A stretch of DNA of 61,501 nucleotides from a virus. The stretch is taken from IMG/VR virus record IMGVR_UViG_3300028007_000002, positions 1-61,501 of that record; one strand, written 5' to 3'. The position numbers were made by a program, and so were the translations under genes. The notes beneath the pieces are model-generated. The model had not been told where the DNA came from and did no database searches. It was given only the letters and a program-made list of their open reading frames with translations. Shown here one piece after another: positions 1 to 61,501 of the stretch. Each line of letters opens with the position of its first letter. Position 1 is the stretch's first letter.

Positions 1-22
1 AAGTTGAGGAGGAAGGTTCAAG

Positions 23-280
23 ATGAATGATCGGTTCGTCTCGGCTTTCAACGATACGCCAGATCAGCCCGCCGACGATCTGTCTGTTGCTCTAGCCATT
101 CTCCGGCAATTGGTCGATGGACCGAATGCCGGAATCGAGTTCTACGGCATAAGACTCATCAGGTTTTGCATCTACTGCAACCTGAAAGTAGAAGAACGCA
201 AGACTGCCGTGGATCACGAGGACGACTGCCCGATCCGTCTGGGCCGTCGACTGCTTGGCCTGCCGGAGGTGATGTGGTGA
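23..280 (+). CDS. Small phage protein, unknown function
   Basis: An 85-residue protein that I do not recognise. A strong ribosome binding site (AGGAGGAAGG) lies about 8 bases before the ATG. The protein is acidic at the N-terminus and has a CxxC near residue 50 (FCIYCNL) with H and C further on, which could bind zinc. Its stop overlaps the GTG start of the next gene (GTGA), the pattern of a translationally coupled early operon. Confidence 0.6.
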   Translation: MNDRFVSAFNDTPDQPADDLSVALAILRQLVDGPNAGIEFYGIRLIRFCIYCNLKVEERKTAVDHEDDCPIRLGRRLLGLPEVMW

Positions 281-429
281 CTGCTAGAAACTTAGACTGC
301 GTGCGCCGAGCCCTTGAAATGGCGGCCAGGCAGGCCAAGCATTATCCGCCGCAGCGTGCCAAGCACTGGGGCAAGACGTTGCACGGAGCGTGGACGGCGT
401 ACCCCGAATTGGTTGCCGAATACGGCTGA
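277..429 (+). CDS. Very small basic protein, unknown function
   Basis: A 50-residue open frame starting with GTG inside the stop of the previous gene (GTGA overlap). It is rich in Arg, Lys, His and Ala and has no recognisable domain. The coupled overlap is the main support. A longer in-frame reading from 166 would run inside the upstream gene and is less likely. Confidence 0.4.
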   Translation: MTARNLDCVRRALEMAARQAKHYPPQRAKHWGKTLHGAWTAYPELVAEYG

Positions 430-435
430 CCGGTC

Positions 436-660
436 ATGATCCTGAGCCGTGCGCTCAACCGCGATCCTGATCTTGCTCTTGACTGTATTAGCGTATTGTG
501 GATAGATACGTTTCACGATGATTGGAGTTATCTTGACGTTCTTCACAGGAACCCCGTCCGCGTGGCCGAGGTGTTTCGCCAGTGGGCCAGCGATCCCGAG
601 ATGCTGACCGGATTAGCCCGTGACTTGGGCCTAGTGGAGGATGACGATGGCGACCGTTGA
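436..660 (+). CDS. Small acidic protein, unknown function
   Basis: A 74-residue protein with no family I can name. It starts with ATG seven bases after the previous stop, without a clear Shine-Dalgarno sequence. It ends in an acidic tail (VEDDDGDR) and overlaps the next small gene. Confidence 0.4.
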   Translation: MILSRALNRDPDLALDCISVLWIDTFHDDWSYLDVLHRNPVRVAEVFRQWASDPEMLTGLARDLGLVEDDDGDR

Positions 661-772
661 AATCGTGGCTGGTCGTGAGACGGACGCCCGGATTGCCGAG
701 GCGTTCGGCTTGGAGGTGGCCCGACTGAAAGCCGCCGAGGCCCGCATCCGGGAACTGGAGGCGCGGCGGTGA
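647..772 (+). CDS. Small helical protein, unknown function
   Basis: A 41-residue open frame preceded by GTGGAGG six bases before the ATG. The C-terminal half (LKAAEARIRELEARR) has the heptad-like spacing of a short coiled coil. Its stop overlaps the next GTG (GTGA). Too short for family assignment. Confidence 0.4.
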   Translation: MATVEIVAGRETDARIAEAFGLEVARLKAAEARIRELEARR

Positions 773-1020
773 TTGACATCCTCGGCTTCGGCCCGATTCG
801 CCAAAGACACCAACCGGCCGGGCTCCTGTGCGGTGAGTGCGGAGAGGCGTATCCCTGCCTTCAGATTCGCCGGCTGGATTGGTTCCGGGACGTGATTTAT
901 GTGGGCAGTGAGGTCAACTGTGAGGCGAGGGACGTGCGCCGGGGAGCAACGCGGGACATGACACGACTGCGTGAGTTGTTGGACCTGTTCAATGAACTAA
1001 AACAGGAGATGCCCAGATGA
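769..1020 (+). CDS. Small zinc-binding-type phage protein
   Basis: An 83-residue protein with a GTG start overlapping the previous stop. CGECGEAYPC near residue 21 and a later Cys suggest a small metal site. The C-terminus is predicted helical. Function unknown. It overlaps the following endonuclease gene by four bases (ATGA). Confidence 0.45.
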   Translation: MIDILGFGPIRQRHQPAGLLCGECGEAYPCLQIRRLDWFRDVIYVGSEVNCEARDVRRGATRDMTRLRELLDLFNELKQEMPR

Positions 1021-1646
1021 CCGACCTCGACGCCATCCGACGACGCGCCGAGGCGGCCACGCGACCTGTTCCCGGATATGCGGGGTATGAAGCTGATGGG
1101 TATGGACGCATCTGGAGTGTCGCAAGCGATTGGCGCGGTTATGGTCGAAGAGTCCTTGTCCCTGACCCGAACGCTAGTGGCTATCTCAGTGTTCGGGTTT
1201 GCCGGGACGGTAAGAGGGTGCGGAGGCCTGTTCACACACTTGTTGCGCTGGCATTTCATGGTCTACCTCAACAAGGGATGCAGGTGCGTCACCTTGACGG
1301 CGATAAGATGAACAATTGTCCGTCTAATTTGGGTTGGGGGACTGCAAAAGAAAATGCGCTAGACCGCATGGTTCATGGCCGCACGCCTTGTGGCGACAAG
1401 AATGGATCACGGTTGCACCCTGAGCGATTGGCCCGTGGTGAGAGGAACGGGACTCACACACATCCTGAGCGCAGGGCGCGAGGCACACGACAAGGATCTG
1501 CCAAGGTCAACGAGTCAGCGGTAATTGAGATCCGGAGGCTTTCTGAGGCTGGGCAAACGTATACCAACATTGGCAGGCTCTTCGGCATACATCGTAAGAC
1601 CGTGAGGCTGATAGTCAACAGGAGCAGGTGGGCGCATGTTGGATAA
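1017..1646 (+). CDS. HNH homing endonuclease with NUMOD-type DNA-binding modules
   Basis: A 209-residue protein. Residues 18-35 (PGYAGYEADGYGRIWSV) match the NUMOD4 module. The HNH core follows: HTLVALAF, then VRHLDGDKMNNCPSNLGWGT, which carries the conserved His, Asn and WGT elements. Two similar repeats (GSRLHPERLARGERNG and GTHTHPERRARGTRQG) precede a C-terminal helix-turn-helix (EIRRLSEAGQTYTNIGRLFG). Such enzymes cut an intronless or insert-free allele and promote their own spread. The first residues (MTDLDAIRRRAEAAT) resemble the N-terminus of another phage protein family often followed by PGPW, so the gene may be inserted into, and fused with, the start of a resident gene. Starts at an ATGA overlap. 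Confidence 0.85.
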   Translation: MTDLDAIRRRAEAATRPVPGYAGYEADGYGRIWSVASDWRGYGRRVLVPDPNASGYLSVRVCRDGKRVRRPVHTLVALAFHGLPQQGMQVRHLDGDKMNNCPSNLGWGTAKENALDRMVHGRTPCGDKNGSRLHPERLARGERNGTHTHPERRARGTRQGSAKVNESAVIEIRRLSEAGQTYTNIGRLFGIHRKTVRLIVNRSRWAHVG

Positions 1647-2100
1647 AGGCAGTTTAGAAGCAATTGCACATCGCTGTTCCCATGCAACGCCGGGACCGTG
1701 GATGGCCTGCACTGGCTATGAAGATTTCGACTATGAGTCAGGCGGGGTGTTGGTTCACGAATCGCATCCATATAACGCGATTCGTGTTGCCGGATCTGAC
1801 GGCGCTGCATTCGGCGCCAACAGTCATGAGGTTGGCCAAGCATTCCACGATTTCAACGCCGAGTTCGTCGCTCACGCCCATGAGGATATCCTGGCCTTGC
1901 TGGCAGAGGTGGAGCGGCTCACCCGTGCTCACACCGAGGCAGCAGTCGTGTTTCGAGATCTGCTGGATCACCGAATTGCGGATGGCCGCTGCACCGAATG
2001 CTGGCGGCCGCCCAGCGATCACAAAGCCGGGTGCGATACTGAGGCGGCCGAGGCGTGGCTGCGGGAGTTTGGGCTGGCTGGAGGTGACGAGTGCTCCTAA
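1636..2100 (+). CDS. Phage protein with ATPGPW N-terminal motif, unknown function
   Basis: A 154-residue protein. Residues 9-22 (AIAHRCSHATPGPW) match a family of small phage proteins that begin with a helix followed by ATPGPW; I know no established function. The middle has NSHEVGQAFHDFNAEFVAHAHEDI, and a CxxC with a later Cys lies near residues 119-133. It overlaps the HNH gene by 11 bases in another frame. Its N-terminal motif resembles the one truncated in the upstream endonuclease. Confidence 0.6.
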   Translation: MLDKGSLEAIAHRCSHATPGPWMACTGYEDFDYESGGVLVHESHPYNAIRVAGSDGAAFGANSHEVGQAFHDFNAEFVAHAHEDILALLAEVERLTRAHTEAAVVFRDLLDHRIADGRCTECWRPPSDHKAGCDTEAAEAWLREFGLAGGDECS

Positions 2101-2183
2101 TCGTGGCACGCGGTCCGGCGTCGGGCGAGGGGCAGCGGGACGATCGGCAAGCGATCCGCGCGGTTGAACACAATCCAGGCTAA
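2091..2183 (+). CDS. Possible 30-residue peptide
   Basis: A GTG-started open frame with a Shine-Dalgarno-like GGAGGTGA upstream, overlapping the end of the previous gene. Only spacing supports it; no motif is visible. After it, 2184-2211 is an AT-rich stretch that may hold a weak promoter (TTGAAC at 2164, TATCTAAT at 2193). Confidence 0.25.
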   Translation: MLLIVARGPASGEGQRDDRQAIRAVEHNPG

Positions 2184-2211
2184 GACTATGCCTATCTAAT
2201 AAACTGCTACA

Positions 2212-2427
2212 GTGAACGACACACCGTCACCCGATACTGAGGTTTATTGTCATTGCTGCGGTCAGATGCTCGGGAAGTGGCGTCCGGGGTCGATTTACCT
2301 GCGCATCCGCGGCCGGTTATCGATCATCCGAGGGGCTGATCTCTCGCTTGATACGCGGTGTGAGCGCTGCGGCACCGTGACGAAAATCCAGGTTCCCAAT
2401 CCCAACCATTGTCCAGACAGGTTCTAA
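2212..2427 (+). CDS. Com-like zinc ribbon protein
   Basis: A 71-residue protein with two Cys pairs (CHCCGQMLGKW near residue 13 and CERCGT near residue 46). This matches the size and layout of small phage zinc-ribbon proteins such as Mu Com, a translational regulator of the mom DNA-modification gene. A regulatory RNA-binding role is inferred from the family only. Start is GTG. A second Com-like protein is encoded at 16683. Confidence 0.6.
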   Translation: MNDTPSPDTEVYCHCCGQMLGKWRPGSIYLRIRGRLSIIRGADLSLDTRCERCGTVTKIQVPNPNHCPDRF

Positions 2428-2521
2428 CTGGTACACTGCCGTCAAAGCGTGGCATCAGGCCGCCGAGAACCGACCCAGGTAGGTCAGTTCCCGGCGGCTT
2501 TCTATTTGCCCGCGGGACGTG

Positions 2522-3316
2522 GTGATGGATCCCATTCGATTCAGTCAGTCTGGCCAGGTACCCACCCCAATTCGTACCGGCAAAGAGCCCTATCGCTTTT
2601 CCGATCGACACAAGGTCGCCCTTGTCTTAGACGCTGTCGCGGCCGAGTACGGCACGACTATAGAACGACTTCAAGGGCGCGGTCGGGATCTACCGGCCAA
2701 CCTGGCTCGGCAGGCCGCGACCATTCTGCTGTCCCAGCTCCTCACCATCACAAACTCAGAGATCGGGCGCATCCTTGGCGGGCGAGATCACTCGCGGATT
2801 GCCGAGGCCCGGGCGAAGCTCCCGCTTCTGATCCTCGACACTCACTGGCGTGAATGCTACGAGGCTGCCTATCGTTCGGCGCTGATTGAACTCGAAGCTT
2901 TTGAGCGGGGCAATGCGACCGCTCAAGCACCAGGTGACGACGACGGCTTCCTGCCCCTCGTTCCGGTGCAGGTGGCGAGTTACCAGCAGGTCCCGGTCGT
3001 CATCGTGGCGGTGACGCCGAGTCGCCGTCGCTGTCGGGTTCGGTTCGCCGGGTCACCGCCGGCCGGCCTGCCTGAAACGACAATCTTGGTTGCCGGCGAC
3101 CTTCGCCCCCCGCCGCGGCTGGTGGTTGGCCTCGATGAACTCACGGCCTACGCCTCATTCTGGAGTAAGGTCGAGGAGAGCGGGTTAACCAATGGCCGAC
3201 ATCAGGATCAGTATCATCGGGCCAAGCTCGTGCTGACGACACTCCGCTACGGGGAAGACAGCGAACCGGTTGCCGAGCCGCCGGATGCCCTGCCGGGTCT
3301 GAGCGCAACCGCTTAG
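2522..3316 (+). CDS. Orphan DnaA domain IV-like DNA-binding protein
   Basis: A 264-residue protein. Residues 25-100 resemble domain IV of the replication initiator DnaA: SDRHKVALVLDAVAAEYG, GRDLPANLARQAATILLSQL, and the signature NSEIGRILGGRDHSRI, in which GGRDHS is the DnaA-box-binding motif. There is no AAA+ ATPase domain before it. Residues 130-264 are a poorly conserved C-terminal extension with a beta-rich part. The protein probably binds DnaA boxes; whether it acts in replication, host takeover or regulation is unknown. It has an isolated position before the recombinase and terminase genes. Start could also be the GTG at 2519. Confidence 0.75.
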   Translation: MMDPIRFSQSGQVPTPIRTGKEPYRFSDRHKVALVLDAVAAEYGTTIERLQGRGRDLPANLARQAATILLSQLLTITNSEIGRILGGRDHSRIAEARAKLPLLILDTHWRECYEAAYRSALIELEAFERGNATAQAPGDDDGFLPLVPVQVASYQQVPVVIVAVTPSRRRCRVRFAGSPPAGLPETTILVAGDLRPPPRLVVGLDELTAYASFWSKVEESGLTNGRHQDQYHRAKLVLTTLRYGEDSEPVAEPPDALPGLSATA

Positions 3317-3317
3317 G

Positions 3318-3363
3318 CCTGCGCGGAACCGGCCCCGGGACAGCCTCCAGCCGCCTACCATGG
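3318..3363 (+). promoter_or_regulatory. Copy 1 of intergenic repeat CCTGCGCGGAAC-N25-CTAnnaTGG
   Basis: CCTGCGCGGAAC at 3318-3329 and CTACCATGG at 3355-3363. The same pair recurs before 7726 and before 11406, at almost constant spacing (24-25 bases between GGAAC and CTA). TACCAT would be a fair -10 element. Each copy lies at the boundary of a gene block, so this is probably a phage promoter class or an operator. Here it overlaps the start codon of the zinc-ribbon gene. Confidence 0.5.
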
Positions 3364-3533
3364 TCCGTTGGAGGCGTCCCATTTCTCACCAGCCGATTGA
3401 CCTGAGATCCGTCGCTAAGCGCGACGGTCACTTGTGCTGCCCTGCCTGTGATCAGTGGACAAGCAAGCTGGTTCTGCTGCGCGACGGACGGATTCTCTGT
3501 GTCCGCTGCGCCGGCCGAAAAGTGGTCTCCTAG
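3360..3533 (+). CDS. Small zinc ribbon protein upstream of the recombinase
   Basis: A 57-residue protein. Two Cys pairs, CPAC (after LC) and CVRC, are 24 residues apart with a beta-hairpin-like segment (KLVLLRDGRILC) between, typical of a zinc ribbon. No Shine-Dalgarno is visible, and the ATG lies inside the conserved repeat CTACCATGG, so the message may be leaderless or nearly so. It ends one base before the recombinase start. Confidence 0.5.
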   Translation: MVRWRRPISHQPIDLRSVAKRDGHLCCPACDQWTSKLVLLRDGRILCVRCAGRKVVS

Positions 3534-3534
3534 A

Positions 3535-4506
3535 ATGACCGTTCTCGGAAACCAGTCGTCGGTCATTTTCGGAAGCCAGACGACACAACCGGACCCGGCC
3601 ACCCCCTTTGCCTTCGCGGCGGATCAGAACCCGGCTACCGTCTATCTGGCGCGGCTGGCTCCCGGCTCCCGACCGACGATGCGTGCAGCACTCGAGACCA
3701 TCGCCCGGTTGGTGTCGTCCGGAACCCATGATGCGACGGCTCTCCCGTGGGGCGCTCTCCGTTATCAGCACACGATGGCCATTCGGGCCGCCCTGTCCGA
3801 TCGCTACTCGCCGGCGACCGCCAACCGTCATCTCGCGGCCTTGCGTGGAGTCCTGAAGGAAGCCTGGAGGCTGGGCCATCTGACGGCTGAGGAATATCAA
3901 CGAGCGGCGGATCTTGGGCCGGTCCGCGGATCGACCGTTGCCAAGGGGCGAGCACTCGGCGGCGATGAACTCATGAATCTGCTGGCCGCGTGCGCCGCCG
4001 ATGACGGACCGGCCGGCTCTCGTGATGCCGCTCTCATCGCCACGCTGTACGCGAGCGGTCTGCGTCGGGCTGAGGTAGTGGCCATCGACCTATCAGACCT
4101 CGACCTTCCGGAGGCTCGTCTGCTCGTCCGCTCAGGCAAGGGCAACAAGGGGAGATTGGTCTATGTGGAGGCGGCGGTGGGTCAGCTCAGCGGCTGGCTG
4201 ACGGTGCGCGGGGATCATGCCGGCGCACTCTTCGTTCCAATTCATCGCTCCGGCCGGCTGACCTGGCGGCGCATGACCCCGGAGGCAGTTTTGGCCATCA
4301 TGAGAAAGCGTGCGATCACGGCAGGACTCGCTCACTTCAGTCCGCATGACCTGCGGCGTACCTTCATCTCCGACTTACTCGATGCCGGCGCCGACCTGTC
4401 CACCGTACAGGCTCTTGCTGGTCACTCCACGCCGAAGACGACGGCGCGTTATGACCGGCGTGGTGAGCGGGCCAAACGACGAGCCGCAGGATTGTTGAGT
4501 TTGTAG
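3535..4506 (+). CDS. Tyrosine recombinase (XerC/D-like integrase)
   Basis: A 323-residue recombinase. An N-terminal SAM-like core-binding domain (residues 40-140, with RYSPATANRHLAALRGVLKEAW) is followed by the catalytic domain. This has the first Arg in YASGLRRAEV, HDLRRTFISDLLDAGADL with the HxxR pair, and GHSTPKTTARYDRR with the nucleophilic Tyr. It could integrate or excise the phage or resolve genome multimers. It sits directly before the small terminase gene, with no gap, in the late operon, which is not the usual place for an integrase. Since a large serine recombinase is encoded at 44145, its role may be other than lysogenic integration. The ATG at 3535 is chosen because an upstream extension from 3448 would run inside the zinc-ribbon gene. 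Confidence 0.85.
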   Translation: MTVLGNQSSVIFGSQTTQPDPATPFAFAADQNPATVYLARLAPGSRPTMRAALETIARLVSSGTHDATALPWGALRYQHTMAIRAALSDRYSPATANRHLAALRGVLKEAWRLGHLTAEEYQRAADLGPVRGSTVAKGRALGGDELMNLLAACAADDGPAGSRDAALIATLYASGLRRAEVVAIDLSDLDLPEARLLVRSGKGNKGRLVYVEAAVGQLSGWLTVRGDHAGALFVPIHRSGRLTWRRMTPEAVLAIMRKRAITAGLAHFSPHDLRRTFISDLLDAGADLSTVQALAGHSTPKTTARYDRRGERAKRRAAGLLSL

Positions 4507-5082
4507 ATGGCTGCACGAAAATTCACCGAATTTCAGTGGAATGGACGGCGCGAGGAAGCAGCCTCGTTGTTGGCTCAGGATGTTCTCACGGATGAGCAGA
4601 TTGCCGAAAAGGTTGGAATCAGCCGGCGCCAACTCGCCAATTGGAAGCTGGTTCCGGAGTTCGCGGCGAAAGTGGCGTCAATCGTTGAGGAGACACGGCA
4701 GGCCCTTCAGCGTCGCGGGATCGCCGAGCGGCAGAACCGCGTCAATGCGCTGAATGACCGATGGGACCGGATGCAGCGGATCATCGCCGCCCGGGCCGAG
4801 GAATATCGGAATGTGCCCGGTGGTGAGACTGGACTCTTTGTCCGAGAGGTCCAGTTGGTGAAGGTCTACAACGGCGGCGATGATCCTGGTGACGAGGACG
4901 ACGTGCTGTACTCGGCCAAGAAATTCGTTGAGATCGAGAGGTTTTCGATCGATACCGGTCTGCTGAAAGAAATGCGTGCGCACGAAGAGCAGGCGGCCAA
5001 AGAGCTTGGCCAGTGGGCAGAAAAGATCCAGCAGACCGGCAATACCACGATCCGGGTGGTGTATGACGACCCTGAAGATTAA
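4507..5082 (+). CDS. Terminase small subunit
   Basis: A 191-residue protein. Residues 10-55 contain a helix-turn-helix (ASLLAQDVLTDEQIAEKVGISRR, then QLANWKLVPEF) of the phBC6A51-like small terminase type, which recognises the packaging site. A helical oligomerisation region follows (residues 58-100), then a C-terminal part that likely contacts the large subunit. It starts immediately after the recombinase stop and overlaps the large terminase gene. Confidence 0.85.
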   Translation: MAARKFTEFQWNGRREEAASLLAQDVLTDEQIAEKVGISRRQLANWKLVPEFAAKVASIVEETRQALQRRGIAERQNRVNALNDRWDRMQRIIAARAEEYRNVPGGETGLFVREVQLVKVYNGGDDPGDEDDVLYSAKKFVEIERFSIDTGLLKEMRAHEEQAAKELGQWAEKIQQTGNTTIRVVYDDPED

Positions 5083-6277
5083 GCTGCCGCGGCCGCACGC
5101 CGGGCAGCGTCAGGTCATTCAGGAGGCGCAACGGTTCAATGTGCTGGCGTGCGGTCGGCGCTTTGGTAAGACGACGTTCGGCATCGACCGGGTGATCGGC
5201 CCGGCGCTGGAGGGTTATCCGACGGCCTGGTTTGCCCCGACCTACAAAATGATGGCCGAGGTTTGGCGTGTCGCCCGTCAGGTGCTTCAGCCGGTGACCG
5301 CGGTGATCAATAGCCAGGAGAAGCGCTTGGAGTTGATCACGGGCGGCGTCGTCGAAATGTGGTCGCTGGATTCACCGGATGCGGCGCGGGGCCGGAAGTA
5401 TCGTCGAGCTGTGATCGACGAAGCGGCGATGATCCGATCTTTACAAGAGGCGTGGCAGGCGGTCATCCGACCGACGTTGACCGACTATGAGGGCGACGGC
5501 TGGTTCCTTTCGACGCCGAAGGGCGCTAATTTTTTCCGGCAGATGTATTTCTGGGGACAGGATCCCGGCTTCTCGGACTGGCAGAGCTGGCGGATGCCGA
5601 CCACGACGAATCCGTTCATTAAGGTCAGCGAGGTCGAGTCGGCGCGGCGAGAACTTCCGGAGCGCACGTTTGCCCAGGAGTACCTTGCTGAGTTCCTTGA
5701 GGATGCCGGCGGCGTGTTCCGTCGGGTGGAAACTTGCGCGACTCTGCCGGGGCTAGCGACGCCCGATCCGAGGCGACCGCGGCAAACGGTGATTGGCGTC
5801 GATTGGGCCAAGACCTACGATTTCACGGTCTTAGTGGTCATTGATGTTCGATCCGGGGATGTGGTCGATCTCGATCGGTTCAACCAGATTGACTGGGCGG
5901 TCCAGAGGAGCCGGCTGCGGGCACTATGGGAGAAATGGCGATCCACAACCATTCTTGCGGAGCGCAATAGCATCGGCGATCCGAACATCGAGGCGTTGCA
6001 ACGTGAAGGGCTGCCGATTCAGGGTTTCACGACGACGAATGCGACCAAGACCGAGATCATCGAAGGGTTGGCACTCGCCATTGAGACCGAGCAGATCCAC
6101 TTCCCGAAGATCCCGGAGTTGATCGGGGAACTTCAGAGTTACGAGATGGAACGGTTGCCCAGCGGGTTGATTCGGTACGGGGCTCCCGATGGGACGCATG
6201 ACGACATCGTGATGGCGCTGGCCCTGGCGCGCTATGCGGCGCACAACGGGATGAGCCGGCGGCTGGTCACCTGGTAG
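5063..6277 (+). CDS. Terminase large subunit
   Basis: A 404-residue packaging motor. The ATPase domain has Walker A CGRRFGKTTFG near residue 27 and Walker B VIDEAAM near residue 117, followed by the coupling motif FLSTPKG. The RNase H-like nuclease domain has acidic residues in IGVDWAKTYDFTVLVVID, ERNSIGDPN and GTHDDIVMALALA. It hydrolyses ATP to drive DNA into the prohead and cuts the concatemer. The ATG at 5063 overlaps the small subunit gene by 20 bases. Length is typical. Confidence 0.93.
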   Translation: MTTLKIKLPRPHAGQRQVIQEAQRFNVLACGRRFGKTTFGIDRVIGPALEGYPTAWFAPTYKMMAEVWRVARQVLQPVTAVINSQEKRLELITGGVVEMWSLDSPDAARGRKYRRAVIDEAAMIRSLQEAWQAVIRPTLTDYEGDGWFLSTPKGANFFRQMYFWGQDPGFSDWQSWRMPTTTNPFIKVSEVESARRELPERTFAQEYLAEFLEDAGGVFRRVETCATLPGLATPDPRRPRQTVIGVDWAKTYDFTVLVVIDVRSGDVVDLDRFNQIDWAVQRSRLRALWEKWRSTTILAERNSIGDPNIEALQREGLPIQGFTTTNATKTEIIEGLALAIETEQIHFPKIPELIGELQSYEMERLPSGLIRYGAPDGTHDDIVMALALARYAAHNGMSRRLVTW

Positions 6278-6285
6278 AGGGGACA

Positions 6286-7653
6286 ATGGACGAGATCACG
6301 CGAGCGCTTCAGGAGTTGAGGCGACGCCGGGCAGGCTATCAACTCTACTCGAACTACTACGAGGGCAACCATCGACTGACTTTTGCGACGGAGAAGTTCC
6401 GGAACACGTTCGGCAACCTTTTTCGGGAGTTCGCCGATAATTTGTGCCCGGCCGTGGTCGATGCCGTGTCCGACCGACTAAAGTTGATCGGCTTTGATGT
6501 GGAGGATGGGCCGGCCGGTGCAGCCGATGTGGCGTGGGAATTGTGGCAGGTCAATCGGATGGACGAACGCATGGGCGAGATTCATACCGAAGCTCTGATT
6601 GCCGGCGATGGGTATGCGATCGTCTGGCCCGATCCGCGAACAGGCCAACCAACCATCTATCCCCAGGACGGGACCTCGATGACGGTCCGGTACGATCCTG
6701 AAGTGCCCGGACACATCCTCTCCGCGGTCAAGGCGTGGCAGACGGAAGATGAATTCGTGCGGGTGACCTTGTACTTCCCCGATCGGATCGAGAAGTGGAT
6801 CACGCGATCGGCCTGTCCGGCGGGCTGGCCAGAATCAAGCCAAGCGTTTGTGCCTTACGAGGTGCCCGGGGAAGCGTGGCCGCTCCAGCACGACTATGGC
6901 CGGGTGCCGGTCTTCCACTTCGCCAACAACAGCCGGATGGGACGATCCGGCAAGAGCGAGTTAAAAGACGTTGTGCCCCTCCAGGACTGTTTGAACAAGA
7001 GTCTTTGCGACTTGATGGTTGCGCGAGAGTTTCTTGCTCTTCCGCAGCGGTATGCGACAGGGCTTCAGTTCGATATTGACCCGGAGACCGGGAAGCCGAT
7101 CCCCCTCTTTGTGCCGGGCGCCGATCGTGTCTGGGCGACCCAAAGCAAGGACGTGACCTTTGGTCAGTTCGAGGCGGCGGACCTCGGGCAGTTCATCCAA
7201 GAGCAGGACAGCTTCCGGGCCGAGATCGCCCGGGTGAGCCGGACGCCATTGCACTATCTGTTGCCCCAGAGTGGTGAGTTTCCGAGCGGGGAGGCCCTCA
7301 AGACGGCCGAGTCGCCGTTCTTGGCCAAGGTGATGAAACGGCAGACGGCTTTTGGGAATGTCTGGGAGGACCTGATCGGGTTTGCGCTCCAGATGGTGGG
7401 ACAGTCGGGGGTACGGCTCTCGGCGCTTTGGGAGGATCCGGCGCCGCGGTCGGAGAAGGACCAGGGCGAGGTTCTCCTGATCAAGAAGCAGATCGGCGTG
7501 GACGACGAGACCTTGCTCGGTGAGCTCGGCTACGCCCCCGAGCAGATCCGGGTGATGCTCGCTAAGAAGCAGGCAACTGCGGCCGAGGCTCAACGGACCA
7601 TGCTGCGCACTTTCGATCGGGGCGGTTCAGATCCGGATGAAGAAGTTGCCTAA
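6286..7653 (+). CDS. Portal protein (SPP1 gp6-like)
   Basis: A 455-residue portal. The N-terminus (YQLYSNYYEGNHRLTFATEKFRN cut into its elements YYEGNH and FRNTFG) and the central GVSRTPLHYLLP-like segment (ARVSRTPLHYLLPQSG) fit the SPP1 gp6 portal family, which forms the dodecameric ring used for DNA entry and tail joining. The C-terminal third is helical and charged. It follows the terminase by eight bases with a GAGGGGAC site upstream. Confidence 0.9.
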   Translation: MDEITRALQELRRRRAGYQLYSNYYEGNHRLTFATEKFRNTFGNLFREFADNLCPAVVDAVSDRLKLIGFDVEDGPAGAADVAWELWQVNRMDERMGEIHTEALIAGDGYAIVWPDPRTGQPTIYPQDGTSMTVRYDPEVPGHILSAVKAWQTEDEFVRVTLYFPDRIEKWITRSACPAGWPESSQAFVPYEVPGEAWPLQHDYGRVPVFHFANNSRMGRSGKSELKDVVPLQDCLNKSLCDLMVAREFLALPQRYATGLQFDIDPETGKPIPLFVPGADRVWATQSKDVTFGQFEAADLGQFIQEQDSFRAEIARVSRTPLHYLLPQSGEFPSGEALKTAESPFLAKVMKRQTAFGNVWEDLIGFALQMVGQSGVRLSALWEDPAPRSEKDQGEVLLIKKQIGVDDETLLGELGYAPEQIRVMLAKKQATAAEAQRTMLRTFDRGGSDPDEEVA

Positions 7654-7655
7654 CC

Positions 7656-7700
7656 CCTGCGCGGAACTCGCTTGACCTGAGCCATGACTGCCTAGACTGG
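7656..7700 (+). promoter_or_regulatory. Copy 2 of intergenic repeat CCTGCGCGGAAC-N24-CTAnnnTGG
   Basis: CCTGCGCGGAAC at 7656-7667, CTAGACTGG at 7692-7700. This copy also holds TTGACC (7672) and TAGACT (7693), with a short 15-base spacer. It begins three bases after the portal stop and precedes a run of small genes starting at 7726. Confidence 0.5.
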
Positions 7701-7725
7701 GCGCAGATAGCCCAGTGAGGCAGCC

Positions 7726-7914
7726 ATGATTGTTTCGCCCAAAGTTCCTGATCCGGCCGTTCGAGCCGCCGAGACGCTGGGACACAGTCTTTCCAGTCTC
7801 TATCGAGCCCTTGTTGATGGCGGAATGGCCATTGGCACGGCCGAGGTCTTAACCCGCGACTACATGCTCCATCTGTTCGTGCGTCTCTCGGACAGTCAGA
7901 GAGGTGGGGCATGA
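7726..7914 (+). CDS. Small phage protein, unknown function
   Basis: A 62-residue, mostly helical protein (VRAAETLGHSLSSLYRALV). No family recognised. A weak GAGGCAGCC precedes the ATG. Its stop overlaps the next ATG (ATGA). It heads a cassette of seven short genes between portal and head protein. Confidence 0.5.
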   Translation: MIVSPKVPDPAVRAAETLGHSLSSLYRALVDGGMAIGTAEVLTRDYMLHLFVRLSDSQRGGA

Positions 7915-8177
7915 GCGAACTCTTCGCCCGCCATTGCACTCGCTGTGCTCGGGTGTTCTATCCCCAGCAGTCCACGGGACGAACCCTCTGCCTGTGCTGC
8001 TTCACCGACGAACTCCAGTTGGCCGACTGGAATCGCATCTCTCAGAACATTGTCGGTGAGATTGAGGCGCTTGACCTCTTGATCTCTCCGGCCGAGACGC
8101 CCTCAGCGACCGAGCCGACGACGCCGGCCGAGAAGGACCAACCCGATGGCCGGCCAGACCTTTGGGGGCTCTGGTAA
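7911..8177 (+). CDS. Small zinc-ribbon phage protein
   Basis: An 88-residue protein with two pairs of cysteines near the N-terminus (CTRCARVFYP and LCLCCFTDEL), typical of a short zinc ribbon. A low-complexity Thr/Pro/Glu-rich C-terminus follows. Coupled to both neighbours by overlaps (ATGA upstream, TAATG downstream). Function unknown. Confidence 0.5.
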   Translation: MSELFARHCTRCARVFYPQQSTGRTLCLCCFTDELQLADWNRISQNIVGEIEALDLLISPAETPSATEPTTPAEKDQPDGRPDLWGLW

Positions 8178-8578
8178 TGGCGATGCGCCCCCTGACCGAC
8201 CCACTGTTCCACTCCCCGGACCTTTTTGATTTCCTCTGGGCTGCGACGTACCGGACTCGGTCTATCAAGGTCCAAGCGCGTCGTGTGACGCAACCTGAGT
8301 CGGTCTGGACGCCGCTCGGCGTGCGGCGAGCCAAGGCCGGTGATTGGATCGTTCGGAACCCCGACGGCACGTTGCATGTCCTGAAAGATGCCGCCTTCAA
8401 GGCTCAGTATCAGCGCATTCCCTCCAATCCTTTCGCGCGTGCCCTACAGATCGTCAGTGCGGCGGTTCTCGACTTCGCCGCGAAATCAACCATGGTCCTG
8501 AGCGACCTGGCCGCCATTGTGGCGGACGATCTGGCTACTTTGGCCCGCTTCATTCGGCACCTTGGAGATCCCCTGTGA
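8177..8578 (+). CDS. Phage protein, unknown function
   Basis: A 133-residue protein. The segment AKAGDWIVRNPDGTLHVLKDAAFKAQY resembles the small beta-rich module seen in phage proteins that follow GDWIVRNPDG; I know no defined activity. Starts at a TAATG overlap and ends in a GTGA overlap. Confidence 0.5.
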   Translation: MAMRPLTDPLFHSPDLFDFLWAATYRTRSIKVQARRVTQPESVWTPLGVRRAKAGDWIVRNPDGTLHVLKDAAFKAQYQRIPSNPFARALQIVSAAVLDFAAKSTMVLSDLAAIVADDLATLARFIRHLGDPL

Positions 8579-8757
8579 GTATTCCCTGCACCGAGCCGTT
8601 CGCGACCCTAACCTTGGTCTTCCAAGGGAGGCTCCCGCGGGTCCTCCGGGAGGCCGGCGACTATCTGGCCCGCATCCATGGTGAGGACATCACTGATGTG
8701 GTGGTGAGCATCGATGATGGTGAGGCCGAGATCCGTGCCTACGTGAGGCGGTCATGA
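8575..8757 (+). CDS. Small protein, unknown function
   Basis: A 60-residue open frame with a GTG start overlapping the previous stop and an ATGA overlap with the next gene. Predicted alpha/beta (LREAGDYLARIHGEDITDVVVSIDDGE). No family recognised. Confidence 0.4.
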   Translation: MSIPCTEPFATLTLVFQGRLPRVLREAGDYLARIHGEDITDVVVSIDDGEAEIRAYVRRS

Positions 8758-8894
8758 AGCCCGCACCGAGAAAGCGCCCCGTCCTCATTGTTGAGGGCGA
8801 GGTGATCCGAGGAGGGATAAGCCTCTCCCATGAGGAGCGTCGAAGTGGCCGTCTGTTAGTCCGCGTAGATTCTCGACGGAACACGGCACCGTGA
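8754..8894 (+). CDS. Very small basic protein, unknown function
   Basis: A 46-residue open frame bounded by ATGA and GTGA overlaps with its neighbours. Basic N-terminus (KPAPRKRP) followed by a beta-like segment. Supported by the overlap pattern only. Confidence 0.35.
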   Translation: MKPAPRKRPVLIVEGEVIRGGISLSHEERRSGRLLVRVDSRRNTAP

Positions 8895-9067
8895 GCGCGT
8901 CGCTGGCTGATCACCGAGGCATTCTCCGCTTCAGTGATGCTGACTTGAGGCGGCTCCTGCAACGGGCCACGGCGGACCTGGCCGGCCGCGAGATCCGGAT
9001 CCTCCACGCCGATCTTTGGACTGACGGCGGCCGGCACTACCTGAAGGTGTTCATTACCACGCCGTGA
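8891..9067 (+). CDS. Small protein, unknown function
   Basis: A 58-residue open frame with GTG start coupled to the previous stop. It resembles in layout the 8575 gene (a helix followed by a two-stranded beta element), so the two could be distant paralogues, but the similarity is weak. Confidence 0.35.
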   Translation: MSASLADHRGILRFSDADLRRLLQRATADLAGREIRILHADLWTDGGRHYLKVFITTP

Positions 9068-9174
9068 TTCAGTTGGCCTTTCTCGCGGACCTCTGTCTGA
9101 TCTCCCTCTTGCTCGCGGTTCTGCGCTCTCTGCCCACTCCGGATCGTCATGCCAGATATCTACGACCTCGCTGA
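9064..9174 (+). CDS. Possible small membrane peptide
   Basis: A 36-residue frame with a GTG start overlapping the previous stop. Residues 3-20 are hydrophobic (QLAFLADLCLISLLLAVL), like one transmembrane helix, with a basic tail. It overlaps the start of the head protein by 26 bases. Confidence 0.3.
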   Translation: MIQLAFLADLCLISLLLAVLRSLPTPDRHARYLRPR

Positions 9175-11236
9175 CCAGCATCGTGCCGAACTGCTGCGCC
9201 GGGAGCAGGCTGCCGCCGGCGCGATGGTGCGCGCCTACGGTCTGGCCTGGCAGCGGATCGAGCGTGACCTGAACGCCCTTTCGCGGCAGATCGAGGACAC
9301 GCGATCACGCGGCGAGGAGATCTCGCCGGCGTGGCTGCTCCGTCGGGACCGGCTGACCGAACTTCAGCGGCAGACGGAGATCGCGGTCGACCAGTTCGCC
9401 GCGTCGGTCGATCACACCATCCAGCAGGAGCAGACACGGGCCATCGAGGCGGGGCGACGTCACGCCGGTCAACTGATGCAGGCCGCAGCGGGTGGCGGGG
9501 CCGAGCTCGTCGGTAATTTTGCTCAGGTGCCGACGGGGGCACTGACCACGATGGTGGGGATGCTGGGCAATGGATCCCCGCTCCGGTCGCTCCTGGATCA
9601 GTTCGGGCTGGCGGCGAGTCAGGCTGTGGGCGATGCGTTGATTGAGGGGCTGGCCATCGGCCAGAACCCGCGGATGATTGCCCGGCGAATCCGGGATGCC
9701 CTCGACGGGAACATGGTCCGGGCGCTGACGATTGCTCGGACGGAGACGCTTCGAGCCTATCGCGAAGCCACCCGACAGACCTACGCGGCGAACAGCCGGG
9801 TAGTGAAGGGGTGGATCTGGCACTGCGCGCTCGATCGCCGGAGCTGCGCACTGTGCGTGGCCATGCATGGGAAGCGGTTTGACGTTCAGGAGCGATTCGG
9901 CACGCATCCCAATTGCTTTCCGGCCGGGACTGTTGCGTCAGGTCCCAGAGCGGTAGGGAGTACTGAGCGGTGGTATGAAGGCGATCTTGTCGAAATAGAA
10001 ACTGCCAGGGGGCACCGGCTTTCCGTCACCCCGAATCACCCGGTACTGACGGCGAAAGGTTGGGTCGCGGCGGGATTCCTCCAAGAAGGTGACGATGTAG
10101 TCAGCAGCATCGGAAGTCAGGGGCCAATTCCGGGAATCGACCCAGATGATTATCAGGTTCCAGCCCTGATCGAGGAGGTAGCACGATCGGTCGGGGGTTC
10201 GACTCCGATGCGAGCCGTAGGCATGCCAACCGCCCCCGAAGATTTCCACGGCGACGGGATCGGCTCCAAGGTCCACGTTGTACGGACCAATGGCCTTCTG
10301 AGGCGTACTCTCAATCCCTCGCTCTTCCAACCACCTCTTGAGCAATTCCTCGGTCGAGGATACCCCCAGCCGCCGCTCTTCTCGGGTCTTCGCTGTTTTG
10401 CATCGTTCTTCGATCGTCTTGACTCGGCCTCGAACGGCGGCATGGGCTGCCTCCGTCAGCCGTCTGTTGTCCTCAGGGCTGCGTCGCTCGGCCATCAACC
10501 GGTTTGCCTCGACAGAGCCTCGGCGGGGAACCCCCGCTTCGCGGAGTCGAACTCCGATGACGTTGCGAGACACTCCGTACTCTTCAGCCAAAGCCTTTTC
10601 GGACTCTCCCGCCAAATACCGGGCGGAGATTTCCGGCATGGGCAGGGGGATGTAGGCACGTCTTCGAGCGCTCGCGCGTTCACCCGCCAGCAGGTAGCGA
10701 GCGGCCTTGTCACGCCACAAACCCCGGTCCTTGATAGCCTCGCGGAGTCGCTGCTCACTAATGTGAAATCGAGCAGAGGCGTTCTGGCAGCTTTCGCCGG
10801 CGATGTAGGACTGGATCGCATTCTCAAGATCAGCCGCCGAAGCTTTCGTGGGCATGTCTACAACCTCGAAACAACTGAGGGGTGGTACCACGCCAACGGT
10901 ATTGTAGTTCACAATTGTCGCTGCGCGATGATTCCGGAAACCCGGACCTGGGACGAGTTGGGCTTCCGGGGCATCGCCGAAACCTCGGTTCAGGTGGAGG
11001 CCGGCGCCGACTGGTTTGCTCGGCAGTCAGTCGATCTCCAGCGGGAGATTCTGGGGCCAACGAAGCTGGTTGCTTATCAGGGCGGGGCGATTCGGCTGGA
11101 GGATCTGGTTGGGGTGCGGCAGGATCCACGGTGGGGCATCACCCGCCACCAGTTGAGCCTGCGGCAGCTCCTCGGCCCGGCTGAAACCAATCGCTGGCGG
11201 GTTGCGGCCGGGCTTCCACCGCAGCATCCAGTTTGA
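9149..11236 (+). CDS. Minor head protein (SPP1 gp7/Mu gpF-like) interrupted by an intein
   Basis: A 695-residue precursor; removal of the 334-residue intein gives about 361 residues. The N-terminal extein is helical, then RMIARRIRDALDG and ARTETLRAYREATRQTYAANS match the Phage_Mu_F head-morphogenesis domain. The conserved metal-binding end of this domain is split: CALDRRSCALC...GTHPN before the intein and CRCAMIPETRTWDELGF after it. Inteins commonly insert at such conserved sites. The C-extein nucleophile is Cys. The protein joins portal and capsid shell in this family. Splicing is required for a functional product. Confidence 0.9.
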   Translation: MPDIYDLADQHRAELLRREQAAAGAMVRAYGLAWQRIERDLNALSRQIEDTRSRGEEISPAWLLRRDRLTELQRQTEIAVDQFAASVDHTIQQEQTRAIEAGRRHAGQLMQAAAGGGAELVGNFAQVPTGALTTMVGMLGNGSPLRSLLDQFGLAASQAVGDALIEGLAIGQNPRMIARRIRDALDGNMVRALTIARTETLRAYREATRQTYAANSRVVKGWIWHCALDRRSCALCVAMHGKRFDVQERFGTHPNCFPAGTVASGPRAVGSTERWYEGDLVEIETARGHRLSVTPNHPVLTAKGWVAAGFLQEGDDVVSSIGSQGPIPGIDPDDYQVPALIEEVARSVGGSTPMRAVGMPTAPEDFHGDGIGSKVHVVRTNGLLRRTLNPSLFQPPLEQFLGRGYPQPPLFSGLRCFASFFDRLDSASNGGMGCLRQPSVVLRAASLGHQPVCLDRASAGNPRFAESNSDDVARHSVLFSQSLFGLSRQIPGGDFRHGQGDVGTSSSARAFTRQQVASGLVTPQTPVLDSLAESLLTNVKSSRGVLAAFAGDVGLDRILKISRRSFRGHVYNLETTEGWYHANGIVVHNCRCAMIPETRTWDELGFRGIAETSVQVEAGADWFARQSVDLQREILGPTKLVAYQGGAIRLEDLVGVRQDPRWGITRHQLSLRQLLGPAETNRWRVAAGLPPQHPV
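9914..10915 (+). other. Intein in the head protein
   Basis: Codons 256-589 of the head gene. Block A: CFPAGTVASGP with Cys1. Block B: HRLSVTPNHPVLTAKGW with the TxxH-type NHP motif. Blocks F and G: FRGHVYNLETTEGWYHANG, IVVHN, then Cys of the extein. This is a complete Hint splicing domain. The linker (about residues 60-300 of the intein) has no recognisable LAGLIDADG or HNH motif on this strand, although it stays open throughout. It contains PTAPEDFHGDGIGS, a motif I recall from related phage Hint proteins. The linker DNA encodes a Vsr-like endonuclease on the other strand. Confidence 0.9.
9938..10855 (-). CDS. Vsr-like (EDxHD-type) homing endonuclease, antisense within the intein
   Basis: A 305-residue protein encoded entirely inside the intein DNA on the opposite strand. 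The N-terminal 100 residues hold helix-turn-helix modules (SCQNASARFHISEQRLREAI and SEKALAEEYGVSRNVIGVRL). Near residues 190-265 is a Vsr-like nuclease fold: LLKRWLEERGIESTPQKAIG, YNVDLGADPVAVEIFGGGWH, then HRSRTPDRSCYLLDQGWN and IIIWVD. The EIFGGGWH and H.SRTPDR elements are typical of phage and metagenomic Vsr-like homing endonucleases. The ATG at 10855 has a GAGG eight bases upstream; an in-frame ATG at 10912 has no such site. The enzyme would spread the intein. Its nuclease motif lies exactly opposite the intein codons for TAPEDFHGDG. Confidence 0.82.
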   Translation of the reverse strand: MPTKASAADLENAIQSYIAGESCQNASARFHISEQRLREAIKDRGLWRDKAARYLLAGERASARRRAYIPLPMPEISARYLAGESEKALAEEYGVSRNVIGVRLREAGVPRRGSVEANRLMAERRSPEDNRRLTEAAHAAVRGRVKTIEERCKTAKTREERRLGVSSTEELLKRWLEERGIESTPQKAIGPYNVDLGADPVAVEIFGGGWHAYGSHRSRTPDRSCYLLDQGWNLIIIWVDSRNWPLTSDAADYIVTFLEESRRDPTFRRQYRVIRGDGKPVPPGSFYFDKIAFIPPLSTPYRSGT

Positions 11237-11306
11237 GGGCGAGGGCGAACGATGAACCAGTGCGCCGTCGTCACCCGCATTGACTGTGGCCCTCAATTTC
11301 AAACAG

Positions 11307-11351
11307 CCTGCGCGGAACTCGTTTCCCCCTCGGATGAGCGGCCTATCATGG
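11307..11351 (+). promoter_or_regulatory. Copy 3 of intergenic repeat CCTGCGCGGAAC-N24-CTAnnaTGG
   Basis: CCTGCGCGGAAC at 11307-11318 and CTATCATGG at 11343-11351. TATCAT is a good -10 match; GTTTCC 17 bases before it is a poor -35. It lies in the gap between the head protein and scaffold genes. A 48-codon frame (11252-11398) crosses this gap but has only a weak ribosome binding site, so the gap is better read as regulatory. Confidence 0.5.
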
Positions 11352-11405
11352 CGCCTGATGCGCGACCATTCATCCGGGAAGCATCCGGGAAGCACTGAGG
11401 GAAAC

Positions 11406-11990
11406 ATGCCTGACGAGCAGACGGGCCAGGAGCCCAACCCGACCGGCCAGGAGCCGACCGGGACCGCCGGCAGTGAGTCCACCGCCACGACGCAAACCAC
11501 GCCGTCAAGCGCCGGAGCCGAAACGCAGCAATTCACGGCTGAGTACGTGTCGCAGCTGCGTCGGGAAGCCGCCGAGAACCGCACCAAACTCCGCGCCCTG
11601 GAGGCGGCGGAAAAGAAGCGGCAGGAAGCGGAGATGACCGAGTCGCAGAAGCTTCAAGCGAGGGTGACCGAACTGGAGGCCAATCTGACGGCGCGGGAAG
11701 CCCAGTTGCGGGAGACAACCCTCCGCACCGCGGTGACCGCCGCAGCCATCGAGGCAGGCGCCAGCAACCCGAGCGTGCTCGTGCGGCTGATTGACCCGAG
11801 TGCCGTCGAGTACGCCGAAGACGGTAGCCCGAAGAACCTGAAGAAGCTGGTCGAGGGGCTCAAGGCCCAGGTGCCTGCCCTCTTCAAACCCACGACACCG
11901 GGCGGGTCCGCTGATGCCGGCGCGTCCGGCAAGGCCGGCGGTGCCCCGTCGATGAATGACCTGATCCGCCAGCGGGCAGGTCGCTCCTAG
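11406..11990 (+). CDS. Capsid scaffolding protein
   Basis: A 194-residue protein with the scaffold layout: a low-complexity N-terminus rich in Gln, Pro, Thr and Gly (residues 1-35), a long charged coiled coil (residues 45-105, LRALEAAEKKRQEAEMTESQ and similar), then VTAAAIEAGASNPSVLVRLI and LVEGLKAQVPALFK, the conserved C-terminal part of this family. It guides assembly of the capsid shell. The ATG at 11406 has GAGGGA six bases upstream. The major capsid gene follows. Confidence 0.88.
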   Translation: MPDEQTGQEPNPTGQEPTGTAGSESTATTQTTPSSAGAETQQFTAEYVSQLRREAAENRTKLRALEAAEKKRQEAEMTESQKLQARVTELEANLTAREAQLRETTLRTAVTAAAIEAGASNPSVLVRLIDPSAVEYAEDGSPKNLKKLVEGLKAQVPALFKPTTPGGSADAGASGKAGGAPSMNDLIRQRAGRS

Positions 11991-12019
11991 ACAGACCACT
12001 CCCACTCGAATCCATTTTC

Positions 12020-12048
12020 GAGGCCCGAGCCCAGTGAGGCCAGAGCCC
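12020..12048 (+). repeat. Intergenic repeat GAGGCCnGAGCCC, copy 1 (capsid)
   Basis: Two tandem units, GAGGCCCGAGCCC and GAGGCCAGAGCCC, separated by three bases, in the gap before the major capsid gene. The same tandem unit precedes four tail genes (16860, 17650, 18125, 18713). Each unit can form a short GGC/GCC hairpin. Likely a post-transcriptional signal or protein-binding site for highly expressed structural genes. Confidence 0.6.
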
Positions 12049-12064
12049 TTCTGAGGACAGCTCT

Positions 12065-13012
12065 GTGCCGTACAACAACATCACCGATCGCTCTGATGCC
12101 TCTGCCCTGATTCCCGAGGAGGCCGCGTCGCAGATCATTCAGGATCTGCCGAAAACCTCTGTCGCCCTGACCCGGTTCCGTCGGGTGACCATGAGCCGCA
12201 AGCAGCAGCGCATGCCGGTTCTTTCGGCCCTGCCGACCGCCTACTTCGTGGAAGGCGATACCGGTCTGAAGCAAACCACCGAACAGGCTTGGACCAACAA
12301 GTACCTGAACGCCGAAGAGTTGGCCGTCATCGTACCAATTCCGGAAGCCGTGCTCGATGACACCGAGTTCGACATGTGGACCGAGATCCGGCCGCGACTG
12401 GTTGAAGCTCTCGGGATCGCCGTCGATGGCGCCGTGCTTTTCGGCACCAACAAGCCGGCGAGCTGGCCCGACGCGATCGAAGATGGTGCGGCCGCGGCTG
12501 GCAACGCCTTCACTCGCGCCAGCGTGGCCAACAAGGACCTGGTTCACGACATCAACAAGTGCATGGGCTTGGTCGAGGCTGACGGTTTCGACGTGAACGG
12601 TTTCCTGGCGCGGAAGAGCCTGAAGGCCGACCTCCGAGATCTGCGGGACAGCAACGGCCAGCCGATTTATTCTGCCAGCCTGACCTCGCCGACGCCGATG
12701 ACGGTCTACGCCGAGCCAGTGCAGTACGTCGACAATGGCGCCTGGGATAACACGCGGGCTGATCTCATCTGCGGCGATTTCACGCAGGGGATCATGGCGG
12801 TCCGGCAGGATCTCCAGTGGAAGCTGCTGAGCGAGGCCGTGATTCAGGATAACACCGGCGCCATCATCTACAACCTCGCCCAACAGGATATGGTCGCCCT
12901 GCGCGTGACCATGCGGGTGGCTTTCCAAGTCGCTAACCCCACCACGCGCCTGAACCCCAACGGGAGCACCCGCTACCCGTTCTCGGTTCTCCGGCCGGCC
13001 GGCTTCGTCTAA
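12065..13012 (+). CDS. Major capsid protein (HK97 fold)
   Basis: A 315-residue capsid subunit. The order of elements fits the HK97-like Phage_capsid family: an N-terminal SQIIQDLPKTSVALTRFRRV, the E-loop-like segment with TTEQAWTNKYLNAEELAVIVPIPEAVLDD, the spine helix (EIRPRLVEALGIAVDGAVL), FGTNKPASWP, and the A-domain NANGQPIYS-like region (DSNGQPIYSASL). No long N-terminal delta domain is present, consistent with a separate scaffold. GTG start with GAGGACAG upstream. Confidence 0.92.
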   Translation: MPYNNITDRSDASALIPEEAASQIIQDLPKTSVALTRFRRVTMSRKQQRMPVLSALPTAYFVEGDTGLKQTTEQAWTNKYLNAEELAVIVPIPEAVLDDTEFDMWTEIRPRLVEALGIAVDGAVLFGTNKPASWPDAIEDGAAAAGNAFTRASVANKDLVHDINKCMGLVEADGFDVNGFLARKSLKADLRDLRDSNGQPIYSASLTSPTPMTVYAEPVQYVDNGAWDNTRADLICGDFTQGIMAVRQDLQWKLLSEAVIQDNTGAIIYNLAQQDMVALRVTMRVAFQVANPTTRLNPNGSTRYPFSVLRPAGFV

Positions 13013-13015
13013 GCC

Positions 13016-13273
13016 GTGATCTATCTCATGGTGAGGAGTCCGGAGGGTGATGTGATTCGGGTGAGCGCCAAGGCGTTCGCCCTGATCTACCGCCCTTTGG
13101 GCTTCGTTGAGCACACGGAAGAGGCAAACGATGCCGATGTCGGAGAACGAAGCCCGAACCCGGCTCCAGACGATGACGGCATCGAGCAAGGAGCCGACGC
13201 TGACCGAGGCGGAACTCGGCCTGCTGGTGGCAAGCGCCAAGCGGGCGGACCGCGACGGTCTGCCGCCAAGTGA
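13016..13273 (+). CDS. Small head-associated protein, unknown function
   Basis: An 85-residue protein; the first 35 residues (IYLMVRSPEGDVIRVSAKAF and LIYRPLGF) look like a compact conserved module. The C-terminal half is low-complexity (Gly, Arg, Ala, Asp) and overlaps the next gene by about 140 bases in another frame. GTG start. Only the N-terminal part may be constrained. Confidence 0.5.
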   Translation: MIYLMVRSPEGDVIRVSAKAFALIYRPLGFVEHTEEANDADVGERSPNPAPDDDGIEQGADADRGGTRPAGGKRQAGGPRRSAAK

Positions 13274-13490
13274 CGCGGCCTGGACCCCGACATGGGATCT
13301 GAACGCCGCGGCGGCCGAGGGCTGGCGCTGGAAGGCAGCGAAGGCCGCCGCGGATTTCGACTTCAGTGAGGATGGCCAGTCATTCAAGCGCTCGCAGATG
13401 GTCGCGGCCTGCGAGCGGATGGCCGACCTGTACGGCCGCCGGGTGATCGGAACGCTCCCGATTCCGGGGGCTCTGACGGTCCCGAGCTAA
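13131..13490 (+). CDS. Head-tail connector-type protein
   Basis: A 119-residue protein with GAGGC seven bases before the ATG. The segment GWRWKAAKAAADFDFSEDGQ with RSQMVAACERMADLY is typical of small phage proteins encoded after the capsid gene, probably at the head-tail joining site. It overlaps the upstream gene in a different frame, and its codon use (G/C in third positions) is that of a real gene. Confidence 0.55.
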   Translation: MPMSENEARTRLQTMTASSKEPTLTEAELGLLVASAKRADRDGLPPSDAAWTPTWDLNAAAAEGWRWKAAKAAADFDFSEDGQSFKRSQMVAACERMADLYGRRVIGTLPIPGALTVPS

Positions 13491-13541
13491 GTGACATGTC
13501 ACGTAGCAAGCCAGGTAGCAAGTTAAGTGCTGAGTTAGCGC
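13491..13541. other. Short intergenic region with palindrome and direct repeats
   Basis: GTGACATGTCAC is a 12-base perfect palindrome at 13491-13502. It is followed by GTAGCAAG-CCAG-GTAGCAAG, a direct repeat of eight bases. It is lower in GC than its surroundings. It could be a regulator-binding site; nothing else is visible. Confidence 0.35.
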
Positions 13542-13745
13542 ATGCCCACGGAAGATGAGCGCGCGGCGCAGTATCGTCGCGATCAGCAGGCCGGCGAGAA
13601 CGCCGCCGTGATCCGCTGGCGGGCCTTGGCCGGCAACAAGGCGGCCTATAAGGCGCTCTTGGGAAAAGTCCGGCCGCTCCAACGGGATGCTGGCTGGGAT
13701 CCGATTGAACGAGTCCGCGAGAACGAACGCGCGGCAAACGGCTAG
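13542..13745 (+). CDS. Small helical phage protein
   Basis: A 67-residue charged helical protein (TEDERAAQYRRDQQAGENAA, VRENERAANG). No family recognised. No strong ribosome binding site. Confidence 0.45.
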   Translation: MPTEDERAAQYRRDQQAGENAAVIRWRALAGNKAAYKALLGKVRPLQRDAGWDPIERVRENERAANG

Positions 13746-13757
13746 GGGAGGCGTTAC

Positions 13758-14624
13758 GTGCCGGATCAGGAGCTGCATGCCCGGAGTGAGAAGATCCTCC
13801 GGGGAGATGGAACGGTTGCCCGCGAGGTGGGCGACATCTTCGGGGTGAAGAGCGACGCGGAGAGCGCCGCCGGCGACGGCACGGTCATCGCACTCCTGAA
13901 ACGACTGCGGACGGCGTTGGCTCCCGCGACCGCCGCCGACGACCTGGCCAACCCGACCTCGCCCCAGGTGTTGAGCCACCAGCACGGCTACGACGGCACG
14001 GTCTGGCGGCGGCTGCGGACGACCGCGAGTGGCGGCTTAGTCGTGGATACTGAGCTGCCAGCCGCTGTTGTCGTCACCGACGATATGACCAGTCCGACCG
14101 CGCCTCAGGTATTGGCGCACCTGATGGCCTTCGATGGCGTTACCTGGGACCGGGTTGCCACAGTCAACCGGGTTGGAGATGCCGCTGCGACCGGCATCTT
14201 GGCTGTTGGAGGCTTTGCCTATAACGGGACTAATTTCGATCGGGTTCGAGCTAATACCGAAGGCACACTGCTGGCCAGTGCGGCCCGGACGGCATCTATC
14301 TCAAGTGCCGACCAGACCAATCATAACGCGTCCGGAGTTCTTATCACTCTGAATGTGACGGCAGTGTCCGGCAGCGCCGGCGTCGTGTTGAGGATTTCCG
14401 GCAAAGATCCCGTGAGTGGCTCTTACCACAATCTGAATGCAGCGATTGCTTCCATCACAACCGTCGGACTGCGGACGTACTATATCTACCCCGGTATAGC
14501 TGCTCTGAACAATGGCGCGACTCAGCCCGTCAACGCGATTCTACCCCGCACATGGCGGGTGACAGTGACGCATGACAATGCAGACTCGATTACTTATTCA
14601 GTCGGATTTGCTCTCATTCTCTAG
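13758..14624 (+). CDS. Structural (head fibre or decoration) protein
   Basis: A 288-residue protein. Residues 60-170 contain three similar segments (LSHQHGYDGTVWRRLRT, LAHLMAFDGVTWDRVAT, VGGFAYNGTNFDRVRAN) of the form FDGTxWDRVR, a repeat common in phage virion proteins. The C-terminal domain is beta-rich (VSGSAGVVLRISGKDPVSGS) like a jelly roll. The N-terminal segment is helical. Probably exposed on the virion; exact place unknown. GTG start with GGGAGG upstream. Confidence 0.65.
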   Translation: MPDQELHARSEKILRGDGTVAREVGDIFGVKSDAESAAGDGTVIALLKRLRTALAPATAADDLANPTSPQVLSHQHGYDGTVWRRLRTTASGGLVVDTELPAAVVVTDDMTSPTAPQVLAHLMAFDGVTWDRVATVNRVGDAAATGILAVGGFAYNGTNFDRVRANTEGTLLASAARTASISSADQTNHNASGVLITLNVTAVSGSAGVVLRISGKDPVSGSYHNLNAAIASITTVGLRTYYIYPGIAALNNGATQPVNAILPRTWRVTVTHDNADSITYSVGFALIL

Positions 14625-14632
14625 GAGGCAAC

Positions 14633-14893
14633 ATGCCAGCGGCACACATTGTCAGTCAGTGGCAGGACGCCCACAGCGCCTATCTCGCCGTCCGGGTGGA
14701 TGAGGGCGAGCGGGACGATAAGGGTAAGCCGGCCTACACCGAGTACATCGGCAGCGTCCCCCTCGGTGAGCTGGCCGATCTCAGCGAGTCCGACCAGCAG
14801 GCGGCCCTGATCGCGGCGGTCAAGGCGGAGCGGGATCGGCAGGTCGTGCCGGAGCAGCCCATCCCGGCCATGAAGGGGCCGGTGACGATCTGA
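14633..14893 (+). CDS. Small virion-associated protein, unknown function
   Basis: An 86-residue protein with AGGAGG upstream of the ATG. The segment DDKGKPAYTEYIGSVPLGEL is beta-like, then a helix (SDQQAALIAAVKAERDRQV). Coupled to the next gene by a TGATG overlap. Confidence 0.5.
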   Translation: MPAAHIVSQWQDAHSAYLAVRVDEGERDDKGKPAYTEYIGSVPLGELADLSESDQQAALIAAVKAERDRQVVPEQPIPAMKGPVTI

Positions 14894-15255
14894 TGATCAG
14901 TGCTGCGACCCTCGACGGGATGCGGGCAACCCTGAACGCGAGTCTGCCGGACGACGCGGTTATCCAGCGCATCGTGAAGGTGGATGACGGACAGGGCGGC
15001 TTCATCGAGGGGACGCCGACCATCGTGGCCTCGCCCAAAGTGCGGGTGAGCACGGCGGATCTGACCCGCGAGGAAAACACGATGGCCGAGCGGGTTGGGA
15101 TCCAGACAGCTTGGATCCTGACCTTTCCGGCCGAAACCGATGTCACAGCCAAGGATCGCATAGTTGTCGGCGGCCGAACGTTCGAGGTGGCGGCGGTGCT
15201 ACGGCCGCGATCATGGGAGATCAGTCGGCGGGTGCTGGCACGGGAGTTTTTGTAA
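14893..15255 (+). CDS. Head-tail joining protein (stopper-like)
   Basis: A 120-residue protein. The pattern of a first helix (LDGMRATLNASLPDDAVIQR), a DGQGGF-containing beta-strand turn, and a late VTAKDRIVVGGRTFEVAAVL strand pair matches the small beta-barrel head completion proteins (SPP1 gp16/HK97 gp9-like). It would close the portal channel and form the tail docking surface. Confidence 0.65.
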   Translation: MISAATLDGMRATLNASLPDDAVIQRIVKVDDGQGGFIEGTPTIVASPKVRVSTADLTREENTMAERVGIQTAWILTFPAETDVTAKDRIVVGGRTFEVAAVLRPRSWEISRRVLAREFL

Positions 15256-15512
15256 TGGATCAGATCGGGATGGTGATCTCCCGGCTGGACTCGATCGATC
15301 GCCGTCTTGATCGGATGGAGCGCCAGCAGGAATCGCATGTGAACAATCACGAGAGGGATCAAGCCGGTATATCGGCGCAGGCGGTCGTGCTGGAGAACCG
15401 ACTGACCAAGGTTGAGGGGAGTGTGAGCACACGCACCTGGCTGGGTGGTGTCGGCCTTGTTTTCTCGGCCCTGATCTCGGCGTTATCGACCACGATGGGG
15501 GTGAAACCGTGA
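15255..15512 (+). CDS. XhlA-like coiled-coil membrane protein
   Basis: An 85-residue protein. Residues 1-58 are a coiled coil (ISRLDSIDRRLDRMERQQES), and residues 62-82 form one hydrophobic helix (TWLGGVGLVFSALISALSTT). This layout is that of XhlA/hemolysin-type lysis helper proteins. It is coupled to the next two-helix membrane protein. Such pairs usually lie next to the endolysin; here they lie 14 kb away, among connector genes. Confidence 0.55.
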   Translation: MDQIGMVISRLDSIDRRLDRMERQQESHVNNHERDQAGISAQAVVLENRLTKVEGSVSTRTWLGGVGLVFSALISALSTTMGVKP

Positions 15513-15751
15513 AGGTGAATTGGGCGCTGGTGAGCTACGGGACACTGGCTGTGCTGAACCTGATGCTGACGGCGTTCGCGGTGGAACTGGGGGCCGGCCG
15601 CGTGCCGATCCCGGCCGAGGCACAGTGGGTCGTCCCGGTTTTGGTGGCCGGCCTCACCGGCGCGACGATGCTCCTGCCGAGGCTGCGACTGACGGCGGGA
15701 GGGAGTGCTCAGGTGACTGTGGATACTGCTATCTCAGAGAGCGAGTCATAA
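15509..15751 (+). CDS. Putative holin-like membrane protein
   Basis: An 80-residue protein with two predicted transmembrane helices (residues 7-25, YGTLAVLNLMLTAFAVELG, and residues 40-58, WVVPVLVAGLTGATMLLPRL) joined by a short loop, and a polar tail. Size and topology fit a class II holin. The GTG start overlaps the previous stop (GTGA). Alternatively it could be a membrane-anchoring accessory protein unrelated to lysis. Confidence 0.5.
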   Translation: MKVNWALVSYGTLAVLNLMLTAFAVELGAGRVPIPAEAQWVVPVLVAGLTGATMLLPRLRLTAGGSAQVTVDTAISESES

Positions 15752-15777
15752 CGTCAGCGCTCTATCGACCGGAGAGG

Positions 15778-16125
15778 ATGCGAGGTCAGGTGGCGAGAGT
15801 CAGCATCAAGACGCAGCTTGTTTTCAACAAGCTGCCCGAGCTTCGGGGGCAGGTACGCCGTCGAGCGGCCGACGCTGTGACGAAGGCGGCCTTCGATGTG
15901 GAGGCCCAGGCCAAGGCACTGGCACCGGTCGATACCGGTGCCCTCAAGAGCAGCATCCAGGCCCAACCTGAGGGTGATCTGGCGGCGCGAGTGGATGTCG
16001 GGGCCGAGTACGGCATCTACGTGGAGTTCGGGACGCGGAAAATGCGGGCTCAGCCATTTCTCGAACCGGCCGCCGAGCAGGTCAAGCCGAGCTTTGAAGC
16101 AGCCATGCGACAGGTCGCCGGGTGA
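15778..16125 (+). CDS. HK97 gp10-like tail component
   Basis: A 115-residue protein. The motif APVDTGALKSSI near residue 58 followed by GAEYGIYVEFGTRKMRAQPFLEPA is diagnostic for the HK97 gp10/Lambda gpZ-like tail-completion family. The helix AADAVTKAAFDVEAQAKALA precedes it. Start could be ATG 15778 or GTG 15790. Ends in a GTGA overlap. Confidence 0.85.
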   Translation: MRGQVARVSIKTQLVFNKLPELRGQVRRRAADAVTKAAFDVEAQAKALAPVDTGALKSSIQAQPEGDLAARVDVGAEYGIYVEFGTRKMRAQPFLEPAAEQVKPSFEAAMRQVAG

Positions 16126-16520
16126 ACGAGCTCGAGGCGGCAATCGCCACCCGGCTGAAAGAGGACACCACGCTGATCGGGTTGGGGATGACCGGCGTGC
16201 ACCGGTGGCCGGCGCCGGAGGAGGCGCCGTTCCCCTACGTGGTCTTTCAGCCACGGCCCGGCCGGGATCGGTACACCTTGGCCCGCCGGGCCTGGGAGGA
16301 ACTGCCCTATCAGATCGAGGCCATTGACAAGAGCCGGTCAGCCAAGCGGGCCGGCCAGATGGGCGACCGGATCGACGCTCTCTTCACGGATCAACCACTT
16401 GCGGTGACTGCGCGGAACACGCTCTACGCCCGGCGCCAAACCCGTATCAATTTCAGTGAACATGAAGACGGTGTCGTCTACCAGCATGGTGGCGGCGTTT
16501 TCGCGTTCTGGGAGGCGTGA
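16122..16520 (+). CDS. Tail terminator-like protein
   Basis: A 132-residue protein resembling the DUF3168/gpU-like tail terminator group: LEAAIATRLKEDTTLIGL, then a conserved PYVVFQ element, a helix-strand segment, and a hydrophobic end. It follows the gp10-like gene by the usual order (connector, gp10, terminator, tail tube). Family assignment is by layout and position. Confidence 0.65.
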   Translation: MNELEAAIATRLKEDTTLIGLGMTGVHRWPAPEEAPFPYVVFQPRPGRDRYTLARRAWEELPYQIEAIDKSRSAKRAGQMGDRIDALFTDQPLAVTARNTLYARRQTRINFSEHEDGVVYQHGGGVFAFWEA

Positions 16521-16690
16521 TGGCCGAGAAACGGCGCTATCTGGTCAAGAACGGCCTGAACTATGGGCAACGCCGGGTGGAAGCGGGCGAGATCGTGGAT
16601 GACATCCCACGCCAGTCGATTCATTGGCTGCTGCGGGATGGCCATATCGAGGTAGTGCCCAGGGAAGCGAAGGACGCGACTGATGAATGA
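16520..16690 (+). CDS. Small protein, unknown function
   Basis: A 56-residue basic protein starting in a TGATG overlap. The segment RYLVKNGLNYGQRRVEAGEI followed by IPRQSIHWLLRDGHIE is a short conserved-looking alpha/beta unit. No known activity. Confidence 0.5.
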   Translation: MAEKRRYLVKNGLNYGQRRVEAGEIVDDIPRQSIHWLLRDGHIEVVPREAKDATDE

Positions 16691-16850
16691 GCCGATCCGC
16701 TTGCAGGACGTGCGCTGCCCGGCCTGCGGGCGTCTCCTGTTTCGGGCGCGGCCGTGTGAGGGTGGCCATGCCGAGGTGAAATGCACCTGCCGGCGGCTCA
16801 TCGTCGTGCGGCGCGGCGTGCAGGCGATCGAGAGCAACCAAGCGGCGTAA
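16683..16850 (+). CDS. Com-like zinc finger regulator
   Basis: A 55-residue protein with RCPACGRLLFRA and KCTCRRL, two cysteine pairs, and a basic C-terminus. This is the pattern of Mu Com, a zinc-binding protein that exposes the ribosome binding site of mom by binding the mRNA. No mom-like gene follows; it lies before the tail tube genes, whose leaders contain the GAGGCCGGAGCC repeats, so an RNA-binding role at those repeats is an attractive but untested idea. Overlaps the previous gene by eight bases. Confidence 0.6.
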   Translation: MNEPIRLQDVRCPACGRLLFRARPCEGGHAEVKCTCRRLIVVRRGVQAIESNQAA

Positions 16851-16859
16851 TGCCGTCGC

Positions 16860-16888
16860 GAGAGGCCGGAGCCCGAGAGGCCGGAGCC
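16860..16888 (+). repeat. Intergenic repeat GAGGCCGGAGCC, copy 2
   Basis: Two tandem units GAGAGGCCGGAGCC(C) in the leader of the first tail tube gene. A GAGGAGG ribosome binding site follows at about 16898. Confidence 0.65.
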
Positions 16889-16910
16889 GGAATCCTGAGG
16901 AGGTTCCGGC

Positions 16911-17624
16911 GTGCCATTTCTCCACGGATCCCAGGCTCGGGTCTACGCCAATGGCTACGATCTCAGCCCCTACTTCTCTAGCATCAGCACGTCGGGGGAA
17001 TCCGACACGGCTGAGACCTCGACCCTTGGTGCCACGGCCAAGACCTACATCCCCGGATTGCGGGACGCGACGCTGAGCGCCGAGGGCTATTTCGACGGAG
17101 AGGCCAACGCGGTCGATGAAGCTCTGAGCACGGCGCTCGGTCAGGACGCTTCCGTTTGGACGGTCCTGCCGCAGGGCGACGTGATCGGCAGCTACGGCTA
17201 CGGCCTATCGGCCATCCTGACATCCTACGAGGTGAATAGTCCGGTCGATGGCGTGGTGGATTGCTCGGCCGAGGCACAGTCCAAGGTTGGCCGGGAACGG
17301 GGCATCGTTCTGCACGTGCTGGCGGCCCGGAACTCCTCGAGTAACGCGGCAAGCCAGAACAACAGTGCGGCCAGCACGAACGGCGGCGCGGCCTACCTTC
17401 AGGTGATGGGTCAGACCGGCAGTGCCAGCAATTCGACCGTGAAAGTCCAACACAGCGTCGACAACAGCGTCTGGACGGATCTGGTGACGTTCACGGTGTT
17501 CAACGGGCGGACGGCGGAGCGGCGGGCGATCACGGGCACCATCAATCAGTACACGCGGGCATCGTGGACGCCGGCGGCCGGCGCCACCATCACGTTTGCC
17601 GTGCTGCTGTCGCGGGCAGCCTAA
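16911..17624 (+). CDS. Tail tube protein with C-terminal extra domain
   Basis: A 237-residue protein. Residues 1-125 match the next-but-one gene (17697) closely: both begin PF.HGS.A, share TAETSTLG.T.KTYIPGLRD, and share the ILTSYEVN/S segment. This is the phage tail tube fold. Residues 130-237 are an additional beta-sandwich-like domain (VMGQTGSASNSTVKVQHSVD, WTPAAGATITFAV), of the kind used as surface decoration. GTG start with GAGGAGG upstream. Confidence 0.75.
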   Translation: MPFLHGSQARVYANGYDLSPYFSSISTSGESDTAETSTLGATAKTYIPGLRDATLSAEGYFDGEANAVDEALSTALGQDASVWTVLPQGDVIGSYGYGLSAILTSYEVNSPVDGVVDCSAEAQSKVGRERGIVLHVLAARNSSSNAASQNNSAASTNGGAAYLQVMGQTGSASNSTVKVQHSVDNSVWTDLVTFTVFNGRTAERRAITGTINQYTRASWTPAAGATITFAVLLSRAA

Positions 17625-17649
17625 GCCGCGACGCCAATTGAAAAAAGGT

Positions 17650-17676
17650 AGGCCGGAGCCCGAGAGGCCGGAGCCC
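17650..17676 (+). repeat. Intergenic repeat GAGGCCGGAGCC, copy 3
   Basis: TAGGCCGGAGCCC and GAGAGGCCGGAGCCC in tandem, in the leader of the second tail tube gene; AAGGAG follows. Confidence 0.65.
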
Positions 17677-17696
17677 AGATTCAAGGAGTCTGAGCG

Positions 17697-18098
17697 ATGC
17701 CTTTCGCGCACGGTTCACGAGCCAACTTCCGGTTGCACAACGGTTCGACCCTCACGGATCTCTCGACCTACATCACTAGCGTGGGCTGGTCACCGGAGCA
17801 GGAGACAGCCGAGACCTCGACCCTCGGCGTGACCAGCAAGACCTACATCCCCGGTCTGCGGGACGCGACCATCAGTATTGAGGGCAAGTTCGATCCAGCG
17901 GCTGACGCCGTAATCGAAGCGGCGTGGGGCAACCTGCGGGCGTTCCAGTATCAGCCGGCCGGCCCCGGCACCGGCAACGTGCAGTTCTCGGGCTCGGTCA
18001 TCCTGACCAGCTACGAGGTCAGCGCCGATATGGGCGATGCGGGCAGTTTCAGCGCCGAGTTTCAGGTGACCGGTGCCTATACCCGGACGGTTCTCTAA
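17697..18098 (+). CDS. Tail tube protein paralogue
   Basis: A 133-residue single-domain tail tube protein sharing the conserved core of the 16911 product (ETSTLGVTSKTYIPGLRD, SVILTSYEVS). It lacks the C-terminal extra domain. Two tandem tube genes could build the tube with a minor decorated subunit, as in phages that express long and short forms by frameshifting. AAGGAG lies ten bases before the ATG. Confidence 0.78.
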   Translation: MPFAHGSRANFRLHNGSTLTDLSTYITSVGWSPEQETAETSTLGVTSKTYIPGLRDATISIEGKFDPAADAVIEAAWGNLRAFQYQPAGPGTGNVQFSGSVILTSYEVSADMGDAGSFSAEFQVTGAYTRTVL

Positions 18099-18124
18099 TC
18101 CCTGACGCGATCCCACACCTGGCC

Positions 18125-18152
18125 CGAGGCCGGAGCCTATGAGGCCGGAACC
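18125..18152 (+). repeat. Intergenic repeat GAGGCCGGAGCC, copy 4
   Basis: GAGGCCGGAGCC and GAGGCCGGAACC in tandem before the tail assembly chaperone gene; the least conserved copy apart from the capsid one. Confidence 0.6.
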
Positions 18153-18170
18153 CTACAGGTGAAGAACGAC

Positions 18171-18539
18171 ATGACGACCGAAAAGACCGAGTCCCGCGTG
18201 CTAACCCTCGATGAGATCCTGCATGCCGGCGATCTGGAGACGCTGACCGTGCCCGTCCCCGAATGGGATGGCGCGGTGGTGATCCAGTCGATGACCAAGG
18301 CGGTCCAGCAGGATCTCCGACGGAAGGCCATGAACGGCAAGGATCTCGACAACGATCGCTTCGAGATGCTGCTTTTCATCCAGTCGGTGATTGAGCCGAC
18401 CATGGGCGAGGAGCACTACGAGGCGTTGCGGCAGAAAAGCGCGACGGCGATCGATCGGGTGAACAAGGCGATCCTCAATCTGAACGGGATATCGCCGGAG
18501 GCTCAGAAGGAGGCGGACCGCTCCTTTCGCGACGAATAG
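18171..18539 (+). CDS. Tail assembly chaperone, short form (gpG-like)
   Basis: A 122-residue protein. The N-terminus carries VLTLDEILHAGDLETLTVPVPEW and the middle a helical segment (QQDLRRKAMNGKDLDNDRFE), typical of siphovirus gpG-like chaperones, which coat the tape measure before tube assembly. It lies between tube and tape measure, as expected. AGGTGA lies nine bases before the ATG; an upstream GTG at 18159 is possible. It ends in an overlap with a second frame (see next entry). Confidence 0.8.
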   Translation: MTTEKTESRVLTLDEILHAGDLETLTVPVPEWDGAVVIQSMTKAVQQDLRRKAMNGKDLDNDRFEMLLFIQSVIEPTMGEEHYEALRQKSATAIDRVNKAILNLNGISPEAQKEADRSFRDE

Positions 18540-18708
18540 CGAGCAGCGCTTTCTCTACCGCCTGGCGCGCGACCTCAAGACGACGGTCGCGGAGTTGGAG
18601 CGGCGGATGACGGTCCGCGAGTTCAACCGCTGGCTGGCGTTCTACAACCACGAGGCCCGCGAAGAGAAAAAGGCGGCCGAACGGGCCAAGCGCCGTCGCG
18701 GGCGATAA
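18484..18708 (+). CDS. Frameshift extension of the tail chaperone (gpT-like)
   Basis: A frame open from 18484 to 18708, +1 (or -2) relative to the chaperone, without any usable start codon. After the short-form stop it encodes SEQRFLYRLARDLKTTVAEL and MTVREFNRWLAFYNHEAREE, the expected gpT-like C-terminal part. It must be made by a programmed frameshift between 18484 and 18539. A candidate slip site is TTT-C at 18525, with the Shine-Dalgarno-like AAGGAGG upstream at 18507. The gpG-gpGT pair by frameshift is known in many siphoviruses, most often -1. Confidence 0.7.
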   Translation, partial: TGYRRRLRRRRTAPFATNSEQRFLYRLARDLKTTVAELERRMTVREFNRWLAFYNHEAREEKKAAERAKRRRGR

Positions 18709-18712
18709 CCCC

Positions 18713-18744
18713 CCGAGAGGCCGGAGCCCGAGAGGCCGGAGCCC
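18713..18744 (+). repeat. Intergenic repeat GAGGCCGGAGCC, copy 5
   Basis: Two perfect tandem units GAGAGGCCGGAGCCC just before the hairpin at the tape measure start. Confidence 0.65.
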
Positions 18745-18766
18745 ACTTCGTTTGGAGTGGGCTTTT
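18741..18766 (+). terminator. Hairpin with T-tract overlapping the tape measure ribosome binding site
   Basis: GCCCACT (18741-18747) pairs with AGTGGGC (18756-18762), followed by TTTTCC. It has the form of a weak intrinsic terminator. The GGAG that would serve the TTG start at 18770 lies in and beside the 3' arm, so the hairpin can also mask translation initiation. Either effect would lower tape measure expression relative to the tube. Confidence 0.5.
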
Positions 18767-18769
18767 CCT

Positions 18770-21700
18770 TTGTCCGAAATCGCCAAACTCTTCGTAAAAA
18801 TCGGCGCCGACGTCAAGGACGCAATGTCCGGCTTCGACGCCGTTCACAGCCGAATTGAGTCATTCGGCAAGTCGGCGGCGACGACCGGCGCGGTCATGAC
18901 GGCCGGCCTGACCGTGCCGTTGCTGGGCACGGCGAAGGCGGTTGGTGACGTCGGGATTTCTTTCGAGTCGGCTTTCGCTGGCGTACGGAAGACGATCGAT
19001 GCGACTGAGGAAGAGTTCGCCCAACTGCGGACCGGGATCCGCGACATGGCCAAAGAGATCCCGACGGCCCGGGAGGAGATCGCCGGCGTGGCCGAGGCAG
19101 CCGGGCAGCTCGGCATCGCGAAGGAAAGCGTTCTCGGTTTCACCCGCACGATGGTGGACTTGGGCGTCGCGACAAATCTGACCGCCCGGGAAGCGGCCAC
19201 CGATCTGGCGCGGTTCGCCAACATCACTCGGATGCCCCAGACCGAGTTCCAAAACCTCGGCTCGACGATTGTGGCGCTCGGAAATAACTTCGCGACGACC
19301 GAGCGCGAGATCGTGGCGATGGGCATGCGCATCGCCGGCGCTGGATCAACGGTCGGGATGACGCAGTCCCAGATTATGGGCTTCGCGACGGCCCTGTCGA
19401 GCGTGGGCATCGAGGCAGAAGCCGGCGGCACGGCGATCTCGCGGGTGTTCGTGGACATCGCCAATGAGGTGGCCTCGGGCGGCAAAAAGCTGACGGAATT
19501 CGCCAAGGTCGCTGGCATGTCCGCGTCTGAGTTCTCGGATCGGTTTAAGACCGACGCCGCCGGCGCCGTGACGGCTTTCATCGGCGGGCTGGGGAGGATT
19601 CGGGACAGCGGTGAGAACGTCTTCGCGGTCTTGGAGAAGCTCGACATGAGCGACATCCGGGTTCGCGACGCGCTGCTCCGATCGGCCGGTGCGGGGGATC
19701 TGCTCGGTGACGCAATCGCCTTGGCAAGCAAGGCCTGGGATGAGAACAACGCGCTGACCAAAGAGGCCGAGCAGCGGTACGCGACGGTGGAGTCGATGCT
19801 CCAGATCGCCAAGAACAAGTTCACGGATCTGGGCATCACGATCTTCGATCGGGTGCGGCCGGCGTTGGTCTCGGCTCTCGGGATTGTCGAGGGAGTCACC
19901 GGCGGACTCAAGGGACTCATCGATCGGTTGGCCGAGGCTGATCCGCGACTTCTCGCGGCCGGCGCTGCCTTCCTCGGCGTATTGGCTGCGGCCGGCCCGG
20001 TGATCGGCATCGTGGGCGCACTGGCGACTGGATTGGCATTCTTGATGACTCCGATCGGGCTGATTGTGGCCGGGGTGGCGCTGCTTGCCGCCGCCTTTGC
20101 CGCAGATTTCCTGGGCATCCGGACAACGGTCCTCGGCTTCGTGGCAGCCGTGCAGCCGATCCTCTCCGCGTTCCTGGCTTTTCTCTCGACAGGCAGCTTC
20201 AGTTCCCTCGCCGACTTCAGCGCCGCTATCACCAAGGCGTTCGGCCCGGATGCGGTGGCTCTTGCGTTCGGCTTCGCCACCCAGGTTCAAGCAGCTCTCG
20301 AGAAGGTGAAGGCGATCGCCGCCGGCTTTGCCTCCGGCGGATTAGCCGGCGGAGCGACGAGCATCCTGTCTCAGATCTTTGGGATGGACGAGGATGCCGC
20401 GACCGGACTCATCCAGCGCGTCACCGGTCTGATAGGCCGCGTGGTGTCCACCGCTCAAGAGGTGATCGGTGCGTTTGCGTCCGGCGGCCTGGCCGGCGGC
20501 GCCATGAAGATCGGTGAAATCCTGGGCCTGGACGAAGCCGAAATCGGCCGAATTGTGGGGCTGGTGAGTTTCGCTTTCGGCGAGATCGTCAGCTTCGCCC
20601 AGACCCACCTGCTGCCAGGCCTCATGAACGTCGGGTCGGCTATTCAGTCCAACGTGATCCCAGCCATCATCCAGATTGGCCAGTTCGTGGTGACCGAGGT
20701 CATACCACGATTGGCGGAGCTGGAGGCGATGATCGCCTCCCGAGTCGTCCCCATTTTGACCCAGTTGGCGGGGTTCCTGATCGGGAACGTCGTCCCGGCT
20801 ATCCAGCAACTCGCGGCGAATTTCCAGAAGTTCGTGGGAGAGATTCTCCCACTAATCGGGCCAGCCATGGACGGTCTGATGAATAACATCGCGACTGTTT
20901 TGGCGGCTATCAGTGCCTTCTGGCAGGAACACTGGACTTCGATCCAGCGGGTGTTGCAGTCCACCTGGGACGTGCTCAAGAGCGTGGTCGAAGTGGGGCT
21001 GACGCTGATCTCGGGGTTAATCAAGACCATCTTGCGTGTGATCGCCGGGGATTGGGAAGGCGCTTGGGACGAGCTGAAAGCCACTCTGGAGAAAACCTGG
21101 CAGGTGATGCAATCGAACCTGGAGACATCTCTGATCCGGTTTGGGGCACTGATCATCGAGGGCCTCAAAACGCTGGAGTCCAAAGGCCGGGAGGCTGCTC
21201 AAGCGATCGGTCGGGCCATCGTGGACGGCATCACCGGGGCGCTCAATGCCGGATGGAGCAAGATCCAGGAGGCGGCCAGCGGGCTGGCGGACGCGATCCC
21301 CTCGACCGTTAAGAGCATTCTCGGGATCCGCTCACCGTCTCGGGTCATGTCCGAGCACGGGACCCAAGTGGTGGCCGGCCTGGCCCAGGGCATTACATCG
21401 AAGAAGGATCTGGTCAACGCGGCCACCAAGTCTCTCTCAATGGGTCTGATCGAAGAGTCGCAGAAACTGCTTCGGATGACCGAAGACATCGGCAAGCAGA
21501 TGCCGGTCCGGATCGCGGCCGGCATCCGGGCCGCCGAGAAAAAGTCCATCTACGCGGTAGAGAGTTTTGGTGACCGGCTCAATCGGTCATTCCACGATGA
21601 CAATCTGAGCTTCAAAGACGTGCTCTCGGAGCACTACGGCGTGCCCTATCTTGAGTCGATCTTTCAGGCCGGCCAAACGGAACTAAACCGCGTCTACGCC

Positions 21701-21859
21701 GAGGAAGCGAAGGCACGCGAAGAGCAAGCCATCACCGACGCCAAGATCATCAGCCTGTTGGAATACATCGCCGAGAAGGAAACCCGGCTGAACCGGAGCG
21801 ACCTGGCAGAACTCGGCAAGGTGGCCGCCAACGCTATCCGTGTCAAGGAGATGCGCTAA
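18770..21859 (+). CDS. Tail tape measure protein
   Basis: A 1,029-residue tape measure. The TTG start gives the family-typical SEIAKLFVKIGADVKDAMSG. Residues 60-330 form the conserved TP901-type core (EEIAGVAEAAGQLGIAKESV, LARFANITRMPQTEF, ALSSVGIEAEAGGTAISRVF). Hydrophobic segments lie near residues 385-440. Long helical repeats containing W residues follow, and SLGIRSPSRVM-like IRSPSRVMSEHGTQVVAGLAQG near residue 860 is a known tape measure element. Its length should set a tail of about 150 nm (inference from about 0.15 nm per residue). The ATG-free start and leader hairpin suggest low translation. Confidence 0.93.
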   Translation: MSEIAKLFVKIGADVKDAMSGFDAVHSRIESFGKSAATTGAVMTAGLTVPLLGTAKAVGDVGISFESAFAGVRKTIDATEEEFAQLRTGIRDMAKEIPTAREEIAGVAEAAGQLGIAKESVLGFTRTMVDLGVATNLTAREAATDLARFANITRMPQTEFQNLGSTIVALGNNFATTEREIVAMGMRIAGAGSTVGMTQSQIMGFATALSSVGIEAEAGGTAISRVFVDIANEVASGGKKLTEFAKVAGMSASEFSDRFKTDAAGAVTAFIGGLGRIRDSGENVFAVLEKLDMSDIRVRDALLRSAGAGDLLGDAIALASKAWDENNALTKEAEQRYATVESMLQIAKNKFTDLGITIFDRVRPALVSALGIVEGVTGGLKGLIDRLAEADPRLLAAGAAFLGVLAAAGPVIGIVGALATGLAFLMTPIGLIVAGVALLAAAFAADFLGIRTTVLGFVAAVQPILSAFLAFLSTGSFSSLADFSAAITKAFGPDAVALAFGFATQVQAALEKVKAIAAGFASGGLAGGATSILSQIFGMDEDAATGLIQRVTGLIGRVVSTAQEVIGAFASGGLAGGAMKIGEILGLDEAEIGRIVGLVSFAFGEIVSFAQTHLLPGLMNVGSAIQSNVIPAIIQIGQFVVTEVIPRLAELEAMIASRVVPILTQLAGFLIGNVVPAIQQLAANFQKFVGEILPLIGPAMDGLMNNIATVLAAISAFWQEHWTSIQRVLQSTWDVLKSVVEVGLTLISGLIKTILRVIAGDWEGAWDELKATLEKTWQVMQSNLETSLIRFGALIIEGLKTLESKGREAAQAIGRAIVDGITGALNAGWSKIQEAASGLADAIPSTVKSILGIRSPSRVMSEHGTQVVAGLAQGITSKKDLVNAATKSLSMGLIEESQKLLRMTEDIGKQMPVRIAAGIRAAEKKSIYAVESFGDRLNRSFHDDNLSFKDVLSEHYGVPYLESIFQAGQTELNRVYAEEAKAREEQAITDAKIISLLEYIAEKETRLNRSDLAELGKVAANAIRVKEMR

Positions 21860-22269
21860 TGGCCTTCTATGCGTTTCGCCTCGGAACCGCTAATCCCCTC
21901 ACTTCAGCCGATGACCTGCCGGGCGTGAGTCCCGACGATGTGACCAATGAGTACACGCTCATTGGCAAGCAGCGCGAGTTGGCCGAGGGGACGCTGGTTG
22001 AGGACATCATTGCCTATCGAGCAACCTACAGTTTTCAATTGCGCTCTTTGACCCACGCTCAGCGTGAACGGCTGGAAGTGCTGCGGCGGACAGCCGGCAC
22101 AGTGCGCCTCCGGGATGAGCGCGGTTTAGAGTACCCGGTCCGGTTCATCACACCCGTCACATTCACGACGATCCCTGTTAGCGTTGAGGACCCTCAGGAG
22201 GCCGGCCGGTACTTCCGGTACAACGCTGCGTTTGCCGTCCAGGTCGTCACGGCCGCGGGATCGTTCTAA
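21859..22269 (+). CDS. Distal tail-type protein
   Basis: A 136-residue beta-rich protein encoded directly after the tape measure (TAATG overlap), the place of the distal tail/baseplate hub component. Elements: LTHAQRERLEVLRRTAGTVR and GLEYPVRFITPVTFTT. Assignment is mostly positional. Confidence 0.6.
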   Translation: MAFYAFRLGTANPLTSADDLPGVSPDDVTNEYTLIGKQRELAEGTLVEDIIAYRATYSFQLRSLTHAQRERLEVLRRTAGTVRLRDERGLEYPVRFITPVTFTTIPVSVEDPQEAGRYFRYNAAFAVQVVTAAGSF

Positions 22270-23792
22270 TGGCCCGGCCACCTATCGATACCAGCAACAA
22301 CACCAGCCGCCGACCGGTCAAAAAGATCGAGATTGCTTGGGACGGCGTCACCTACGTTGACGAGTCAGCCCGGGTTATCAGCATCGCCGGCGTCAGTGAA
22401 ATCACGGCGCCGGATGCCGGGCTCTCGGCGGTGGGCGCGTCGATCGCTGACGCTTGCACCGTCATCCTCAACAACACCGACCGGCGCTACGGCGCCAACA
22501 ATCCGTCCGCGGCGCTCTATTCACTCCTCAACCGGACCGCCAACCCGGCGAACGCCGGCGGCTACCTGCGCCCGATCCGAATCTCACTCGGGTTCGTGAA
22601 CTCGTCTGGCACGCCCCAGTACCTCCAGGTGTTCCAGGGCGTGATCGTGAAACCGGCCGAGCGCTGGGGAGAGCGGACCTATGAGCTGGAGTGTCTTGAT
22701 CGGTGGGTTCTCCTCCGGCGGAAGCGGGCCTCGACTGGGCTCCTCCTCAACCGCCGACCGGATGAGCTGATCCAAGAGGCACTCAACGCCAGCGCACTCG
22801 GCTATGCCAGCAGTCTGGAGCCGAGCGAGCGCATCATCGAATATGCCTGGCTCGATGACGATCCGATCGCGGATGAGCTTGTCCGCATCGTCACTGCGGA
22901 CGGTGGGCTGATCTGGTTTCGCTGGGACGGCACCCTGATGTACGCCTCAAGCTCCTGGCCGGCCCGTAATACGACATCGGTCTACACCTTCACCACGCAG
23001 CGCTTCGAGGCGCTTGAGCCCGAGTGGGACTTCGATCAGGTCTATGACCAGATCAGCGTCCGTTGTCAGCCGCTCTATCCCGGATTGCTGGAGACCATCT
23101 GGGAGTCGGGCGAGGAGATCGTGATCGAGCCGGGTGGTACGAGGGCGATCACCGCACAATGGCGCCAGCCGGCCTATGCCGTCGTTGACCCATTGGCCTA
23201 CTCGACCGATGAGGATGCGACCGACTGGATCGCTCGGACCAGCGCCAATCAGCCAATGGAGTCGGGCGGGGCGTCCCTCGTCACCGTTGCCCTCTCGAAC
23301 GTGAAGGCCCAGCGCTGCACCGTGATGTTGACCAACACGGACACCAGCCGACGGGCCTACATCGGCCGGCTACGCATCCGGGGCCAACTGCTGGTGCCCG
23401 GTCAGGAAATCCACGCGGCAGCAGGGAGCGGTGATCAGGTCCTCTCGATCGACAACGAGTACGTCCAGAACCGTGCTCACGCCCAAGCAATCGCGGATGC
23501 ACTCCGCCAGCGCTTCCGGCGACCGCGCCAGACAGTCCGCCTGTCTGGTGTGCCGGCTCAACCCCATCTGGAGGTGACCGACCGGGTGACCGTTACCGAG
23601 ACATCAACGGGCATCAACCGGGATTTTTTCATCGCCCGGAAGGCCTACCGTTTCAGTGCAGACGATGGTTACGTCGAGGATTACGACCTGGTCGATGTCG
23701 CAGACTTCACCGAGCACAGCAACTATTTCCGGATGGGCACGAGCGTTTACGGCGGGCCTGGCGTCAGCGGTGCCGGCCGAGTGTGGTACTGA
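22269..23792 (+). CDS. Tail tip/baseplate protein
   Basis: A 507-residue protein. N-terminal segment with ISIAGVSEITAPDAGLSAVG and CTVILNNTDRRYGANNPSAA, the latter a motif of siphovirus tail-tip hub proteins in which short strands are followed by NTDRRY. Central YELECLDRWVLLRRKRAS and LIQEALNASALG, then repeated beta elements. Probably part of the hub that holds fibres. TAATG and TGATG overlaps tie it to both neighbours. Confidence 0.65.
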   Translation: MARPPIDTSNNTSRRPVKKIEIAWDGVTYVDESARVISIAGVSEITAPDAGLSAVGASIADACTVILNNTDRRYGANNPSAALYSLLNRTANPANAGGYLRPIRISLGFVNSSGTPQYLQVFQGVIVKPAERWGERTYELECLDRWVLLRRKRASTGLLLNRRPDELIQEALNASALGYASSLEPSERIIEYAWLDDDPIADELVRIVTADGGLIWFRWDGTLMYASSSWPARNTTSVYTFTTQRFEALEPEWDFDQVYDQISVRCQPLYPGLLETIWESGEEIVIEPGGTRAITAQWRQPAYAVVDPLAYSTDEDATDWIARTSANQPMESGGASLVTVALSNVKAQRCTVMLTNTDTSRRAYIGRLRIRGQLLVPGQEIHAAAGSGDQVLSIDNEYVQNRAHAQAIADALRQRFRRPRQTVRLSGVPAQPHLEVTDRVTVTETSTGINRDFFIARKAYRFSADDGYVEDYDLVDVADFTEHSNYFRMGTSVYGGPGVSGAGRVWY

Positions 23793-25231
23793 TGGGCTGG
23801 CTGGCGCTCCCCACGATCCAGACGGGTCAGATCCTCTCGGCCGAACATTGCAACCGGATCGCCGCAAATCTGGACTACCTGCTGACACTTGAGGCGTACG
23901 GATCGCCGCTCTCCCGGGTCTGGCGCTACCAGGCCAGCAATTGGCTGCATTCCGGCGGCGCCGATCAAAACTACCAGATGGCCTGGCAGGGGTGGATCCG
24001 TTATTGGTCGCCGACGCTCTTCTGGCGCTACTACGTCTACCGAACCAGCGAGCAGTCGTGGGATGCGGGCTACCCCTCACCGGCGTACCAGACCACGAAT
24101 AGCTACTGCGCGACCGGATCGTCCTCCTACGTGAAGATCCAGATCGACACGACGGGCGCCGGCGGCTGGGTGGACCTGCTCGGGGAAACAACCTACACGA
24201 CTGAGGGACGGATCACGGGATCGGCCTATCTGGTTGGTCTCGCCCTGACGCAGGGGAATGTCTATGGAATCCGCGTGCTGGCCAAAAACGTCGGCCTTTT
24301 CACCGAAGCGATCTATCAGGGCGGCGGTGTGCTCGGCCGGACCTGGCAGACACTCCCGACGGTCACAGATGGCGCGGCGAGCACGGCGGCGCACTTTAAT
24401 GACCGCTGGCACAACAACCTTGAGTATCTCCGCGAGGGCCTCTCGGGGCCGTGGGCACCGACTGGCGGGATGCTGGAGGGCGAGGTCGTCGGAACCACCC
24501 ATCCAGCCTACCGTGCCTGGACACGGCGGGTTGGGGATTATCTGGCCTACCGGTTCGGTGCCCGGAATACCGATCTCGGTGGGGCCGCCAACACCTTCGC
24601 GCTCGAGGTGAACGGTCAATCGGTCGCCACTGTGACCACGGATGGGGGCAAGAGCGGTAGCACCTACAACCCCGATTACGTGATCGCCGAGGGTCTCGCC
24701 AACCTGAACGCACTCGCCACGCCACCCGCGAAGGGAGCGTGGTACGAAGTCACGCTCCGGCGCACCGTGAATCCGGGCGGCTCCGGCAACGGTGCGCGGC
24801 CGGCCGTGAACTACCTGTTCGAGGTGAACGGCGCACCCTCACTTACGGGCTGGACCACTCCAGCCACCTGGGGCCACGGTGACTATCCCGCCGGCCAGCC
24901 GGTTTCGGATCGGCTCAGGGTGTGGAATGACGACCTGACGACGCTCAAGAGTCGCGTGGACGGGGCGATCAGTTTCGCGGTGCGACAGCAGTCGGATCAG
25001 TATCTGTATCGCCGCGGCGACGTCCTGCTCTGGGACGGGACCAACGTTCAACTCTACTGGGCGGGCGGCCGGGCCGGCGCCCCGACGCAGGGCGGCAGTG
25101 TCTACCTCAACAACGGGCCAGGGAGTATCGACCTGCGGGCGCTCAGTCGCCTAACCTACGGCGGCTACTACTACCTGGCCGGGCCGCCAAATCAAGCCGC
25201 GACGATTCGGTACGGAATGGAGGTGCTGTAG
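23792..25231 (+). CDS. Tail protein, beta-rich, probable minor tail or fibre-associated protein
   Basis: A 479-residue protein rich in Gly, Ser, Thr, Tyr and Trp. Two similar segments, LPTIQTGQILSAEHCNRIAA near residue 5 and LPTVTDGAASTAAHFNDRWH near residue 190, suggest an internal duplication. Jelly-roll-like sequence follows. It lies between the tip protein and the large fibre gene. The ATG at 23792 overlaps the previous stop (TGATG). Confidence 0.55.
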   Translation: MGWLALPTIQTGQILSAEHCNRIAANLDYLLTLEAYGSPLSRVWRYQASNWLHSGGADQNYQMAWQGWIRYWSPTLFWRYYVYRTSEQSWDAGYPSPAYQTTNSYCATGSSSYVKIQIDTTGAGGWVDLLGETTYTTEGRITGSAYLVGLALTQGNVYGIRVLAKNVGLFTEAIYQGGGVLGRTWQTLPTVTDGAASTAAHFNDRWHNNLEYLREGLSGPWAPTGGMLEGEVVGTTHPAYRAWTRRVGDYLAYRFGARNTDLGGAANTFALEVNGQSVATVTTDGGKSGSTYNPDYVIAEGLANLNALATPPAKGAWYEVTLRRTVNPGGSGNGARPAVNYLFEVNGAPSLTGWTTPATWGHGDYPAGQPVSDRLRVWNDDLTTLKSRVDGAISFAVRQQSDQYLYRRGDVLLWDGTNVQLYWAGGRAGAPTQGGSVYLNNGPGSIDLRALSRLTYGGYYYLAGPPNQAATIRYGMEVL

Positions 25232-28200
25232 TGGCGAAGGCCGATCGGCTCCGGCGGATTGAGTTCACACACGCGACGGGACGCGGAACCGCGGCCGGCG
25301 GCGCTGTGCCGGCCTTGGTGTCCACGGTCGCCGGATCCACGGACGCCGAGACAGTCAACGGATTCCGGGCCAGTGGTACGCCCCAGCCGAACACCCTGTT
25401 GGCCCTGGGGCCGGATGCCAAGTTCCCAGCCAGTGTCCTCCCGGATGCCACCAGCAGCACGCCCCAGAATTTCCCGGGGGGGCTCCGCACGGCGTTCATG
25501 GAGGTATTTCGCGCCGAATACGGTGCTGGTGGATCCCCCTGGATCAACGCCATCGACAACTGGCGCGGGGGCGGCGCCAAGACCGGAATCCGCTATGAGG
25601 TGCTCGGGACCGCCGGCACCGATTTCGCGCTCAACTCGGCCCTGATGGAACTTTGGGTCAACGGTGCGAGCCGGTTCAAGGTGCAGCAGGACGGTGCAGT
25701 CAGCGCTGTGAGCTTTAATGGCCTGACCGGGCTGGCGTCTGCAGTCACGACGCAGGCCATCGGGGACGCGGCGGTCACCGGCACCTCGACGCTGACGGCG
25801 CGGCAGGACCACCGGCACGCGATGCCCGGATTCGGCTCCCCGGCGGCACTCGCCATCGGATCTGCCAGCAGCAACGGCACGGCGACCACGCTGCCCCGCT
25901 CGGATCACGTCCACGCGATGCCGGCGTTTGCCACCCCGACAGTCACCCTCGGCACGGCAGCGGCGGCCGGCACGGCGACCACGCTGCTCCGGAGTGACGC
26001 GACCATCGTGGCGTTTGACGGCACGGCGCCGACGACCATCACGCCCAACGCGGCGGCGGCCACTGGATCGGTGGCGTTCGCGGCCCGCCGTGATCATACT
26101 CACGCCATTGCGACGGCCGCACCGGGTGCCAACAGCGTGAGCTTGGCCGCCTCGACCGAGGGGACCGGCAACAATTTCGCCCGCGCCGCCCACACGCATC
26201 AGCTTGATGTGAGCATTGCCCCGACCTGGACGGGCCTGCACACCTGGAGTCAGGTGGCCACGTTCAACAATCGCCTGGATATTTCGGGGGCGAACCCCCT
26301 CCGGTTGGGTGGGGATTGGTCGCTGAACCGGAGCGCCGCGAATGTGGCAGTCTTGGGGACCGGGAACGCCCTCCAAAGCACGACGTTCGTGACCGGCTTT
26401 GAGGGGAAAGGCTGGTCAATCGACGCGAACGGGCGGGCCGAGTTTCAGGACGCCTATATCCGAGGTAGCCTCTACGCGACGACCTTCACCTACAAGGAGA
26501 TCAACGCGCTCAACGGCTATTTTATGGTCACGAACGTCAGTCCCTTGGCGGACGATCTCACCGCTGGCCAGACGACGATTGATATCGAGGACCCCGTCCT
26601 CCGAGGCAACACGACGGACGGCAACAGTTACGTCGTGTTGCAACTGCTCGGGGCCATTCCCACGTCCGGTGGCGGCCCGCTGGTGGTTCAGCGGGAGGAG
26701 ATGCGGATCACGTCCTACGTTGGGACAGTGACCGCGACCAACGGGAAGACGGGCTATCGCTATAACGTCAACCGTGCTCAGAACAACACGACCGCCTATG
26801 CTTGGAAGAAAAAGACGGCGGTCGTTGAGTGGGGCCGGATCGGCGGATCGGCTGCCAATAAAGGCGGCTGGGTGACGCTGGTCGGCGGAAGCACGGACGT
26901 GGAGGGGCCCTACGTCCGGGTGAGTCACCGTTATGGAGACAATCCGACCGACTATCGGGTTCGTGTCCATTTCGGCCAGATGTTCGGCGTTCTCGGGGAG
27001 ACGCTGACCACGCGCTGGGGTTTTGCGGTCGGCAACGATCTCGGGGCTGGTGCGCCGGGCAGTGGCGCGACGTTTCTGGCCTATGACAACGCGAACGGCC
27101 TGAGGATCCAAAACGCGGACCTGAGCCTCTACAACGGGGCCGCTCAGACGGTCGGGATTCAGTCCTCCGGCCGAGCGCGGTTCGGCTCGAATATTGGGGC
27201 CGTGTCCACGACGGCGCTACTCGTCTCACCGGCCGGCGAGACCTACAACAGTGAGGCATTGGCGGCCGGCGCGCTCCTGCTCGGAGATAACTCGGCCGGC
27301 AAGCCGAACCTGCTGTGGGATCCGGTCACCGCCCGACTGCGCCTCCGACACGGCACGAGCGCGGGGGTGCAGGTCGGGGATCTGAACGGCGTTTACGGTT
27401 ATGCCGCTCAGACGTTCGGCGTCGGCGTCGGAACGGACGCCAATAGCAGCGCCAACCTGACGATCGATCCGACCAACGGCTTTCGGATCATTCGACGGGA
27501 CGGCGCCGGAGTCCGTACGTCGGTTGGGCAATGGGCGACTGACGGATCGATCACGGTCGGGCAGATCAAGGGCGGGCGCAGCCATGTTCTGATCACCGAT
27601 ACCGGGGATATCAAGCTGCGGACATCGGTCACCGACACAACCCACCGAGATCGGATCAGCCTGTCCGCTGCCGGCGTGCTGACCATCAACAACAGCGCGG
27701 CCAACGCGGTCTTCACCTTCGATTCCTCAAGCGGGGCCGAGTTCACCCTGCCGCTGACCCTCGGCTCCGGCGGTGGCATCTATCAGGGGACCGGCAGTTT
27801 CGCCTCACCGACCACGGGCCTGAAGGTCTGGAATGACGCTGGAGTTGGGCGGATCGCCGGTTTCAACGAAGGCACGATCCAATGGACGGCCGATACGGAC
27901 GGGAAGTTGAAGGCCGGCGCCGGTGCTGTGACGCTGGATAGCACCGGCATTCTGATGGCGTCATCAAGTGGCGTCGCAAACACGCTGGGGTTTGGTTTAC
28001 GGTCGGACTCTAGCCTCGTCGGGCGCATCTGGGCATTTCGGTCCACACTATCTGCCACTGATGACGACCTATCAATTCGTCGAACTCGCCATGACAACGC
28101 GAACTATTACACCCAGATCACGATCCGCGAGGGAGTAGTTCGGCTGTGGGACAACGGCGCGGTCTTCAGGGATGCCCACATCCAATTGGCGAACACAGCG

Positions 28201-29145
28201 ACGGCGCCGCTCTACGCGGGCGGTAGCTCCAATGTGAACTCCGGCCTCTATTTTCCGGGCATCGCTGAGGTCGGAGTCTCAGCAGACGGCACGGCGATCG
28301 CCCGCTTCACGGCTTCTGGCCTGACCGTCACCGGATCAACGACGGTCAGCGGCGGCCTGAATCTCGGCTCGGCGACGGGCGCGGCGGCCGGCGAGCTGAG
28401 AACGTCAGGCAATGCCACACTCAATGCCGAGTTGGTCTTCACGGGCACCTCGGCCACCTACGTGCGCCCGAGCGCGTTCACGTCGAACTATCAGTCGGTC
28501 TTCAAGAGCTACACGAACGCTGCTTTCTCCGACACCAACGGCGGTGGCGCAATCACCGTCCATGCCCTCGATACGGCAGGGTCGCCGGTCGCCGGCAACG
28601 GCTCGATCAACTTCTACGCCTACGGCCTCGGCTCGGCGGGGGAGTCGGGTGCCCACCGCTGGCGCACTCGGTCGGGGGCCGGCGCCTTTACCGAGCGGAT
28701 GCGCCTTTTCAGTGGCGGCGGGCTAGCAATCGGGACGATGACCGATCCAGGGGCCGGCGGGCTGTTCCTCTCGGGGAACACGGTGTTCGGGGCAGCGGCG
28801 GCTGGAGCGGGCAAAATTCGCCTGCCGAATAACCAGGGCATCTACTGGCGCAACGCGGCGAACAATGCCGATTTTGGGATTGTCTTCAACACGGACAACA
28901 ATTTCTCGTTCGGGGCGGGGATCGAGATGAACAATCAATCGATCTCCAACCTCAGCAGCCTCGTGACGGACACGACCAACGGGACGCGGATCGCCACCGC
29001 ATCGACCCAAAAGCTCGGGTTCTTCGGGGCGACGCCGGTCACTCAACCCACCGTGGCAGCGGCGGCCAGCGACCTGAACACGGTGATTACGCTGGCGAAT
29101 AGCCTCCGGACACTGGTTCGGGACCTTGGCTTGGCCTACTCCTAG
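25231..29145 (+). CDS. Large tail fibre protein
   Basis: A 1,304-residue fibre. Residues 175-330 contain four repeats ending in a metal-type HxH motif: TARQDHRHAMPGF, LPRSDHVHAMPAF, AARRDHTHAIATA, FARAAHTHQL. Such HxH repeats coordinate iron along phage fibre trimers. The rest is Gly/Ser/Thr/Asn-rich beta repeat (LGSGGGIYQGTGSFASPTTG), with the typical fibre phrase YAGGSSNVNSGLYFPG near residue 995. The C-terminal end is a short helix. No chaperone domain with the S74 peptidase motif was seen. Host-receptor binding is inferred. GTG start in a TAGTG overlap. Confidence 0.8.
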   Translation: MAKADRLRRIEFTHATGRGTAAGGAVPALVSTVAGSTDAETVNGFRASGTPQPNTLLALGPDAKFPASVLPDATSSTPQNFPGGLRTAFMEVFRAEYGAGGSPWINAIDNWRGGGAKTGIRYEVLGTAGTDFALNSALMELWVNGASRFKVQQDGAVSAVSFNGLTGLASAVTTQAIGDAAVTGTSTLTARQDHRHAMPGFGSPAALAIGSASSNGTATTLPRSDHVHAMPAFATPTVTLGTAAAAGTATTLLRSDATIVAFDGTAPTTITPNAAAATGSVAFAARRDHTHAIATAAPGANSVSLAASTEGTGNNFARAAHTHQLDVSIAPTWTGLHTWSQVATFNNRLDISGANPLRLGGDWSLNRSAANVAVLGTGNALQSTTFVTGFEGKGWSIDANGRAEFQDAYIRGSLYATTFTYKEINALNGYFMVTNVSPLADDLTAGQTTIDIEDPVLRGNTTDGNSYVVLQLLGAIPTSGGGPLVVQREEMRITSYVGTVTATNGKTGYRYNVNRAQNNTTAYAWKKKTAVVEWGRIGGSAANKGGWVTLVGGSTDVEGPYVRVSHRYGDNPTDYRVRVHFGQMFGVLGETLTTRWGFAVGNDLGAGAPGSGATFLAYDNANGLRIQNADLSLYNGAAQTVGIQSSGRARFGSNIGAVSTTALLVSPAGETYNSEALAAGALLLGDNSAGKPNLLWDPVTARLRLRHGTSAGVQVGDLNGVYGYAAQTFGVGVGTDANSSANLTIDPTNGFRIIRRDGAGVRTSVGQWATDGSITVGQIKGGRSHVLITDTGDIKLRTSVTDTTHRDRISLSAAGVLTINNSAANAVFTFDSSSGAEFTLPLTLGSGGGIYQGTGSFASPTTGLKVWNDAGVGRIAGFNEGTIQWTADTDGKLKAGAGAVTLDSTGILMASSSGVANTLGFGLRSDSSLVGRIWAFRSTLSATDDDLSIRRTRHDNANYYTQITIREGVVRLWDNGAVFRDAHIQLANTATAPLYAGGSSNVNSGLYFPGIAEVGVSADGTAIARFTASGLTVTGSTTVSGGLNLGSATGAAAGELRTSGNATLNAELVFTGTSATYVRPSAFTSNYQSVFKSYTNAAFSDTNGGGAITVHALDTAGSPVAGNGSINFYAYGLGSAGESGAHRWRTRSGAGAFTERMRLFSGGGLAIGTMTDPGAGGLFLSGNTVFGAAAAGAGKIRLPNNQGIYWRNAANNADFGIVFNTDNNFSFGAGIEMNNQSISNLSSLVTDTTNGTRIATASTQKLGFFGATPVTQPTVAAAASDLNTVITLANSLRTLVRDLGLAYS

Positions 29146-29159
29146 GCGAAAGGATTTCG

Positions 29160-29486
29160 ATGGCGACGTACGACCAGATCCATACGGCGGCCAATCACAG
29201 CGGGGTCTTGAACCGGGTTCGGGTGGCGATCGTGGATGTGGCGATCGCTGTCCAGCAGGAAAACCCCACCACGCTCTATCACCGGGAGCGCGGAGATTTC
29301 GCCCGGTCGGTCCTGATGGACCCGGATACCTGGGTCCGCCGGCTGGTCTACGGGGTGGCGCTCGATACGACCGTGCAGGTGGTCGGGGCGAATGCCACGG
29401 ACGCCCAGATCAAAACCGCGGTCGCGGCGATGTGGAACGCCTACGCGGTGGTGACGATGCCCCCGGCGACTGGATCAACCGTCTAA
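29160..29486 (+). CDS. Small phage protein, unknown function
   Basis: A 108-residue protein with GAAAGGA eight bases before the ATG. It has a helical start (YDQIHTAANHSGVLNRVRVA) and repeated TDAQIKTAVAAMWNAYA-type helix at the end. Of unknown function; found next to fibre genes in layout, so perhaps virion-associated. Confidence 0.55.
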   Translation: MATYDQIHTAANHSGVLNRVRVAIVDVAIAVQQENPTTLYHRERGDFARSVLMDPDTWVRRLVYGVALDTTVQVVGANATDAQIKTAVAAMWNAYAVVTMPPATGSTV

Positions 29487-29514
29487 AATTCGAGAGGACA
29501 GAAAAGGAGTCGAG

Positions 29515-29916
29515 ATGTCGGATAACCACGCGCACGCGGCCGCCCCGGATGTCGAGTCCTATATCAAGCAGGCCCTCAAGGATCTGCCGGACGCGGCGGA
29601 TCTCGACCTGGCCAATGACACGGAATTGGGTATCCCGAGCGCCTACGAGGATGAGGTAATCGCCGGCGTGGGACTGGAGCATGCCGACAACCTGATCGTG
29701 ATGCGGTGGAAGATCCTCAACGCCAAACTCAACCACGAGGACGATGAGGTCAAAAAACTCGCCGCCGCCGAGATGGCCAGCCGGGCTATCCTCACCCGGA
29801 TTAAACGGGAGCGACCAGCGGCCTACGCGGTCATTCAATGGGCGCTGAAGAAACGCGCCGAGGCCAACACGAAATCACGGCGCGATGCCGACGCCGAGGT
29901 CAAGAAGGGCGTCTGA
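29515..29916 (+). CDS. Small acidic phage protein, unknown function
   Basis: A 133-residue helical protein with AAAAGGAG upstream. Charged (MRWKILNAKLNHEDDEVKKL). No family recognised. Located between fibre and endolysin genes. Confidence 0.5.
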   Translation: MSDNHAHAAAPDVESYIKQALKDLPDAADLDLANDTELGIPSAYEDEVIAGVGLEHADNLIVMRWKILNAKLNHEDDEVKKLAAAEMASRAILTRIKRERPAAYAVIQWALKKRAEANTKSRRDADAEVKKGV

Positions 29917-29964
29917 AACCTTCCATCATGACGCCGATGGGCCAGCTCCGGAGCTGACCTTGTT

Positions 29965-32004
29965 GTGTGCTCAGAAATCGAGATGAGGATGAACAAGATC
30001 GGGATGGGGTTGCCCAATGGCCCCGGCTACCTGGATCTCGTGCGAGAGATCGAGTTCGGCGTGGTACTGGTGATCGACGCCGGCGCCTATGCGGATGAGC
30101 AGATCCGTCTGGTGCGTGAGTGGCATCCCCGGACGCGGATTGTGGTCCGCCGGATGGGGGGCCTCGGTACGCCACCGGATCGCCTGGCCCACGACTGTGC
30201 CCCGCGATTCGCCGACCTGAAGAACCGGTATGGCGTGGTCGATTGGTGTTTCTGGAATGAGCCCGATCGCCCCGAGGAGGGCGGCCATTCAGCCCAAGTG
30301 GTGGCCGACTTCGCGCGGGCCTTTGCGCCGGTTGCTCGTCAGGTGATGCCCGGCATCCGCCTGCACTGGGGGGCGTGGTCCGACGAGCAACGCTTCCAAG
30401 GGCTGGACCCGGACATCTGGCTACCGGTCATGCGCGAGTTCTACGACGTTCTCGACCTGCACGCCTACGGCCCCGGCTACGTGCGAACCTTCCTGCAATG
30501 GGCCGAGACCTTCCTACCGGACAAGCCTAACCTGATAACTGAGTTCAATCCGCGGCCGTTCGATGATGCCGAGCAGTATGTCGATGCTTACCGGACGGCC
30601 TATGAGTTCAGCCTGAATGAAGGAGTCTGCCCCTTCCTCCTTTTCTGGCACGGTGCCGAGACGATCTATGGCGACGCCCTCAACATCGCTGGCAGCTCGG
30701 CGAAGGAGGCCGCTATCCGGCGCGCTGCCGCCGAGCTTCCTACGCTCACCCCTGAGCCTCCCACACACGCCCCCGAACTCCCAACAGATGCGCCCGTGGA
30801 GGTGCCCATCATGCCCCTAACGCCCGACTGGATCAGCCGCAACATGACCGCTGAGGAGCGGTGGCGACATTATCAGCCGCGCGTCTGGCACTACGCCGGG
30901 CTCCACGGCGTCAACGCTGACCTCGCCACCGATCTGATCTGGCAGGAATCGCGGTTTGACCCATTGGCTCGGAGCAGCGCTGGCGCACTCGGTCTCATGC
31001 AGCTGATGCCCAAGACGGCCGAGAGCCTGGGTGTCAGTGACCCGCTAGACCCCGAGCAGAACCTCGACGGCGGGATGCGGTTTCTGAGTTGGTGTCTCCG
31101 GGAGTTTCCCGGCAACGCCGAGGCCGGGGTAGCAGCCTACAATGCCGGCGTCACTGGGGTCCGAACCTGGATCAAACAGCATCCCGGCAACTGGCGCTTG
31201 GCGCTGGTCACCCACCGGGGCGACTGGCCGGCCAAGTGGGGCGGCGCGGCCAAGGCCGATCAGGTCGCCACCTACCTCGACAAGATCCTTGGGCCGATGC
31301 AGTTGGCGCCGACACCAGCCACAGTCCTCGACGGCGTCATTGATCTCCGCGGCCAGCTCCCAGTCCTCGGCTGGGGCGAACACTACGTCCGGGGTTCAAT
31401 GGACGATGTCGAGGCGGTGACCTACCACTACACGGCGTCGAATCCGGGCGGATCCGTCCGATCCATTGCCGAGTATCAGGTCTCGGCAGCCGCGGCCGGC
31501 CAGACCGGGATTAAGGGACAGCCGTTCCCGGGAATCGCCTACACGATTGTCGTGAAGGGCGAGGGATCCCCACACCTGTGCTGGGATCCGGAGGTGGTGA
31601 CCTGGCATGCGCCGGGCTGGAATCGGAAGAGCCGGGCGGTCTGTTTTATCGGCAACGGCGCGCCGAATGCCGACCAGATTCGAGGGATGGCCCGCGCCCA
31701 TATCTACCTCGAACGCTACAAGGGCGCCGAGCTGGGCGTCCGTGGCCACTCCGACGATTACAACACACCCTGCCCCGGCGGGTGGCCGCGATTCAAGGCC
31801 CAACTCGTGGCCGCCATCGAGGAGCTGAGGGTGTCAGACCGCGAGGCGAAGATTCCCCCGAATGTTCCGATGTCTGAGTTGGAGCCGCTCGATGCGATCT
31901 TCGCGCTGGCCGGCGACATCTACAACGGCGCCAGCGACCGGCCCGATCTGCAGGAGGCCGCCCTGGAGATCCACCGACAGGTGGACCGGCTCAAAGCGAG
32001 TTAG
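29965..32004 (+). CDS. Three-domain endolysin: TIM-barrel glycosidase-like, lytic transglycosylase and amidase
   Basis: A 679-residue protein. Residues 8-255: TIM-barrel-like glycosidase domain with WCFWNEPDRPEEGGH (NEP catalytic-type motif) and LITEFNPRP (second Glu). Residues 270-290: Pro/Thr-rich linker. Residues 315-430: SLT-type lytic transglycosylase with WQESRFDPLARSSAGALGLM (catalytic Glu, ALGLMQLMP) and AYNAGV. Residues 480-625: amidase_2/PGRP domain with VTYHYTA, VVTWHAPGWN, and GHSDDYNTPCPGG, holding zinc His/Cys ligands. The C-terminal 50 residues form a helix. Together these would cut both glycan and peptide linkages. No signal peptide is seen, so release needs a holin. Start could also be ATG 29983 or 29989. 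Confidence 0.88.
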   Translation: MCSEIEMRMNKIGMGLPNGPGYLDLVREIEFGVVLVIDAGAYADEQIRLVREWHPRTRIVVRRMGGLGTPPDRLAHDCAPRFADLKNRYGVVDWCFWNEPDRPEEGGHSAQVVADFARAFAPVARQVMPGIRLHWGAWSDEQRFQGLDPDIWLPVMREFYDVLDLHAYGPGYVRTFLQWAETFLPDKPNLITEFNPRPFDDAEQYVDAYRTAYEFSLNEGVCPFLLFWHGAETIYGDALNIAGSSAKEAAIRRAAAELPTLTPEPPTHAPELPTDAPVEVPIMPLTPDWISRNMTAEERWRHYQPRVWHYAGLHGVNADLATDLIWQESRFDPLARSSAGALGLMQLMPKTAESLGVSDPLDPEQNLDGGMRFLSWCLREFPGNAEAGVAAYNAGVTGVRTWIKQHPGNWRLALVTHRGDWPAKWGGAAKADQVATYLDKILGPMQLAPTPATVLDGVIDLRGQLPVLGWGEHYVRGSMDDVEAVTYHYTASNPGGSVRSIAEYQVSAAAAGQTGIKGQPFPGIAYTIVVKGEGSPHLCWDPEVVTWHAPGWNRKSRAVCFIGNGAPNADQIRGMARAHIYLERYKGAELGVRGHSDDYNTPCPGGWPRFKAQLVAAIEELRVSDREAKIPPNVPMSELEPLDAIFALAGDIYNGASDRPDLQEAALEIHRQVDRLKAS

Positions 32005-32055
32005 GCGGAACCAGCCATTTTGACGCGACAGGACCTGGGGGCGTCGGTTTAATTG

Positions 32056-32268
32056 TCACACTAAGTCAACGCTCCCAGGCGCCGCACGAGCCCGACCACT
32101 GAAGGTCGGGCTCTTTTTTTGTGCCTCACGCAAGAGGATCACGAGCTGGGCATTCAAACTCCTCAGCTCATGGCCCGCCAAGCTCACCAGCCAGTCATGC
32201 AGATCGGGCGGGAGTCGCACGGTTAGCCGGACCGACTCATCGCCTTGGGGTGTTCTGAATTGCGCCAT
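32056..32268 (-). CDS. Ribbon-helix-helix regulator
   Basis: A 70-residue protein with the Arc/MetJ-type layout: strand ESVRLTVRLPPDLHDWLVSL then a helix with HELRSLNAQLVILLREA. Such proteins bind operators as dimers. Its gene is divergent from the accessory block, and TTATAG/CTATAA half-sites lie on its 5' side (32275, 32310, 32321), overlapping the divergent promoter, so autoregulation and control of that block are likely. The 3' end overlaps the terminator of the lysis gene on the other strand. Confidence 0.7.
   Translation of the reverse strand: MAQFRTPQGDESVRLTVRLPPDLHDWLVSLAGHELRSLNAQLVILLREAQKKSPTFSGRARAAPGSVDLV
32088..32120 (+). terminator. Intrinsic terminator of the late operon
   Basis: GAGCCCGACC (32088-32097), loop ACTGAA, GGTCGGGCTC (32104-32113), then seven T. 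Perfect ten-base stem. It ends the structural and lysis transcription unit. Confidence 0.9.
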
Positions 32269-32287
32269 GCGCCATTATAGCACCGTG

Positions 32288-32316
32288 TTGACACCACTGG
32301 CGATAGGCACTATAAT
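32288..32316 (+). promoter_or_regulatory. Sigma70-type promoter of the accessory block
   Basis: TTGACA (32288-32293), 17-base spacer, TATAAT (32311-32316): both hexamers match the consensus exactly. CTATAA repeats lie in and after the -10 element at an 11-base distance, and TTATAG lies before the -35 element, as expected for operators of the ribbon-helix-helix protein. GTGTTGACACC at 32285 is shared with the promoter at 34298. Confidence 0.85.
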
Positions 32317-32361
32317 GACACTATAACCAGCGCGGCCCGCGCTGACTACTAGGGAGGCAGG

Positions 32362-32529
32362 ATGGCCCGCACACTTGTCCAACAATCGTGGATTGACGCG
32401 ACCGAGGTGGACTTCGAGGTCTGCCCCGGCTGCGAGGGGTGCGACGAGTGCGTCGGCCACCCCGTAGATTGCACGGGATGCGACGCCTGCATCCCGTTCG
32501 CGTCCCTGGTCCGGCGGGAGGTGGCCTAA
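32362..32529 (+). CDS. Cysteine-rich small protein
   Basis: A 55-residue protein, first gene after the consensus promoter, with AGGGAGG before the ATG. Residues 21-44 contain seven cysteines in CxxC spacing (CPGCEGCDEC, then CTGCDAC). It could bind zinc or an iron-sulphur cluster; the CxxCxxCxxC spacing recalls ferredoxin-type sites, but the following CP is missing. Its stop overlaps the next ATG (TAATG). Confidence 0.6.
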   Translation: MARTLVQQSWIDATEVDFEVCPGCEGCDECVGHPVDCTGCDACIPFASLVRREVA

Positions 32530-33239
32530 TGGTCACTTTCGCGAAAGTCACCAACTACGACAACTCCCAGGCGCAGCGGCCGCTGCCCTGGGAGGGAGTC
32601 TCAGCCTGGGCTTGCTGGGACTCCGACGCCGTCATCCGGCTCGGGGAGTTCTACCCCGATCTGGTGATCGGGGAAATCGCCCAGCCGGCCGGAACGGTGG
32701 CCTGGGCCCTCCGGTTCTCGGAAGCAGACAACTACGTCTGCCACGAAACGGAGGACCTGCACCTCCGGCCGATCCCCGAGAGGTTCGACGCCGACCGGCA
32801 CTGGATCAAGGTGCCGGCGGCCGGCAGCCTCGGGACCTGCCCCTGCGGCTGCGGGGCACTGGAGGACATCTGCCCTCCGGTGGTCGCGGAGTGGCAGGTC
32901 CTGTTCGTGGCTCCTGAGGAGTCGCGGCGCCTGGAGCGCTTCCTCCTGCTTTCGTGGCAGGGGGACGGGCTCCACGCCCTCCGCGACCGGATCCGGACGG
33001 CCTTAGAACCGGTCGTCGGGACGGATTACTCCGATCTCGACATCAACGTGGAGTGGGTGGACGCCGATACCGCCCACTTCACGGTCGACGGGGGGCGACA
33101 GACCGGCGCCCCCCGTTACGAGCCACTGGTGACAGTGGCCGTCAGCCTAACCAGTTCCGCAGTCAGGCTGGTGGACTTCGCTGACAGCGAGTTCGCCAGC
33201 GCTGCACTGCCACTAGTGGCAGAATACTTCGCCCAATAA
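32529..33239 (+). CDS. Accessory protein with C-rich insert, unknown function
   Basis: A 236-residue protein. An aromatic N-terminal half (LPWEGVSAWACWDSD) and a CPCGCGALEDICP insert near residue 103. The C-terminal part is alpha/beta. I do not recognise the family. Its DNA holds several perfect inverted repeats, such as CTGCCACTAGTGGCAG near 33209, and is part of a hairpin-dense block. Confidence 0.5.
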   Translation: MVTFAKVTNYDNSQAQRPLPWEGVSAWACWDSDAVIRLGEFYPDLVIGEIAQPAGTVAWALRFSEADNYVCHETEDLHLRPIPERFDADRHWIKVPAAGSLGTCPCGCGALEDICPPVVAEWQVLFVAPEESRRLERFLLLSWQGDGLHALRDRIRTALEPVVGTDYSDLDINVEWVDADTAHFTVDGGRQTGAPRYEPLVTVAVSLTSSAVRLVDFADSEFASAALPLVAEYFAQ

Positions 33240-33251
33240 AGGAGGGACACC

Positions 33252-33800
33252 GTGGAAGCTCGGCTCATCAACCTGACACCCCACGCCGTGACGATCGTCA
33301 CGGCGGAAGGGGAGATCACAGTTCCGCCGTACGGGAGGACCATACGGCGGGAGGAGACGCGGGAGACGGTCGATACCGCCCACTCGGGCGGTATCGACAT
33401 CCCGATCACCCGCGTGACCCTCAGGGGGCTGGATGAGTGGGATCTCATCCTCCCGTCCGAAAACATGGTGCCCTGCGAGTGCGGGCACTTCTCGTACGAT
33501 CACGAGGATACAGAAGACTGTATTTATCGTGAGGATTGCGGCTGTCTGGGTTTTTTACCAGACAGCCAGTGTGAGTGCGGGCACCACGCCCGCACTCACG
33601 AGTACGCCATGGTGGACTGCCGTGAGTGCGGCTGTCGGCGGGTCAAAGACCGCCGACAGACACTCCTGATCGTGTCCCGCCTGGTGGCAGAGGCCTGCCC
33701 CGAGCGGGACGACCTGGTCGTTCCAGACGATACGGTCCGTGACGACGCGGGCCGGATCATTGGCTGTCGGGCGCTGGCCCGGGTGGGGCGCGCGCTGTGA
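33252..33800 (+). CDS. INLTPH-type phage protein with zinc-ribbon insert
   Basis: A 182-residue protein with GGAGG seven bases before the GTG start. Residues 5-15 (LINLTPHAVTI) match the start of a family of small phage proteins of unknown function. After residue 75 there are four zinc-type clusters: CECGHFSYDH, CIYREDCGCLGF, CECGHHARTH, CRECGCRR. The C-terminal LIVSRLVAEACPERDDLVVP and GRIIGCRALAR belongs again to the INLTPH family, so the zinc region is an insertion. The insertion is encoded by consecutive perfect hairpins (33540-33659). Confidence 0.6.
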   Translation: MEARLINLTPHAVTIVTAEGEITVPPYGRTIRREETRETVDTAHSGGIDIPITRVTLRGLDEWDLILPSENMVPCECGHFSYDHEDTEDCIYREDCGCLGFLPDSQCECGHHARTHEYAMVDCRECGCRRVKDRRQTLLIVSRLVAEACPERDDLVVPDDTVRDDAGRIIGCRALARVGRAL

Positions 33801-34033
33801 CGCGCGTCCGCCATTGGCACCTCTGCCGGGTGAGTTTCGATCCCGTGGGAGCCGTAACTCACCCCACCCAGCGCGAGGCCGACGCCACGGCCTCTGCTTA
33901 TCTCCGGCGCCGGCTCAACCGCGAGTTTGCCGAGCGGTTGATCGCCCAACTGCCCGGCAACTCGGTCCAGTTGGGCGAGGAAGATTATCTGGCGGTTCGG
34001 CCCTGCGCCGGCCGCTGCGAGGTGTTGTCATGA
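33797..34033 (+). CDS. Small protein, unknown function
   Basis: A 78-residue protein starting in a GTGA overlap and ending in an ATGA overlap. Helical middle (QREADATASAYLRRRLNREF), then a short strand. No family recognised. Confidence 0.5.
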   Translation: MTRVRHWHLCRVSFDPVGAVTHPTQREADATASAYLRRRLNREFAERLIAQLPGNSVQLGEEDYLAVRPCAGRCEVLS

Positions 34034-34281
34034 CGGACGCCCTAGCCGCGGAACTGGCCGAAGCCCTGACCAGCCTCCTCCGCACAATCCAGCCGGTCAC
34101 CCGTCCGGGCAAGACGGACCGGCAGGGCCGGCGGAGCAAGATCGCCACCTGCTCCGTCTGCCGGGACGGCGAGTGGCTCGCTTGGCCGCCGGATCTGGCC
34201 GAGCCCGAGTCCCACGCGCCGTGGTGCGCGATCGGGCGGGCTCGCGAGGCGCTGGAGCGGGTCCGCGATCAATCCACCTAA
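34030..34281 (+). CDS. Small zinc-binding-type protein
   Basis: An 83-residue protein; CSVC near residue 43 and a later HAPWC could form one zinc site. ATGA overlap with the previous gene. Last gene of the transcription unit begun at 32288; a second promoter follows at once. Confidence 0.5.
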   Translation: MTDALAAELAEALTSLLRTIQPVTRPGKTDRQGRRSKIATCSVCRDGEWLAWPPDLAEPESHAPWCAIGRAREALERVRDQST

Positions 34282-34293
34282 CCGCTTAATTCA

Positions 34294-34326
34294 GGTGTTG
34301 ACACCTGTCAACACCTATGGTAGACT
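34294..34326 (+). promoter_or_regulatory. Sigma70-type promoter with palindromic operator
   Basis: TTGACA (34298-34303), 17-base spacer, TAGACT (34321-34326). A near-perfect inverted repeat GGTGTTGACA-CC-TGTCAACACC (34294-34315) covers the -35 element and spacer, so a dimeric repressor bound there would block transcription. A further GGTGT half-site lies downstream at 34331. GTGTTGACACC also occurs at the 32288 promoter. Confidence 0.82.
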
Positions 34327-34372
34327 AAAGGTGTAAGGCCGGACGGACCGGCCGCACCGAAGGAGAGAGGCG

Positions 34373-34618
34373 ATGACCACTTCGACCCGCGCCATCCGGA
34401 ACATGTCCGGCGGCGAGGCTTGGGAGAGCTTCGTCGGCCGGCAGAGTGTAGACGAGTTCACCTCGGCCTACGCCGAGATGGGCATCTCGGACGTGGCCGA
34501 GATGGTCGGCGATTACGTCGCCGACCTGAACCGAGCGTCCAGTCACACCCACTCCGATGAGGAGTTGGGCGTGATCGCCGAGAAGCTGGCGGAGTACATC
34601 CGCCGCCAGCGCGCCTAA
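34373..34618 (+). CDS. Small acidic helical protein
   Basis: An 81-residue protein with GGAGAGAGG before the ATG. Acidic helices (DEFTSAYAEMGISDVAEMVG; SDEELGVIAEKLAEYIRRQR). No family recognised. First gene behind the operator-bearing promoter. Confidence 0.55.
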   Translation: MTTSTRAIRNMSGGEAWESFVGRQSVDEFTSAYAEMGISDVAEMVGDYVADLNRASSHTHSDEELGVIAEKLAEYIRRQRA

Positions 34619-34677
34619 ACCACCCGCCTGCCGGGTGAGCCACCGCCCGGCAGGGCATCAGCCAACGGAGAGAGAAA

Positions 34678-34986
34678 ATGAGCACGACCTATTTCCACGT
34701 CGCCGACAGATCCTACAAACCCGGCGAGGATCTGTTTTGTTGGGACGAACTGGAGCGTCTCGGCTGTGCGCCAGAGTGGAAATGGGAAGAGGCCGACATT
34801 GGATTCGACGGCGACGTGGTTTGTCTCTTCGAGTCGCTGGATCAGGCGCGGGAGTTTCAGGCCGTCCATAACCCGGACGGAATTATCCTCCGGGTCGAGT
34901 TGCCCGATCCCGCGCCGGTCCGTGTCGAAGAGGGCTATCCGGCCGTTTATGGTCGGATCCCGGCAGCCTATATCCGTCCGGCGTGA
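34678..34986 (+). CDS. Small accessory protein, unknown function
   Basis: A 102-residue acidic protein with AACGGAGAGAG upstream. YKPGEDLFCWDELERLG and ESLDQAREFQAVHNPDGIIL give an alpha/beta layout. I recall similar small phage proteins of unknown function. A nine-base perfect hairpin (CCTGCCGGG/CCCGGCAGG) lies in the gap before it. Confidence 0.55.
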   Translation: MSTTYFHVADRSYKPGEDLFCWDELERLGCAPEWKWEEADIGFDGDVVCLFESLDQAREFQAVHNPDGIILRVELPDPAPVRVEEGYPAVYGRIPAAYIRPA

Positions 34987-35020
34987 CCACCGCGCCGGGC
35001 CAGCAATCGAGGAGAGAGAC

Positions 35021-35227
35021 GTGAGTACGACACTCGACATCATCGCGGAGCGCACCACCGGTACCCGGACAATCGCCGGCACCGACTGGCCGATCATCGA
35101 TCGTGTTTGGCGGAACGGTCCGCGCTCGTGGATCTACGTGCGCGGGCTGTGCAACGGTATTCCGGCTGCAAGCTCGGAGTACCGGACCAAGCGCGAGGCG
35201 CTCGAAGCCTACGAGTGGGACGAATAA
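35021..35227 (+). CDS. Small protein, unknown function
   Basis: A 68-residue protein starting with GTG after GAGGAGAGAG. Its first residues (STTLDIIAERTTGTRTIAGT) and aromatic second half show no known family. Its leader is like those of the two preceding genes (CGGAGAGAG), so the three share expression signals. Confidence 0.5.
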   Translation: MSTTLDIIAERTTGTRTIAGTDWPIIDRVWRNGPRSWIYVRGLCNGIPAASSEYRTKREALEAYEWDE

Positions 35228-35302
35228 GCCCAATCGTCCGGCGTGGTGACTCACGCCGGACAACTCGCTTGAAGGCGTCTCGGCTCTGGACGAGGGAAGA
35301 AA

Positions 35303-36301
35303 ATGAAAATCCTTATGATTACGCACGACTGCCAGCGGGCCGCCGCTGGCTCCATCACGGAGCGGCGTTGCGAACGCTGCTCCGCGGAGTGGGCTGAGGT
35401 ACGGGAACTCCCGTACCAAATCCCACAAAACCGGTGGCCCAAAATCTGGGACGCGGTGGTTGTTCGGGCCGGCACGAGTCGAACCGGCCTTCACGAAGCC
35501 ACCATTCGGCCGGAGGCCGGGTTCCTGCCCACTCGGCCAACACGGGATCCGGCGCGGGCCGCCGCATCCGTTCTGCCCGGCCCAATTGAATTGGTGCCGA
35601 CCGAATTCGCCGACCGTCCATGGGCCACATGGACGGTTGACGAACCGTTCAAGCACATCGTGGCCGCCGTTCCAGCCGGCGGCCAGAGTCCCCACAAACC
35701 GGAGATCAAGCCCACACTTGAGTGTGGACTCTGCTACCGGGATCGGCTGGAGGCGACCGGCCTCCGGCAGGGCCACCTGTTTGTGGCCCTCCTCCACACC
35801 AACCTTTGCCACCGCCTCTCGGCGGACGGGCAGTATTGCTTCACGCCGTCCGTGGAGCACCCTGTCCCGTGCCAGCGTTGCAGTCGCTGGCCGTGGGATC
35901 ATCCCGCACCCACGCGGGACGGGGAAATCCACGGTTACGTCCCAGCGGGCGGGAAGCCGTTGTCAGCGCTCGCCCACACCTTCGAGGGTCATTACAGCCC
36001 TCGAATCCGAAGCCCTCACCAGGAGGGCGCATCGAGGCTCTATTTTGAGCCTCAATACGACAAGATTGACCCAGAGGATCGGGGCGCCGTCTGGCGGGAC
36101 GGAGACACCATCCGGATATTCAACCACAGAATTGCTCCCGCCCAGGAGGTTGAGGTTACCTGGCGCGGGAACATCGGGACCATATCCGCCAAGGCGGATG
36201 TCCTGGTGACGAGTCCCGATCACCCAGACGAGACCCTTCGTCTGGGTGACGGGACCTACGAATGGTACCACCCCTGGCCGTCACGGGACGGCCGGGATTA
36301 G
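35303..36301 (+). CDS. Zinc-motif protein encoded by a chain of hairpins
   Basis: A 332-residue protein that I do not recognise. It has scattered zinc-type motifs (RRCERCSAEW near 22, LECGLCYRDRL near 138, PCQRCSRWPW near 188) and a C-terminal beta-like part (DTIRIFNHRIAPAQEVEVTW). AGGGAAG precedes the ATG. The DNA is remarkable: more than 20 different perfect or near-perfect inverted repeats, with arms of 6-11 bases and short loops, follow one another through the whole frame. Other frames also stay open here for long stretches, so the coding assignment is less sure than its length suggests; the forward frame is preferred for its binding site and zinc motifs. Confidence 0.5.
   Translation: MKILMITHDCQRAAAGSITERRCERCSAEWAEVRELPYQIPQNRWPKIWDAVVVRAGTSRTGLHEATIRPEAGFLPTRPTRDPARAAASVLPGPIELVPTEFADRPWATWTVDEPFKHIVAAVPAGGQSPHKPEIKPTLECGLCYRDRLEATGLRQGHLFVALLHTNLCHRLSADGQYCFTPSVEHPVPCQRCSRWPWDHPAPTRDGEIHGYVPAGGKPLSALAHTFEGHYSPRIRSPHQEGASRLYFEPQYDKIDPEDRGAVWRDGDTIRIFNHRIAPAQEVEVTWRGNIGTISAKADVLVTSPDHPDETLRLGDGTYEWYHPWPSRDGRD
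35331..36293. repeat. Array of unrelated perfect inverted repeats (hairpins)
   Basis: Examples: 35331-35350 GCCAGCGG/CCGCTGGC; 35398-35417 GGTACGGGA/TCCCGTACC; 35613-35637 ACCGTCCATG/CATGGACGGT; 35661-35685 TGGCCGCC/GGCGGCCA; 35769-35790 AGGGCCAC/GTGGCCCT; 35982-36004 TCGAGGG/CCCTCGA; 36034-36053 GAGGCTC/GAGCCTC; 36184-36199 ATCCGCC/GGCGGAT; 36213-36255 GTCCC..CACCCAGACGA/TCGTCTGGGTG..GGGAC; 36276-36293 GGCCGTC/GACGGCC. The arms differ from hairpin to hairpin, so this is not a repeat family but a repeated structure. Confidence 0.8.
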
Positions 36302-36311
36302 GAGGGCTGAG

Positions 36312-36605
36312 GTGGACTACGAACGAAAGTATTTCGTGCAATTCTATCTAGGTTCCGGCCGGCCCACCGGCCATGTCTGCCGGAACCATCACGTCGTTGT
36401 CCCGGTGCCCGGCTGGACGGTCGGCGGCTACGAGGGCCGGGGCGATTCAGGCAAGACCCTCTGTGTCCACAATGACACGGAGGGATCTCTCTGGACAGCC
36501 GCCGACGTGGAAGCGGATTTCGAGTCCGCTTTCTACGCCGGGGAGCATGACGCGGGCTTCCACGAGCGGGAGGCCCGGCCCAATTGCCCAAATTGCTCCA
36601 GCTAA
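36312..36605 (+). CDS. Small accessory protein, unknown function
   Basis: A 97-residue protein; the GTG at 36312 has AGGAGG six bases upstream. RKYFVQFYLGSGRPTGHVCR and CPNC near the end suggest a compact, possibly zinc-binding, fold. A nine-base inverted repeat (GGTTCCGGC/GCCGGAACC) lies within its first third. Confidence 0.55.
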   Translation: MDYERKYFVQFYLGSGRPTGHVCRNHHVVVPVPGWTVGGYEGRGDSGKTLCVHNDTEGSLWTAADVEADFESAFYAGEHDAGFHEREARPNCPNCSS

Positions 36606-36609
36606 CCCA

Positions 36610-36651
36610 CCCAAAAGCCCGGACGGTGTGGCAACCGTCCGGGCTTTTGGG
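36610..36651. terminator. Long perfect hairpin, probable bidirectional terminator
   Basis: CCCAAAAGCCCGGACGGT (36610-36627), loop GTGGCA, and the exact complement ACCGTCCGGGCTTTTGGG (36634-36651). An 18-base perfect stem with TTTT in each arm's outer part. GCGTCCA/TGGACGC forms a further hairpin directly after it. It separates the hairpin-dense genes from the endonuclease gene. Confidence 0.75.
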
Positions 36652-36680
36652 CGTCCACCGTGGACGCGGAGGGAGACAAT

Positions 36681-37115
36681 TTGTCTGAGGCAAAGCGTCC
36701 GAGCCGCCCTTGGCCGTCGCTTGAGGAGCGGCTCTGGCGGCAGGTCGATCGGACGGGTGACTGCTGGCTCTGGACGGGTAACGCCAGCCTCGGCGGCTAC
36801 GGCTCAATCGGCGTTTCTCCCGAGCGACGGCGCGAACTCGTTCACCGGGTTGTCTGGGAACTGACCCATGGCCCAATCCCGGAAGACCGGCACGTCTCTC
36901 GCCTCTGCGGCCAGAAACTCTGTGTCCGCCCATCTCACCTGCAACTCAGCGCAACGGCTCCGGAGCCGCCCCGGCCACGGCTCACGGCAAAGGAGAGGGT
37001 AAAAATCCGCGCCGCCCTGGCCTCGGGCAAAACGCACCGAGAATTTGCCAACCGATTCCATGTCAGCGCAGCGACGATTGGGCGTATTGCCCGGAGAGTT
37101 GAAAATGGACACTGA
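36681..37115 (+). CDS. HNH endonuclease (homing-type) with C-terminal helix-turn-helix
   Basis: A 144-residue protein. The HNH_3 core is clear: CWLWTGNASLGGYGSIG, HRVVWELTHGPIPEDRHVSR, LCGQKLCVRPSHLQL. This is followed by a linker and a helix-turn-helix (IRAALASGKTHREFANRFHV, SAATIGRIARR). Such free-standing enzymes are common in phages as mobile elements. A TTG at 36681 with GGAGGGAG upstream is the likely start; a GTG at 36660 is possible. Confidence 0.8.
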   Translation: MSEAKRPSRPWPSLEERLWRQVDRTGDCWLWTGNASLGGYGSIGVSPERRRELVHRVVWELTHGPIPEDRHVSRLCGQKLCVRPSHLQLSATAPEPPRPRLTAKERVKIRAALASGKTHREFANRFHVSAATIGRIARRVENGH

Positions 37116-37569
37116 CACCAAGCCCGCCCAGAAGCGCCCGACCGTCTCGTTCCGGGACTTGGCCATGGAGCAGCGGGAGTTGGCACCACGCGCGGGTGAT
37201 GACTCGCTCGGCCTAATTGCTCAGCGGGACCTTGGCCGATATTACGAGGTGCTCCGGCGAGAATTGGCATCCATTGATCTGACGGAGGGTGAGGCCCTCC
37301 TGATCATGGAGGCTTGCAACGGCACCTACTGGGAGCCCCACACGATACCGCTCCTCTGGGCCGAGGTGGCGGATCATGTCCAACTCGAGAACGCCCACAT
37401 CAGGTGGCAGGTGGACGAAATGGCCCTCGTCCACAAGCTCCGCGCCCTGACGCCCGCCCAAGCGTTCGCCGTGGTGGACGCGATCGAGCGGGCTTGGCTG
37501 CACCCATCCGGGGATGCGGTCGAGGCGCTCCGGGCGGTTGGATTACTTCGTGACCCAAAGGGGGAGTGA
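37105..37569 (+). CDS. Accessory protein, unknown function
   Basis: A 154-residue protein overlapping the HNH gene by 11 bases; GGAGAG lies before the ATG. It is helical; the segment LTEGEALLIMEACNGTYWEP is a recurring phrase in small phage or actinobacterial proteins of unknown function, followed by ALTPAQAFAVVDAIERAWLH. Last gene of the + strand accessory block. Confidence 0.55.
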   Translation: MDTDTKPAQKRPTVSFRDLAMEQRELAPRAGDDSLGLIAQRDLGRYYEVLRRELASIDLTEGEALLIMEACNGTYWEPHTIPLLWAEVADHVQLENAHIRWQVDEMALVHKLRALTPAQAFAVVDAIERAWLHPSGDAVEALRAVGLLRDPKGE

Positions 37570-37590
37570 ATAGTCTTCGGACATCCCAGC

Positions 37591-37626
37591 AAGAAGCCTG
37601 TTCACCCCTGAATGAACAGGCTTCTT
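37591..37626. terminator. Bidirectional terminator between accessory block and CRISPR operon
   Basis: AAGAAGCCTGTTCA (37591-37604), loop CCCCTGAA, TGAACAGGCTTCTT (37613-37626). A perfect 14-base stem between converging transcription units; the last bases of cas6e overlap it. Confidence 0.85.
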
Positions 37627-38309
37627 CAATCACGGGGAATCAGACCGATCGAGAGCAGGCCGAAGCCAAAGGCTTTGCCCGACCCGATGCCCTGACGCAG
37701 CGTGGCGCGGAACCGATCGGCGTCGGTGATAACCAACTCCCCCGCGAAGAGCACCGATCCGAATGTCAGCCGGCCGGGCGAGGCCGGCTTGCCGTCCCCA
37801 GTCTGTTTGATCTCCGGGGTGACGGAGTGTTGGGCGAGCCGGAAGCCGCCGGCCTCGCCCTTACGAATGAGCCAGGCGATCTGTTCGGCCTCGGCGCGAA
37901 ACACGATCCGTTTGCCGTTCCAGCGGCTTGCCTCGACGCGGTTAGCAGGCAGGCGTTTGGTGGGATTGGCACGGAGCCGGAAACGCAGACGATCGCCGGC
38001 CCGAAGGCTCTCCCAATACCCATGGTGCGACTCGACCGCGGGGTTGCGGATCAGCCTGCCGGCCGTATCGGCCAAGTACTCGGACCACAACCGCGACCAA
38101 TCGGGATACACTGCCGATTGAACAATGACGACCAAGCCATCCTCCGGCCACTGATCGACGCGATAGAGTACACCGAGAGTTGCGCGGGCATCCGGATTAA
38201 TCATCTCGGGAAAGGCGCTCAGGATGGTCCGATGAAGTTGTCGGCAATCGGCCAGATCGCGCCGGACATGCGGATCGCTGAGATTGAGGATCAGGCGGGA
38301 CAGATACAT
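37626..38309 (-). CDS. cas6e: CRISPR endoribonuclease Cas6e (CasE)
   Basis: A 227-residue protein with the full Cas6e pattern. MYLSRLILNLSDP at the start; DCRQLHRTILSAFP with His26 at the place of the catalytic His of characterised Cas6e; VLYRVDQ and VIVQSAVYPDW; LRAGDRLRFRLRANPTKR; and the C-terminal glycine loop GIGSGKAFGFGLLSI. Cas6e cuts type I-E pre-crRNA at the repeat hairpin. No other type I-E gene (cse1, cse2, cas5e, cas7e, cas3) is present. It is the last of nine coupled genes, starting in a TGATG overlap with the cas6 gene. Confidence 0.92.
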   Translation of the reverse strand: MYLSRLILNLSDPHVRRDLADCRQLHRTILSAFPEMINPDARATLGVLYRVDQWPEDGLVVIVQSAVYPDWSRLWSEYLADTAGRLIRNPAVESHHGYWESLRAGDRLRFRLRANPTKRLPANRVEASRWNGKRIVFRAEAEQIAWLIRKGEAGGFRLAQHSVTPEIKQTGDGKPASPGRLTFGSVLFAGELVITDADRFRATLRQGIGSGKAFGFGLLSIGLIPRD

Positions 38310-39070
38310 CAGTCCGCCTGCACGGGAAGTATCTGAGGGCAAACAGCGGTAGGACGACGGAGGGGAGCTGGGGTCTCCCACACGCTGACCGGATCGCCTT
38401 CACGCCATCGCTCATACTGTGCGAGGATGCGCAGTCGGCCGTACCCGTAACCGGTCTGATGTCCAACACCGCGATACTCGCCGAACCGAAACAGCGTCCA
38501 GACAATGGCCTGCTGCTCAGGCTCAAGTCGCCAGAGATCAAAGCGCACCAGCCCCAGGAATCCCAATCGTCGCTCTCCGGCGGCCCCAGTCCCCGGACGC
38601 TGCAACAGATCACCGACTGGCGCAACCGCGATGCGGCGCAACGCGACGTCGGGCAGTTCGGGCGTCTCTAGCCAGCCGAGCGCATTCCACCGTAGGGTCA
38701 GACTTCGGTAGATCTTGCTGTACTCGGGAATTAGATGATCGTTGTCGCTGGTCCGAAATCGGGTCGGTGTCGTGAAAGCGATCCAGATCGCTTTGCCGCC
38801 CGCCGGCTGACAGAAATCAGCCATGCGCACCCGTCGAATCAGCCGCGCGGCGGGTTCACCAGACAAGAGCGCCTGGGCGATGTCGTCCTGGCAGGCTATC
38901 ACATCCAAACTGGTTTGCCGTCGAACAACCGAGTAAGGCCGGACTTCATCCGGGTGATGAAGTCGCTGGGCGAGATCGAGATCGACCCGACCAACCGTGG
39001 AAATCACGCGCTCGATCGGGTCAGATTGATAGCCGGGGTAGGGCAGGCGGACAACGGTGATAGCAGTCAT
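38309..39070 (-). CDS. cas6: CRISPR endoribonuclease Cas6
   Basis: A 253-residue protein of the Cas6 family found in type I-A/I-B/I-D and type III systems. The central WIAFTTPTRFR and SLTLRWN elements are typical. The C-terminal domain has LGFLGLVRFDLW and GEYRGVGHQTGYGYGRLRI, the glycine-rich loop. It would cut CRISPR repeat RNA. A second, differently classed Cas6 (Cas6e) directly follows, an arrangement I do not know from any described operon. The catalytic residue cannot be fixed without alignment. Starts in an ATGA overlap with the methyltransferase gene. Confidence 0.85.
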   Translation of the reverse strand: MTAITVVRLPYPGYQSDPIERVISTVGRVDLDLAQRLHHPDEVRPYSVVRRQTSLDVIACQDDIAQALLSGEPAARLIRRVRMADFCQPAGGKAIWIAFTTPTRFRTSDNDHLIPEYSKIYRSLTLRWNALGWLETPELPDVALRRIAVAPVGDLLQRPGTGAAGERRLGFLGLVRFDLWRLEPEQQAIVWTLFRFGEYRGVGHQTGYGYGRLRILAQYERWREGDPVSVWETPAPLRRPTAVCPQILPVQAD

Positions 39071-39873
39071 TCGAGACGCTCCACGGCAAGATCGCGCTGA
39101 GTAGCCAGGTCGAGGGCCCAGGCCACCAACCGAGGATCCCGCTCCATCCCGAAACACCGCAGGCCGATCGACTCAGCGGCAATCAGGCTAGTGCCCGCTC
39201 CGAGATAGGGATCAAGGATGTCCCCCTCACGGTGAGTGTTCTGGATCAGGCAACGGATCCAGTCCTCGGGTTTCTGGTGGGCGTGGATCGCGCGGGCATG
39301 AAACGCCGGGAGCTGCTCGACGTAGAGATCGCTGAGCACATGGCCCGGTGTCTCGTGGCGCGAGGGATATTTCGCGGGATCACCGTAGCGTCCGAAATCA
39401 CGGTAGTCCTCTCGCTGCCCGTACCAAAAACAGAGCTTCATCCGCTGCAACGGCCGCCCCGAGCGCGGCCAGGAGGCGACGCAGTCCCAGACAAAGATCC
39501 AGGCCGGGGCACCGAACAAACGGATCGTGTCACCCGCCCACCGCCCATCGCAAAACGCCAGAATGGTCCGCCATTCCCCGGCGGGCGGGGTCAAACCGGC
39601 CTCCCAAGGAGGATCGAATATCAGCGTGGACGGACACGCATCTCCCAGCAGCCTGGCGACCTGGTGCGGAGCTGTACTGTCACCACACAGCACCCGGTGC
39701 TGGCCGATCCGCCAAACCTGGCCAGGCTCCACCTGCCAGCGCGCTTGAGCGAGGGTGAGAGCGAGATCGCGTCGCGTCTGGGTCTGCGTATTCAGGCGAA
39801 TAATCCCACCTCCGGGAAGCGGGTGAGGAATTGCTGCCAAAGATCGGGATAGTGCAGCTTCAGGTAAGCCCAC
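39067..39873 (-). CDS. DNA methyltransferase (N6-adenine/N4-cytosine, class beta order)
   Basis: A protein of up to 268 residues. Motif IV, FDPPWEAG, precedes motif I, DILDPYLGAGTSLIAAESIG, the order of class beta enzymes; ERDPRLVAWAL follows. The N-terminal WRIGQHRVLCGDS is a common lead-in of phage and plasmid methyltransferases. It probably methylates DNA; the target is unknown and no partner restriction enzyme is seen. It lies inside the CRISPR operon between cysH-like and cas6 genes. The start is unsure: the given one overlaps cysH by 82 bases, and an ATT after GGTGGG near 39801 would remove most of that overlap. Confidence 0.85.
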   Translation of the reverse strand: MGLPEAALSRSLAAIPHPLPGGGIIRLNTQTQTRRDLALTLAQARWQVEPGQVWRIGQHRVLCGDSTAPHQVARLLGDACPSTLIFDPPWEAGLTPPAGEWRTILAFCDGRWAGDTIRLFGAPAWIFVWDCVASWPRSGRPLQRMKLCFWYGQREDYRDFGRYGDPAKYPSRHETPGHVLSDLYVEQLPAFHARAIHAHQKPEDWIRCLIQNTHREGDILDPYLGAGTSLIAAESIGLRCFGMERDPRLVAWALDLATQRDLAVERLE

Positions 39874-40544
39874 CGGCCGTGACGCCGGTTCGTCTCACCG
39901 GCCCAATAGCTGATCCGCCGGTCGCGCGCCGGGCGATCGCCCATCACGTCATAGGCTCGGTTGTAATCCACGTTACGACTGACCAGGTAGGCCCAGATAT
40001 CGTCATGGGTCCAGCGGCCGACCGGCAACGCCTCCCGGATGCCCTCCCGCTGGTTGAAAAACAGCAGGCCCCGCGTTCGGACCAACATCCGGCGGCCGGG
40101 GGATTCGTCGCCACGCAACCCCAATACCACGGCATCGTAGTAGCGCTCTGCCAGCAACCGGCGCACGGGCTCATAGACGGTGCCCCACATCGTCGCGTCC
40201 TCGACGCCCGGTGCATCCGGCCCGCCGGCCGCGGCGAGGATGTCCAAGAAGGGCCGGCAAGGAAACTTCTCGACCGGTCGCCCGGCGGCGATTAGGACAT
40301 CGAGTCGGGCGCGTGATTCGGGGAAGGCGCAGTCGGCATCGAAGTAGATCGCCGGAACCGTGGGCGCCTGCCGCCAGACCAGATCCAGAACGACTTCCGA
40401 ATCCTTCCCGGTCGAGTACCCCACGTAGGGATTCCGGGTATCAGTCAATACCCGCTCAATAACCGCGTTCGCCTCGTCGAGCCGGCGCGCAAAGGCCCGC
40501 GTCCGAGCGTGGGCCAGAAAGCCGGCTCGTTCCAACGGCGTCAT
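39792..40544 (-). CDS. CysH-like PP-loop enzyme (PAPS reductase family)
   Basis: A 250-residue protein. The PP-loop is YVGYSTGKDSEVVLDL near residue 35; IYFDADCAFPES and LGLRGDESPGRR are further family motifs. The Cys of the classic sulphate-assimilating CysH C-terminus (ECGLH) is missing, so simple PAPS reduction is unlikely; ATP pyrophosphatase-type chemistry on a nucleic acid or nucleotide is possible. CysH-like genes are the known companion of type IV-B CRISPR systems, with unknown role. The ATG at 40544 is chosen for its ATGA overlap with the glycosyltransferase gene. Confidence 0.85.
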   Translation of the reverse strand: MTPLERAGFLAHARTRAFARRLDEANAVIERVLTDTRNPYVGYSTGKDSEVVLDLVWRQAPTVPAIYFDADCAFPESRARLDVLIAAGRPVEKFPCRPFLDILAAAGGPDAPGVEDATMWGTVYEPVRRLLAERYYDAVVLGLRGDESPGRRMLVRTRGLLFFNQREGIREALPVGRWTHDDIWAYLVSRNVDYNRAYDVMGDRPARDRRISYWAGETNRRHGRWAYLKLHYPDLWQQFLTRFPEVGLFA

Positions 40545-41155
40545 GACGCGGCCGGGCTCCAGGTCTTCGCCTGTCGCACGTACTGCCCGTAGAGCAGGGG
40601 CGGACAACCAATGACGCTGGGCAGGTCGAGGCGATGCTGGACCAGACTCGGTGACGTCTGCCAGATCGATTCTGACTGGTGGGCCAGAAAGTCTGCCAAG
40701 AGCACGTCCGACCAGTGACGATGTTCAGCGAGATGCGGCTGAATCCACTCGACGAGCCGGTCGGCCAGGTCTCGGGTCAGCGCCACCGCCTGGTCATTAC
40801 AAAATTGGCCGGCCGGCTGCTGCCACCAACGATCACCACGCGCCAGGGCGTCCGCGACCGATCGGCGCTGGGAGTAGAAGCTGACGGCCCGCGCTCCGAG
40901 GTCCTGAGCTTCTCGGAGTCGTGCCACGGCACGGGCCGGGAAATCGTCGCAGAGCAGGATGTCGTCCTGAAGGACTCCCACCCAGGCGGCGCCGGTCTCG
41001 ACGCCAGCCTGCCAGGCCCGCAGCATGGTGACGCGGTTTCCTGCGTGGTCAGTGTCCTCGATGACCCGCAGGCTGGGGATTTGCGCCCGGAGGAACTCGA
41101 CCGACCCGCACCGCTCCGGGACGGCCATCATGACCCAGGCGCACGGGAGGCTCAT
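40541..41155 (-). CDS. Glycosyltransferase-like protein
   Basis: A 204-residue protein. The N-terminal SLPCAWVMMAVPERCGSVE and central AAWVGVLQDDILLCDDFPAR match small phage glycosyltransferase-fold (GT-A) proteins, in which QDDI takes the place of the metal-binding DxD. Substrate unknown; DNA-base or protein glycosylation is possible. It lies inside the type IV operon, coupled on both sides by ATGA overlaps, which I do not know from described type IV loci. Confidence 0.7.
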   Translation of the reverse strand: MSLPCAWVMMAVPERCGSVEFLRAQIPSLRVIEDTDHAGNRVTMLRAWQAGVETGAAWVGVLQDDILLCDDFPARAVARLREAQDLGARAVSFYSQRRSVADALARGDRWWQQPAGQFCNDQAVALTRDLADRLVEWIQPHLAEHRHWSDVLLADFLAHQSESIWQTSPSLVQHRLDLPSVIGCPPLLYGQYVRQAKTWSPAAS

Positions 41156-41904
41156 CTGTCAACCTCCTGCCAGTCTGGGGGCAGCAGGCAGGGGTGATGC
41201 CAGTCGGTCTTCCACACCGGTGGAGTCCAACCACGCGGGGCGATGGCCGCCCCATCCGGGATCGAGGGCATCTCGGAGAGGGCGCCAATGGGCACCGGCC
41301 GCGATCGGAGGATGATCGCTTTGGCCTCTTCGAGTGACATGTTGAGCATCGTTTCGACCTGCCAGTGTCGGACCAAACCCCGGCCGATAGACGCCGCTTT
41401 GCTCACGTGCGTCAGGCGGCGAATCAGATCCATGGCTGTCTCGCGATGCCCGATTGCCAGAGCGGCCAGTGATTTTGTGGCGATCAATGGGATCGCAGTG
41501 CGTCTCTCGGCCCAACGCCCGGTGGAGGTTTGCGCGTTGGGCCGCTCGCAGAGCCAGACCCGGTCGCGTGGGTGGCGTTTGTGCGTGTATTCGATGAAGG
41601 GGTGGAATTTCCCGACCGGCCGCAGATCGCTGGTGGCCCAGAGCGGCAGCCCCTCCGGCGATTGCCAGATCAATTCGATGGGGAGGGGGAAAATTAACCC
41701 CTCGGGCGGAAATTCCGGTTCGACCGGCAACGAGAGTTTGAGCCCCAAGGCCAGCCGCGTATCGAGAGGCACGGCCGGCCCATCGAAGCCCCGCACGTAG
41801 GGGGTTTCCAACGTGCAACTCACGAAAAACGGTTCTTTTGGGAGATCGGCGTACTCCCAGGCTCGCGCTTCGAGGCCGGGGACGATCGCGGCTATCGGGC
41901 GCAT
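41152..41904 (-). CDS. csf3: Type IV Cas5-like protein Csf3
   Basis: A 250-residue protein. The second half has the Csf3 pattern: KSLAALAIGHRETAMDLIRR and LTHVSKAASIGRGLVRHWQV, the glycine-containing loop of the Cas5 group, which holds the 5' crRNA handle. N-terminal FVSCTLETPYVRGFDG is the RAMP-type first strand and loop. The ATG at 41904 overlaps csf2 by 13 bases and has GGAG just upstream; a longer frame from 42069 would lie inside csf2. ATGA overlap with the glycosyltransferase. Confidence 0.85.
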   Translation of the reverse strand: MRPIAAIVPGLEARAWEYADLPKEPFFVSCTLETPYVRGFDGPAVPLDTRLALGLKLSLPVEPEFPPEGLIFPLPIELIWQSPEGLPLWATSDLRPVGKFHPFIEYTHKRHPRDRVWLCERPNAQTSTGRWAERRTAIPLIATKSLAALAIGHRETAMDLIRRLTHVSKAASIGRGLVRHWQVETMLNMSLEEAKAIILRSRPVPIGALSEMPSIPDGAAIAPRGWTPPVWKTDWHHPCLLPPDWQEVDR

Positions 41905-42908
41905 AGCTCCAGACTCGTGCCGAAAGTCCCATCCAACAGTCCCGCTCGCATCTGGTCTTTGTTGCGGGCCAGGTGGGCCAGATAGGGCTCGCTGTCGGGA
42001 AGGTCGGTGCAGAGGATCTGCATCAGGCCACGCCCCTGCCGGCTGCTCCCGCCAAAATAGCGATCCCATTTCTCGATCGCCTTGGCCAGCGCGGCGACCG
42101 TGACGGGGGACGTCTGCTGATCGAGGGTGAACCGCACGACGAATTTCACCCCCGAGGCGAGCGCCTCGTAGCTGTAGAGCATCTGGTTTCCGGATGATTC
42201 CGCGCCGGTCCCGCGGGTTCGGGTCTCTTCGTACAGGCAGTTGCGGATCCGTAGTCGGCGGGCTTCTTCCAGCAGGTCTTGCCCGAGAAACTGGCTGGCT
42301 GGCTGGAGGTAGGAAAAGTGCTGAAGGGTCCCGAGGTACTCCTGAGTGATCGGGAATATGTTGACCTTGAGGCGGCCGGCCGGCAGCATGAAGCGATCGA
42401 CCGAACCACCCAGGAGGTCAATGCTGGGATACCTGCTGCGAACCAATCGCCCCAGGGAATCCCGGCTGGTTGGCGCGATTTTACCTGCCGCGATTGCGCC
42501 GCCCGAGTAGAGCAGGTTCAGGGTCGCCTGCGACAATTGGCCTTCTTGGGCATAGAGCAGATCGGTTGCCGGTGAAAGCGCCGCCTGGACGCCGGCCGGC
42601 AAGGCGCCCCCTGCAAGGTCCAGCGTCTCGATCAGGTGATCGGCAAGGGGCCGACGAACTGCAACGGCCCGGAAGGCATTCTCGGAGAGCGTGGGGTAGC
42701 GCGGCGGATCCGTCCGGGTTGCATCGGTTTGGTCGGCCAACGGACGCCGCAGGAATAACGTTTTGTTCGTGCTGGTGTTGAGGCCGACCACGGTGTCACC
42801 GTGAACGATCGGCGACAGGTTTTGCAGGATCAGGTGGTAGCGCAGGCCGTAGGGTTCGGCGATGAGAATGCGCGACTGGCTCGGGGCCATCATCAGGGTG
42901 GCGGTCAT
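41892..42908 (-). CDS. csf2: Type IV Cas7-like protein Csf2
   Basis: A 338-residue backbone subunit. It begins with a RAMP-type strand (YHLILQNLSPIVHGD), and the centre has LSENAFRAVAVRRPLADHLI and NLLYSGGAI, which are typical of Csf2. The C-terminal QTSPVTVAALAKAIEKWDRY and FGGSSRQGRGLM complete the fold. It would polymerise along RNA. GGAGGAAACCG stands before the ATG. Confidence 0.88.
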   Translation of the reverse strand: MTATLMMAPSQSRILIAEPYGLRYHLILQNLSPIVHGDTVVGLNTSTNKTLFLRRPLADQTDATRTDPPRYPTLSENAFRAVAVRRPLADHLIETLDLAGGALPAGVQAALSPATDLLYAQEGQLSQATLNLLYSGGAIAAGKIAPTSRDSLGRLVRSRYPSIDLLGGSVDRFMLPAGRLKVNIFPITQEYLGTLQHFSYLQPASQFLGQDLLEEARRLRIRNCLYEETRTRGTGAESSGNQMLYSYEALASGVKFVVRFTLDQQTSPVTVAALAKAIEKWDRYFGGSSRQGRGLMQILCTDLPDSEPYLAHLARNKDQMRAGLLDGTFGTSLELCAR

Positions 42909-42941
42909 CGGTTTCCTCCGGTCGGCGTCATCAGTGCAGTC

Positions 42942-43358
42942 TCAAGCGAGGATTTGTGATGGCTCAGGCTGGGCGCCACGTTTGCGGTGATGCTGCTGGC
43001 GAGCAATTTGGACGAGGCTGGCCGATCGCTGGATGATCGTTTGGATTGCCTCCGCCCCATTCGGTTGACTCCAGAGCTTAATCAGGGGACCGTCTGCCGT
43101 CAGAGGAGGGCAGGGCCATCCCATTGCTTGGAGCAATCGTGACCAGAACTCCATCAAGGTGTCTGACTGATTGGCGCATTCGTACGCCTTCTCGCTGAGT
43201 GATTCATACCGCCCGACGCCCGACAGCAGACCGAAGCTCCCCGGACTGTAGATGTCCAAAGCGATCGTGAGGATATCGACAGCGAGGCGTTGCCCAGGGG
43301 TGGCCTGAGCCATCAACTCGTCGATCGCCGCGTAGAGTTCCGCGTTGGGATCATTCAC
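42942..43358 (-). CDS. cas11: Type IV small subunit, Cas11-like
   Basis: A 138-residue all-helical protein between csf1 and csf2, the place of Cas11 in type IV-B operons. The GTG at 43358 has GAGAGGAG upstream and overlaps the csf1 stop. Sequence alone (LYAAIDELMAQATPGQRLAV, AEAIQTIIQRSASLVQIARQ) is not diagnostic; the assignment rests on order, size and helical nature. Confidence 0.7.
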   Translation of the reverse strand: MNDPNAELYAAIDELMAQATPGQRLAVDILTIALDIYSPGSFGLLSGVGRYESLSEKAYECANQSDTLMEFWSRLLQAMGWPCPPLTADGPLIKLWSQPNGAEAIQTIIQRSASLVQIARQQHHRKRGAQPEPSQILA

Positions 43359-44040
43359 TGGCTGTCTCCTCTCGGGATGTGGCAATCAAGGCTGGCAGAA
43401 AGGCCGGATCTCGGCGGAGCCCCCTCAGGTCACTTTCGAGGGCGTAGGCAATAGCGGGTGCCTTCTCAAACGACTTGTGGCGGCCGAGATCCCTGGCGAT
43501 CGTGCGTTTGCTGAAGCCCAGTGCCAACGCTTCACCAATCGTCTGTCCAATGTCGAGCGCTCGGCGGGCAGAGAAACTGACCCAGAACCCGGCGTTGTAT
43601 TCCGGCGTGTTGAGGAAAAGCCCAAAGGCGCCGGCCGTCGAGACGTGCGTCTTGGTCCAAAGGCGTGGCTTCGGATCGGTGGTGAGGACGCCGGTCGTGG
43701 GGGTGAGGAGATCGGCGTCCGCAACGCGCTGAAACATCTCAGACCATTGAGGACGATGGGGTTGGGCAGGATCGGCCTTGATCAGGGGCCAGAATAGGTT
43801 ATTGCCGAGCGCCAGAACGGCCCGGTTCTTCTGTTTGGGCTGCGTATACATCCACGCGCAGGCCGGGCAACTCTGCGTCGTTACCTTCGGATCGCCTAGC
43901 GGGTGGCTCGCCCGCTCCGTAACCACGATGTGGCAGGTGCCGCATTTACCGGGACTTGGCTCCAGCGGCCACTCGGCCGCTGGGCATCCCGCCGCCCGCC
44001 AGATCAGCCAAGAGCTCGCGAGGTGGTAGTTTGCGTCCAT
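43351..44040 (-). CDS. csf1: Type IV signature protein Csf1
   Basis: A 229-residue protein with the Csf1 zinc finger near residues 32-62 (KCGTC, then SCPACAWMY) and LALGNNLFWPLIKADP. A helical C-terminal half follows. Csf1 is the large-subunit-like component of type IV complexes. The ATG at 44040 gives the natural start; an upstream frame from 44076 runs through the promoter. First gene of the nine-gene operon. Confidence 0.85.
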   Translation of the reverse strand: MDANYHLASSWLIWRAAGCPAAEWPLEPSPGKCGTCHIVVTERASHPLGDPKVTTQSCPACAWMYTQPKQKNRAVLALGNNLFWPLIKADPAQPHRPQWSEMFQRVADADLLTPTTGVLTTDPKPRLWTKTHVSTAGAFGLFLNTPEYNAGFWVSFSARRALDIGQTIGEALALGFSKRTIARDLGRHKSFEKAPAIAYALESDLRGLRRDPAFLPALIATSREETASE

Positions 44041-44047
44041 GCTCAAA

Positions 44048-44076
44048 ACAATAATCACTCTAGAGCAATTAATCAA
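44048..44076 (-). promoter_or_regulatory. Putative promoter of the type IV operon
   Basis: On the minus strand, TTGATT (44076-44071), 17-base spacer, TATTGT (44053-44048), in a distinctly AT-rich gap. Transcription would start about at the csf1 ATG, so the message may be leaderless. TAGAG/CTCTA in the spacer forms a short palindrome. Confidence 0.45.
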
Positions 44077-44144
44077 TCCCTTTGTCGGGGTAACAATCTA
44101 ACATAGCCATTCGGCCGCGACGACGAAGAACCCGCGTTCTGGTT

Positions 44145-45893
44145 CTAAGCAGTTGGCTGAACAGAGGTGATATCCTGCCGGACGTACCAATACTCACCGA
44201 CCCGAATGGCCTTCAGCCGGCCTTCGGTGACCCTCCGCCAGAGGCGGCCATACCCGATGCCCGTCTGGCGGGCGAGCTCTGGTAGGCTCAGCAGACGGTA
44301 CTGTGTGCTCAGTCGGAACGAATCAATGTGATTGCAGTCATTGCGGTAATACGAAGTGTCCGCAATACCAGTGGAGCTTTCACCGGCCGGCCGCCTAAAT
44401 CGGTAGCGCGGGTTCAAATGGTACTCGCCGCGCCGACTGGGTTCCACGATCACCTTCTCGACCAGCAACTCCATGAGCATCCGCTTGGTCTCCGGCGTGG
44501 CCTTGTCAGCCTTCCCCTGCAACGCGGCGAGGAGTTCAGCCACCCCGCGGATTCGTGCCTTCTCCTCCTCTCGCTGAGCCCGCGCGTTCTCCAAGACCAG
44601 TTTGCGGCCGGCCAGATCATCCCGCTCCCGAGCTGAGGCGATCAGTTGCGCCTCCCCCTCAGCCTCTGAGATGAGCCCCTTCCTAATCAGCGAAATGACA
44701 CGGGAGCGCTCAGCCTCCACCCGCTGGAGTGCCCGGCTCAGGGCATCAAGCTCGGCCTCTCCTTCCGCGCCGGTCAGGTCATTGACCTGCGTCATCAGTT
44801 TCGCGACCAAGTCGCCTGGCCGATCAATCCAGTCCCGAATGTCCGACCAGACGACGTCCTCGACGAGTTCCACCCGGACATCGGGATTCGGACAGCGGTA
44901 CTGACCACACCGGTAGTAGGCGATGTGATTCTGGTTCGTCTGAGTCAGGCCAGAGTACCGCCGACCACAGATACCGCAATCAATCAGGCCGCGCAGGAGG
45001 TACAGCCGCTTGGCGTTCCTTGATGACATTTTCCAGTTCAGCGGGCGCAATTCCTGGGCTCGATCCCACGTCGCCCGATCGAGGATCGCTGGGACCTCCT
45101 GAGTAATGGTCTGTTTGCTCTTACTCTGGCGGCCGATGCGGCGCTCGCCCATATACGTCGGGTTCTTCAACATCATGAGGACCCGTGTGTGATCCCAGTG
45201 GTCTACGAGCTTGATCCGCTTGCTAGTGATCCCTCGCCGGGTGCTTTGTGTCGCCACTCCCAATGCATTCAGCCGCTCAGCGATGGCATAGGCGCTGAGC
45301 CGCTCTTCGTTGTACCAACGGAAGATCTGCCGAACGATCTCCGCCTCTTCTTCATCAATGACTAACTTCTGATCAAGGACCCGATAACCGAGGGGAGCCC
45401 GACCTCCTGTCCAGTATCCCTCCCGGGCCTTTCGCCGACGGCCAAGGCTGGAGCGCTGGACGATAGAGTCGCGCTCATAGGCGGCCACCATGGCCAAGAT
45501 GCCCATGACGAACTCGCCGAAAGGATTGCTCGTGTCAAAGGGTTCCGTGAGGCTCCGAAATGCAACGCCGCAGCGTTTGAGTGCATCGTGGGCCGACAGG
45601 ATAATCATGCCCGTTCGGCCGATGCGGTCCAGTCGGTAGACGACCACCTGCTCGAACTGGCCCGCCTTGGCATCGGCGAGGATGCGGGCGCCGGCCGGCC
45701 TCTGCTCGATGGGAATCGTGCCGGGAACGCCGTCGTCGAGGTATGTCCCGACGATCGTCATCCCGAGTGCAGGGCAGATCGCATTGGCCGCTTCGATCTG
45801 GTTCTGGATCGACTCACGTTCGATCTGATCTTCGGACGAGACGCGGGCATAGAGAGCCACCCGCGGGGATGCGGGTGGTGATACACTGGACAC
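44145..45893 (-). CDS. Large serine recombinase with C-terminal excisionase-like domain
   Basis: A 582-residue protein. Residues 10-150: resolvase catalytic domain with YARVSSEDQ (nucleophilic Ser), VYRLDRIGR and AYERDSIVQRSS. Residues 170-290: recombinase domain (GRAPLGYRVLDQKLVIDEEE, NPTYMGERRIG). Zinc ribbon: LIDCGICGRRY then YRCGQYRCP. Coiled coil near 390-460. Unusual C-terminus: residues 530-580 (LSLPELARQTGIGYGRLWRR, GRLKAIRVGEYWYV) are a MerR/HTH_17-type excisionase-like DNA-binding domain. It may integrate the phage, and its own fused domain may control direction. AGGAGG lies seven bases before the GTG start. Confidence 0.9.
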   Translation of the reverse strand: MSSVSPPASPRVALYARVSSEDQIERESIQNQIEAANAICPALGMTIVGTYLDDGVPGTIPIEQRPAGARILADAKAGQFEQVVVYRLDRIGRTGMIILSAHDALKRCGVAFRSLTEPFDTSNPFGEFVMGILAMVAAYERDSIVQRSSLGRRRKAREGYWTGGRAPLGYRVLDQKLVIDEEEAEIVRQIFRWYNEERLSAYAIAERLNALGVATQSTRRGITSKRIKLVDHWDHTRVLMMLKNPTYMGERRIGRQSKSKQTITQEVPAILDRATWDRAQELRPLNWKMSSRNAKRLYLLRGLIDCGICGRRYSGLTQTNQNHIAYYRCGQYRCPNPDVRVELVEDVVWSDIRDWIDRPGDLVAKLMTQVNDLTGAEGEAELDALSRALQRVEAERSRVISLIRKGLISEAEGEAQLIASARERDDLAGRKLVLENARAQREEEKARIRGVAELLAALQGKADKATPETKRMLMELLVEKVIVEPSRRGEYHLNPRYRFRRPAGESSTGIADTSYYRNDCNHIDSFRLSTQYRLLSLPELARQTGIGYGRLWRRVTEGRLKAIRVGEYWYVRQDITSVQPTA

Positions 45894-45917
45894 GCAGGCC
45901 TCCTGATCAGGTCTGCC

Positions 45918-45956
45918 GCCCCGGCGTGAGTGCGAGTCAGCCGGGGCACTTTTTTC
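45918..45956 (+). terminator. Forward-oriented hairpin with T-tract, 5' of the serine recombinase
   Basis: GCCCCGGC (45918-45925), 14-base loop, GCCGGGGC (45940-45947), then ACTTTTTT. It is a good terminator for + strand transcripts, but no + strand gene ends here. It may block antisense transcription through the recombinase gene's promoter region or mark an attachment site; the loop GTGAGTGCGAGTCA shows no symmetry. Confidence 0.55.
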
Positions 45957-46024
45957 TATAGTGTCGGGAGTCCCGATCGGCGCCCTAAAGCTGCGGCTGA
46001 GGAGCGTTCCCTTACCTCCTCTGA

Positions 46025-46210
46025 CTACCAGATCCGGATTCCGAACAGGCTGGCCCGCACCCCTCGCCGCCCCACTGTCACCCGATTATTCCTGCCGCCG
46101 GCGGTCACCGAGACGCTCTTCTTGTTCACGTTGAGTCGGACATTTTTCCGGACCTTCTTGGACGTTGGACGCGATGGCTTCTTGGATTCCTCGAAAAGCC
46201 AGCCGAACAT
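46025..46210 (-). CDS. Small basic protein (DUF4236-like)
   Basis: A 61-residue protein with GAGGAGGGAG before the ATG. It has VRLNVNKKSVSVTAGGRNNR and VTVGRRGVRASLFGIR, strand-turn repeats typical of the DUF4236 group of small proteins with unknown function. Basic overall. Confidence 0.5.
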   Translation of the reverse strand: MFGWLFEESKKPSRPTSKKVRKNVRLNVNKKSVSVTAGGRNNRVTVGRRGVRASLFGIRIW

Positions 46211-46221
46211 GATCTCCCTCC

Positions 46222-46968
46222 TCAGCACGCGCCCCATAGACCGGCCCCATTCGCCCGAGCCTCGGCTTGTGCCGTGCGATAGAGCCCCTGCCGTTGATAG
46301 GCTATGCGGAACGTGTATTCCCGCGCCTGCCCCTCCCGGATCATCCATTCACCGACGTCCCACCAGCCGAAACTCGGGTCTTCATGCCAGAGATAGCGCA
46401 GTAGTCGGCCATAGGCGTCCCGATCGTCCTGCGTGAAATCCCTCTCGATCCAGACCCATTCGCCCTGCACCCAGTTCTGGAGAGTCGCCGCGGACTCGAG
46501 CGCGTAGCATTGCCGGGGACTGAGTTCCGGCGTGTTGATGCCAACAATCCGCACCCGCTCGGTAGCCCCTGACGGATAGAGCGACACGTCAACCGTGTCG
46601 CCGTCGATGACGCGCGTCACCATCGCCCAGCCATCAGGGACAGATGCGGCAGCGGCCGGCCTTGGTGTCGCAGTTGCGGCCGGTCGGGGAGTCGCCGTGG
46701 CAGCCGGCTGGGCCGGTTGAGAGGGCGAGCTCGACCGATTGACCGGAGTCGGATCGCAGGGGCATCGATTGGACTCGCACGCGATGCCGTCTCGGTCGGC
46801 ATCAAGGTTGGCCAGCCCCACCGGGTCAGCGCGATAGGCAGCCTGCGCTGCTGCTTGGCTTGAGAACGACGAACAGGTGACACGCTGGGCGTCGACGACT
46901 TGGGATGGGCTATAGACCGGCATCAGGACGATGGCCAGCGTGAAAAGGGCAATGATGAGTCGGCGCAT
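46222..46968 (-). CDS. Secreted thermonuclease with Excalibur domain
   Basis: A 248-residue protein. Residues 1-28: signal peptide (RRLIIALFTLAIVLMPVYS). Residues 33-72: Excalibur calcium-binding domain ending in NLDADRDGIACES. Residues 78-105: linker with repeated PAATATPRPAA. Residues 112-245: staphylococcal nuclease fold with VIDGDTVDV, RIVGINTPEL, DRDAYGRLLRYLW and YRTAQAEARANGAGLW. It would digest extracellular DNA or RNA and probably serves the lysogen (a moron gene), for example as nutrient or competitor-DNA scavenger or against superinfecting DNA. The start at 46968 has GAGGAA seven bases upstream. Confidence 0.88.
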   Translation of the reverse strand: MRRLIIALFTLAIVLMPVYSPSQVVDAQRVTCSSFSSQAAAQAAYRADPVGLANLDADRDGIACESNRCPCDPTPVNRSSSPSQPAQPAATATPRPAATATPRPAAAASVPDGWAMVTRVIDGDTVDVSLYPSGATERVRIVGINTPELSPRQCYALESAATLQNWVQGEWVWIERDFTQDDRDAYGRLLRYLWHEDPSFGWWDVGEWMIREGQAREYTFRIAYQRQGLYRTAQAEARANGAGLWGAC

Positions 46969-47004
46969 GATGTTCTTCCTCATGGTTGATGGGGTACTGG
47001 GTAC

Positions 47005-48162
47005 CTATCTACCGGACTGATAATCCGCCCAAGCACGCCGCAGCGACAGATGGACGTAGACGCCGTCCTCCCGACCTGTGAGAACTCGCTCAAAATTTCG
47101 TTGGTTGAAGTTCGGCCAGTTGATACCACCTGCGGTGCGGCGCGAAATGGTGATCTTCATGGCCACGTTGGGAGATGAGTTACCCCGAACGTCTGTGAAA
47201 TCGGAAAAGGCGCGTAGTTCGAGAACATCCACACCTTGGACTTGAAAGGCTTTCGGGATGAACTCCTTCGCCTTCATGGTCGCCGAACGGATCGCCATTG
47301 ATTCATCCCATTGGGCGCCGAGGTTGTAATCCACGGTGGCATACCGGACGACCTCGTCGCCGGGACGCGGCTCGGAAGCGTCGGTAGCTTCCTGTTCCCC
47401 GCTGAGAATCCGCTCCAAGTTGGATAGGTTGATGGGGGTAACCTTGGCCGATCGAAGATCACCACGGAACTGATCACGAGCAACGCGGGAGAGAACATCG
47501 CTGGGGCTCGGGGTGTTCGTCGGCTCCGGAGTGCTGGTTGGGGTGGGTATGTATCGCACCATCTCGGCATCGACTTCAGCTGAAGGGTATTCCTCTTGGA
47601 TGGTGCGCAAATAGTTGAGAGCCACCACGCTGTAGCCGGTGTCACCTGCTCGAGTCGCGGCATTCCAGAGGGCGGCTCGGTGTTTCTCCGCCCACTCAGG
47701 TTCGTCCGGGTATTGGCGCTTCAACTGATTGGCTATACGGATCGCGCTCTCCCAGTCGGACGATTCCCACGCCGCAACCAGCATTGTGATCATCGAGTCC
47801 TTCGACATGGCGGTTGCCGTCGGGATCGGTGTCTCCGTTGGCTGAGCTTGGGCGGTCGTTTTCACGGCAGTGGAGGCGGCGGTGACGTTGGCAGCTACTC
47901 GAGTGCCGGAGCGGCCACCCAAGCTGCTGATGGCGGCCAGACCAATACACCCAACCACGAGGAGCCCGAGACAGCCCACGACAAAGGGGTTGCTTCGCCA
48001 ATCGCGCCGGCGAACGGTTGACTGCACCGGCTGTGCAGCCGGCCCGATGGTTCGTTCCTGCACCCCCGCCGGTCGCTTCAGGTCAAAATTGCACTCTTCA
48101 CAAACTTGCCGGTCCGGACTGTTCAGATGCCCGCACGCCAAGCACTCAATACGGTCCGCCAT
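47005..48162 (-). CDS. Membrane-anchored protein with zinc ribbon and repeat domain
   Basis: A 385-residue protein. Residues 6-26: zinc ribbon (CLACGHLNSPDRQVCEECNF). Residues 58-82: one transmembrane helix (FVVGCLGLLVVGCIGLAAIS). Then a Thr/Ala-rich stalk, a helical repeat domain (SAWESSDWESAIRIANQLKR-like, TPR-type pairs), a Pro/Thr linker and a C-terminal domain. The ribbon would face the cytosol. Function unknown; perhaps host-surface or stress related, another lysogen-expressed gene. AAGGGGAG precedes the ATG. Confidence 0.6.
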   Translation of the reverse strand: MADRIECLACGHLNSPDRQVCEECNFDLKRPAGVQERTIGPAAQPVQSTVRRRDWRSNPFVVGCLGLLVVGCIGLAAISSLGGRSGTRVAANVTAASTAVKTTAQAQPTETPIPTATAMSKDSMITMLVAAWESSDWESAIRIANQLKRQYPDEPEWAEKHRAALWNAATRAGDTGYSVVALNYLRTIQEEYPSAEVDAEMVRYIPTPTSTPEPTNTPSPSDVLSRVARDQFRGDLRSAKVTPINLSNLERILSGEQEATDASEPRPGDEVVRYATVDYNLGAQWDESMAIRSATMKAKEFIPKAFQVQGVDVLELRAFSDFTDVRGNSSPNVAMKITISRRTAGGINWPNFNQRNFERVLTGREDGVYVHLSLRRAWADYQSGR

Positions 48163-48182
48163 TCCAGTGCTCCCCTTAAAGA

Positions 48183-48200
48183 CCTAGGGGTTTCCCTAGG
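48183..48200. terminator. Small hairpin between the membrane protein and ImmA-like genes
   Basis: CCTAGGG (48183-48189) and CCCTAGG (48194-48200) around GTTT. A seven-base stem, no clear T-tract. Possibly an attenuator or the end of the immunity transcript. Confidence 0.35.
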
Positions 48201-48253
48201 TAGAACTCTTAATCAGCCTTCCAAGCCGGACACGTTGTATAGATCACGTCTTG

Positions 48254-48733
48254 TTACATAGCCTGCTCCCAAAAAATCGGGCCATTCCGCCCGTTTGGTG
48301 TCGCTCCCGTGAGGTAGGCCCATCTCCGTATGCACCGCCACGGTAGATTGGCTGCATAGGCCAATTGATCGCAGGTAGATCCCCGCGGCGGATGGCCCAG
48401 ATAGAACCACCCTGCGAAGACGTTGGCCTGTCGTTCCTGTTTATCGACCAGAAGCGAATTAGTCTCCATCAGCTTTAGCTGATCGCCACGGTGCATCCGC
48501 TGATGGCCAACTGCATGAGCCTTGATCCACGGACGCCACTCGTGCGGGATAAAGCTCGACAAGATAATCAAGCGTCGGCCGATGAATAGCTCGAGCATGG
48601 GCAAGGGTAAGTGCCAGTATTTAACTTCGACGTCGAGGTAATCCAGTGCTCGATCGATGTCGGAGCTATGAAGAATCCCTACGAAGCCAAGTTTCTGCCT
48701 GAGTTCCATAGCTTTGCGCTTGGGATAGTTCAT
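48254..48733 (-). CDS. ImmA/IrrE-like protein with altered active site
   Basis: A 159-residue protein in an ATGA overlap with the Xre repressor, the classic ImmA-ImmR pairing in which the protease cuts the repressor to induce the element. The metal-site helix reads AHAVGHQRMH instead of the usual HELGH, so the catalytic Glu is replaced by Ala; ERQANVFAGWFYLG supplies the next conserved helix (normally with a metal-binding Glu). The protein may have lost proteolysis and act by binding, or use a different Glu. IRHSSDIDRALDYLDVEV-like N-terminal helix-strand is normal. Confidence 0.72.
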   Translation of the reverse strand: MNYPKRKAMELRQKLGFVGILHSSDIDRALDYLDVEVKYWHLPLPMLELFIGRRLIILSSFIPHEWRPWIKAHAVGHQRMHRGDQLKLMETNSLLVDKQERQANVFAGWFYLGHPPRGSTCDQLAYAANLPWRCIRRWAYLTGATPNGRNGPIFWEQAM

Positions 48734-49092
48734 GACGTAGGGTCGTTCTCCTCATCTCTCGGGCGTGTGGCCTTCAGTGTATCCACGAACGCGGCAAGTG
48801 CCCTGCGCTCTTCGCGGGTCAACCCCCGGATCTGGTACATCATCAGGTCTAACTCCGGGTCATCGTCAGGCATCACCCGAGATGGCGTTAATCTCCCCCA
48901 CAGGTCATCCGGGTCAACATCCAAGGCATCAGCGATCTTGACTACGACCTCATAGCTGGGCCGAATGCCTTTCTCATTCTCGAGCTCGCTGAGATAGGAC
49001 TGGCTGACCGACGCAGCCATAGCAAGCTCTTCTTGAGTCAGCCGCCGGCGACGCCGCATCTCCCTGACTGTTCGCCCGAACGATTCCGCCAT
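48730..49092 (-). CDS. Xre-family repressor
   Basis: A 120-residue protein. Residues 7-62 form a helix-turn-helix (REMRRRRRLTQEELAMAASV, SQSYLSELENEKGIRPSYEV). The C-terminal part is helical (RGLTREERRALAAFVDTLKA). It likely represses the + strand promoter at 49146 and keeps lysogeny. No Shine-Dalgarno is seen before the ATG, so its message may be leaderless, as for many cI-type repressors. Confidence 0.85.
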   Translation of the reverse strand: MAESFGRTVREMRRRRRLTQEELAMAASVSQSYLSELENEKGIRPSYEVVVKIADALDVDPDDLWGRLTPSRVMPDDDPELDLMMYQIRGLTREERRALAAFVDTLKATRPRDEENDPTS

Positions 49093-49145
49093 ATCGACAT
49101 TCTAATATCGCCCGCACGATTTTGGACTATCTGTGTTGGGAGGGA

Positions 49146-49174
49146 TTGACAAGGGCGAAGACGGGTATTATCAT
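49146..49174 (+). promoter_or_regulatory. Early lytic (PR-type) promoter
   Basis: TTGACA (49146-49151), 17-base spacer, TATCAT (49169-49174). ATATCG/CGATAT motifs occur at 49093, 49105 and 49177, around and after the promoter, and are candidate operators of the two divergent regulators. Confidence 0.8.
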
Positions 49175-49196
49175 AGCGATATCGGAGGGGCGAACT

Positions 49197-49454
49197 ATGA
49201 TCATCGACAAGGCGATTTTGAAGCAGCGCGAACTCGGAATGCTGGACTTCCAGTTCGCTGAGCACATCGGCGTCAGCCAGGCCCACTGGTCGGAGCTGAA
49301 GAACCGCAAGGCAAAGCCAGGCCTTACGTTCCTCCGTGGACTGGCCACATCTTGCCCCGATCTGAAGGATGATTGTCTCCTTTTTTTGGCGGGAAATATC
49401 GCTGATAACGAAGATTCTGCCGCTACAGCGATTCCCTCGACGGAGGGCGCCTGA
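49197..49454 (+). CDS. Cro-like helix-turn-helix protein
   Basis: An 85-residue protein divergent from the repressor. The helix-turn-helix is DFQFAEHIGVSQAHWSELKN. GGAGGGG lies seven bases before the ATG. As first gene behind the early promoter it likely acts as the antirepressor-type Cro switch protein. TGATG overlap with the next gene. Confidence 0.7.
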   Translation: MIIDKAILKQRELGMLDFQFAEHIGVSQAHWSELKNRKAKPGLTFLRGLATSCPDLKDDCLLFLAGNIADNEDSAATAIPSTEGA

Positions 49455-49792
49455 TGGTCACTCAAACCCGCCCCAGCCGAATGGATCGCTCCCGCGACAT
49501 AAATCTCCTCGCGGTCAGCTACCTCGGCAACGACCAGTTCTCGGTCCCGAGCGCCACTCGGAACGGCAGCTATCTGGTCGACGTGGCCCGGCGGACCTGT
49601 GAGTGCGTCGATGCCCAACGGCACCCCGACCGGCCTTGTAAACACCGGCTGACGGTCTCTGTTTGCCGGGAGTGTGGCGGCCAATGCGTCGCCCACCTGG
49701 CCTACATCGGCGGTCAGGGTTACCGGCCGGTCTTGTCCTGTGTGGCCTCGGATTGCGGTTGGGGCTCACGGCTCCGAGATGACTGGAGCTAA
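49454..49792 (+). CDS. SWIM-type zinc finger protein
   Basis: A 112-residue protein. Residues 48-66 (RTCECVDAQRHPDRPCKHRL) match the SWIM pattern CxCx(n)CxH; a second site, CRECGGQC with later CVASDCGW, resembles a zinc ribbon. SWIM domains bind DNA or proteins. Early gene; role unknown. Confidence 0.65.
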   Translation: MVTQTRPSRMDRSRDINLLAVSYLGNDQFSVPSATRNGSYLVDVARRTCECVDAQRHPDRPCKHRLTVSVCRECGGQCVAHLAYIGGQGYRPVLSCVASDCGWGSRLRDDWS

Positions 49793-49795
49793 CTG

Positions 49796-49966
49796 ATGGC
49801 CGAACGCCAGCCGCGCCAACCCCAGGTGACCGTCACTGTCCGAGCCGAGTACGCGCCGGACGAAGAAAGGTGCCTTGAGGCATTGCGCTACCTTTTAAAC
49901 CAGCCGAAGGGGGGTGATCGCCCAACCGACCAGGGGACCGGCACCACTGATGAAACGGCCGCTTAG
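49796..49966 (+). CDS. Small acidic protein, unknown function
   Basis: A 56-residue frame with GGAG ten bases before the ATG. RQPQVTVTVRAEYAPDEERC gives a strand and a helix. No family recognised. Confidence 0.4.
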   Translation: MAERQPRQPQVTVTVRAEYAPDEERCLEALRYLLNQPKGGDRPTDQGTGTTDETAA

Positions 49967-49986
49967 GGCCGATACCACAGGGGGGA

Positions 49987-50250
49987 ATGATGCGCGATCC
50001 GTTACCGGATCGGCGGAAGAAGCCGCCGATCGACACCATTCAGGGTCTGGTCGAGAACCAGACCTGTGTCCTGCTGAACGTCCGGGATTACCTGATGGCC
50101 GGTGATGCCGCGGCGGCCGCCGCGGCCATTGAGAGCGGGCTGGCCGAGAACCGGATCATCCGACGGTACCTCCAGAAGGGTGAACTCCGAGAGGTGACGA
50201 TCCGGGAGATCCGGCGCGAGAGGATGCGCCCGACCGCCGAGGCAGCGTGA
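49987..50250 (+). CDS. Small helical early protein
   Basis: An 87-residue protein, or 86 from a second ATG. GGGGGG lies before the start. Alanine-rich helix (DAAAAAAAIESGLAENR) followed by a basic end. TGATG overlap with the next gene. Function unknown. Confidence 0.5.
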   Translation: MMRDPLPDRRKKPPIDTIQGLVENQTCVLLNVRDYLMAGDAAAAAAAIESGLAENRIIRRYLQKGELREVTIREIRRERMRPTAEAA

Positions 50251-50738
50251 TGACGACAAAAAGAAAGCCGGCGAGCGGCGCAAACGCTCAGCCGGCAGAG
50301 ATCTACCAGCACCCGAGGGCTAGCAACCTTCAGGGCTCAACGTCATTGTACACCCAGCCGATCGACCTGTGGGAGAGGAGGTCACACGGCGGGCGGAGGA
50401 TCCGCACGATGCCGCTGTCGCTCTCCTTGGTTGGCACCCATTTTCGCAATCTCGAAAGCCGCCTGACGCAGTTCACGAAGACCTCGATGCACGACTGCCC
50501 GGCTGATGACCCGCTGGGCTGCGACTGCCGGCGCGTGCGCCACGGCTACCCACCGGTTCAGTGCCAGCTCTGCGGCGAGTACCCGCGCTGTCTCGCTCAG
50601 CGCGAGCTGATCGGCCGGTCGACCGAGACCTACGGCCGGCGCGAGATTCTGGTTCCGGACTGCTGCGAGCTGGTCATCGAGGAGGTGTTCCTCGTGGCCG
50701 GTGTCACGCCCATCGAAGGAAAGGAGAGTGCGGCATGA
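50250..50738 (+). CDS. Early protein with cysteine motifs, unknown function
   Basis: A 162-residue protein. CPADDPLGCDCRRV and CQLCGEYPRCLAQRELIG in the centre suggest zinc sites. N-terminus is polar and probably disordered. The C-terminal part is hydrophobic beta/alpha. Ends in an ATGA overlap with the next gene. Confidence 0.5.
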   Translation: MTTKRKPASGANAQPAEIYQHPRASNLQGSTSLYTQPIDLWERRSHGGRRIRTMPLSLSLVGTHFRNLESRLTQFTKTSMHDCPADDPLGCDCRRVRHGYPPVQCQLCGEYPRCLAQRELIGRSTETYGRREILVPDCCELVIEEVFLVAGVTPIEGKESAA

Positions 50739-50917
50739 CTCATTTCCCGGTGAAACACGCGGCCTGCTGTCGCGAGTGCCGGCGCGCCCGGCAGTTGGTC
50801 CGCGATGCGGCCACGAAGCCCGAGTGGATCGAGTGGCCGGTCTGGACCGTGGTGTTCCTGAGCGTTGTGCTCGCGGCGGCCGCCGGGTTTCTTCTGGTTT
50901 CTCCCCGTCTCGGCTAG
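50735..50917 (+). CDS. Small single-pass membrane protein
   Basis: A 60-residue protein with HAACCRECRRARQ near the N-terminus (possible metal site) and one transmembrane helix (VWTVVFLSVVLAAAAGFLLV). GGAAAGGAG lies before the ATG. Role unknown; early phage membrane proteins may interfere with superinfection or host functions. Confidence 0.55.
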   Translation: MTHFPVKHAACCRECRRARQLVRDAATKPEWIEWPVWTVVFLSVVLAAAAGFLLVSPRLG

Positions 50918-51268
50918 CCCGAGGCACTTTGTGGCAGGTGTCGGTTGGTGGCCTCCGGCCGGCATCTGCCAAACACGGAGCGTGAGGCGTGTTGGTACAC
51001 GCGGGCCGGAGGGTCCACCAAACCGGAGTGCGCAGGACACCCTAGCCGGACAAGTGGCCATCAGTCCGGCTCAGCATCCGTGGCCAAACCAGTTCGACTC
51101 TGGAGCGCTCCACCGGCCGACGGACACACGAGTGTCCCGGCTTAGCAATAAGTGACCTGTCGTCCTCTGCGAGGCTGCCTATGAGCTGAGAGTGCGCGAA
51201 CTGAAGTAACGAGAGGCGGGGCCAGCGGCTCATACGGCCCCGCCTCACCAGCGCTGAAGAGGAAGGTG
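50918..51268 (+). ncRNA. Structured non-coding region, candidate RNA
   Basis: No convincing gene in 351 bases. Fold elements: TTGGTGGCCTCCGGCC (50945-50960) pairs with GGCCGGAGG (51004-51012) plus CACCAA (51016-51021), enclosing GCGTGT-TGGT-ACACGC; GGAGTGC (51025) pairs with GCGCTCC (51105-51111) around AGCCGGAC/GTCCGGCT and a T-arm-like CCAGTTCGACTCTGG; GGACAC/GTGTCC at 51122-51137; GAGGCGGGGCC/GGCCCCGCCTC at 51214-51245 just before the annealing protein gene. The last could be an attenuator of that gene. Confidence 0.5.
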
Positions 51269-51997
51269 ATGAACGACGTCAAGGCTTTGACGGAGGCGCT
51301 GTCAAAGCCCTTCCCGAAAGAGGCGATCAAGAAACGCGAGGGGGCTCGCGGGAAAATGCTCGACTACGTTGAGACGCACACGGTTATCCACCGGCTGATT
51401 GAGGCGACCGATAACCAGTGGTCGCTGTCCGTCAATCGGCTGGAAAAGCAGGGCAACGTCCTGGTGGCGGTGGTCGAGCTAACGATTCCGGGGCTGGGCA
51501 CCCGGAGTCACATCGGCGTCCAAGCGGTGGCCGAGAAGAGTGGCGAGGATTTGATCAAAGGCGCGATCAGTGACGGCCTTAAGAAGGCCGCCACATTATT
51601 CGGCGTTGGCCTGGAGCTTTACGGTCCGGACTACGAGGGAATAGCCGAGTCCAAAAGTGCCGCCACCACTCCGGCCCGACCCGCTCCGGCTCCGCCGAGC
51701 GCCCCTCCCGTCAACCCCCCGGCCCAGAATGGGCACACGCCCTCGGGCAAGGGATCGGCGCTCGCCGGAAATACGCTTGATGACGTCTTCGGCCCGTCGC
51801 CGAATACACTGATCCAGCGTGATCAGGCGATCGAGATCTGCGACCTGCTTAAAGAGACTGGCGCGAACGTCGAGTCGTTCAAGAGGCATTTCGGGATCCC
51901 CGCGATTGAGGACCTGACCATTGAGCAGTATCCCGAAGCTCGTCGAATGCTCCTGACGAAAGCGGCCAAACTGGCTCAGAACAGGACAGGACGCTGA
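51269..51997 (+). CDS. Single-strand annealing protein (Rad52/22-like)
   Basis: A 242-residue protein. The N-terminal 120 residues hold ALSKPFPKEAIKKREGARGK, LDYVETHTVIHRLIEATDNQ and GEDLIKGAISDGLKKAATLF, GVGLELYG: the core of Rad52-type recombinases, which anneal complementary single strands. The middle is Pro/Ala-rich linker, and the C-terminal 70 residues (DQAIEICDLLKETGANVESF) form a helical domain often fused in phage annealing proteins. AGAGGAAGG before the ATG; coupled to the helicase by TGATG. Confidence 0.88.
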   Translation: MNDVKALTEALSKPFPKEAIKKREGARGKMLDYVETHTVIHRLIEATDNQWSLSVNRLEKQGNVLVAVVELTIPGLGTRSHIGVQAVAEKSGEDLIKGAISDGLKKAATLFGVGLELYGPDYEGIAESKSAATTPARPAPAPPSAPPVNPPAQNGHTPSGKGSALAGNTLDDVFGPSPNTLIQRDQAIEICDLLKETGANVESFKRHFGIPAIEDLTIEQYPEARRMLLTKAAKLAQNRTGR

Positions 51998-54378
51998 TGA
52001 CCACTGAGAGCAGCGCTCCAACCCTCGGCACTGCGATCCGACTTCTGGCCGGCCGCTGTGATTGGGCGAATAGCCTCGACGGCGCTGGGTTCAACGCCGC
52101 TGACGCCGCTTTTGGGCACAGCCTCGCAGGGCAGGCGGAAGAGGAGTGGTCACCGAAGAAACGGCGGGCCGCCTGGAAGATGCTCCGAAAATACCGCGGC
52201 CAGTTGAGCGGGGCCGGCATCAACTTCGATGCGATCCCGGAACCGCCCGAATCAGACCCAAGCCATCACCTGGCAATCGTTCCAAAGACGCTGGCACCGA
52301 TCGCGCCAGCGTCACCACCGATAGTTGCGGCATTCACGCCGCAACTGACGATCCGGGGAATTCTCGGACCCGGCGGTGTCATTGCCCGACAGCTCCCCGG
52401 CTACGAGTGCCGCGATCCCCAGATCCAGATGGCCGAGCTGGTCGAGGCGGCGATCGCTAAGAGTCGGCATGCGGCCATCGAGGCGGGCACGGGTACAGGT
52501 AAGAGCCTCGGCTACCTGGTGCCAGCCATTCTGAGTGGTCAGCGGACCGTGTGTAGCACCGCCGACAAAGCCCTTCAAGTGCAGATCTGGGCGAAGGACA
52601 TTCCGTTCCTCCAGTCGGTCTTGCCCCAGCCATTCCGGGCAGCCATCCTGAAGGGCCGATCGAACTATCTCTGCCTCCATCGTTTCGCGGAGATGAGCGA
52701 CCAACTGTCGGGATCCCTGCCAGGGATGGCCGACGTGGCACTTTTCAAGAGCACCGACGCGGCACTGGCCTGGCCCGAGGTGGTCACCTGGGCGGCCGAG
52801 ACGAACACCGGGGATCTGGAGACAGCGCCCTTCGCGGTGCCCCTCGACCTCTGGTCGGATCTGACGGTGGACTCGGATTCATGCCTCGGCAAACGCTGTC
52901 CGCAGTTCGGGAACTGCTGGGTCGAGAAGGCCAAGACCAAAGCCAGTGAGGCTGAGGTGATCATCGTGAATCACGCTCTCCTGCTACGGGATCTGGAACT
53001 CCGCTTCCAGACCGACGGCCACGCCAGCGTCCTGCCAGATGACGTCTCAGTCATCGTCCTCGATGAGGCGCACCATCTGGAGGACATCGCAACGAACGCG
53101 TTCGGCGTTGAGATCAGTCTCGGCCGATGGACGCGGATAGCCCGCCGGATTGAGAACCTGACGGTCAAGCACAAAGCGGTCAAGGGGCAGCCAAGCGGGA
53201 CCGAGGACCAGGACGAGGCCGAGAAATGGAGCCTCAAAGCCGGTGCGGTTCAGTCCCAGATGGAGAGCCTGTTCGGGGCAATTCAGGATCGCTTCGCTGA
53301 GTCTCGGTCGGCGTCGATGATCCTGAGGGATGAGCGTCCGATCGCGAACGCGGCGCTTCAGGCCCTCCGATTCTTTACGGAAGAGATCAAAGGTGGCGCG
53401 CTCCACTGGCTGACACCTGACCAGCAGACCAGTTGGGGGAAGCTCGGCGACCAGACCGATCGGCTGACGGGTCACCTTGAGTGGGTCGTGACACCGGGCA
53501 CCGAGGATGTGTTGGTGCGCTTCGCGGAGTTGAGTAACGGCCGGATCGTTCTGCACGCGAAGCCGATCGACGTATCTGACCTTCTTGCGGAGCGGCTTTT
53601 CGAGGTGTTCCCAACGGTGATCGCCACCTCGGCCACCATTGCGACCGACGCCGGCATGGCCTACTGGCGGTCGCGGGTAGGGCTTGAGCAGGTCGACGAA
53701 CTAATTGTGTCCAGTCCATTCGACTACCGTCGCGCGGCGCTGATCTATCTCCCTCAGGATGGACAGAGCTTTGATCCGAGCCGCTTCCGGCAGGAGGGCA
53801 GCATCGAGTACGTCGAGCGCCTGGCCGGCGAGATCGAGCGCCTCCTGCTAGCGTCAGACGGTCGAGCCTTCGTCTTGTTCACCAGCTTCCGTATCCTGCG
53901 GGATGTCTACGATCGGCTGGCTCCACGGCTCCGGTGGACCTTGCTCCGGCAAGGTGATCTACCGCGTCCCGAACTGGTTCGGCGATTCCGCGAGGACACC
54001 CATAGCGTCCTCTTCGGGGTCAAATCGTTCTGGGAAGGCGTCGATGTGCAAGGCGAGGCGTTGAGCCTCGTGATCATCGACAAACTGCCCTTCACGCCAC
54101 CAGACGATCCGATCTGGGCGGCTCGCTGTGACGCGGTGAACCGCGCGGCCAATGATCGCTGGGCCTGGTTCAACCAGCTTGCCATCCCGGTCGCCACCAT
54201 CGCCCTCAAACAGGGTTTTGGTCGGCTGATTCGCACCAAGACCGATCGGGGCGTGGTGGCCATTTTGGATGGCCGGCTGACCACGAAACCCTACGGCCGA
54301 CGCATCGTGAGGAGCCTACCGCCGGCGACGGTGACGCGCAGTCTCGACGCGGTGCGCGCTTTTTTTGGGGCGTCATGA
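51997..54378 (+). CDS. DinG-like iron-sulphur helicase
   Basis: A 793-residue superfamily 2 helicase. Walker A AIEAGTGTGKSLGYLVPAIL near residue 165; four cysteines of the XPD/DinG iron-sulphur domain (YLCLH, then DSCLGKRCPQFGNCW near 295); DEAHHLED near 355; SATIATDAG, FTSFRILRDVY; and the C-terminal GVKSFWEGVDVQGEALSLVI and QGFGRLIRTKTDRGVVAILD. It unwinds DNA 5' to 3'. The first 110 residues are an extra N-terminal region. It belongs to the replication/recombination operon, but DinG-type helicases are also components of type IV-A CRISPR, and this genome encodes a type IV operon. Confidence 0.9.
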   Translation: MTTESSAPTLGTAIRLLAGRCDWANSLDGAGFNAADAAFGHSLAGQAEEEWSPKKRRAAWKMLRKYRGQLSGAGINFDAIPEPPESDPSHHLAIVPKTLAPIAPASPPIVAAFTPQLTIRGILGPGGVIARQLPGYECRDPQIQMAELVEAAIAKSRHAAIEAGTGTGKSLGYLVPAILSGQRTVCSTADKALQVQIWAKDIPFLQSVLPQPFRAAILKGRSNYLCLHRFAEMSDQLSGSLPGMADVALFKSTDAALAWPEVVTWAAETNTGDLETAPFAVPLDLWSDLTVDSDSCLGKRCPQFGNCWVEKAKTKASEAEVIIVNHALLLRDLELRFQTDGHASVLPDDVSVIVLDEAHHLEDIATNAFGVEISLGRWTRIARRIENLTVKHKAVKGQPSGTEDQDEAEKWSLKAGAVQSQMESLFGAIQDRFAESRSASMILRDERPIANAALQALRFFTEEIKGGALHWLTPDQQTSWGKLGDQTDRLTGHLEWVVTPGTEDVLVRFAELSNGRIVLHAKPIDVSDLLAERLFEVFPTVIATSATIATDAGMAYWRSRVGLEQVDELIVSSPFDYRRAALIYLPQDGQSFDPSRFRQEGSIEYVERLAGEIERLLLASDGRAFVLFTSFRILRDVYDRLAPRLRWTLLRQGDLPRPELVRRFREDTHSVLFGVKSFWEGVDVQGEALSLVIIDKLPFTPPDDPIWAARCDAVNRAANDRWAWFNQLAIPVATIALKQGFGRLIRTKTDRGVVAILDGRLTTKPYGRRIVRSLPPATVTRSLDAVRAFFGAS

Positions 54379-54391
54379 CTTCCCGACTCGA

Positions 54392-54450
54392 GCCTCCCGA
54401 CTCGATCGAGTCGGGAGGCCTTGCGCTGAGCACCGGCGCGGCCGGTGCTC
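54392..54450. repeat. Palindromes between helicase and replication genes, possible origin
   Basis: GCCTCCCGACTCGA followed by its exact complement (54392-54419), a 28-base perfect palindrome; CCCGACTCGA also occurs just upstream at 54382, so the decamer occurs twice direct and once inverted. GAGCACCGGC-GCG-GCCGGTGCTC is at 54428-54450. Candidate origin iterons or a terminator without T-tract. Confidence 0.5.
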
Positions 54451-54553
54451 CTTAGCCGGGTAGCTTGGCCGGGTCTGGACCGTTATTCCGCCGGCCGGCT
54501 GCCCACCTTCACCCATCCACTGATTCCCAACTGCCAACGAAAGAGGCTCGCCG

Positions 54554-55063
54554 ATGGCACGCAAGCGCGACATTGATCCCCGGCTCTGGGAGAACGAGCA
54601 GCTCGCTGATGTCAGCCGTGACGCTCGGCTGCTCTTCATCGCCTGCATCAACTTCGCGGACGACGAGGGCCGGCTCAAAGGCAGCGCGCGGTATCTGCGG
54701 GCTCAAGCCTTCCGCTACGACGTCGATGTCACCGAAACGATGGTGGCTGAGTGGCGTGACGCGTTGATTGCGGCCGGAGTGCTCAGCCTCCACGACCACG
54801 ATGGCGCTCCCCAGCTTCAGATTGTCGATTGGCGTTCTTTGACTCGCCCAGAAAGGCATCCAGTTCGGCGCCATTGGGACAACATCGCCCGCCGAGTACG
54901 CCCAACCATATTGGCGAGAGATGGTTACCACTGCGCTTTGTGCGGGGCACCCGCGCCTCTGGAAGTCGATCACATCGTCGCGATTGCTAAGGGCGGCTCC
55001 AATGACCTCGCTAATCTGCGAACTCTTTGTTTGCCTTGCAATCGGCGCAAGGGAGCGGACTAA
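54554..55063 (+). CDS. Replication-type winged-helix protein fused to HNH nuclease
   Basis: A 169-residue protein. Residues 1-95 (ARKRDIDPRLWENEQLADVS, ARLLFIACINFADDEGRLKG) match the N-terminal domain of phage replication initiation proteins encoded before helicase loaders. Residues 115-169 hold an HNH domain: CALCGAPAPLEVDHIVAIAK, GGSNDLANLRTLC, CNRRKG. The fusion probably arose by insertion of an HNH gene, because the following gene has a similar N-terminal domain plus a normal C-terminus. TAATG overlap with that gene. Confidence 0.82.
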   Translation: MARKRDIDPRLWENEQLADVSRDARLLFIACINFADDEGRLKGSARYLRAQAFRYDVDVTETMVAEWRDALIAAGVLSLHDHDGAPQLQIVDWRSLTRPERHPVRRHWDNIARRVRPTILARDGYHCALCGAPAPLEVDHIVAIAKGGSNDLANLRTLCLPCNRRKGAD

Positions 55064-56001
55064 TGCCTAACCGCATTCTCTTCGAACGCATCTGCACATC
55101 GGACACGATCGACCAGCTCTCGGCCGAGGAGGAGCGCTTCTTCTACCGTCTGATGGTCCAAGTGGACGACTACGGTCGCTTCGACGCACGGCCGGCGGTG
55201 TTGCGGGCGCGGTGCTTCCCTCTGCAACTCGATAAAGTTCGCGACGAGGACATCAGTCGCTGGCTGGGCCGGCTCGTCGAAGTCGATCTCGTGCGGCTGT
55301 ACACCTTCGACAACCAGCCGTTCCTCTTCATCGTGAAGTGGGAAAAGCACCAGCGGATGCGTGCGAAAACCAGCAGATTCCCGGATCCGCCGGAATGTGC
55401 GGACATGTGCGCGCCGATGACCGCCGACGGCGGCGAAATGCCCCCGTATTCGTATTCGAGGAGGAGGAGGCGAGAGTCAGAAACGAATGCGGATGCGGAT
55501 CTCGATATGCGAGGAGGCGGAGGCGAGAACTCATTGACCGACGCTGAATCCGACGATGACGTGGCGTCGCCGCCGTCTGCCGTCGAAAGCGCGCCGGTGC
55601 CCGACGCGACGAAGCCCCCTCCTCCCAGCGAGAGCGAGAGATCGCTGCTGCTTTTGCTGAAGGGCGTGCCGAACTATCCCTTCGACCCCTGGCAGGACCT
55701 GGCGCATATCCGGTCGCTGGCGGCTGATTTCCCGACGATCGACGTGGGGCACGTGCTCAAATCGTGGATTGCGTCGAAAACGACCAAGCCCTTGAAAGCG
55801 CGCGACTCCCCGCGATCGCAGCACCGCAACTGGTGCGCGGTCGAAGCCAATGGCAATGCCGAACGGAGCAATCGCAATGGACACTCAGCCGGATTTTCAC
55901 GCTCTCAGCAGCGTCATAGCGTCCCCACTCACGACGAATACGCAGCGCAGGCCGCCGAACTGGCTGCACTCCGTGCCGGACGAGCCGGCCCCGGAACCTG
56001 A
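55063..56001 (+). CDS. Phage replication initiation protein
   Basis: A 312-residue protein. The N-terminal 110 residues (PNRILFERICTSDTIDQLSA, EERFFYRLMVQVDDYGRFDA, LRARCFPLQL) form the same winged-helix-type domain as in the upstream gene. A long disordered region follows, then a C-terminal helical part (DPWQDLAHIRSLAADFPTID; VLKSWIASKTTK) resembling DnaD-type domains. It likely recruits the helicase loader encoded next. The last 125 bases overlap that gene. Confidence 0.75.
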   Translation: MPNRILFERICTSDTIDQLSAEEERFFYRLMVQVDDYGRFDARPAVLRARCFPLQLDKVRDEDISRWLGRLVEVDLVRLYTFDNQPFLFIVKWEKHQRMRAKTSRFPDPPECADMCAPMTADGGEMPPYSYSRRRRRESETNADADLDMRGGGGENSLTDAESDDDVASPPSAVESAPVPDATKPPPPSESERSLLLLLKGVPNYPFDPWQDLAHIRSLAADFPTIDVGHVLKSWIASKTTKPLKARDSPRSQHRNWCAVEANGNAERSNRNGHSAGFSRSQQRHSVPTHDEYAAQAAELAALRAGRAGPGT

Positions 56002-56755
56002 GCCGGCGTGTGCGTCCTGCCGAGGGTACGGCTTCGTCCGTCGTGCGGTGCCGATCAGCGATCCGGATTTTGGCCGGGCGATCCCGTGCCATTGCCGGTT
56101 GGTCGATGTCGAGCAGCGCCGGCAAGAGCATTATGTGCAAGCCGGACTCTCCTTGCTCCCCCGGGCGGCGTCCGGCCAGACGTTCGATCGGTTTCGGCTG
56201 ACCGGCTTCGGGCGAGAGCTCGCCACCGAGGCCTACGAGACCGCGCGGGCCTGGGCGGAACGCGAGGACGACGATGACGCTGTGCCGCCGCTGCTCTTCA
56301 TCTACGGGACGACTGGCAACGGCAAGACGCATCTGTCGTACGCCGCGGCGCATCGGTTGATCGAGCGGGGCAAGCTCGTCGTTTGGCAGAACCTGCCGGC
56401 GATGCTCGATCGCTTCCGCAATTGCTTTGATGCCCGTCTGGCCTGGGAGCGGGACGGCGGACTGCGGCCACCCCTTTTCGCCGAGGAGTTCGCCAACGTG
56501 CTGGAGGCGGACTACCTGATCCTCGACGATCTCGGGGCCCAGGTTTTTTCCGAGTGGGCGGCCGAAAAGCTCTACCTGCTGGTGGATGATCGGTATCGCC
56601 AGCACAAGCCCCTCTTTGTGACCTGCAACAGCCTGTTCAACCAGATCCCGGATCGGCTGGCCAGTCGGTTCAAGGCATCCGACGTGTGTCGGCTGATTTG
56701 GAACCAGGCAACCGACTGCCGGCCGTATGTGACCCAACTCCAGACCCAGGATTGA
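55877..56755 (+). CDS. DnaC-like helicase loader ATPase
   Basis: A 292-residue AAA+ protein. N-terminal zinc motif CASCRGYGFVRR with CHCRLVD; Walker A FIYGTTGNGKTHLSYAAAHR near residue 150; Walker B YLILDDLGAQVFSEWAAEKL; sensor 1 PLFVTCNSLF; LASRFKASDVCRLI. It loads the replicative helicase, here presumably the host's, since no DnaB-like gene is in the window. The ATG at 55877 has CGGAG nine bases upstream. Confidence 0.9.
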   Translation: MDTQPDFHALSSVIASPLTTNTQRRPPNWLHSVPDEPAPEPEPACASCRGYGFVRRAVPISDPDFGRAIPCHCRLVDVEQRRQEHYVQAGLSLLPRAASGQTFDRFRLTGFGRELATEAYETARAWAEREDDDDAVPPLLFIYGTTGNGKTHLSYAAAHRLIERGKLVVWQNLPAMLDRFRNCFDARLAWERDGGLRPPLFAEEFANVLEADYLILDDLGAQVFSEWAAEKLYLLVDDRYRQHKPLFVTCNSLFNQIPDRLASRFKASDVCRLIWNQATDCRPYVTQLQTQD

Positions 56756-56780
56756 TCGCCAACTCCACAAGGAGAGTGAA

Positions 56781-57212
56781 ATGGTAGTCGAGTTCAGTAC
56801 CCGCTTTGATCAGTGGTCCACGAAGCCCAACAAGGATCTGCTCACGCCGACCGTCAAGGTCGTTTTCGAGATGGCCGCCACTCCCGAGCTGATGGGCCAG
56901 CTCGTTCAGGTCTTCGGCCAGCAGGTCCGGGTACGGTTGGAGTCGGCGCAGTCCAGCTTGGATGACTACCTGGCCAAGCAGGAGCCGGTCACCGAGCCGG
57001 AGGAAACCGAGGCCAGCTACCCCTTCACCGTAGACGTGGATGGGAACGTGATCGACGGCGAGCATCGGTTGCTGCCCGCCCTGGCCGGACCGGAGGACGA
57101 TGGCGTGTCGGCCGGAACCCGCGAGCGGCGACGCCAGCGCACGGTCGCCCAGGCCGACTCGATTCCCGGCGAGCTCGTGGCCGCCGGCGCCGAGTGGAAG
57201 TCGGCCAACTGA
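56781..57212 (+). CDS. Early phage protein, unknown function
   Basis: A 143-residue protein with AAGGAGAG before the ATG. Helical N-terminal half (PELMGQLVQVFGQQVRVRLE), acidic linker, a strand segment (YPFTVDVDGNVIDGE). No family recognised. Confidence 0.5.
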   Translation: MVVEFSTRFDQWSTKPNKDLLTPTVKVVFEMAATPELMGQLVQVFGQQVRVRLESAQSSLDDYLAKQEPVTEPEETEASYPFTVDVDGNVIDGEHRLLPALAGPEDDGVSAGTRERRRQRTVAQADSIPGELVAAGAEWKSAN

Positions 57213-57294
57213 CTCTCGACGCGACTGCCTAGACGGAGCGGCTGACCAGAGCTCGTACCTCTGGCCAGCCTGCATCACAACCCGAGGAGACAGG

Positions 57295-57351
57295 ATGCAA
57301 GTCCAGATTACCCGATCCGAGGCGACCTCGCGCGAGCACCCGACATGGTGA
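57295..57351 (+). CDS. Possible 18-residue leader peptide
   Basis: An ATG with a strong GAGGAGA site five bases before it opens an 18-codon frame that ends (ACATGGTGA) across the start codon of the following gene. The following gene has no clear ribosome binding site of its own, so the short frame may couple its translation. Confidence 0.4.
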   Translation: MQVQITRSEATSREHPTW

Positions 57352-59624
57352 GCAATCGCCTTGACGATACCTACCGCGCCTTTCTGGCCAGAAAACGCGT
57401 CCAGGCTCAACCCGTCGGATTCACGGTGGATCGCAGCGCATTGAATCCAGCCCTATTCGACTGGCAGCGGGATATCGTGGAGTGGGCGATTCGACGTGGC
57501 CGGGCTGCTCTGTTTCTCGATTGCGGTCTCGGCAAAACGCTGATCCAACTTGAGTGGGCGCGGCACATCGTGGCTCAGGTCGATCGGCCGGCGCTGATAT
57601 TGGCGCCGTTGGCCGTGGCCCAGCAGACCGCTCGTGAGGGTGACAAGTTCGGCATTCAGGTCACGGTTTGCCGGACACAGGCCGACATTCGGCACGGCAT
57701 CAATATCGCCAACTACGAAATGCTCCAGCATTTCGACCCGTCCGGATTCGGAGCGTTGGTTTTAGATGAATCATCGATCCTGAAATCTTACGACGGGCCA
57801 ACTCGTAAGGCGATCACGGAGTTTGGCCGGTCGATTCCGTTCCGACTTGCCTGCACGGCCACGCCCGCGCCGAACGACTTGATGGAACTGAGCAATCACG
57901 CCGAGTTCCTCGACATCATGACCGGCAAGGAAATGATGGCCCTGTTTTTCACTCAGGACGGGAACTCCACTCACCAGTGGCGACTCAAGGGCCATGCTCG
58001 GCAGGACTTCTGGCGGTGGATGGCATCATGGTCGGTTGCCATGCGCAAGCCATCGGATATCGGCTATCCGGACGCCGATTTCATTCTGCCACCGCTCCAC
58101 ATGCATCAGGTGACGGTGGGCGTCAGTCAGCCGACGGCAACGCTTTTCCCAGTCGAGGCACTGACGCTTCAAGAGCGACAGCAGGCCCGGCGCGAAAGCA
58201 TCAGCGATCGCGTGGCAGCGACAGCGAACCTCATCAACAACTCGCCTGAGCAATGGCTGGTCTGGTGCAACCTGAACGCGGAATCCGAGGCGTTGGCAAA
58301 GGCGATTCTCGGTGCGGTGGAGGTGACCGGCTCTGACACGATTGCCCACAAAGAGCAGGCGTTGCTTGATTTCGTATCCGGGCGGGCACGCGTGCTGGTG
58401 AGCAAGAGCACGATCTTTGGGTTTGGCCTGAATCTCCAGAACTGCGCCAATGTGGCGTTCGTTGGCCTCTCCGATTCCTACGAGCAACTCTATCAGGCGA
58501 TCCGGCGCTGCTGGCGATTTGGGCAGACCCGGCCGGTCAACGTGTACCTGATTACCGCTGAGACGGAGGGTGCGGTTGTGAAGAATATCGCGCGAAAAGA
58601 GCGACAATCTGCCGAGATGTTTGACCAGATTACGGCCAATATGGCGGGGCTTCAACTCTCCTCGGCCGAACGGTCGGAGATGGCCTACGAGGAATCAGTC
58701 GCCTACGGAAAAGGGTGGACTCTCTATCTCGGCGACAGCGTCCAACAGTTGTCCAATGTGGCGAGTGAGACAGTTGGATTGTCTGTGTTCTCGCCGCCCT
58801 TTCCCGGCATGTACGCCTACACGAATTCTCCACATGACATGGGCAATGTGCGCGGGATTGAGGAATTGATCGAGCAGTACAGCTACCTGATCCCGGAACT
58901 GCTCCGCGTGACCATGCCCGGCCGGTCGGCTTGTGTCCACCTGACACAGGCAGTCGCGTTCAAAGGCACTGACGGCTATATCGGCCTCAAGGATTTTCGC
59001 GGTGCCGTGATTCGGGCGATGGAGGCCGGCGGCTGGATTTATTACGGCGAGGTCTGCATCGACAAAAACCCGCAGGTGAAGGCGATTCGAACGAAAGACC
59101 GCGGCCTGTTGTTCAAAACGCTGGCTAATGATTCCAGTCACATGCACATGGCACTGGCTGATTACCTGCTGCAATTCCGCAAGCCGGGCGATAATCCGCA
59201 GCCAATCCGGGCCGGGATCAGCACGAAATATCAAAACGAGTCCGGCTGGATTACCGCCGATGAATGGATCGAATGGGCGGCTCCGGTCTGGTATCGGGCC
59301 GATGCCGGCATTCCGGGTGGAATCCGGGAAACTGACGTGCTCAACGTGGTGCAGGCCCGTGAAACGGATGACGAACGCCACCTCTGCCCGCTGCAACTAG
59401 GCGTGATTGAGCGGGCGATCAAACTCTGGAGCAATCCGGGCGATTTAGTTCTTGATCCCTTTGCGGGCATCGGCTCAACCGGCTTTGAGGCTCTGAAGCA
59501 CGGCCGACGGTTTGTCGGGTGTGAACTAAAACCGTCGTACTTCCGGTCAGCTTGCATCAACCTCGACCGGGCAGTGTTTGAGCGCAATCAGCCAACCCTC
59601 TTTGACGTGGCGGCGGGATCATGA
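57345..59624 (+). CDS. SNF2-like helicase fused to DNA methyltransferase
   Basis: A 759-residue two-part protein. Residues 35-440: SF2/SNF2-type helicase with FLDCGLGKTLIQLEWARHIV (Walker A), LVLDESSIL (motif II, DESS), LACTATPAPND (motif III) and YQAIRRCWRFGQTRPVNVYL (motif VI). Residues 450-755: N6/N4 methyltransferase with LYLGDS, VFSPPFPGMY (motif IV, SPPF) and LVLDPFAGIGSTGFEALKHG (motif I). The order IV before I is class beta. The fusion would couple DNA translocation with modification; it may protect phage DNA or act in replication. No nuclease domain is visible. Confidence 0.88.
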   Translation: MVSNRLDDTYRAFLARKRVQAQPVGFTVDRSALNPALFDWQRDIVEWAIRRGRAALFLDCGLGKTLIQLEWARHIVAQVDRPALILAPLAVAQQTAREGDKFGIQVTVCRTQADIRHGINIANYEMLQHFDPSGFGALVLDESSILKSYDGPTRKAITEFGRSIPFRLACTATPAPNDLMELSNHAEFLDIMTGKEMMALFFTQDGNSTHQWRLKGHARQDFWRWMASWSVAMRKPSDIGYPDADFILPPLHMHQVTVGVSQPTATLFPVEALTLQERQQARRESISDRVAATANLINNSPEQWLVWCNLNAESEALAKAILGAVEVTGSDTIAHKEQALLDFVSGRARVLVSKSTIFGFGLNLQNCANVAFVGLSDSYEQLYQAIRRCWRFGQTRPVNVYLITAETEGAVVKNIARKERQSAEMFDQITANMAGLQLSSAERSEMAYEESVAYGKGWTLYLGDSVQQLSNVASETVGLSVFSPPFPGMYAYTNSPHDMGNVRGIEELIEQYSYLIPELLRVTMPGRSACVHLTQAVAFKGTDGYIGLKDFRGAVIRAMEAGGWIYYGEVCIDKNPQVKAIRTKDRGLLFKTLANDSSHMHMALADYLLQFRKPGDNPQPIRAGISTKYQNESGWITADEWIEWAAPVWYRADAGIPGGIRETDVLNVVQARETDDERHLCPLQLGVIERAIKLWSNPGDLVLDPFAGIGSTGFEALKHGRRFVGCELKPSYFRSACINLDRAVFERNQPTLFDVAAGS

Positions 59625-60013
59625 ACGTCGCCCTGCCGCATCCCAACCTGAAATTGCGCCTTTGGACCGTCCCGCTCTGCCCGTCGTGGAACGACCGCTA
59701 TCACCTCGGCGGCCAACGCCCGGTGATCAAACAGGCGGTCCGCGACTGGGAGGAGGATGCCTACGCCCGCCTGATTGAGCAAGGGTGGGAGACGCCGGCG
59801 TTCACATTGTGGGTGCTTCTGGCCAAAGCGTACATGCCCGTCAGCCGCGATCTGGACAAGGTGATCCCGACGCTGGCCGATCTGCTCAAACGGCCGCAAC
59901 TGGTCGGGAGTGACGATCGCTACCTGATGGACGTGATGGCCGAGAAGTTCCCGACGCGGGACAGGACGCTTCACCGGATCGAGTTCGGCCTCACGGAGTA
60001 CGTGAGCGGATGA
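59621..60013 (+). CDS. RusA-family Holliday junction resolvase
   Basis: A 130-residue protein. The RusA pattern is visible in SRDLDKVIPTLADLLK and LVGSDDRYLMDVMAEK, which hold the conserved acidic residues and the Lys of the active site (DxDK.. DD..). The N-terminal PSWNDRYHL corresponds to the PxxN.R element. It cuts recombination and replication junctions before packaging. ATGA overlap with the helicase-methyltransferase. Confidence 0.82.
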   Translation: MNVALPHPNLKLRLWTVPLCPSWNDRYHLGGQRPVIKQAVRDWEEDAYARLIEQGWETPAFTLWVLLAKAYMPVSRDLDKVIPTLADLLKRPQLVGSDDRYLMDVMAEKFPTRDRTLHRIEFGLTEYVSG

Positions 60014-60390
60014 ACGAGTACGAGGATTACCTCAACGGCCGCATCACGGCCCTCCGAATCACCCTGACCGCACTGGCCCACCACGGCAACGACCTCGCCG
60101 CTCGGGCGCTGCTGGAAGACGACGTGAAACAAATCCGTCGTTCCGAGGGTCAGCGTGGCGCGATTTGGCTGAACCCGGCTCGTCCGGCCCGCCGGAGTCC
60201 CGCGCCAACCGGATCGGGCGGCCGGGTGAAACAAGCGCGGCTGGATCTCGGGATTCCGCGATCCACCGCCGCGCGGCTGCTGGGCTGCTCACCGAACCTG
60301 CTGACCAAAATCGAGGAGGGTCTTCGGGCGATTCCGCTGGCCCGGCAGGACGATTTCCGCCGGGTGTTCGGCGCGGAGGTGGCGCCATGA
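60010..60390 (+). CDS. Xre-type helix-turn-helix protein
   Basis: A 126-residue protein in an ATGA overlap. The C-terminal 60 residues have a helix-turn-helix (QARLDLGIPRSTAARLLGCS, NLLTKIEEGLRAIPL) like plasmid and phage Xre proteins. The N-terminal part is helical. Possibly regulates late genes. Confidence 0.65.
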   Translation: MNEYEDYLNGRITALRITLTALAHHGNDLAARALLEDDVKQIRRSEGQRGAIWLNPARPARRSPAPTGSGGRVKQARLDLGIPRSTAARLLGCSPNLLTKIEEGLRAIPLARQDDFRRVFGAEVAP

Positions 60391-60584
60391 TCGCCTACAG
60401 CGCAGTCCAGCCCTACGACTGCCTGACGCTGTCCGAGGACAGGCCGAACCTTCGCTGCCCGTGTGGCGGCGTGCAGACCGCGACGGGCTGGGACTGGAAT
60501 CCCTACCGGGTGCGCGCCTGCCACGACTGCCGGCGGGAGCACGTGCCAGATCAGCCGGCGCGGCGTTGGACGGAGGCGGTGTGA
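60387..60584 (+). CDS. Small zinc-binding-type protein
   Basis: A 65-residue protein with CPCGG and CHDCRREH, two Cys/His pairs 22 residues apart: a likely zinc ribbon. Coupled on both sides (ATGA and GTGA overlaps) to the regulator and methyltransferase genes. Confidence 0.55.
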   Translation: MIAYSAVQPYDCLTLSEDRPNLRCPCGGVQTATGWDWNPYRVRACHDCRREHVPDQPARRWTEAV

Positions 60585-61501
60585 TTAATGGTCTGGCTCT
60601 TTGTGCCGGGGCTGGCGGACTCGAGCTCGGACTCGGGCTTGCCATCCCTGCCTATCGAACTGTCTGTTACGTTGAGAGGGAAACCTATGCGGCGGCGGTA
60701 CTTACTGCGCGCATGGCTGAAGGGTGGCTTCATCCGGCGCCTATCTGGGATGACGTTGCCGCCTTCGACGGCCGACCGTGGTGTGGCGTCGTGGATATCG
60801 TCTCTGCGGGATTCCCGTGTCAGCCGTGGAGCGGTGCCGGTCAGCGGAGAGGAACAACCGACGACCGCTGGATCTGGCCCGACACCGTCCGTGTTATTCG
60901 CGAGGTGGGACCGACAATCGTCTTCTTGGAGAACGTGCCAGGTCTCCTTCGAGGAGGCTTGGAATACGTACTCGGGGACCTGGCCTCGCTCGGGTTTGAT
61001 GCGGAATGGGATGTGTTTTCAGCGGCTGGGGTCGGCGCGCCGCACCGTCGGGAGCGGCTTTTCATCCTGGCCCACGCCAGGGGCAGAAGATTCGGAGAGT
61101 GCAGGCAACCATCCGGGAGCGACGGACAGTCTGCCCGGGGTGATTCGGGACTGGTGGGCCACACCCACGGCGACGGCGCCGAACGACGGCGAGACGCCGG
61201 AGACGTTCTTTGCTCGGGCGGATGCCTTGAAAGCGAGGCACGGCAACGGGAACGGAGCTGGGATTCCGTTGGCGGTGCAGGTGAAAGCGTGGTCAACACC
61301 ACGGGCATCGGACGGCACGAGCTCGTCCAGCAGCCAGCACGGGCAAGGTGGTCTCGATCTGCGGACGCAGATCAAGACGTGGCAGACGCCACGCGCCCTG
61401 GAATCGGGAGGCTATCAAAGGTCCCGCGGCACCACAGTACTGACGCTGGATGGGCAGGCGCGTGGCCTATCCTCTTTCCGCCCAGACCCAACGATAGCGC
61501 C
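60581..61501 (+). CDS. C5-cytosine DNA methyltransferase, 3' end outside the window
   Basis: 307 codons open to the window end, GTG start overlapping the previous stop. Motif I ALCAGAGGLELGLGLAIPA; motif IV SAGFPCQPWSGAGQRRG with the catalytic Cys of PCQ; motif VI FLENVPGLL; motif VIII GAPHRRERLFILAHA. The target-recognition region and motifs IX-X lie beyond the end. It probably protects phage DNA from host restriction. It is the third methyltransferase of this genome. Confidence 0.88.
   Translation, partial: MINGLALCAGAGGLELGLGLAIPAYRTVCYVERETYAAAVLTARMAEGWLHPAPIWDDVAAFDGRPWCGVVDIVSAGFPCQPWSGAGQRRGTTDDRWIWPDTVRVIREVGPTIVFLENVPGLLRGGLEYVLGDLASLGFDAEWDVFSAAGVGAPHRRERLFILAHARGRRFGECRQPSGSDGQSARGDSGLVGHTHGDGAERRRDAGDVLCSGGCLESEARQRERSWDSVGGAGESVVNTTGIGRHELVQQPARARWSRSADADQDVADATRPGIGRLSKVPRHHSTDAGWAGAWPILFPPRPNDSA

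What the first reader, a model, noticed from the sequence alone, without database searches (positions are those of the whole stretch)
9914..10915. Intein whose homing endonuclease is encoded antisense to the splicing-domain linker
The Hint intein is open from Cys1 to the terminal Asn on the + strand. On the - strand, wholly inside it, lies a 305-residue Vsr-like endonuclease gene with its own ribosome binding site. The catalytic-type motif EIFGGGWH is encoded by the same bases as the intein motif TAPEDFHGDG. I recall DFHGDG as recurrent in phage Hint proteins; if so, that apparent conservation may be the shadow of the antisense nuclease, and antisense nested homing genes may be widespread and overlooked. 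A nested gene would need its own promoter and would be expressed separately from the late head gene.
Basis: partly seen in the sequence, partly recalled or inferred. Interest (0 to 1): 0.92.

Follow-up and report, generated by a model that had tools for sequence, protein, structure and literature searches.

The report
Intein hiding its nuclease gene antisense
A self-splicing insert in a phage head gene carries, on the opposite DNA strand of the same bases, a separate gene for the DNA-cutting enzyme that probably spreads it, and hundreds of phage sequences share this two-strand arrangement, so one stretch of DNA has to work as two unrelated proteins at once.

Summary
Window 9914-10915 (+) is a 334-aa Hint intein in a MuF head protein. 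Inside it, codon for codon on the other strand (9938-10855), lies a 305-aa nuclease: HTH repeats plus a PD-(D/E)XK domain whose best structural match is homing endonuclease I-Bth0305I. In 150 related loci (GC 40-69%) the host frame opposite the nuclease is free of stops in 148; 3 stop-shadow codons were seen where 691 were expected. A free-standing relative has 10 such codons. The nuclease's start codon, ribosome-binding site and a TATAAT-like -10 are written inside the conserved Hint C-terminal block, with biased synonymous codons. In close pairs the variable codon position flips to the nuclease's wobble base. Empty sites, and inteins about 97-98% identical in roughly 70%-identical genes, show mobility. 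Splicing, cleavage and transcription are inferred. A 2025 preprint on actinophage inteins of 'non-canonical architecture', which I could not read, may already describe part of this.

The parts
9149..9913 (+). N-extein of the MuF/SPP1 gp7-type minor head protein
   Evidence: Pfam PF04233 2.8e-15, PHROGs; lies between portal 6286-7653 and scaffold 11280-11990 / major head protein 12065-13012
9914..10915 (+). Hint intein, 334 aa, Cys1 ... His-Asn | Cys+1
   Evidence: PF14890 8.5e-9, TIGR01445/TIGR01443 intein ends; profile hits solved inteins; AlphaFold Hint core pLDDT >90 at both ends
10028..10048 (+). Hint block B TPNHPVL (intein residues 39-45), opposite nuclease motif YRVIRG
   Evidence: alignment A2; + conservation far above nuclease requirement
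10238..10258 (+). EDFHGDG motif of the + strand, opposite nuclease PVAVEIF (presumed catalytic Glu204 = complement 10244-10246)
10274..10771 (+). 166-codon linker: kept open, no detectable + amino-acid selection, predicted disordered
   Evidence: two-way selection map; pLDDT <50 for residues 118-285
9938..10855 (-). antisense endonuclease gene, 305 aa plus stop: N-terminal HTH repeats, C-terminal Vsr-like PD-(D/E)XK domain
   Evidence: PF18741 and HTH families in 20 of 30 members; profile hits 3r3p I-Bth0305I 5e-5; Foldseek top hit 3r3p; model pLDDT 88.6
10853..10855 (-). ATG start of the endonuclease, complement of the His codon (CAT) in the Hint motif GHVYNLE
   Evidence: family: CAT 74 / CAC 15 against 202 / 294 in exteins
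10864..10867 (-). Shine-Dalgarno GAGG, complement of the Asn-Leu codons of VYNLE
   Evidence: SD-like in 95 of 109 leaders, 33.6 expected from the + amino acids
10901..10906 (-). -10-like hexamer TACAAT, complement of ATT GTA in GIVVHN, 45 nt before the ATG
   Evidence: TATAAT 57 and TACAAT 18 of 125 leaders, mostly 45 nt upstream; ATA, GTA, ATT codon bias p = 3e-13, 4e-7, 3e-16. No -35 consensus
10916..11236 (+). C-extein of the MuF protein (CRCAMIPE...)
   Evidence: empty-site relatives continue ..HPNC RS..

Best explanation
This is a mobile intein whose homing endonuclease is not an in-frame domain but a separate gene on the antisense strand, codon-aligned with the Hint frame. The late head-gene message is translated straight through the intein, and the Hint domain splices itself out of the MuF protein (inferred from intact motifs). 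A second transcript, started on the other strand from a -10 element inside the Hint C-terminal block, is translated from an RBS and ATG in that same block into an HTH plus PD-(D/E)XK nuclease (signals shown; transcription inferred). The nuclease cuts intein-less MuF alleles at the HPNC|RC codons, and repair copies the intein in (mobility pattern shown; cleavage inferred). The shared DNA is selected on both strands: nuclease plus Hint in the end regions and the catalytic segment, nuclease only (with the + frame kept open) in the middle.
For: Both frames are open in 148 of 150 loci while the other two + frames average 8.4 and 14.8 stops. TTA+CTA+TCA codons in the nuclease: 3 against 691 expected. 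A free-standing relative, Acinetobacter phage IME285, has 10 in 224 codons and 10 opposite stops. Two-way selection map. In 15 close pairs, substitutions peak at codon position 3 in exteins (0.42 per site) but at position 1, the nuclease wobble, in the linker (0.289 against 0.144). Start, SD and -10 statistics. The Hint subtype never lacks the nuclease in the best-scoring loci: 80/80, 74/74 (found by N-Hint alone) and 72/72 (found by the EDFHGDG DNA pattern). Homology to I-Bth0305I. Exact empty sites and a second insertion site in the same gene, also with the antisense nuclease. Intein 98.2% identical where the N-extein is 71.6% identical.
Against: No experiment. No -35 consensus, and only 46 of 114 loci have TG next to the -10; the window itself has no promoter-scan hit. 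Codon bias near the intein end could have another cause. The role of DFHGDG in the intein is unknown, and AlphaFold does not place it. Only the best 80 hits per scan were kept, so distant nuclease-free relatives may have been missed.
Confidence: 0.85

Rival explanations
1. The antisense ORF is a composition artefact of a GC-rich gene; only the intein is real.
For: In flanking genes of related loci, 240-codon stretches are open in this register 20-42% of the time at GC 0.6-0.7, and the window has other long antisense ORFs.
Against: Same arrangement at GC near 0.40, where 0 of 43 control stretches are open; homology to known nucleases; conserved start, RBS and -10; wobble reversal.
Confidence: 0.01
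2. The nuclease is the real gene and the + frame is merely tolerated: the MuF gene is broken or not spliced, and the insert is a selfish nuclease that avoids stops so that the head protein is still made with an unspliced loop (as proposed for the ShiLan insertion).
For: The middle 166 codons show no + amino-acid selection and are predicted disordered.
Against: Strong + selection on Hint blocks, Cys1, NHP, VYNL and HNC; Hint core predicted at pLDDT >90. Stops appear opposite the nuclease in L093, where the Hint has decayed.
Confidence: 0.06
3. The antisense nuclease is real and expressed but serves interference between phages or superinfection exclusion more than homing.
For: Homing nucleases in phages can also cut competitors (general knowledge); the target gene is essential.
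Against: Exact empty sites, sporadic presence (471 Guernseyvirinae-type records hold most of the N-extein, about 70 hold most of the intein) and intein/extein discordance fit homing. The two roles are not exclusive.
Confidence: 0.08

Closest known systems
Canonical mobile inteins with an in-frame homing endonuclease domain (e.g. PI-SceI, PI-MtuI)
   Same: Hint splicing domain, exact insertion in a conserved motif, nuclease carried by the insert, horizontal spread
   Different: Here the nuclease is a separate gene on the other strand with its own RBS and start, overlapping the Hint code rather than being spliced out with it
I-Bth0305I / Vsr-like homing endonucleases (3r3p)
   Same: Catalytic domain homologous by profile and fold
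   Different: That enzyme is intron-encoded (title and molecule name); here two HTH domains precede the nuclease and the gene lies antisense in an intein
ShiLan-type out-of-frame HNH insertions in phage methylases (PMC11855218)
   Same: A homing nuclease hidden in another frame of an insertion that leaves the host frame open
   [quoted passage not shown] HNH type; no Hint domain and no detectable RBS; here antisense, with Hint, RBS and -10
Antisense homing endonuclease genes in nuclear rDNA group I introns (PMC9548176)
   Same: Nuclease gene antisense inside a splicing element, proposed separate transcription
   Different: Eukaryotic RNA intron in rDNA, so the host strand encodes no protein and no dual coding is needed; His-Cys nuclease
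Gosselin, Arsenault and Gogarten 2025 preprint, 'Actinobacteriophage Inteins: ... Non-Canonical Architecture' (doi 10.1101/2025.01.02.630785, cited in PMC11855218; not held)
   Same: Covers actinophage inteins, so could include the Gordonia MuF inteins found here
   Different: Unknown: text not available; must be read before any priority claim

Membership tests
Intein (Hint protein-splicing element) | N-terminal Cys/Ser, block B TxxH, C-terminal HN, Cys/Ser/Thr +1 | tested here: met
   Cys1, TPNH, VVHN|C in the window; invariant C1, T39, H42 in alignment A2. Penultimate His is Ser, Lys or other in part of the family
Intein (Hint protein-splicing element) | intein-less alleles with exact deletion | tested here: met
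   K1ind3 and SETP3 against TU03
Intein (Hint protein-splicing element) | protein splicing activity | not testable with these tools
   needs expression
Mobile intein with an in-frame HEN domain | nuclease domain in the intein reading frame | tested here: not met
   nuclease only on the antisense strand; + linker predicted disordered
I-Bth0305I / Vsr-like homing endonucleases | homologous PD-(D/E)XK catalytic domain | tested here: met
   profile E 5e-5 to 3r3p, Foldseek rank 1 (E 0.02, prob 1.00); PF18741 in 20 of 30 members
I-Bth0305I / Vsr-like homing endonucleases | site-specific cleavage of the empty insertion site | not testable with these tools
   needs enzyme assay; mobility pattern is only indirect
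ShiLan-type out-of-frame homing insertion | same-transcript alternative frame, no splicing domain | tested here: not met
   opposite strand, Hint domain present
Antisense group I intron HEG | self-splicing RNA intron as carrier | tested here: not met
   carrier is read through in frame as protein with Hint motifs

The most novel reading that the evidence does not exclude
A widespread class of phage inteins in which one DNA stretch is selected as two unrelated enzymes on opposite strands: the intein's splicing blocks and a homing endonuclease, including its catalytic segment. The nuclease's promoter, RBS and start codon are written inside the Hint C-terminal block, so the intein carries its own antisense expression unit; and this has not been described before.
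Probability: 0.5. Interest if true: 0.92.

Novelty: new variant of a known kind. Interest (0 to 1): 0.82.

Why it matters
It appears to be a large natural case of codon-aligned, two-strand dual coding in which both proteins have known folds, so the constraints of overlap can be measured residue by residue. It gives a way for an intein to express its nuclease separately from the late host gene. Genome annotation misses it, because gene callers reject antisense ORFs: nearly all the phage records examined annotate only the head protein, and the few that mark an antisense ORF or an intein do not name a nuclease. The conserved + motif DFHGDG, of unknown role, and the overlap of Hint block B with the nuclease tail are directly testable.

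Tried and rejected
Shadow hypothesis for DFHGDG: tested by codon resampling and rejected. Composition artefact: tested with flanking-gene controls and a free-standing relative, rejected. Single-sequence + intein search of viral contigs found nothing; an alignment query did. Window promoter scan found no sigma-70 pair; -35 profile showed no peak near 17 nt. PDB search with the single nuclease sequence gave only chance hits; the profile search worked. E. coli genomes held no match to the Aaphi23 intein. Literature: no description of an antisense nuclease in an intein found in the open-access library; the most relevant preprint is not held.

Full report
WHAT IS THERE. Window 9149-11236 (+) encodes a 695-aa MuF/SPP1 gp7-type minor head protein between portal and scaffold/major head protein genes. 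Residues from Cys at 9914 to Asn ending at 10915 form a 334-aa Hint intein. On the other strand, 9938-10855, is a 305-aa ORF in exact codon register with the intein: sense codon position 3 faces antisense position 1.

THE ANTISENSE PROTEIN IS A NUCLEASE OF A HOMING FAMILY. Members match REase_MTES_1575, DUF559 and several HTH families. A family profile matches 3r3p, the I-Bth0305I catalytic domain (E 5e-5), and the DUF559-like 3hrl. The AlphaFold model (pLDDT 88.6) has 3r3p as its first Foldseek hit (E 0.02, prob 1.00). The conserved motif is PQKAIGPYNxD..VAVEIFGGxWH.

BOTH FRAMES ARE KEPT OPEN. In 150 loci from viral contigs, phage records and bacterial genomes (a few near-identical), the codon-aligned host frame has no stop over the whole nuclease match in 148; the other two frames average 8.4 and 14.8 stops. 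The exceptions are L026, where the match overran the end of the head gene, and L093, where the Hint is decayed. Codons TTA, CTA and TCA, whose complements are stops, occur 3 times in the nucleases; 691 were expected from flanking genes of the same loci. A free-standing relative beside the MuF gene of Acinetobacter phage IME285 has 10 such codons in 224, a natural negative control. Openness alone is weak evidence at high GC, which is why the family-wide test matters.

SELECTION ON EACH STRAND. Holding one protein fixed and resampling its codons gives the conservation expected on the other strand (145 loci). The nuclease is conserved beyond the intein's demands along nearly its whole length. The intein is conserved beyond the nuclease's demands at Hint N (9974-10093), at LIEDVA and FHGDG (10154-10273) and, more weakly, near the C-terminal block (10772-10831), but not in 10274-10771. 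That free segment coincides with the part AlphaFold predicts as disordered (residues 118-285). Among 15 close pairs, substitutions peak at sense position 3 in exteins (0.42) and at sense position 1, the nuclease wobble, in the linker (0.289 against 0.144).

EXPRESSION SIGNALS WRITTEN IN THE HINT BLOCK. The nuclease start is the complement of the residue before VYNL: His CAT 74, CAC 15 (ATG, GTG) against 202 and 294 in exteins; 92 of 126 loci have a start there, and 17 more have ATG two codons on. An SD-like sequence is present in 95 of 109 leaders against 33.6 expected. A TATAAT-like hexamer lies mostly 45 nt upstream (TATAAT 57, TACAAT 18 of 125), made by biased Ile and Val codons in GI(I/V)xHN. 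In the window these are ATG 10853-10855, GAGG 10864-10867 and TACAAT 10901-10906. No -35 element stands out, so transcription is an inference.

MOBILITY. K1ind3 and SETP3 carry the intact MuF gene without insert; TU03 has exactly the intein added before the same Cys. KMB36 has a related intein with antisense nuclease at another Cys of that gene. TU03 and nctD30 share a 98.2% identical intein but only 71.6% identical N-exteins; demigod 96.7% against 69.5%. About 70 records hold most of the intein against 471 that hold most of the extein. In Rctr197k the element sits in what reads like a dCMP deaminase gene.

HOW GENERAL. Searches by whole intein, by N-terminal Hint only and by an EDFHGDG DNA pattern returned loci all of which (80/80, 74/74, 72/72 with Hint) hold the antisense nuclease. 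Only best-scoring hits were kept, so nuclease-free relatives further away are not excluded.

THE SHADOW IDEA. DFHGDG is not just a shadow. At these columns the nuclease leaves choice (for example V/I, or either Glu codon), yet + D, G, H, F are nearly fixed, and the motif is gone in L004 and L093, where the Hint is decayed and the nuclease intact. The nuclease motif YRVIRG faces TPNHPVL, where excess conservation is on the + strand. What DFHGDG does in the intein is unexplained.

NOVELTY. Known relatives are in-frame HEN inteins, out-of-frame HNH insertions (PMC11855218) and antisense HEGs in rDNA introns (PMC9548176). Papers on KMB36 and Salmonella phages note the intein only. A preprint on actinophage inteins with 'non-canonical architecture' is cited there but not held; it may overlap with this finding, so I do not claim priority.

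Noticed in passing
L191, L192 (phages K1ind3, Schulenburg): Intein-less phages carry an extra ORF right after the MuF gene (annotated HNH endonuclease in Schulenburg, hypothetical in K1ind3) that is absent from intein-bearing TU03.
   Followed up: partly
L192, L193 (Schulenburg, KMB36): The HPNC insertion site is changed to HFGC, possibly a resistant site.
   Followed up: no
L464 (Acinetobacter phage IME285) 455-1348: Free-standing nuclease relative next to the MuF gene on the opposite strand, with many stops in the opposite frame; escape from or ancestor of the nested form.
   Followed up: partly
L080 (Virus Rctr197k): The element interrupts a gene that reads like a dCMP deaminase but is annotated as head morphogenesis.
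   Followed up: no
L004: Intact nuclease, decayed Hint, and repeated MuF-end sequence (CRCSLG) on both sides: a decayed intein that kept its nuclease.
   Followed up: partly
window 10238-10258: EDFHGDG is selected on the + strand but falls in a region AlphaFold does not place; role unknown.
   Followed up: partly
window 44148-45893 -: Large serine integrase: the phage is probably temperate.
   Followed up: no
window 25231-29142 +: 1304-aa ORF without any PHROG match.
   Followed up: no

What the first reader, a model, noticed from the sequence alone, without database searches (positions are those of the whole stretch)
32529..36660. Accessory genes built from consecutive perfect hairpins
The coding DNA of several neighbouring genes, above all 33252-33800 and 35303-36301, is a near-continuous chain of perfect inverted repeats with unrelated sequences, arms of 6-12 bases and loops of 2-10 bases. 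In 35303-36301 I count more than 20 in 970 bases; in 33540-33659 three with 10-12-base arms follow one another. The structural genes do not show this density. Because arms differ, the selected feature is the structure. Possible roles: structured transcripts that bind or titrate proteins, decoys for CRISPR/Cas6 or RNases, protection from exonucleases, or generation by template-switching.
Basis: seen in the sequence. Interest (0 to 1): 0.82.

Follow-up and report, generated by a model that had tools for sequence, protein, structure and literature searches.

The report
Hairpin-tiled phage anti-CRISPR gene cluster
A small, self-contained gene cluster in a bacterial virus, which includes an enzyme predicted to switch off the bacterium's type III CRISPR alarm, is written in DNA that folds over much of its length into short perfect hairpins; the same gene in other viruses shows the same habit with different letters, so something other than the proteins is shaping this DNA.

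Summary
Perfect stems of at least 8 bp with loops of 10 or less number 55 in the window against about 14 expected, and 24 of them lie in 32.0-36.75 kb. Codon shuffles that keep the protein never reach the counts of genes 33252-33800 and 35303-36301 (0 of 1000); local folding is about 8 SD below codon shuffles. The signal is confined to one accessory transcription unit and absent from the structural genes.

Gene 33252-33800 is a Crn4-family ring nuclease (profile E 2.8e-27 to a solved Crn4; Foldseek E 5e-10; catalytic His/Arg kept), a probable anti-type III CRISPR protein, with a Cys/His-rich insert. In two other phages (L003, L084) the Crn4 gene is again a chain of perfect hairpins with unrelated arms. 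Among 37 Crn4 homologues fetched by protein similarity, 9 are hairpin-rich against 18 of 465 neighbouring genes (p 4e-5).

Best guess: nucleotide-level selection for folded transcripts of counter-defence genes, supported by G.U-over-A.C wobbles and recurrence. The main rival, template-switch mutation, is not excluded: folding is strand-symmetric and no clean compensatory changes were seen. What the hairpins do is inferred, not shown.

The parts
32088..32113 (+). intrinsic terminator that closes the late genes, upstream border of the unit
   Evidence: 10-bp stem followed by T7
32288..32316 (+). promoter of the accessory unit, TTGACA-17-TATAAT
   Evidence: 12 of 12 consensus positions; consensus match only
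32362..32529 (+). 55-aa Cys-rich protein gene; one 9-bp hairpin at 32473-32497
   Evidence: open frame with ribosome-binding site; hairpin; gene not significant alone
32529..33239 (+). 236-aa protein of unknown function; hairpin-rich
   Evidence: 7 stems >=7 bp vs 1.07 expected, p 0.001; folding z -8.7/-7.0 on the two strands
33252..33800 (+). Crn4-family ring nuclease gene (182 aa), hairpin-rich
   Evidence: Crn4 by profile and fold; 5 stems >=8 bp vs 0.28-0.31 expected
33426..33665 (+). Cys/His-rich insert in the Crn4 gene (approximate borders): two CxCGH..HE..C..CGC repeats; holds the three consecutive 10-12-bp hairpins
   Evidence: absent from aligned homologues; Pfam FAM221 E 6.5e-5, below its cut-off
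33284..33305 (.). perfect 11-bp palindrome CGCCGTGACGA/TCGTCACGGCG
33369..33398 (.). perfect hairpin, 13-bp arms, loop 4
33540..33567 (.). perfect hairpin, 10-bp arms, loop 8
33571..33599 (.). perfect hairpin, 12-bp arms, loop 5
33632..33659 (.). perfect hairpin, 10-bp arms, loop 8
33797..34033 (+). 78-aa protein gene, start overlaps the Crn4 stop; not hairpin-rich
34030..34281 (+). 83-aa protein gene; no hairpins
34293..34326 (+). second promoter (34298-34326, 10 of 12) overlapping an 11-bp perfect palindrome (34293-34316), operator-like
34373..34618 (+). 81-aa protein gene, hairpin-rich
   Evidence: 3 stems >=8 vs 0.68, p 0.002
34678..34986 (+). 102-aa protein gene; weak folding excess only
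   Evidence: z -2.3/-1.8; no stem >=7
35021..35227 (+). 68-aa protein gene; at chance
35303..36301 (+). 332-aa Cys/His-containing protein gene without known relatives; most hairpins of all
   Evidence: 12 stems >=7 vs 1.12, 7 stems >=8 vs 0.35; z -8.3/-9.3; no relatives
36220..36249 (.). perfect hairpin, 12-bp arms, loop 6, extended by a flanking helix in the predicted fold
36312..36605 (+). 97-aa protein gene; weak folding excess
   Evidence: z -2.7/-2.0
36610..36651 (.). 18-bp perfect hairpin that ends the unit
   Evidence: no T-run, not called as terminator

Best explanation
The island (about 32.1-36.65 kb) is a self-contained accessory ('moron'-like) transcription unit of a phage with a serine integrase, placed just after the late-gene terminator. 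One of its genes is a Crn4 ring nuclease that would degrade the cyclic oligoadenylate alarm of type III CRISPR (shown by homology and kept catalytic residues; activity inferred). The DNA of this unit, coding and non-coding, has been driven at nucleotide level into successive short, nearly perfect hairpins with arbitrary arms (shown statistically). Most likely this is selection for folded nucleic acid, chiefly the transcript: single-stranded stretches are hidden, so that RNA-guided type III complexes find few accessible sites and the ssRNA-cutting nucleases they switch on (Csm6/Csx1 type) degrade this message slowly until the ring nuclease it encodes clears the signal. Selection on folding is inferred with moderate support; the shielding role is inference without direct support.
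For: Excess against codon shuffles and z about -8 to -9; sharp borders that follow one transcription unit; Crn4 identity (PMC12830947); recurrence with unrelated arms in L003 and L084 and in cyanophage Ma-LMM01; Crn4 genes as a family more hairpin-rich than their neighbours, 9/37 vs 18/465, Fisher p 4e-5; single-wobble stems favour G.T on the coding strand over A.C, 17:6 in the window and 8:5 in L003 at >=8 pairs, one-sided binomial p 0.014 for the two together and 0.024 with L084 added (0:1), against 34:32 and 20:18 at >=7 pairs in the rest of the window; hairpins cover 10.5% of translation-initiation regions vs 27.9% elsewhere.
Against: Folding is equally extreme on both strands and loops have no A bias, which fits a DNA-level or mutational cause as well. 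No clean compensatory double change was seen in close relatives. Third-codon-position conservation of hairpin arms is not significant. Initiation regions are purine-rich and would hold fewer hairpins anyway. Most Crn4 genes are not hairpin-rich, and hairpin-rich neighbours such as 35303-36301 have no known function. Type III spacer acquisition is reported to prefer structured DNA (PMC9048733), which complicates an escape role.
Confidence: 0.4

Rival explanations
1. Mutational origin: replication template switching or quasipalindrome conversion keeps turning short imperfect inverted repeats into perfect ones, and the products survive because these accessory genes are under weak protein constraint. 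The hairpins have no function.
For: Arms are perfect Watson-Crick and loops short; folding excess is the same on both strands; loops show no strand bias; amino-acid order is bent as well as codon choice, own protein with random codons 3.4 stems >=8 vs 1.4 for shuffled amino-acid order, observed 38, structural genes unaffected. Template switching can create perfect stems in one event (PMC8794818).
Against: G.T over A.C imbalance on the coding strand; restriction to particular genes and repeated association with one gene family; hairpins also over conserved residues such as PDDVIR in L003; at 13 hairpins compared between L048 and L054 the differences are single substitutions, not blocks (in structural genes).
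Confidence: 0.35
2. DNA-level design against guide-based immunity: any 30-40-base spacer taken from this DNA would be self-complementary on either strand, giving a guide RNA that folds on itself and a target that is paired.
For: Strand symmetry; 36-nt windows with MFE <= -15 make up 22%/19% of the island against 4-5% of the rest of the window, and 21%/18% in L003; hairpin size matches spacer size; a type III counter-defence gene lies inside.
Against: 78% of spacer-sized windows are not strongly folded; only one unit of the genome is affected; structured DNA is reported as preferred for type III adaptation (PMC9048733).
Confidence: 0.12
3. Ordinary regulatory hairpins (operators, terminators, known RNA elements) concentrated in one operon.
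For: Two hairpins coincide with a terminator (32088-32113) and a promoter palindrome (34293-34316).
Against: No Rfam family reaches its gathering score; arms share no sequence; most hairpins are inside coding sequence.
Confidence: 0.05
4. Chance, base composition or protein-imposed codon patterns.
For: GC of 65% raises the background of inverted repeats.
Against: 0/1000 codon shuffles and 3 dinucleotide shuffles of the window; flanking genes of the same composition show nothing.
Confidence: 0.01

Closest known systems
[quoted passage not shown] PDB 9r7b, 9sma, 9qs9)
   Same: Fold, profile, catalytic His and Arg; occurrence in phages, where it is proposed to act as an anti-CRISPR
   Different: The window copy has a Cys/His-rich internal insert of about 60-75 residues; hairpin-rich coding DNA has not been described for this family in the paper read; activity not tested
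Template-switch or quasipalindrome mutation products (PMC8794818, PMC7202029, PMC8604942)
   Same: Perfect short inverted repeats with short loops, strand-symmetric
   Different: Known as scattered events; here a dense, gene-restricted array with a coding-strand G.U preference, and no templated block was seen between relatives
Coding palindromes of Nematomorpha mitochondria (PMC6649704)
   Same: Perfect inverted repeats inside genes that still encode proteins
   Different: Those are few and up to 284 bp long; here many, with arms of 7-18 bp, in a phage
Genome-scale ordered RNA structure of RNA viruses (from general knowledge, not read here)
   Same: Pervasive folding of coding RNA not tied to particular sequences
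   Different: Here a dsDNA phage, one unit only, with mostly perfect stems on both strands
General excess of small inverted repeats in prokaryotic genomes
   Same: A mild excess is also seen here in neighbouring genes of other phages, 1.57-fold
   Different: The island genes exceed expectation 7- to 20-fold

Membership tests
Crn4 ring nuclease | Sequence profile of the family | tested here: met
   A profile of 22 homologues, window protein included, finds Crn4b at 2.8e-27, Crn4a at 1.3e-21 and Crn4 H15A at 4e-19; window protein hits PADLOC Unk_01 at 1.3e-18
Crn4 ring nuclease | Crn4 fold | tested here: met
   Model of the L003 homologue, pLDDT 97.6; the seven significant Foldseek matches are all Crn4; Z 13.2-14.1 over 109 residues. 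The window protein itself was not modelled
Crn4 ring nuclease | Conserved Thr, His and Arg of the active site (T13, H15, R112 in Crn4a) | tested here: met
   T9, H11 and R163 of the window protein; H11 invariant, T9 and R163 nearly invariant in 22 homologues
Crn4 ring nuclease | Degrades cyclic oligoadenylates | not testable with these tools
   Needs an enzyme assay
Crn4 ring nuclease | Homodimer with an extended beta-hairpin arm | not tested
   Two long strands (31-44 and 47-60) are present in the L003 model; no dimer was modelled
Template-switch (quasipalindrome) mutation products | Changes between relatives come as clustered reverse-complement blocks | tested here: inconclusive
   None at 13 hairpins of L048/L054; one two-base cluster in Ma-LMM01; no close relatives of the island
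Template-switch (quasipalindrome) mutation products | No preference for the coding strand in mismatches | tested here: not met
   G.T 25 vs A.C 11 in window and L003, one-sided p 0.014; modest numbers, and L084 gives 0:1
Transcript structure under selection | Compensatory double substitutions in relatives | tested here: inconclusive
   None seen, but little comparable divergence was available
Transcript structure under selection | Folding excess beyond protein, codon usage and composition | tested here: met
Palindromic insertion elements (REP, Rickettsia-type elements; from general knowledge) | Copies share a consensus sequence | tested here: not met
   Arms are unrelated to each other (list); the whole gene 35303-36301 matches nothing else in the window beyond its own 36213-36255 palindrome

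The most novel reading that the evidence does not exclude
Counter-defence genes of dsDNA phages are written as 'hairpin-armoured' messages: selection for folding, independent of sequence, lets the transcript of a type III CRISPR antagonist survive or go unseen while the RNA-targeting alarm is on. This would be a layer of anti-immunity carried by codon choice rather than by a protein.
Probability: 0.25. Interest if true: 0.9.

Novelty: new variant of a known kind. Interest (0 to 1): 0.7.

Why it matters
If selection made these hairpins, phages encode anti-immunity in the folding of their messages as well as in proteins, and Crn4 genes offer a ready test set. If a mutational process made them, it is a strikingly local and recurrent case of hairpin generation inside genes. 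Either way the window adds a Crn4 ring nuclease with a Cys/His-rich insert, and shows a property of one gene family's coding DNA that ordinary annotation does not see.

Tried and rejected
Conservation test: hairpin arms diverge less than background between L048 and L054 (0/92 and 10/232 vs 10.2%; long-spacer control 10.6-10.9%), but split by codon position the third-position difference is not significant (12.7% vs 17.8%), so it is not used as evidence of selection. Codon register: a tilt to registers that synonymous changes can satisfy (A 19, B 11, C 5) is only weakly informative. A first coarse wobble test gave too few stems; several thresholds were tried in the finer one and significance fades at >=10 pairs. 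Searches for relatives of 35303-36301 in viral contigs and phages found nothing; portal search nothing; DNA search of the island in phages nothing; no closer relatives of the L003 accessory gene. Dense palindromes in L011 proved to be one repeat at about 68-bp spacing, CRISPR-like, not hairpin tiling. Rfam gave only sub-threshold hits. The host was not identified; a Thermomicrobium plasmid stretch used as a control has 17 stems in 50 kb.

Full report
WHAT WAS CHECKED. The claim was that neighbouring accessory genes are a chain of perfect hairpins. I counted perfect stems (loop 0-10) over the whole window. With arms of at least 8 bp there are 55, against 13-14 in three dinucleotide shuffles; with arms of at least 10 bp, 17 against 0-1. 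24 of the 55 lie in 32.0-36.75 kb. With codons shuffled inside each gene, so that protein and codon usage stay the same, the structural genes are at expectation and four genes of the cluster are well above it: 33252-33800 (5 stems >=8 vs 0.31), 35303-36301 (7 vs 0.39), 32529-33239 (7 stems >=7 vs 1.03) and 34373-34618 (3 stems >=8 vs 0.68). Local folding energy of the three largest is 8.2-8.7 SD below codon shuffles on the coding strand and 7.0-9.3 on the other. A scan in 250-nt steps places the signal at about 32.0-36.75 kb, with z down to -10.6/-10.2, gaps at 33.75-34.25 and 34.75-35 kb, and only isolated values elsewhere. Five control phages of 62-66% GC reach at most 2-4 such stems in any 2 kb; the window reaches 12.

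WHAT THE REGION IS. The record is a 61.5-kb viral contig with terminase, SPP1-type portal, tape measure, lytic tail protein and serine integrase genes. The island follows a terminator at 32088-32113. It has a perfect-consensus promoter at 32288-32316, a second promoter-like site at 34298-34326 overlapping an 11-bp palindrome, and ends at an 18-bp perfect hairpin at 36610-36651. This is the layout of an independent accessory unit (inference). Hairpins occur in its coding and non-coding parts.

THE CENTRAL GENE. The product of 33252-33800 belongs to a phage family of unknown function in PHROGs. A model of the L003 homologue (pLDDT 97.6) significantly matches only Crn4, a ring nuclease of type III CRISPR, in the PDB; a profile of 22 homologues finds the three solved Crn4 sequences at E 2.8e-27 to 4e-19. 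The His and Arg required for activity in the published enzyme (PMC12830947) correspond to H11 and R163, with the conserved Thr at T9. The authors propose that phage Crn4 may act as an anti-CRISPR. The window copy has a Cys/His-rich insert, roughly 33426-33665, with two CxCGH..HE..C..CGC repeats, absent from the homologues it was aligned with; it carries the three large consecutive hairpins.

RECURRENCE. L003 (IMG/VR 3300045136_000861) is a distant relative, with 47-50% identity in two head-tail genes and weaker similarity elsewhere. Its Crn4 gene lies in an accessory cluster beside the lysis gene that is again a chain of perfect hairpins with other sequences: 15 stems >=8 in 2 kb; three of its four genes have p 0.003 or less at >=8 bp and the fourth 0.079 (0.004 at >=7 bp). 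In L084 (3300044960_000817, GC 73%) the Crn4 gene has 5 stems >=8 vs 0.8 expected, p 0.005, while flanking genes are not significant in stem counts. In cyanophage Ma-LMM01 the Crn4 gene gp061 has 6 stems >=7 vs 0.62, and the four neighbours tested have 0, 0, 0 and 1. Homologues were collected by protein similarity, not by hairpins, so the family can be tested with the window left out: 9 of 37 Crn4 genes are hairpin-rich (p<0.05, at least 2 stems) against 18 of 465 neighbouring genes (Fisher p 4e-5; size-matched 7 of 245, p 3e-5). Observed/expected is 2.98 vs 1.57. Without L003 and L084 it is 38 stems vs 22.5 flank-corrected, p 0.002. Some members are related to each other, so these p-values are optimistic, and most Crn4 genes are ordinary.

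RNA, DNA OR MUTATION. For selection on the transcript: stems interrupted by one wobble favour G.T on the coding strand (17 in the window, 8 in L003) over A.C (6 and 5) at >=8 pairs, while the rest of the window is balanced (34:32 and 20:18 at >=7 pairs). Hairpins cover 10.5% of translation-initiation regions vs 27.9% elsewhere, although purine-rich sites would carry fewer anyway; in that script two of the 15 start sites (33799 and L084 9965) were set 2-3 bases off. For a strand-blind cause: folding is equally extreme on both strands and loops show no A/T bias. Amino-acid order is affected too: random synonymous recoding of nine island proteins gives 3.4 stems >=8, shuffled amino-acid order 1.4 +- 0.5, observed 38; structural genes show no such difference. 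So synonymous choice does most of the work, but the proteins have yielded as well.

CLOSE RELATIVES. None was found for the island itself. L048 (the L003 contig reversed) and L054 are 90% identical over 8.4 kb of structural genes that have a milder excess; the differences at 13 hairpins of L054 are 0-2 single substitutions each, none a templated block. Arms look conserved overall, but not significantly at third codon positions. In six Microcystis phages the Crn4 hairpins turn over: a 9-bp stem perfect in five is broken by two adjacent changes in Ma-LMM01, and one C-to-A change in MaMV-DL02 switches the segment CCATnGA from an upstream to a downstream partner. No clean compensatory pair was seen.

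JUDGEMENT. Shown: the hairpin excess, its borders, its independence from protein, codon usage and composition, its recurrence with different arms, and the Crn4 identity by homology. Inferred: that folding is selected, and what it does. I favour folded transcripts of counter-defence genes that evade RNA-targeting immunity or the RNases it activates (0.4). Template-switch mutation (PMC8794818) is nearly as likely (0.35). A DNA-level design that spoils guides is possible (0.12): spacer-sized windows fold strongly four to five times more often than in the rest of the window. Type III adaptation is reported to prefer structured DNA (PMC9048733), which complicates any CRISPR-escape reading. The link to CRISPR rests on the identity of one gene in the unit; the gene with the most hairpins, 35303-36301, has no known relatives.

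Noticed in passing
window 9149-11236: The Mu F-like head protein gene matches an intein splicing domain (Pfam PF14890, E 8.5e-9), so it probably holds an intein.
   Followed up: no
window 54392-54450: A 14-bp perfect palindrome and a 10-bp hairpin follow directly behind the helicase gene 51997-54378.
   Followed up: no
window 37105-37569 and L084:9050-9487: The two accessory proteins look alike when read side by side (RRDLERYYALL / QRDLGRYYEVL, ACNGVLWTPQT / ACNGTYWEPHT), so L084 seems to share a second accessory gene with the window; no phage-record match for the window protein.
   Followed up: partly
L003:724-815; L054:2050-2175 and 3710-3810: Long intergenic stem-loops made of TAGGAAATAGGAA-like arms recur between genes of this phage lineage.
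   Followed up: no
L011:8687-9107 and 18434-19203: Arrays of the palindrome TTCAGGGGCCCCTGAA at about 68-bp spacing on both sides of a Crn4 homologue in an actinobacterial MAG, which look like CRISPR arrays.
   Followed up: no
L033:7572-8141: The same 18-bp palindrome GTGGGATACGTATCCCAC occurs twice in the frame of a Crn4 homologue and its upstream extension.
   Followed up: no
window 57345-59624: One frame joins an SNF2-type helicase to an N6/N4 DNA methyltransferase; relatives on plasmids at 30-47% identity.
   Followed up: no
L090:3998-4705 and L091:3713-4702: Thermobifida phages P318 and P1312 carry Crn4 domains with a long C-terminal extension ending in CxxCxGxG zinc-type motifs.
   Followed up: no
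window 37591-37626: A 14-bp perfect hairpin lies behind gene 37105-37569; the + strand frame 37566-38336 there is probably not a gene, since a frame of like size runs on the - strand.
   Followed up: no

What the first reader, a model, noticed from the sequence alone, without database searches (positions are those of the whole stretch)
37626..44040. Phage-borne type IV-B-like CRISPR operon of nine coupled genes without an array
csf1, cas11, csf2 and csf3 are recognisable and in type IV-B order, next to a cysH-like gene as is known for IV-B. The operon continues without gaps through a glycosyltransferase, CysH, a methyltransferase, Cas6 and Cas6e, nearly all junctions being ATGA or TGATG overlaps. 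No repeat-spacer array, cas1, cas2, cas3, cas10 or HD nuclease is visible. This composition differs from the type IV subtypes I know: IV-B normally lacks cas6, and IV-A has csf5 and DinG. It could be a new subtype or variant in which a virus-carried complex uses RNA guides, possibly from host arrays, against rivals.
Basis: partly seen in the sequence, partly recalled or inferred. Interest (0 to 1): 0.92.

Follow-up and report, generated by a model that had tools for sequence, protein, structure and literature searches.

The report
Phage type IV-B CRISPR operon with Cas6s
A bacterial virus carries a rare nuclease-free CRISPR complex of the guide-less kind (type IV-B), but with two guide-RNA-cutting enzymes added, and a related virus cassette even has its own CRISPR array, which suggests that these puzzling complexes can be guided by RNA after all.

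Summary
Nine same-strand, mostly overlapping genes lie at 44040-37626 (-) in a 61.5-kb phage contig (terminase, portal, capsid and tail genes present). Csf1, Cas11, Csf2, Csf3 and CysH are a genuine type IV-B core: profiles built without the window find all five. At least 35 other virus records carry csf genes of this group, nearly all beside a CysH gene, so phage-borne IV-B is broad and the core is not a new subtype. What is unusual is the added part: a glycosyltransferase, a DNA methyltransferase, a Cas6 and a type I-E Cas6e, both Cas6s keeping their catalytic histidine. No other record examined has all of these; PF08798 (Cas6e) rings in 0 of 36 related records. The window's Cas6 has one close relative (53% identical), in another phage IV-B locus (L028), which carries a four-repeat mini-CRISPR array with a type I-E-like repeat about 500 bp downstream. 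The window has no array, cas1, cas3 or Csm1-type cas10. Best reading: a phage IV-B variant that makes guide RNAs with its own Cas6/Cas6e from I-E-type repeats, probably host arrays, and acts without a CRISPR nuclease. An RNA sponge is the main rival. Guide use and targets are inferred, not shown.

The parts
43351..44040 (-). csf1 (Cas8-like large subunit, 229 aa) with two CxxC pairs
   Evidence: PADLOC Csf1 E 0.007; profile from plasmid IV-B Csf1 after three rounds without the window in training E 7e-18; CxxC at residues 33 and 58
42942..43358 (-). cas11 small subunit (138 aa, GTG start)
   Evidence: profile without the window E 8.3e-7; the family profile A6 finds Cas11 of the solved IV-B complex 7jhy at 1.4e-27
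41892..42908 (-). csf2 (Cas7 backbone, 338 aa)
   Evidence: PADLOC Csf2 4.1e-25; profile of five actinobacterial plasmid Csf2 2.4e-10 directly; family profile A5 best PDB hit 7jhy IV-B Csf2 6e-76
41152..41904 (-). csf3 (Cas5-like, 250 aa)
   Evidence: PADLOC Csf3 1.5e-19; plasmid Csf3 profile 6.5e-7 directly
40541..41155 (-). GT-A-fold glycosyltransferase (204 aa)
   Evidence: phrog_854 glucosyltransferase 3.7e-12; no Pfam hit; AlphaFold2 model pLDDT 83.9, Foldseek PDB hits are GT-A enzymes, best E 1.6e-7; DD and P..xxH conserved
39792..40544 (-). CysH-like (CasCysH-type, 250 aa), PP motif STGKDS
   Evidence: PAPS_reduct 3.6e-13; plasmid IV-B CysH profile 4e-23; only Cys72 and Cys96, none near the C-terminus
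39067..39873 (-). N4/N6 DNA methyltransferase (start uncertain)
   Evidence: N6_N4_Mtase 5.3e-8; DPPW and YLGAG motifs
38309..39070 (-). cas6 (253 aa)
   Evidence: PF10040 1.5e-13 above cut-off; His and glycine-rich loop shared with three relatives; 53% identical to Cas6 of L028
37626..38309 (-). cas6e (227 aa), type I-E pre-crRNA endoribonuclease family
   Evidence: PF08798 1.7e-52, TIGR01907 88.5 bits over the 45.2 cut-off; T. thermophilus Cse3 4.9e-27; catalytic His kept
37591..37626 (.). 16-bp-stem hairpin between convergent genes, probably a two-way terminator
   Evidence: fold z -4.33

Best explanation
It is a phage-borne variant of type IV-B CRISPR that uses guide RNAs. Csf1, Csf2, Csf3 and Cas11 form the RNA-binding complex. 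The phage's own Cas6 and Cas6e cut repeat-containing RNA to make the guides, most likely from type I-E-style repeats of the host (the window has no array of its own). The loaded complex binds matching DNA of the host or of rival elements and silences it without a CRISPR nuclease, with CysH, the glycosyltransferase and the methyltransferase as accessory nucleic-acid-modifying proteins. Shown by sequence: the IV-B core, the phage setting, the two Cas6 families with kept catalytic histidines, and an I-E-like array beside the sister Cas6 in L028. Inferred: guide loading, host arrays as source, target binding, and the role of the three accessory enzymes.
For: Profiles made from plasmid IV-B loci, never including the window, find all five core genes in order. 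The Csf2 family profile hits the solved IV-B Csf2 at 6e-76, Cas7c of entry 11fs at 1.4e-37 and IV-A Csf2 at 1e-19 or weaker. The operon is in a clear phage. Cas6e belongs to the I-E family, is 53% identical to a Chloroflexota Cas6e, and 9 of the 12 Chloroflexota loci fetched show I-E-type repeats beside that gene. The catalytic His and Gly-rich loop are kept. Cas6 keeps its His and Gly loop. L028, a phage (portal, terminase, endolysin), has csf1, csf2, cas11, csf3, cysH, GT and the 53%-identical Cas6, with four repeats at period 61 about 500 bp downstream; its repeat resembles Chloroflexota I-E repeats beyond composition for 8 of 9 compared (0 to 12 of 2000 shuffles as good; the ninth 384). 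On the Csf2 tree the four Cas6-bearing loci (three phage, one plasmid) need four separate changes, as expected if Cas6 is repeatedly useful to these modules. Literature: CASTs can bind host crRNAs through Cas6 (PMC11656645, passage read).
Against: No array, leader or solitary I-E-like repeat is found in the window. The one purified IV-B complex bound heterogeneous small RNAs, not co-expressed I-E crRNAs (PMC8175902, passage). Most related phage loci have no Cas6: only L028 and L011 of 33 virus records searched are over the PF10040 cut-off (three of the 33 have no csf genes), and the window's closest core relatives show none in their loci. The L028 spacers matched nothing convincing in phages or plasmids. 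The host is not identified.
Confidence: 0.5

Rival explanations
1. Counter-defence sponge: the phage's Cas6e and Cas6 seize and process the host's pre-crRNA and the Csf complex soaks the crRNAs up, starving the host's type I-E (and other) interference; no target recognition is needed.
For: No array in the window; Cas6e is of the host I-E kind; an IV-B complex binds small RNA without apparent sequence preference and sponging was proposed (PMC8175902, passages).
Against: The sister Cas6 locus L028 has its own array, which a sponge would not need, although a decoy array could serve one. CysH, GT and MTase are left without a role.
Confidence: 0.25
2. Modification cassette: CysH, GT and MTase modify the phage's own DNA (or another substrate), and the Csf/Cas6 genes are linked to them only by shared selection on phage defence genes.
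For: GT of this family also lies near a PAPS-reductase-like gene in csf-less phage loci L045 and L092; MTase and ParB-MTase genes are common in these phages.
Against: The window's CysH is closer to plasmid IV-B CysH (best E 5e-17) than to phage PAPS reductases (best E 8e-8), and a CysH gene lies near the csf genes in 40 of 43 loci.
Confidence: 0.12
3. Ordinary array-less IV-B whose Cas6 and Cas6e are passengers picked up by recombination, without a role in the complex.
For: The closest core relatives have only the five core genes; Cas6e occurs in none of 36 related records.
Against: The genes are tightly overlapped at the operon's end and keep catalytic and loop residues; Cas6 recurs in scattered IV-B loci and in a Gloeobacter plasmid locus.
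Confidence: 0.13

Closest known systems
Subtype IV-B of actinobacterial plasmids (e.g. Rhodococcus jostii RHA1 pRHL3; Mycobacterium sp. JS623 complex, PDB 7jhy)
   Same: csf1-cas11-csf2-csf3 with a CysH-like gene, no array, no adaptation genes
   Different: In the five plasmid loci used as reference (L108-L112), CysH is divergent from the csf genes in four and in the operon in one, and no Cas6 gene is annotated in the stretches fetched; the window has Cas6, Cas6e, GT and MTase and is on a phage
Fuxivirus IV-B of Bathyarchaeia viruses (PMC10848311, passages read)
   Same: Virus-borne IV-B with CysH
   Different: Has a two-repeat mini-array; the main text does not mention cas6 (0 occurrences); archaeal virus
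L028 phage locus (IMGVR_UViG_3300044960_000873)
   Same: csf core, cysH, GT and the closest Cas6 (53%)
   Different: Own mini-array, no Cas6e, Csf2 in a different clade
Gloeobacter morelensis plasmid pGMOR1 locus (L097)
   Same: csf core and cysH with a Cas6 in the operon, no array seen in the 12.7-kb stretch
   Different: Cas6 of another Pfam family (PF09559), plasmid, cupin gene beside cysH and no GT
Subtype IV-A
   Same: Cas6/Cas6e use with a Csf complex; a DinG-family helicase exists elsewhere in the phage
   Different: Csf2 and CysH are of the IV-B kind; no array; the helicase is not in the operon and looks like DinG/YoaA

Membership tests
CRISPR subtype IV-B | Csf2 (Cas7) of the IV-B group | tested here: met
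   plasmid IV-B Csf2 profile 2.4e-10, later 2.6e-43 without the window in training; family profile best PDB hit 7jhy. The two-sequence profile of window and L019 alone found no Cas7 in the PDB, nor did the single sequence
CRISPR subtype IV-B | csf1, cas11 and csf3 together with csf2 | tested here: met
   Csf1 and Cas11 were reached only by iteration
CRISPR subtype IV-B | CysH-like ancillary gene lacking the C-terminal catalytic Cys | tested here: met
CRISPR subtype IV-B | no CRISPR array and no adaptation genes | tested here: met
   arrays; Cas1. The contig may be incomplete; cas2 was not scanned
CRISPR subtype IV-B | no crRNA-processing enzyme (as described in PMC8175902) | tested here: not met
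   Cas6 and Cas6e present; hence 'variant'
CRISPR subtype IV-A | CasDinG helicase in the csf operon | tested here: not met
   no helicase in the nine genes; a DinG/YoaA-like helicase lies 8 kb away on the other strand, and its model also rings in E. coli and B. subtilis
CRISPR subtype IV-A | csf5-type Cas6 and a CRISPR array | tested here: not met
   Cas6 hits generic Cas6, PADLOC Cas6_6_IVD at 6e-6; no array
CRISPR subtype IV-C | Cas10-like large subunit in place of Csf1 | tested here: inconclusive
   Csf1 is present and the Csm1-type Cas10 profile does not ring; no IV-C Cas10 profile was run
CRISPR type I-E | Cas6e with Cas3 and Cas1 | tested here: not met
   Cas6e only; Cas3 core and Cas1 do not ring in the record
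CRISPR type I-E | Cas6e cleaves I-E repeats | not testable with these tools
   catalytic His and Gly-rich loop kept

The most novel reading that the evidence does not exclude
An RNA-guided nucleic-acid-modifying machine: crRNAs made by Cas6/Cas6e lead the Csf complex to chosen sequences, where CysH, the glycosyltransferase and the methyltransferase mark or inactivate the DNA or RNA instead of cutting it. This would give type IV-B a function and explain why CysH, GT and MTase genes recur inside phage IV-B operons.
Probability: 0.13. Interest if true: 0.95.

Novelty: new variant of a known kind. Interest (0 to 1): 0.74.

Why it matters
What type IV-B complexes do, and whether they use guide RNA at all, is open: published descriptions say they lack both array and processing enzyme and may not involve target recognition (PMC8175902, PMC11656645; passages read). 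Phage loci that pair a IV-B core with Cas6 or Cas6e, and in one case with an I-E-like array, make guide use directly testable. The set of 35 further virus records also shows that IV-B is widespread in phages and repeatedly gathers GT, MTase and Cas6 genes. The literature searches found no description of Cas6e or a glycosyltransferase in a IV-B operon; that library lacks most subscription papers, among them the main type IV surveys.

Tried and rejected
Looked for an array or solitary repeat in the window by direct-repeat search, tandem repeats, a period scan and by matching the L028 repeat and three I-E repeats: nothing. The hairpin after cas6e lies between convergent genes; I read it as a terminator, not a solo repeat. 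Single-protein scans of viral contigs with Csf2 and Cas6e found nothing; CysH worked. Csf2 by tblastn in phages: no match. Window Csf2 alone, or with L019, against the PDB: no Cas7. The AlphaFold model of the L010 Csf2 with inserted Cas11 is poor (pLDDT 52.7), so the insertion rests on sequence only. Spacers of L028 found no convincing target in phages or plasmids, and its repeat is in no other viral contig. DinG helicase as a CasDinG: rejected as likely replicative, since its model rings in E. coli and B. subtilis and its best named relatives are phage, DinG and YoaA helicases; it is however in 1 of 39 records searched, the window alone. GT beside CysH is only weakly enriched in IV-B loci (7 of 37 against 3 of 58 csf-less viral loci, Fisher p 0.04; loci of unequal length and some near-copies).
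Full report
WHAT IS THERE. The window is an IMG/VR virus record of 61,501 bases with terminase, portal, head, tail and integrase genes and recombination and replication genes. On the minus strand at 44040-37626 lie nine intact genes: csf1, cas11, csf2, csf3, a glycosyltransferase (GT), cysH, a DNA methyltransferase, cas6 and cas6e. Three junctions are ATGA, one is TGATG, three are longer overlaps and one is a 33-nt gap. The G+C of the operon (0.636) equals that of the structural genes (0.635), so nothing marks it as a recent arrival.

IS IT TYPE IV-B. PADLOC finds Csf2 (4e-25) and Csf3 (1.5e-19), Csf1 weakly (0.007) and cas11 not at all. I therefore built profiles from actinobacterial plasmid IV-B genes only (L108-L112). 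They find window csf2 (2.4e-10), csf3 (6.5e-7) and cysH (4e-23) directly; after three rounds that add other phage loci but never the window they also find csf1 (7e-18) and cas11 (8e-7). A Csf2 family profile that includes the window hits the solved IV-B Csf2 best (6e-76), then Cas7c (1.4e-37), then IV-A Csf2 (1e-19 and weaker); the Cas11 profile hits IV-B Cas11 at 1.4e-27. Both profiles include plasmid IV-B sequences, which leans them that way. CysH has the STGKDS motif and no C-terminal cysteine, as described for CasCysH (PMC8175902, passages), and is closer to plasmid IV-B CysH than to phage PAPS reductases.

HOW COMMON IS IT. Scans of viral contigs with CysH and Csf2 gave, with the window, 43 loci with csf2 or csf3 by iterated profiles: the window, 31 other virus records, one Ktedonobacterales (Chloroflexota) MAG contig and 10 plasmids; four more virus records came later. 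Some are near-copies. A CysH gene is near in 40 of the 43. The Csf2 tree puts the window with L019, L133, L135 and L136 (100/97), inside a set of eight that also holds L010, L013 and the Ktedonobacterales contig L017 (100/99). The closest core relatives have just the five core genes. The window's extra genes were thus added to a five-gene core.

THE ADDED GENES. GT: a GT-profile gene lies near cysH in 7 of the 43 loci, at most 232 nt from it in six and one gene away in L084; L013 has a family 2 glycosyltransferase between cysH and csf3. The window GT model (pLDDT 83.9) matches GT-A enzymes. MTase genes also lie inside the operon in L012 and L084. Cas6: PF10040 is over its cut-off in 3 of 36 related records (L028, L011 and the Thermoanaerobacterium plasmid L002), and the Gloeobacter plasmid locus has a Cas6 of another Pfam family. 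Cas6e: PF08798 in 0 of 36. On the tree the four Cas6 rows need four separate changes. Window and L028 Cas6 are 53% identical although their Csf2 proteins lie in different clades, so the cas6 gene, or the csf genes, moved between modules.

WHERE COULD GUIDES COME FROM. The window has no array. L028 does: four repeats of about 30 nt at period 61, about 500 bp downstream of cas6, in a contig with portal, terminase and endolysin genes. No array was found in the other Cas6 phage, G007, of which 60,000 of 60,396 bases were scanned. The L028 repeat resembles Chloroflexota I-E repeats (better than all but 0-12 of 2000 shuffles for 8 of 9 compared; the ninth does not stand out). The window's Cas6e is a type I-E Cas6e: 31 of 400 Chloroflexota genomes match at 1e-10 or better, best 53% identity, against 39% for the best plasmid. 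Nine of 12 Chloroflexota loci fetched show I-E-type repeats beside the gene. The catalytic His is kept in the window; the Tyr position of T. thermophilus Cse3 is Arg there, but it also varies in chromosomal I-E enzymes (the roles of these residues are recalled). Cas6 shows the conserved His and Gly-rich loop in 4 of 4 sequences. These facts point the same way: I-E-style repeats processed by phage Cas6 proteins, with host arrays the likely source in the window.

HOST. Unknown. The portal protein is 39% identical to its best full-length Chloroflexota match (4 of 400 genomes at 1e-20) and 35% to Streptomyces phages. Cas6e and the L017 relative favour Chloroflexota; this is a lead only.

MECHANISM AND RIVALS. 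I favour a guide-using, nuclease-free IV-B variant (0.5). The sponge against host crRNA is the main rival (0.25); both share the step of Cas6 making RNA from host repeats. Direct evidence for any bound RNA or target is absent, and the one purified IV-B complex bound mixed small RNAs (PMC8175902, passage).

WHAT IS KNOWN. Read as passages only: PMC8175902 (IV-B lacks array and processing enzyme, CasCysH ideas), PMC10848311 (Fuxivirus IV-B with mini-array), PMC12669027 (2025 classification, three type IV subtypes, IV-B loci shown without arrays), PMC11656645 (IV-B may not involve target recognition; CAST use of host crRNA through Cas6), PMC10910872, PMC13232261, PMC9071438. PMC7937560 was seen only in search listings. 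The two main type IV surveys (PMC7038947, PMC8658065) are not held, so I cannot exclude that a similar locus is mentioned there.

VERDICT. Real; phage IV-B; a new variant because of Cas6 plus Cas6e with GT and MTase in one operon; interest high because it makes the question of guide use by IV-B testable.

Noticed in passing
L028 13365-13583 (IMGVR_UViG_3300044960_000873): Four-repeat mini-CRISPR array with an I-E-like repeat downstream of Cas6 in a phage IV-B locus; an IS605/TnpB-like gene (recalled, not tested) seems to follow on the other strand.
   Followed up: yes
L010 8270-9706, L013 1372-2766, L017 894-2363, L064 8150-9361: In four loci the Cas11-like helical region is inserted inside the Csf2 reading frame, between its N-terminal part and the xISxNxxR motif, instead of being a separate gene; the structure model was poor.
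   Followed up: partly
window 51997-54378 (+) and 54554-55063 (+): DinG/YoaA-type helicase (PADLOC typeIV_DinG 1.6e-128) directly followed by an HNH gene, beside a single-strand annealing gene; the only such helicase among 39 records searched. Probably replicative, but a role in trans with the Csf complex is not excluded.
   Followed up: partly
window 44145-45893 (-): Large serine recombinase with an HTH_17-like C-terminal end just upstream of csf1, on the same strand, in addition to a tyrosine integrase at 3448-4506; could be a mobility gene of the cassette. No flanking repeats were seen.
   Followed up: partly
window 46222-46983 (-): Secreted-looking Excalibur plus staphylococcal-nuclease-type protein.
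   Followed up: no
window 57345-59624 (+): SNF2-like helicase fused to an N4/N6 DNA methyltransferase.
   Followed up: no
L097 2739-7764 (Gloeobacter morelensis plasmid pGMOR1): Cyanobacterial plasmid IV-B locus with a Cas6 (PF09559), cysH and a cupin gene in one run, no array in the 12.7-kb stretch.
   Followed up: partly
L003 (Natrinema thermotolerans plasmid): Haloarchaeal IV-B-like csf locus with three CysH-type genes, one annotated DUF3440.
   Followed up: no
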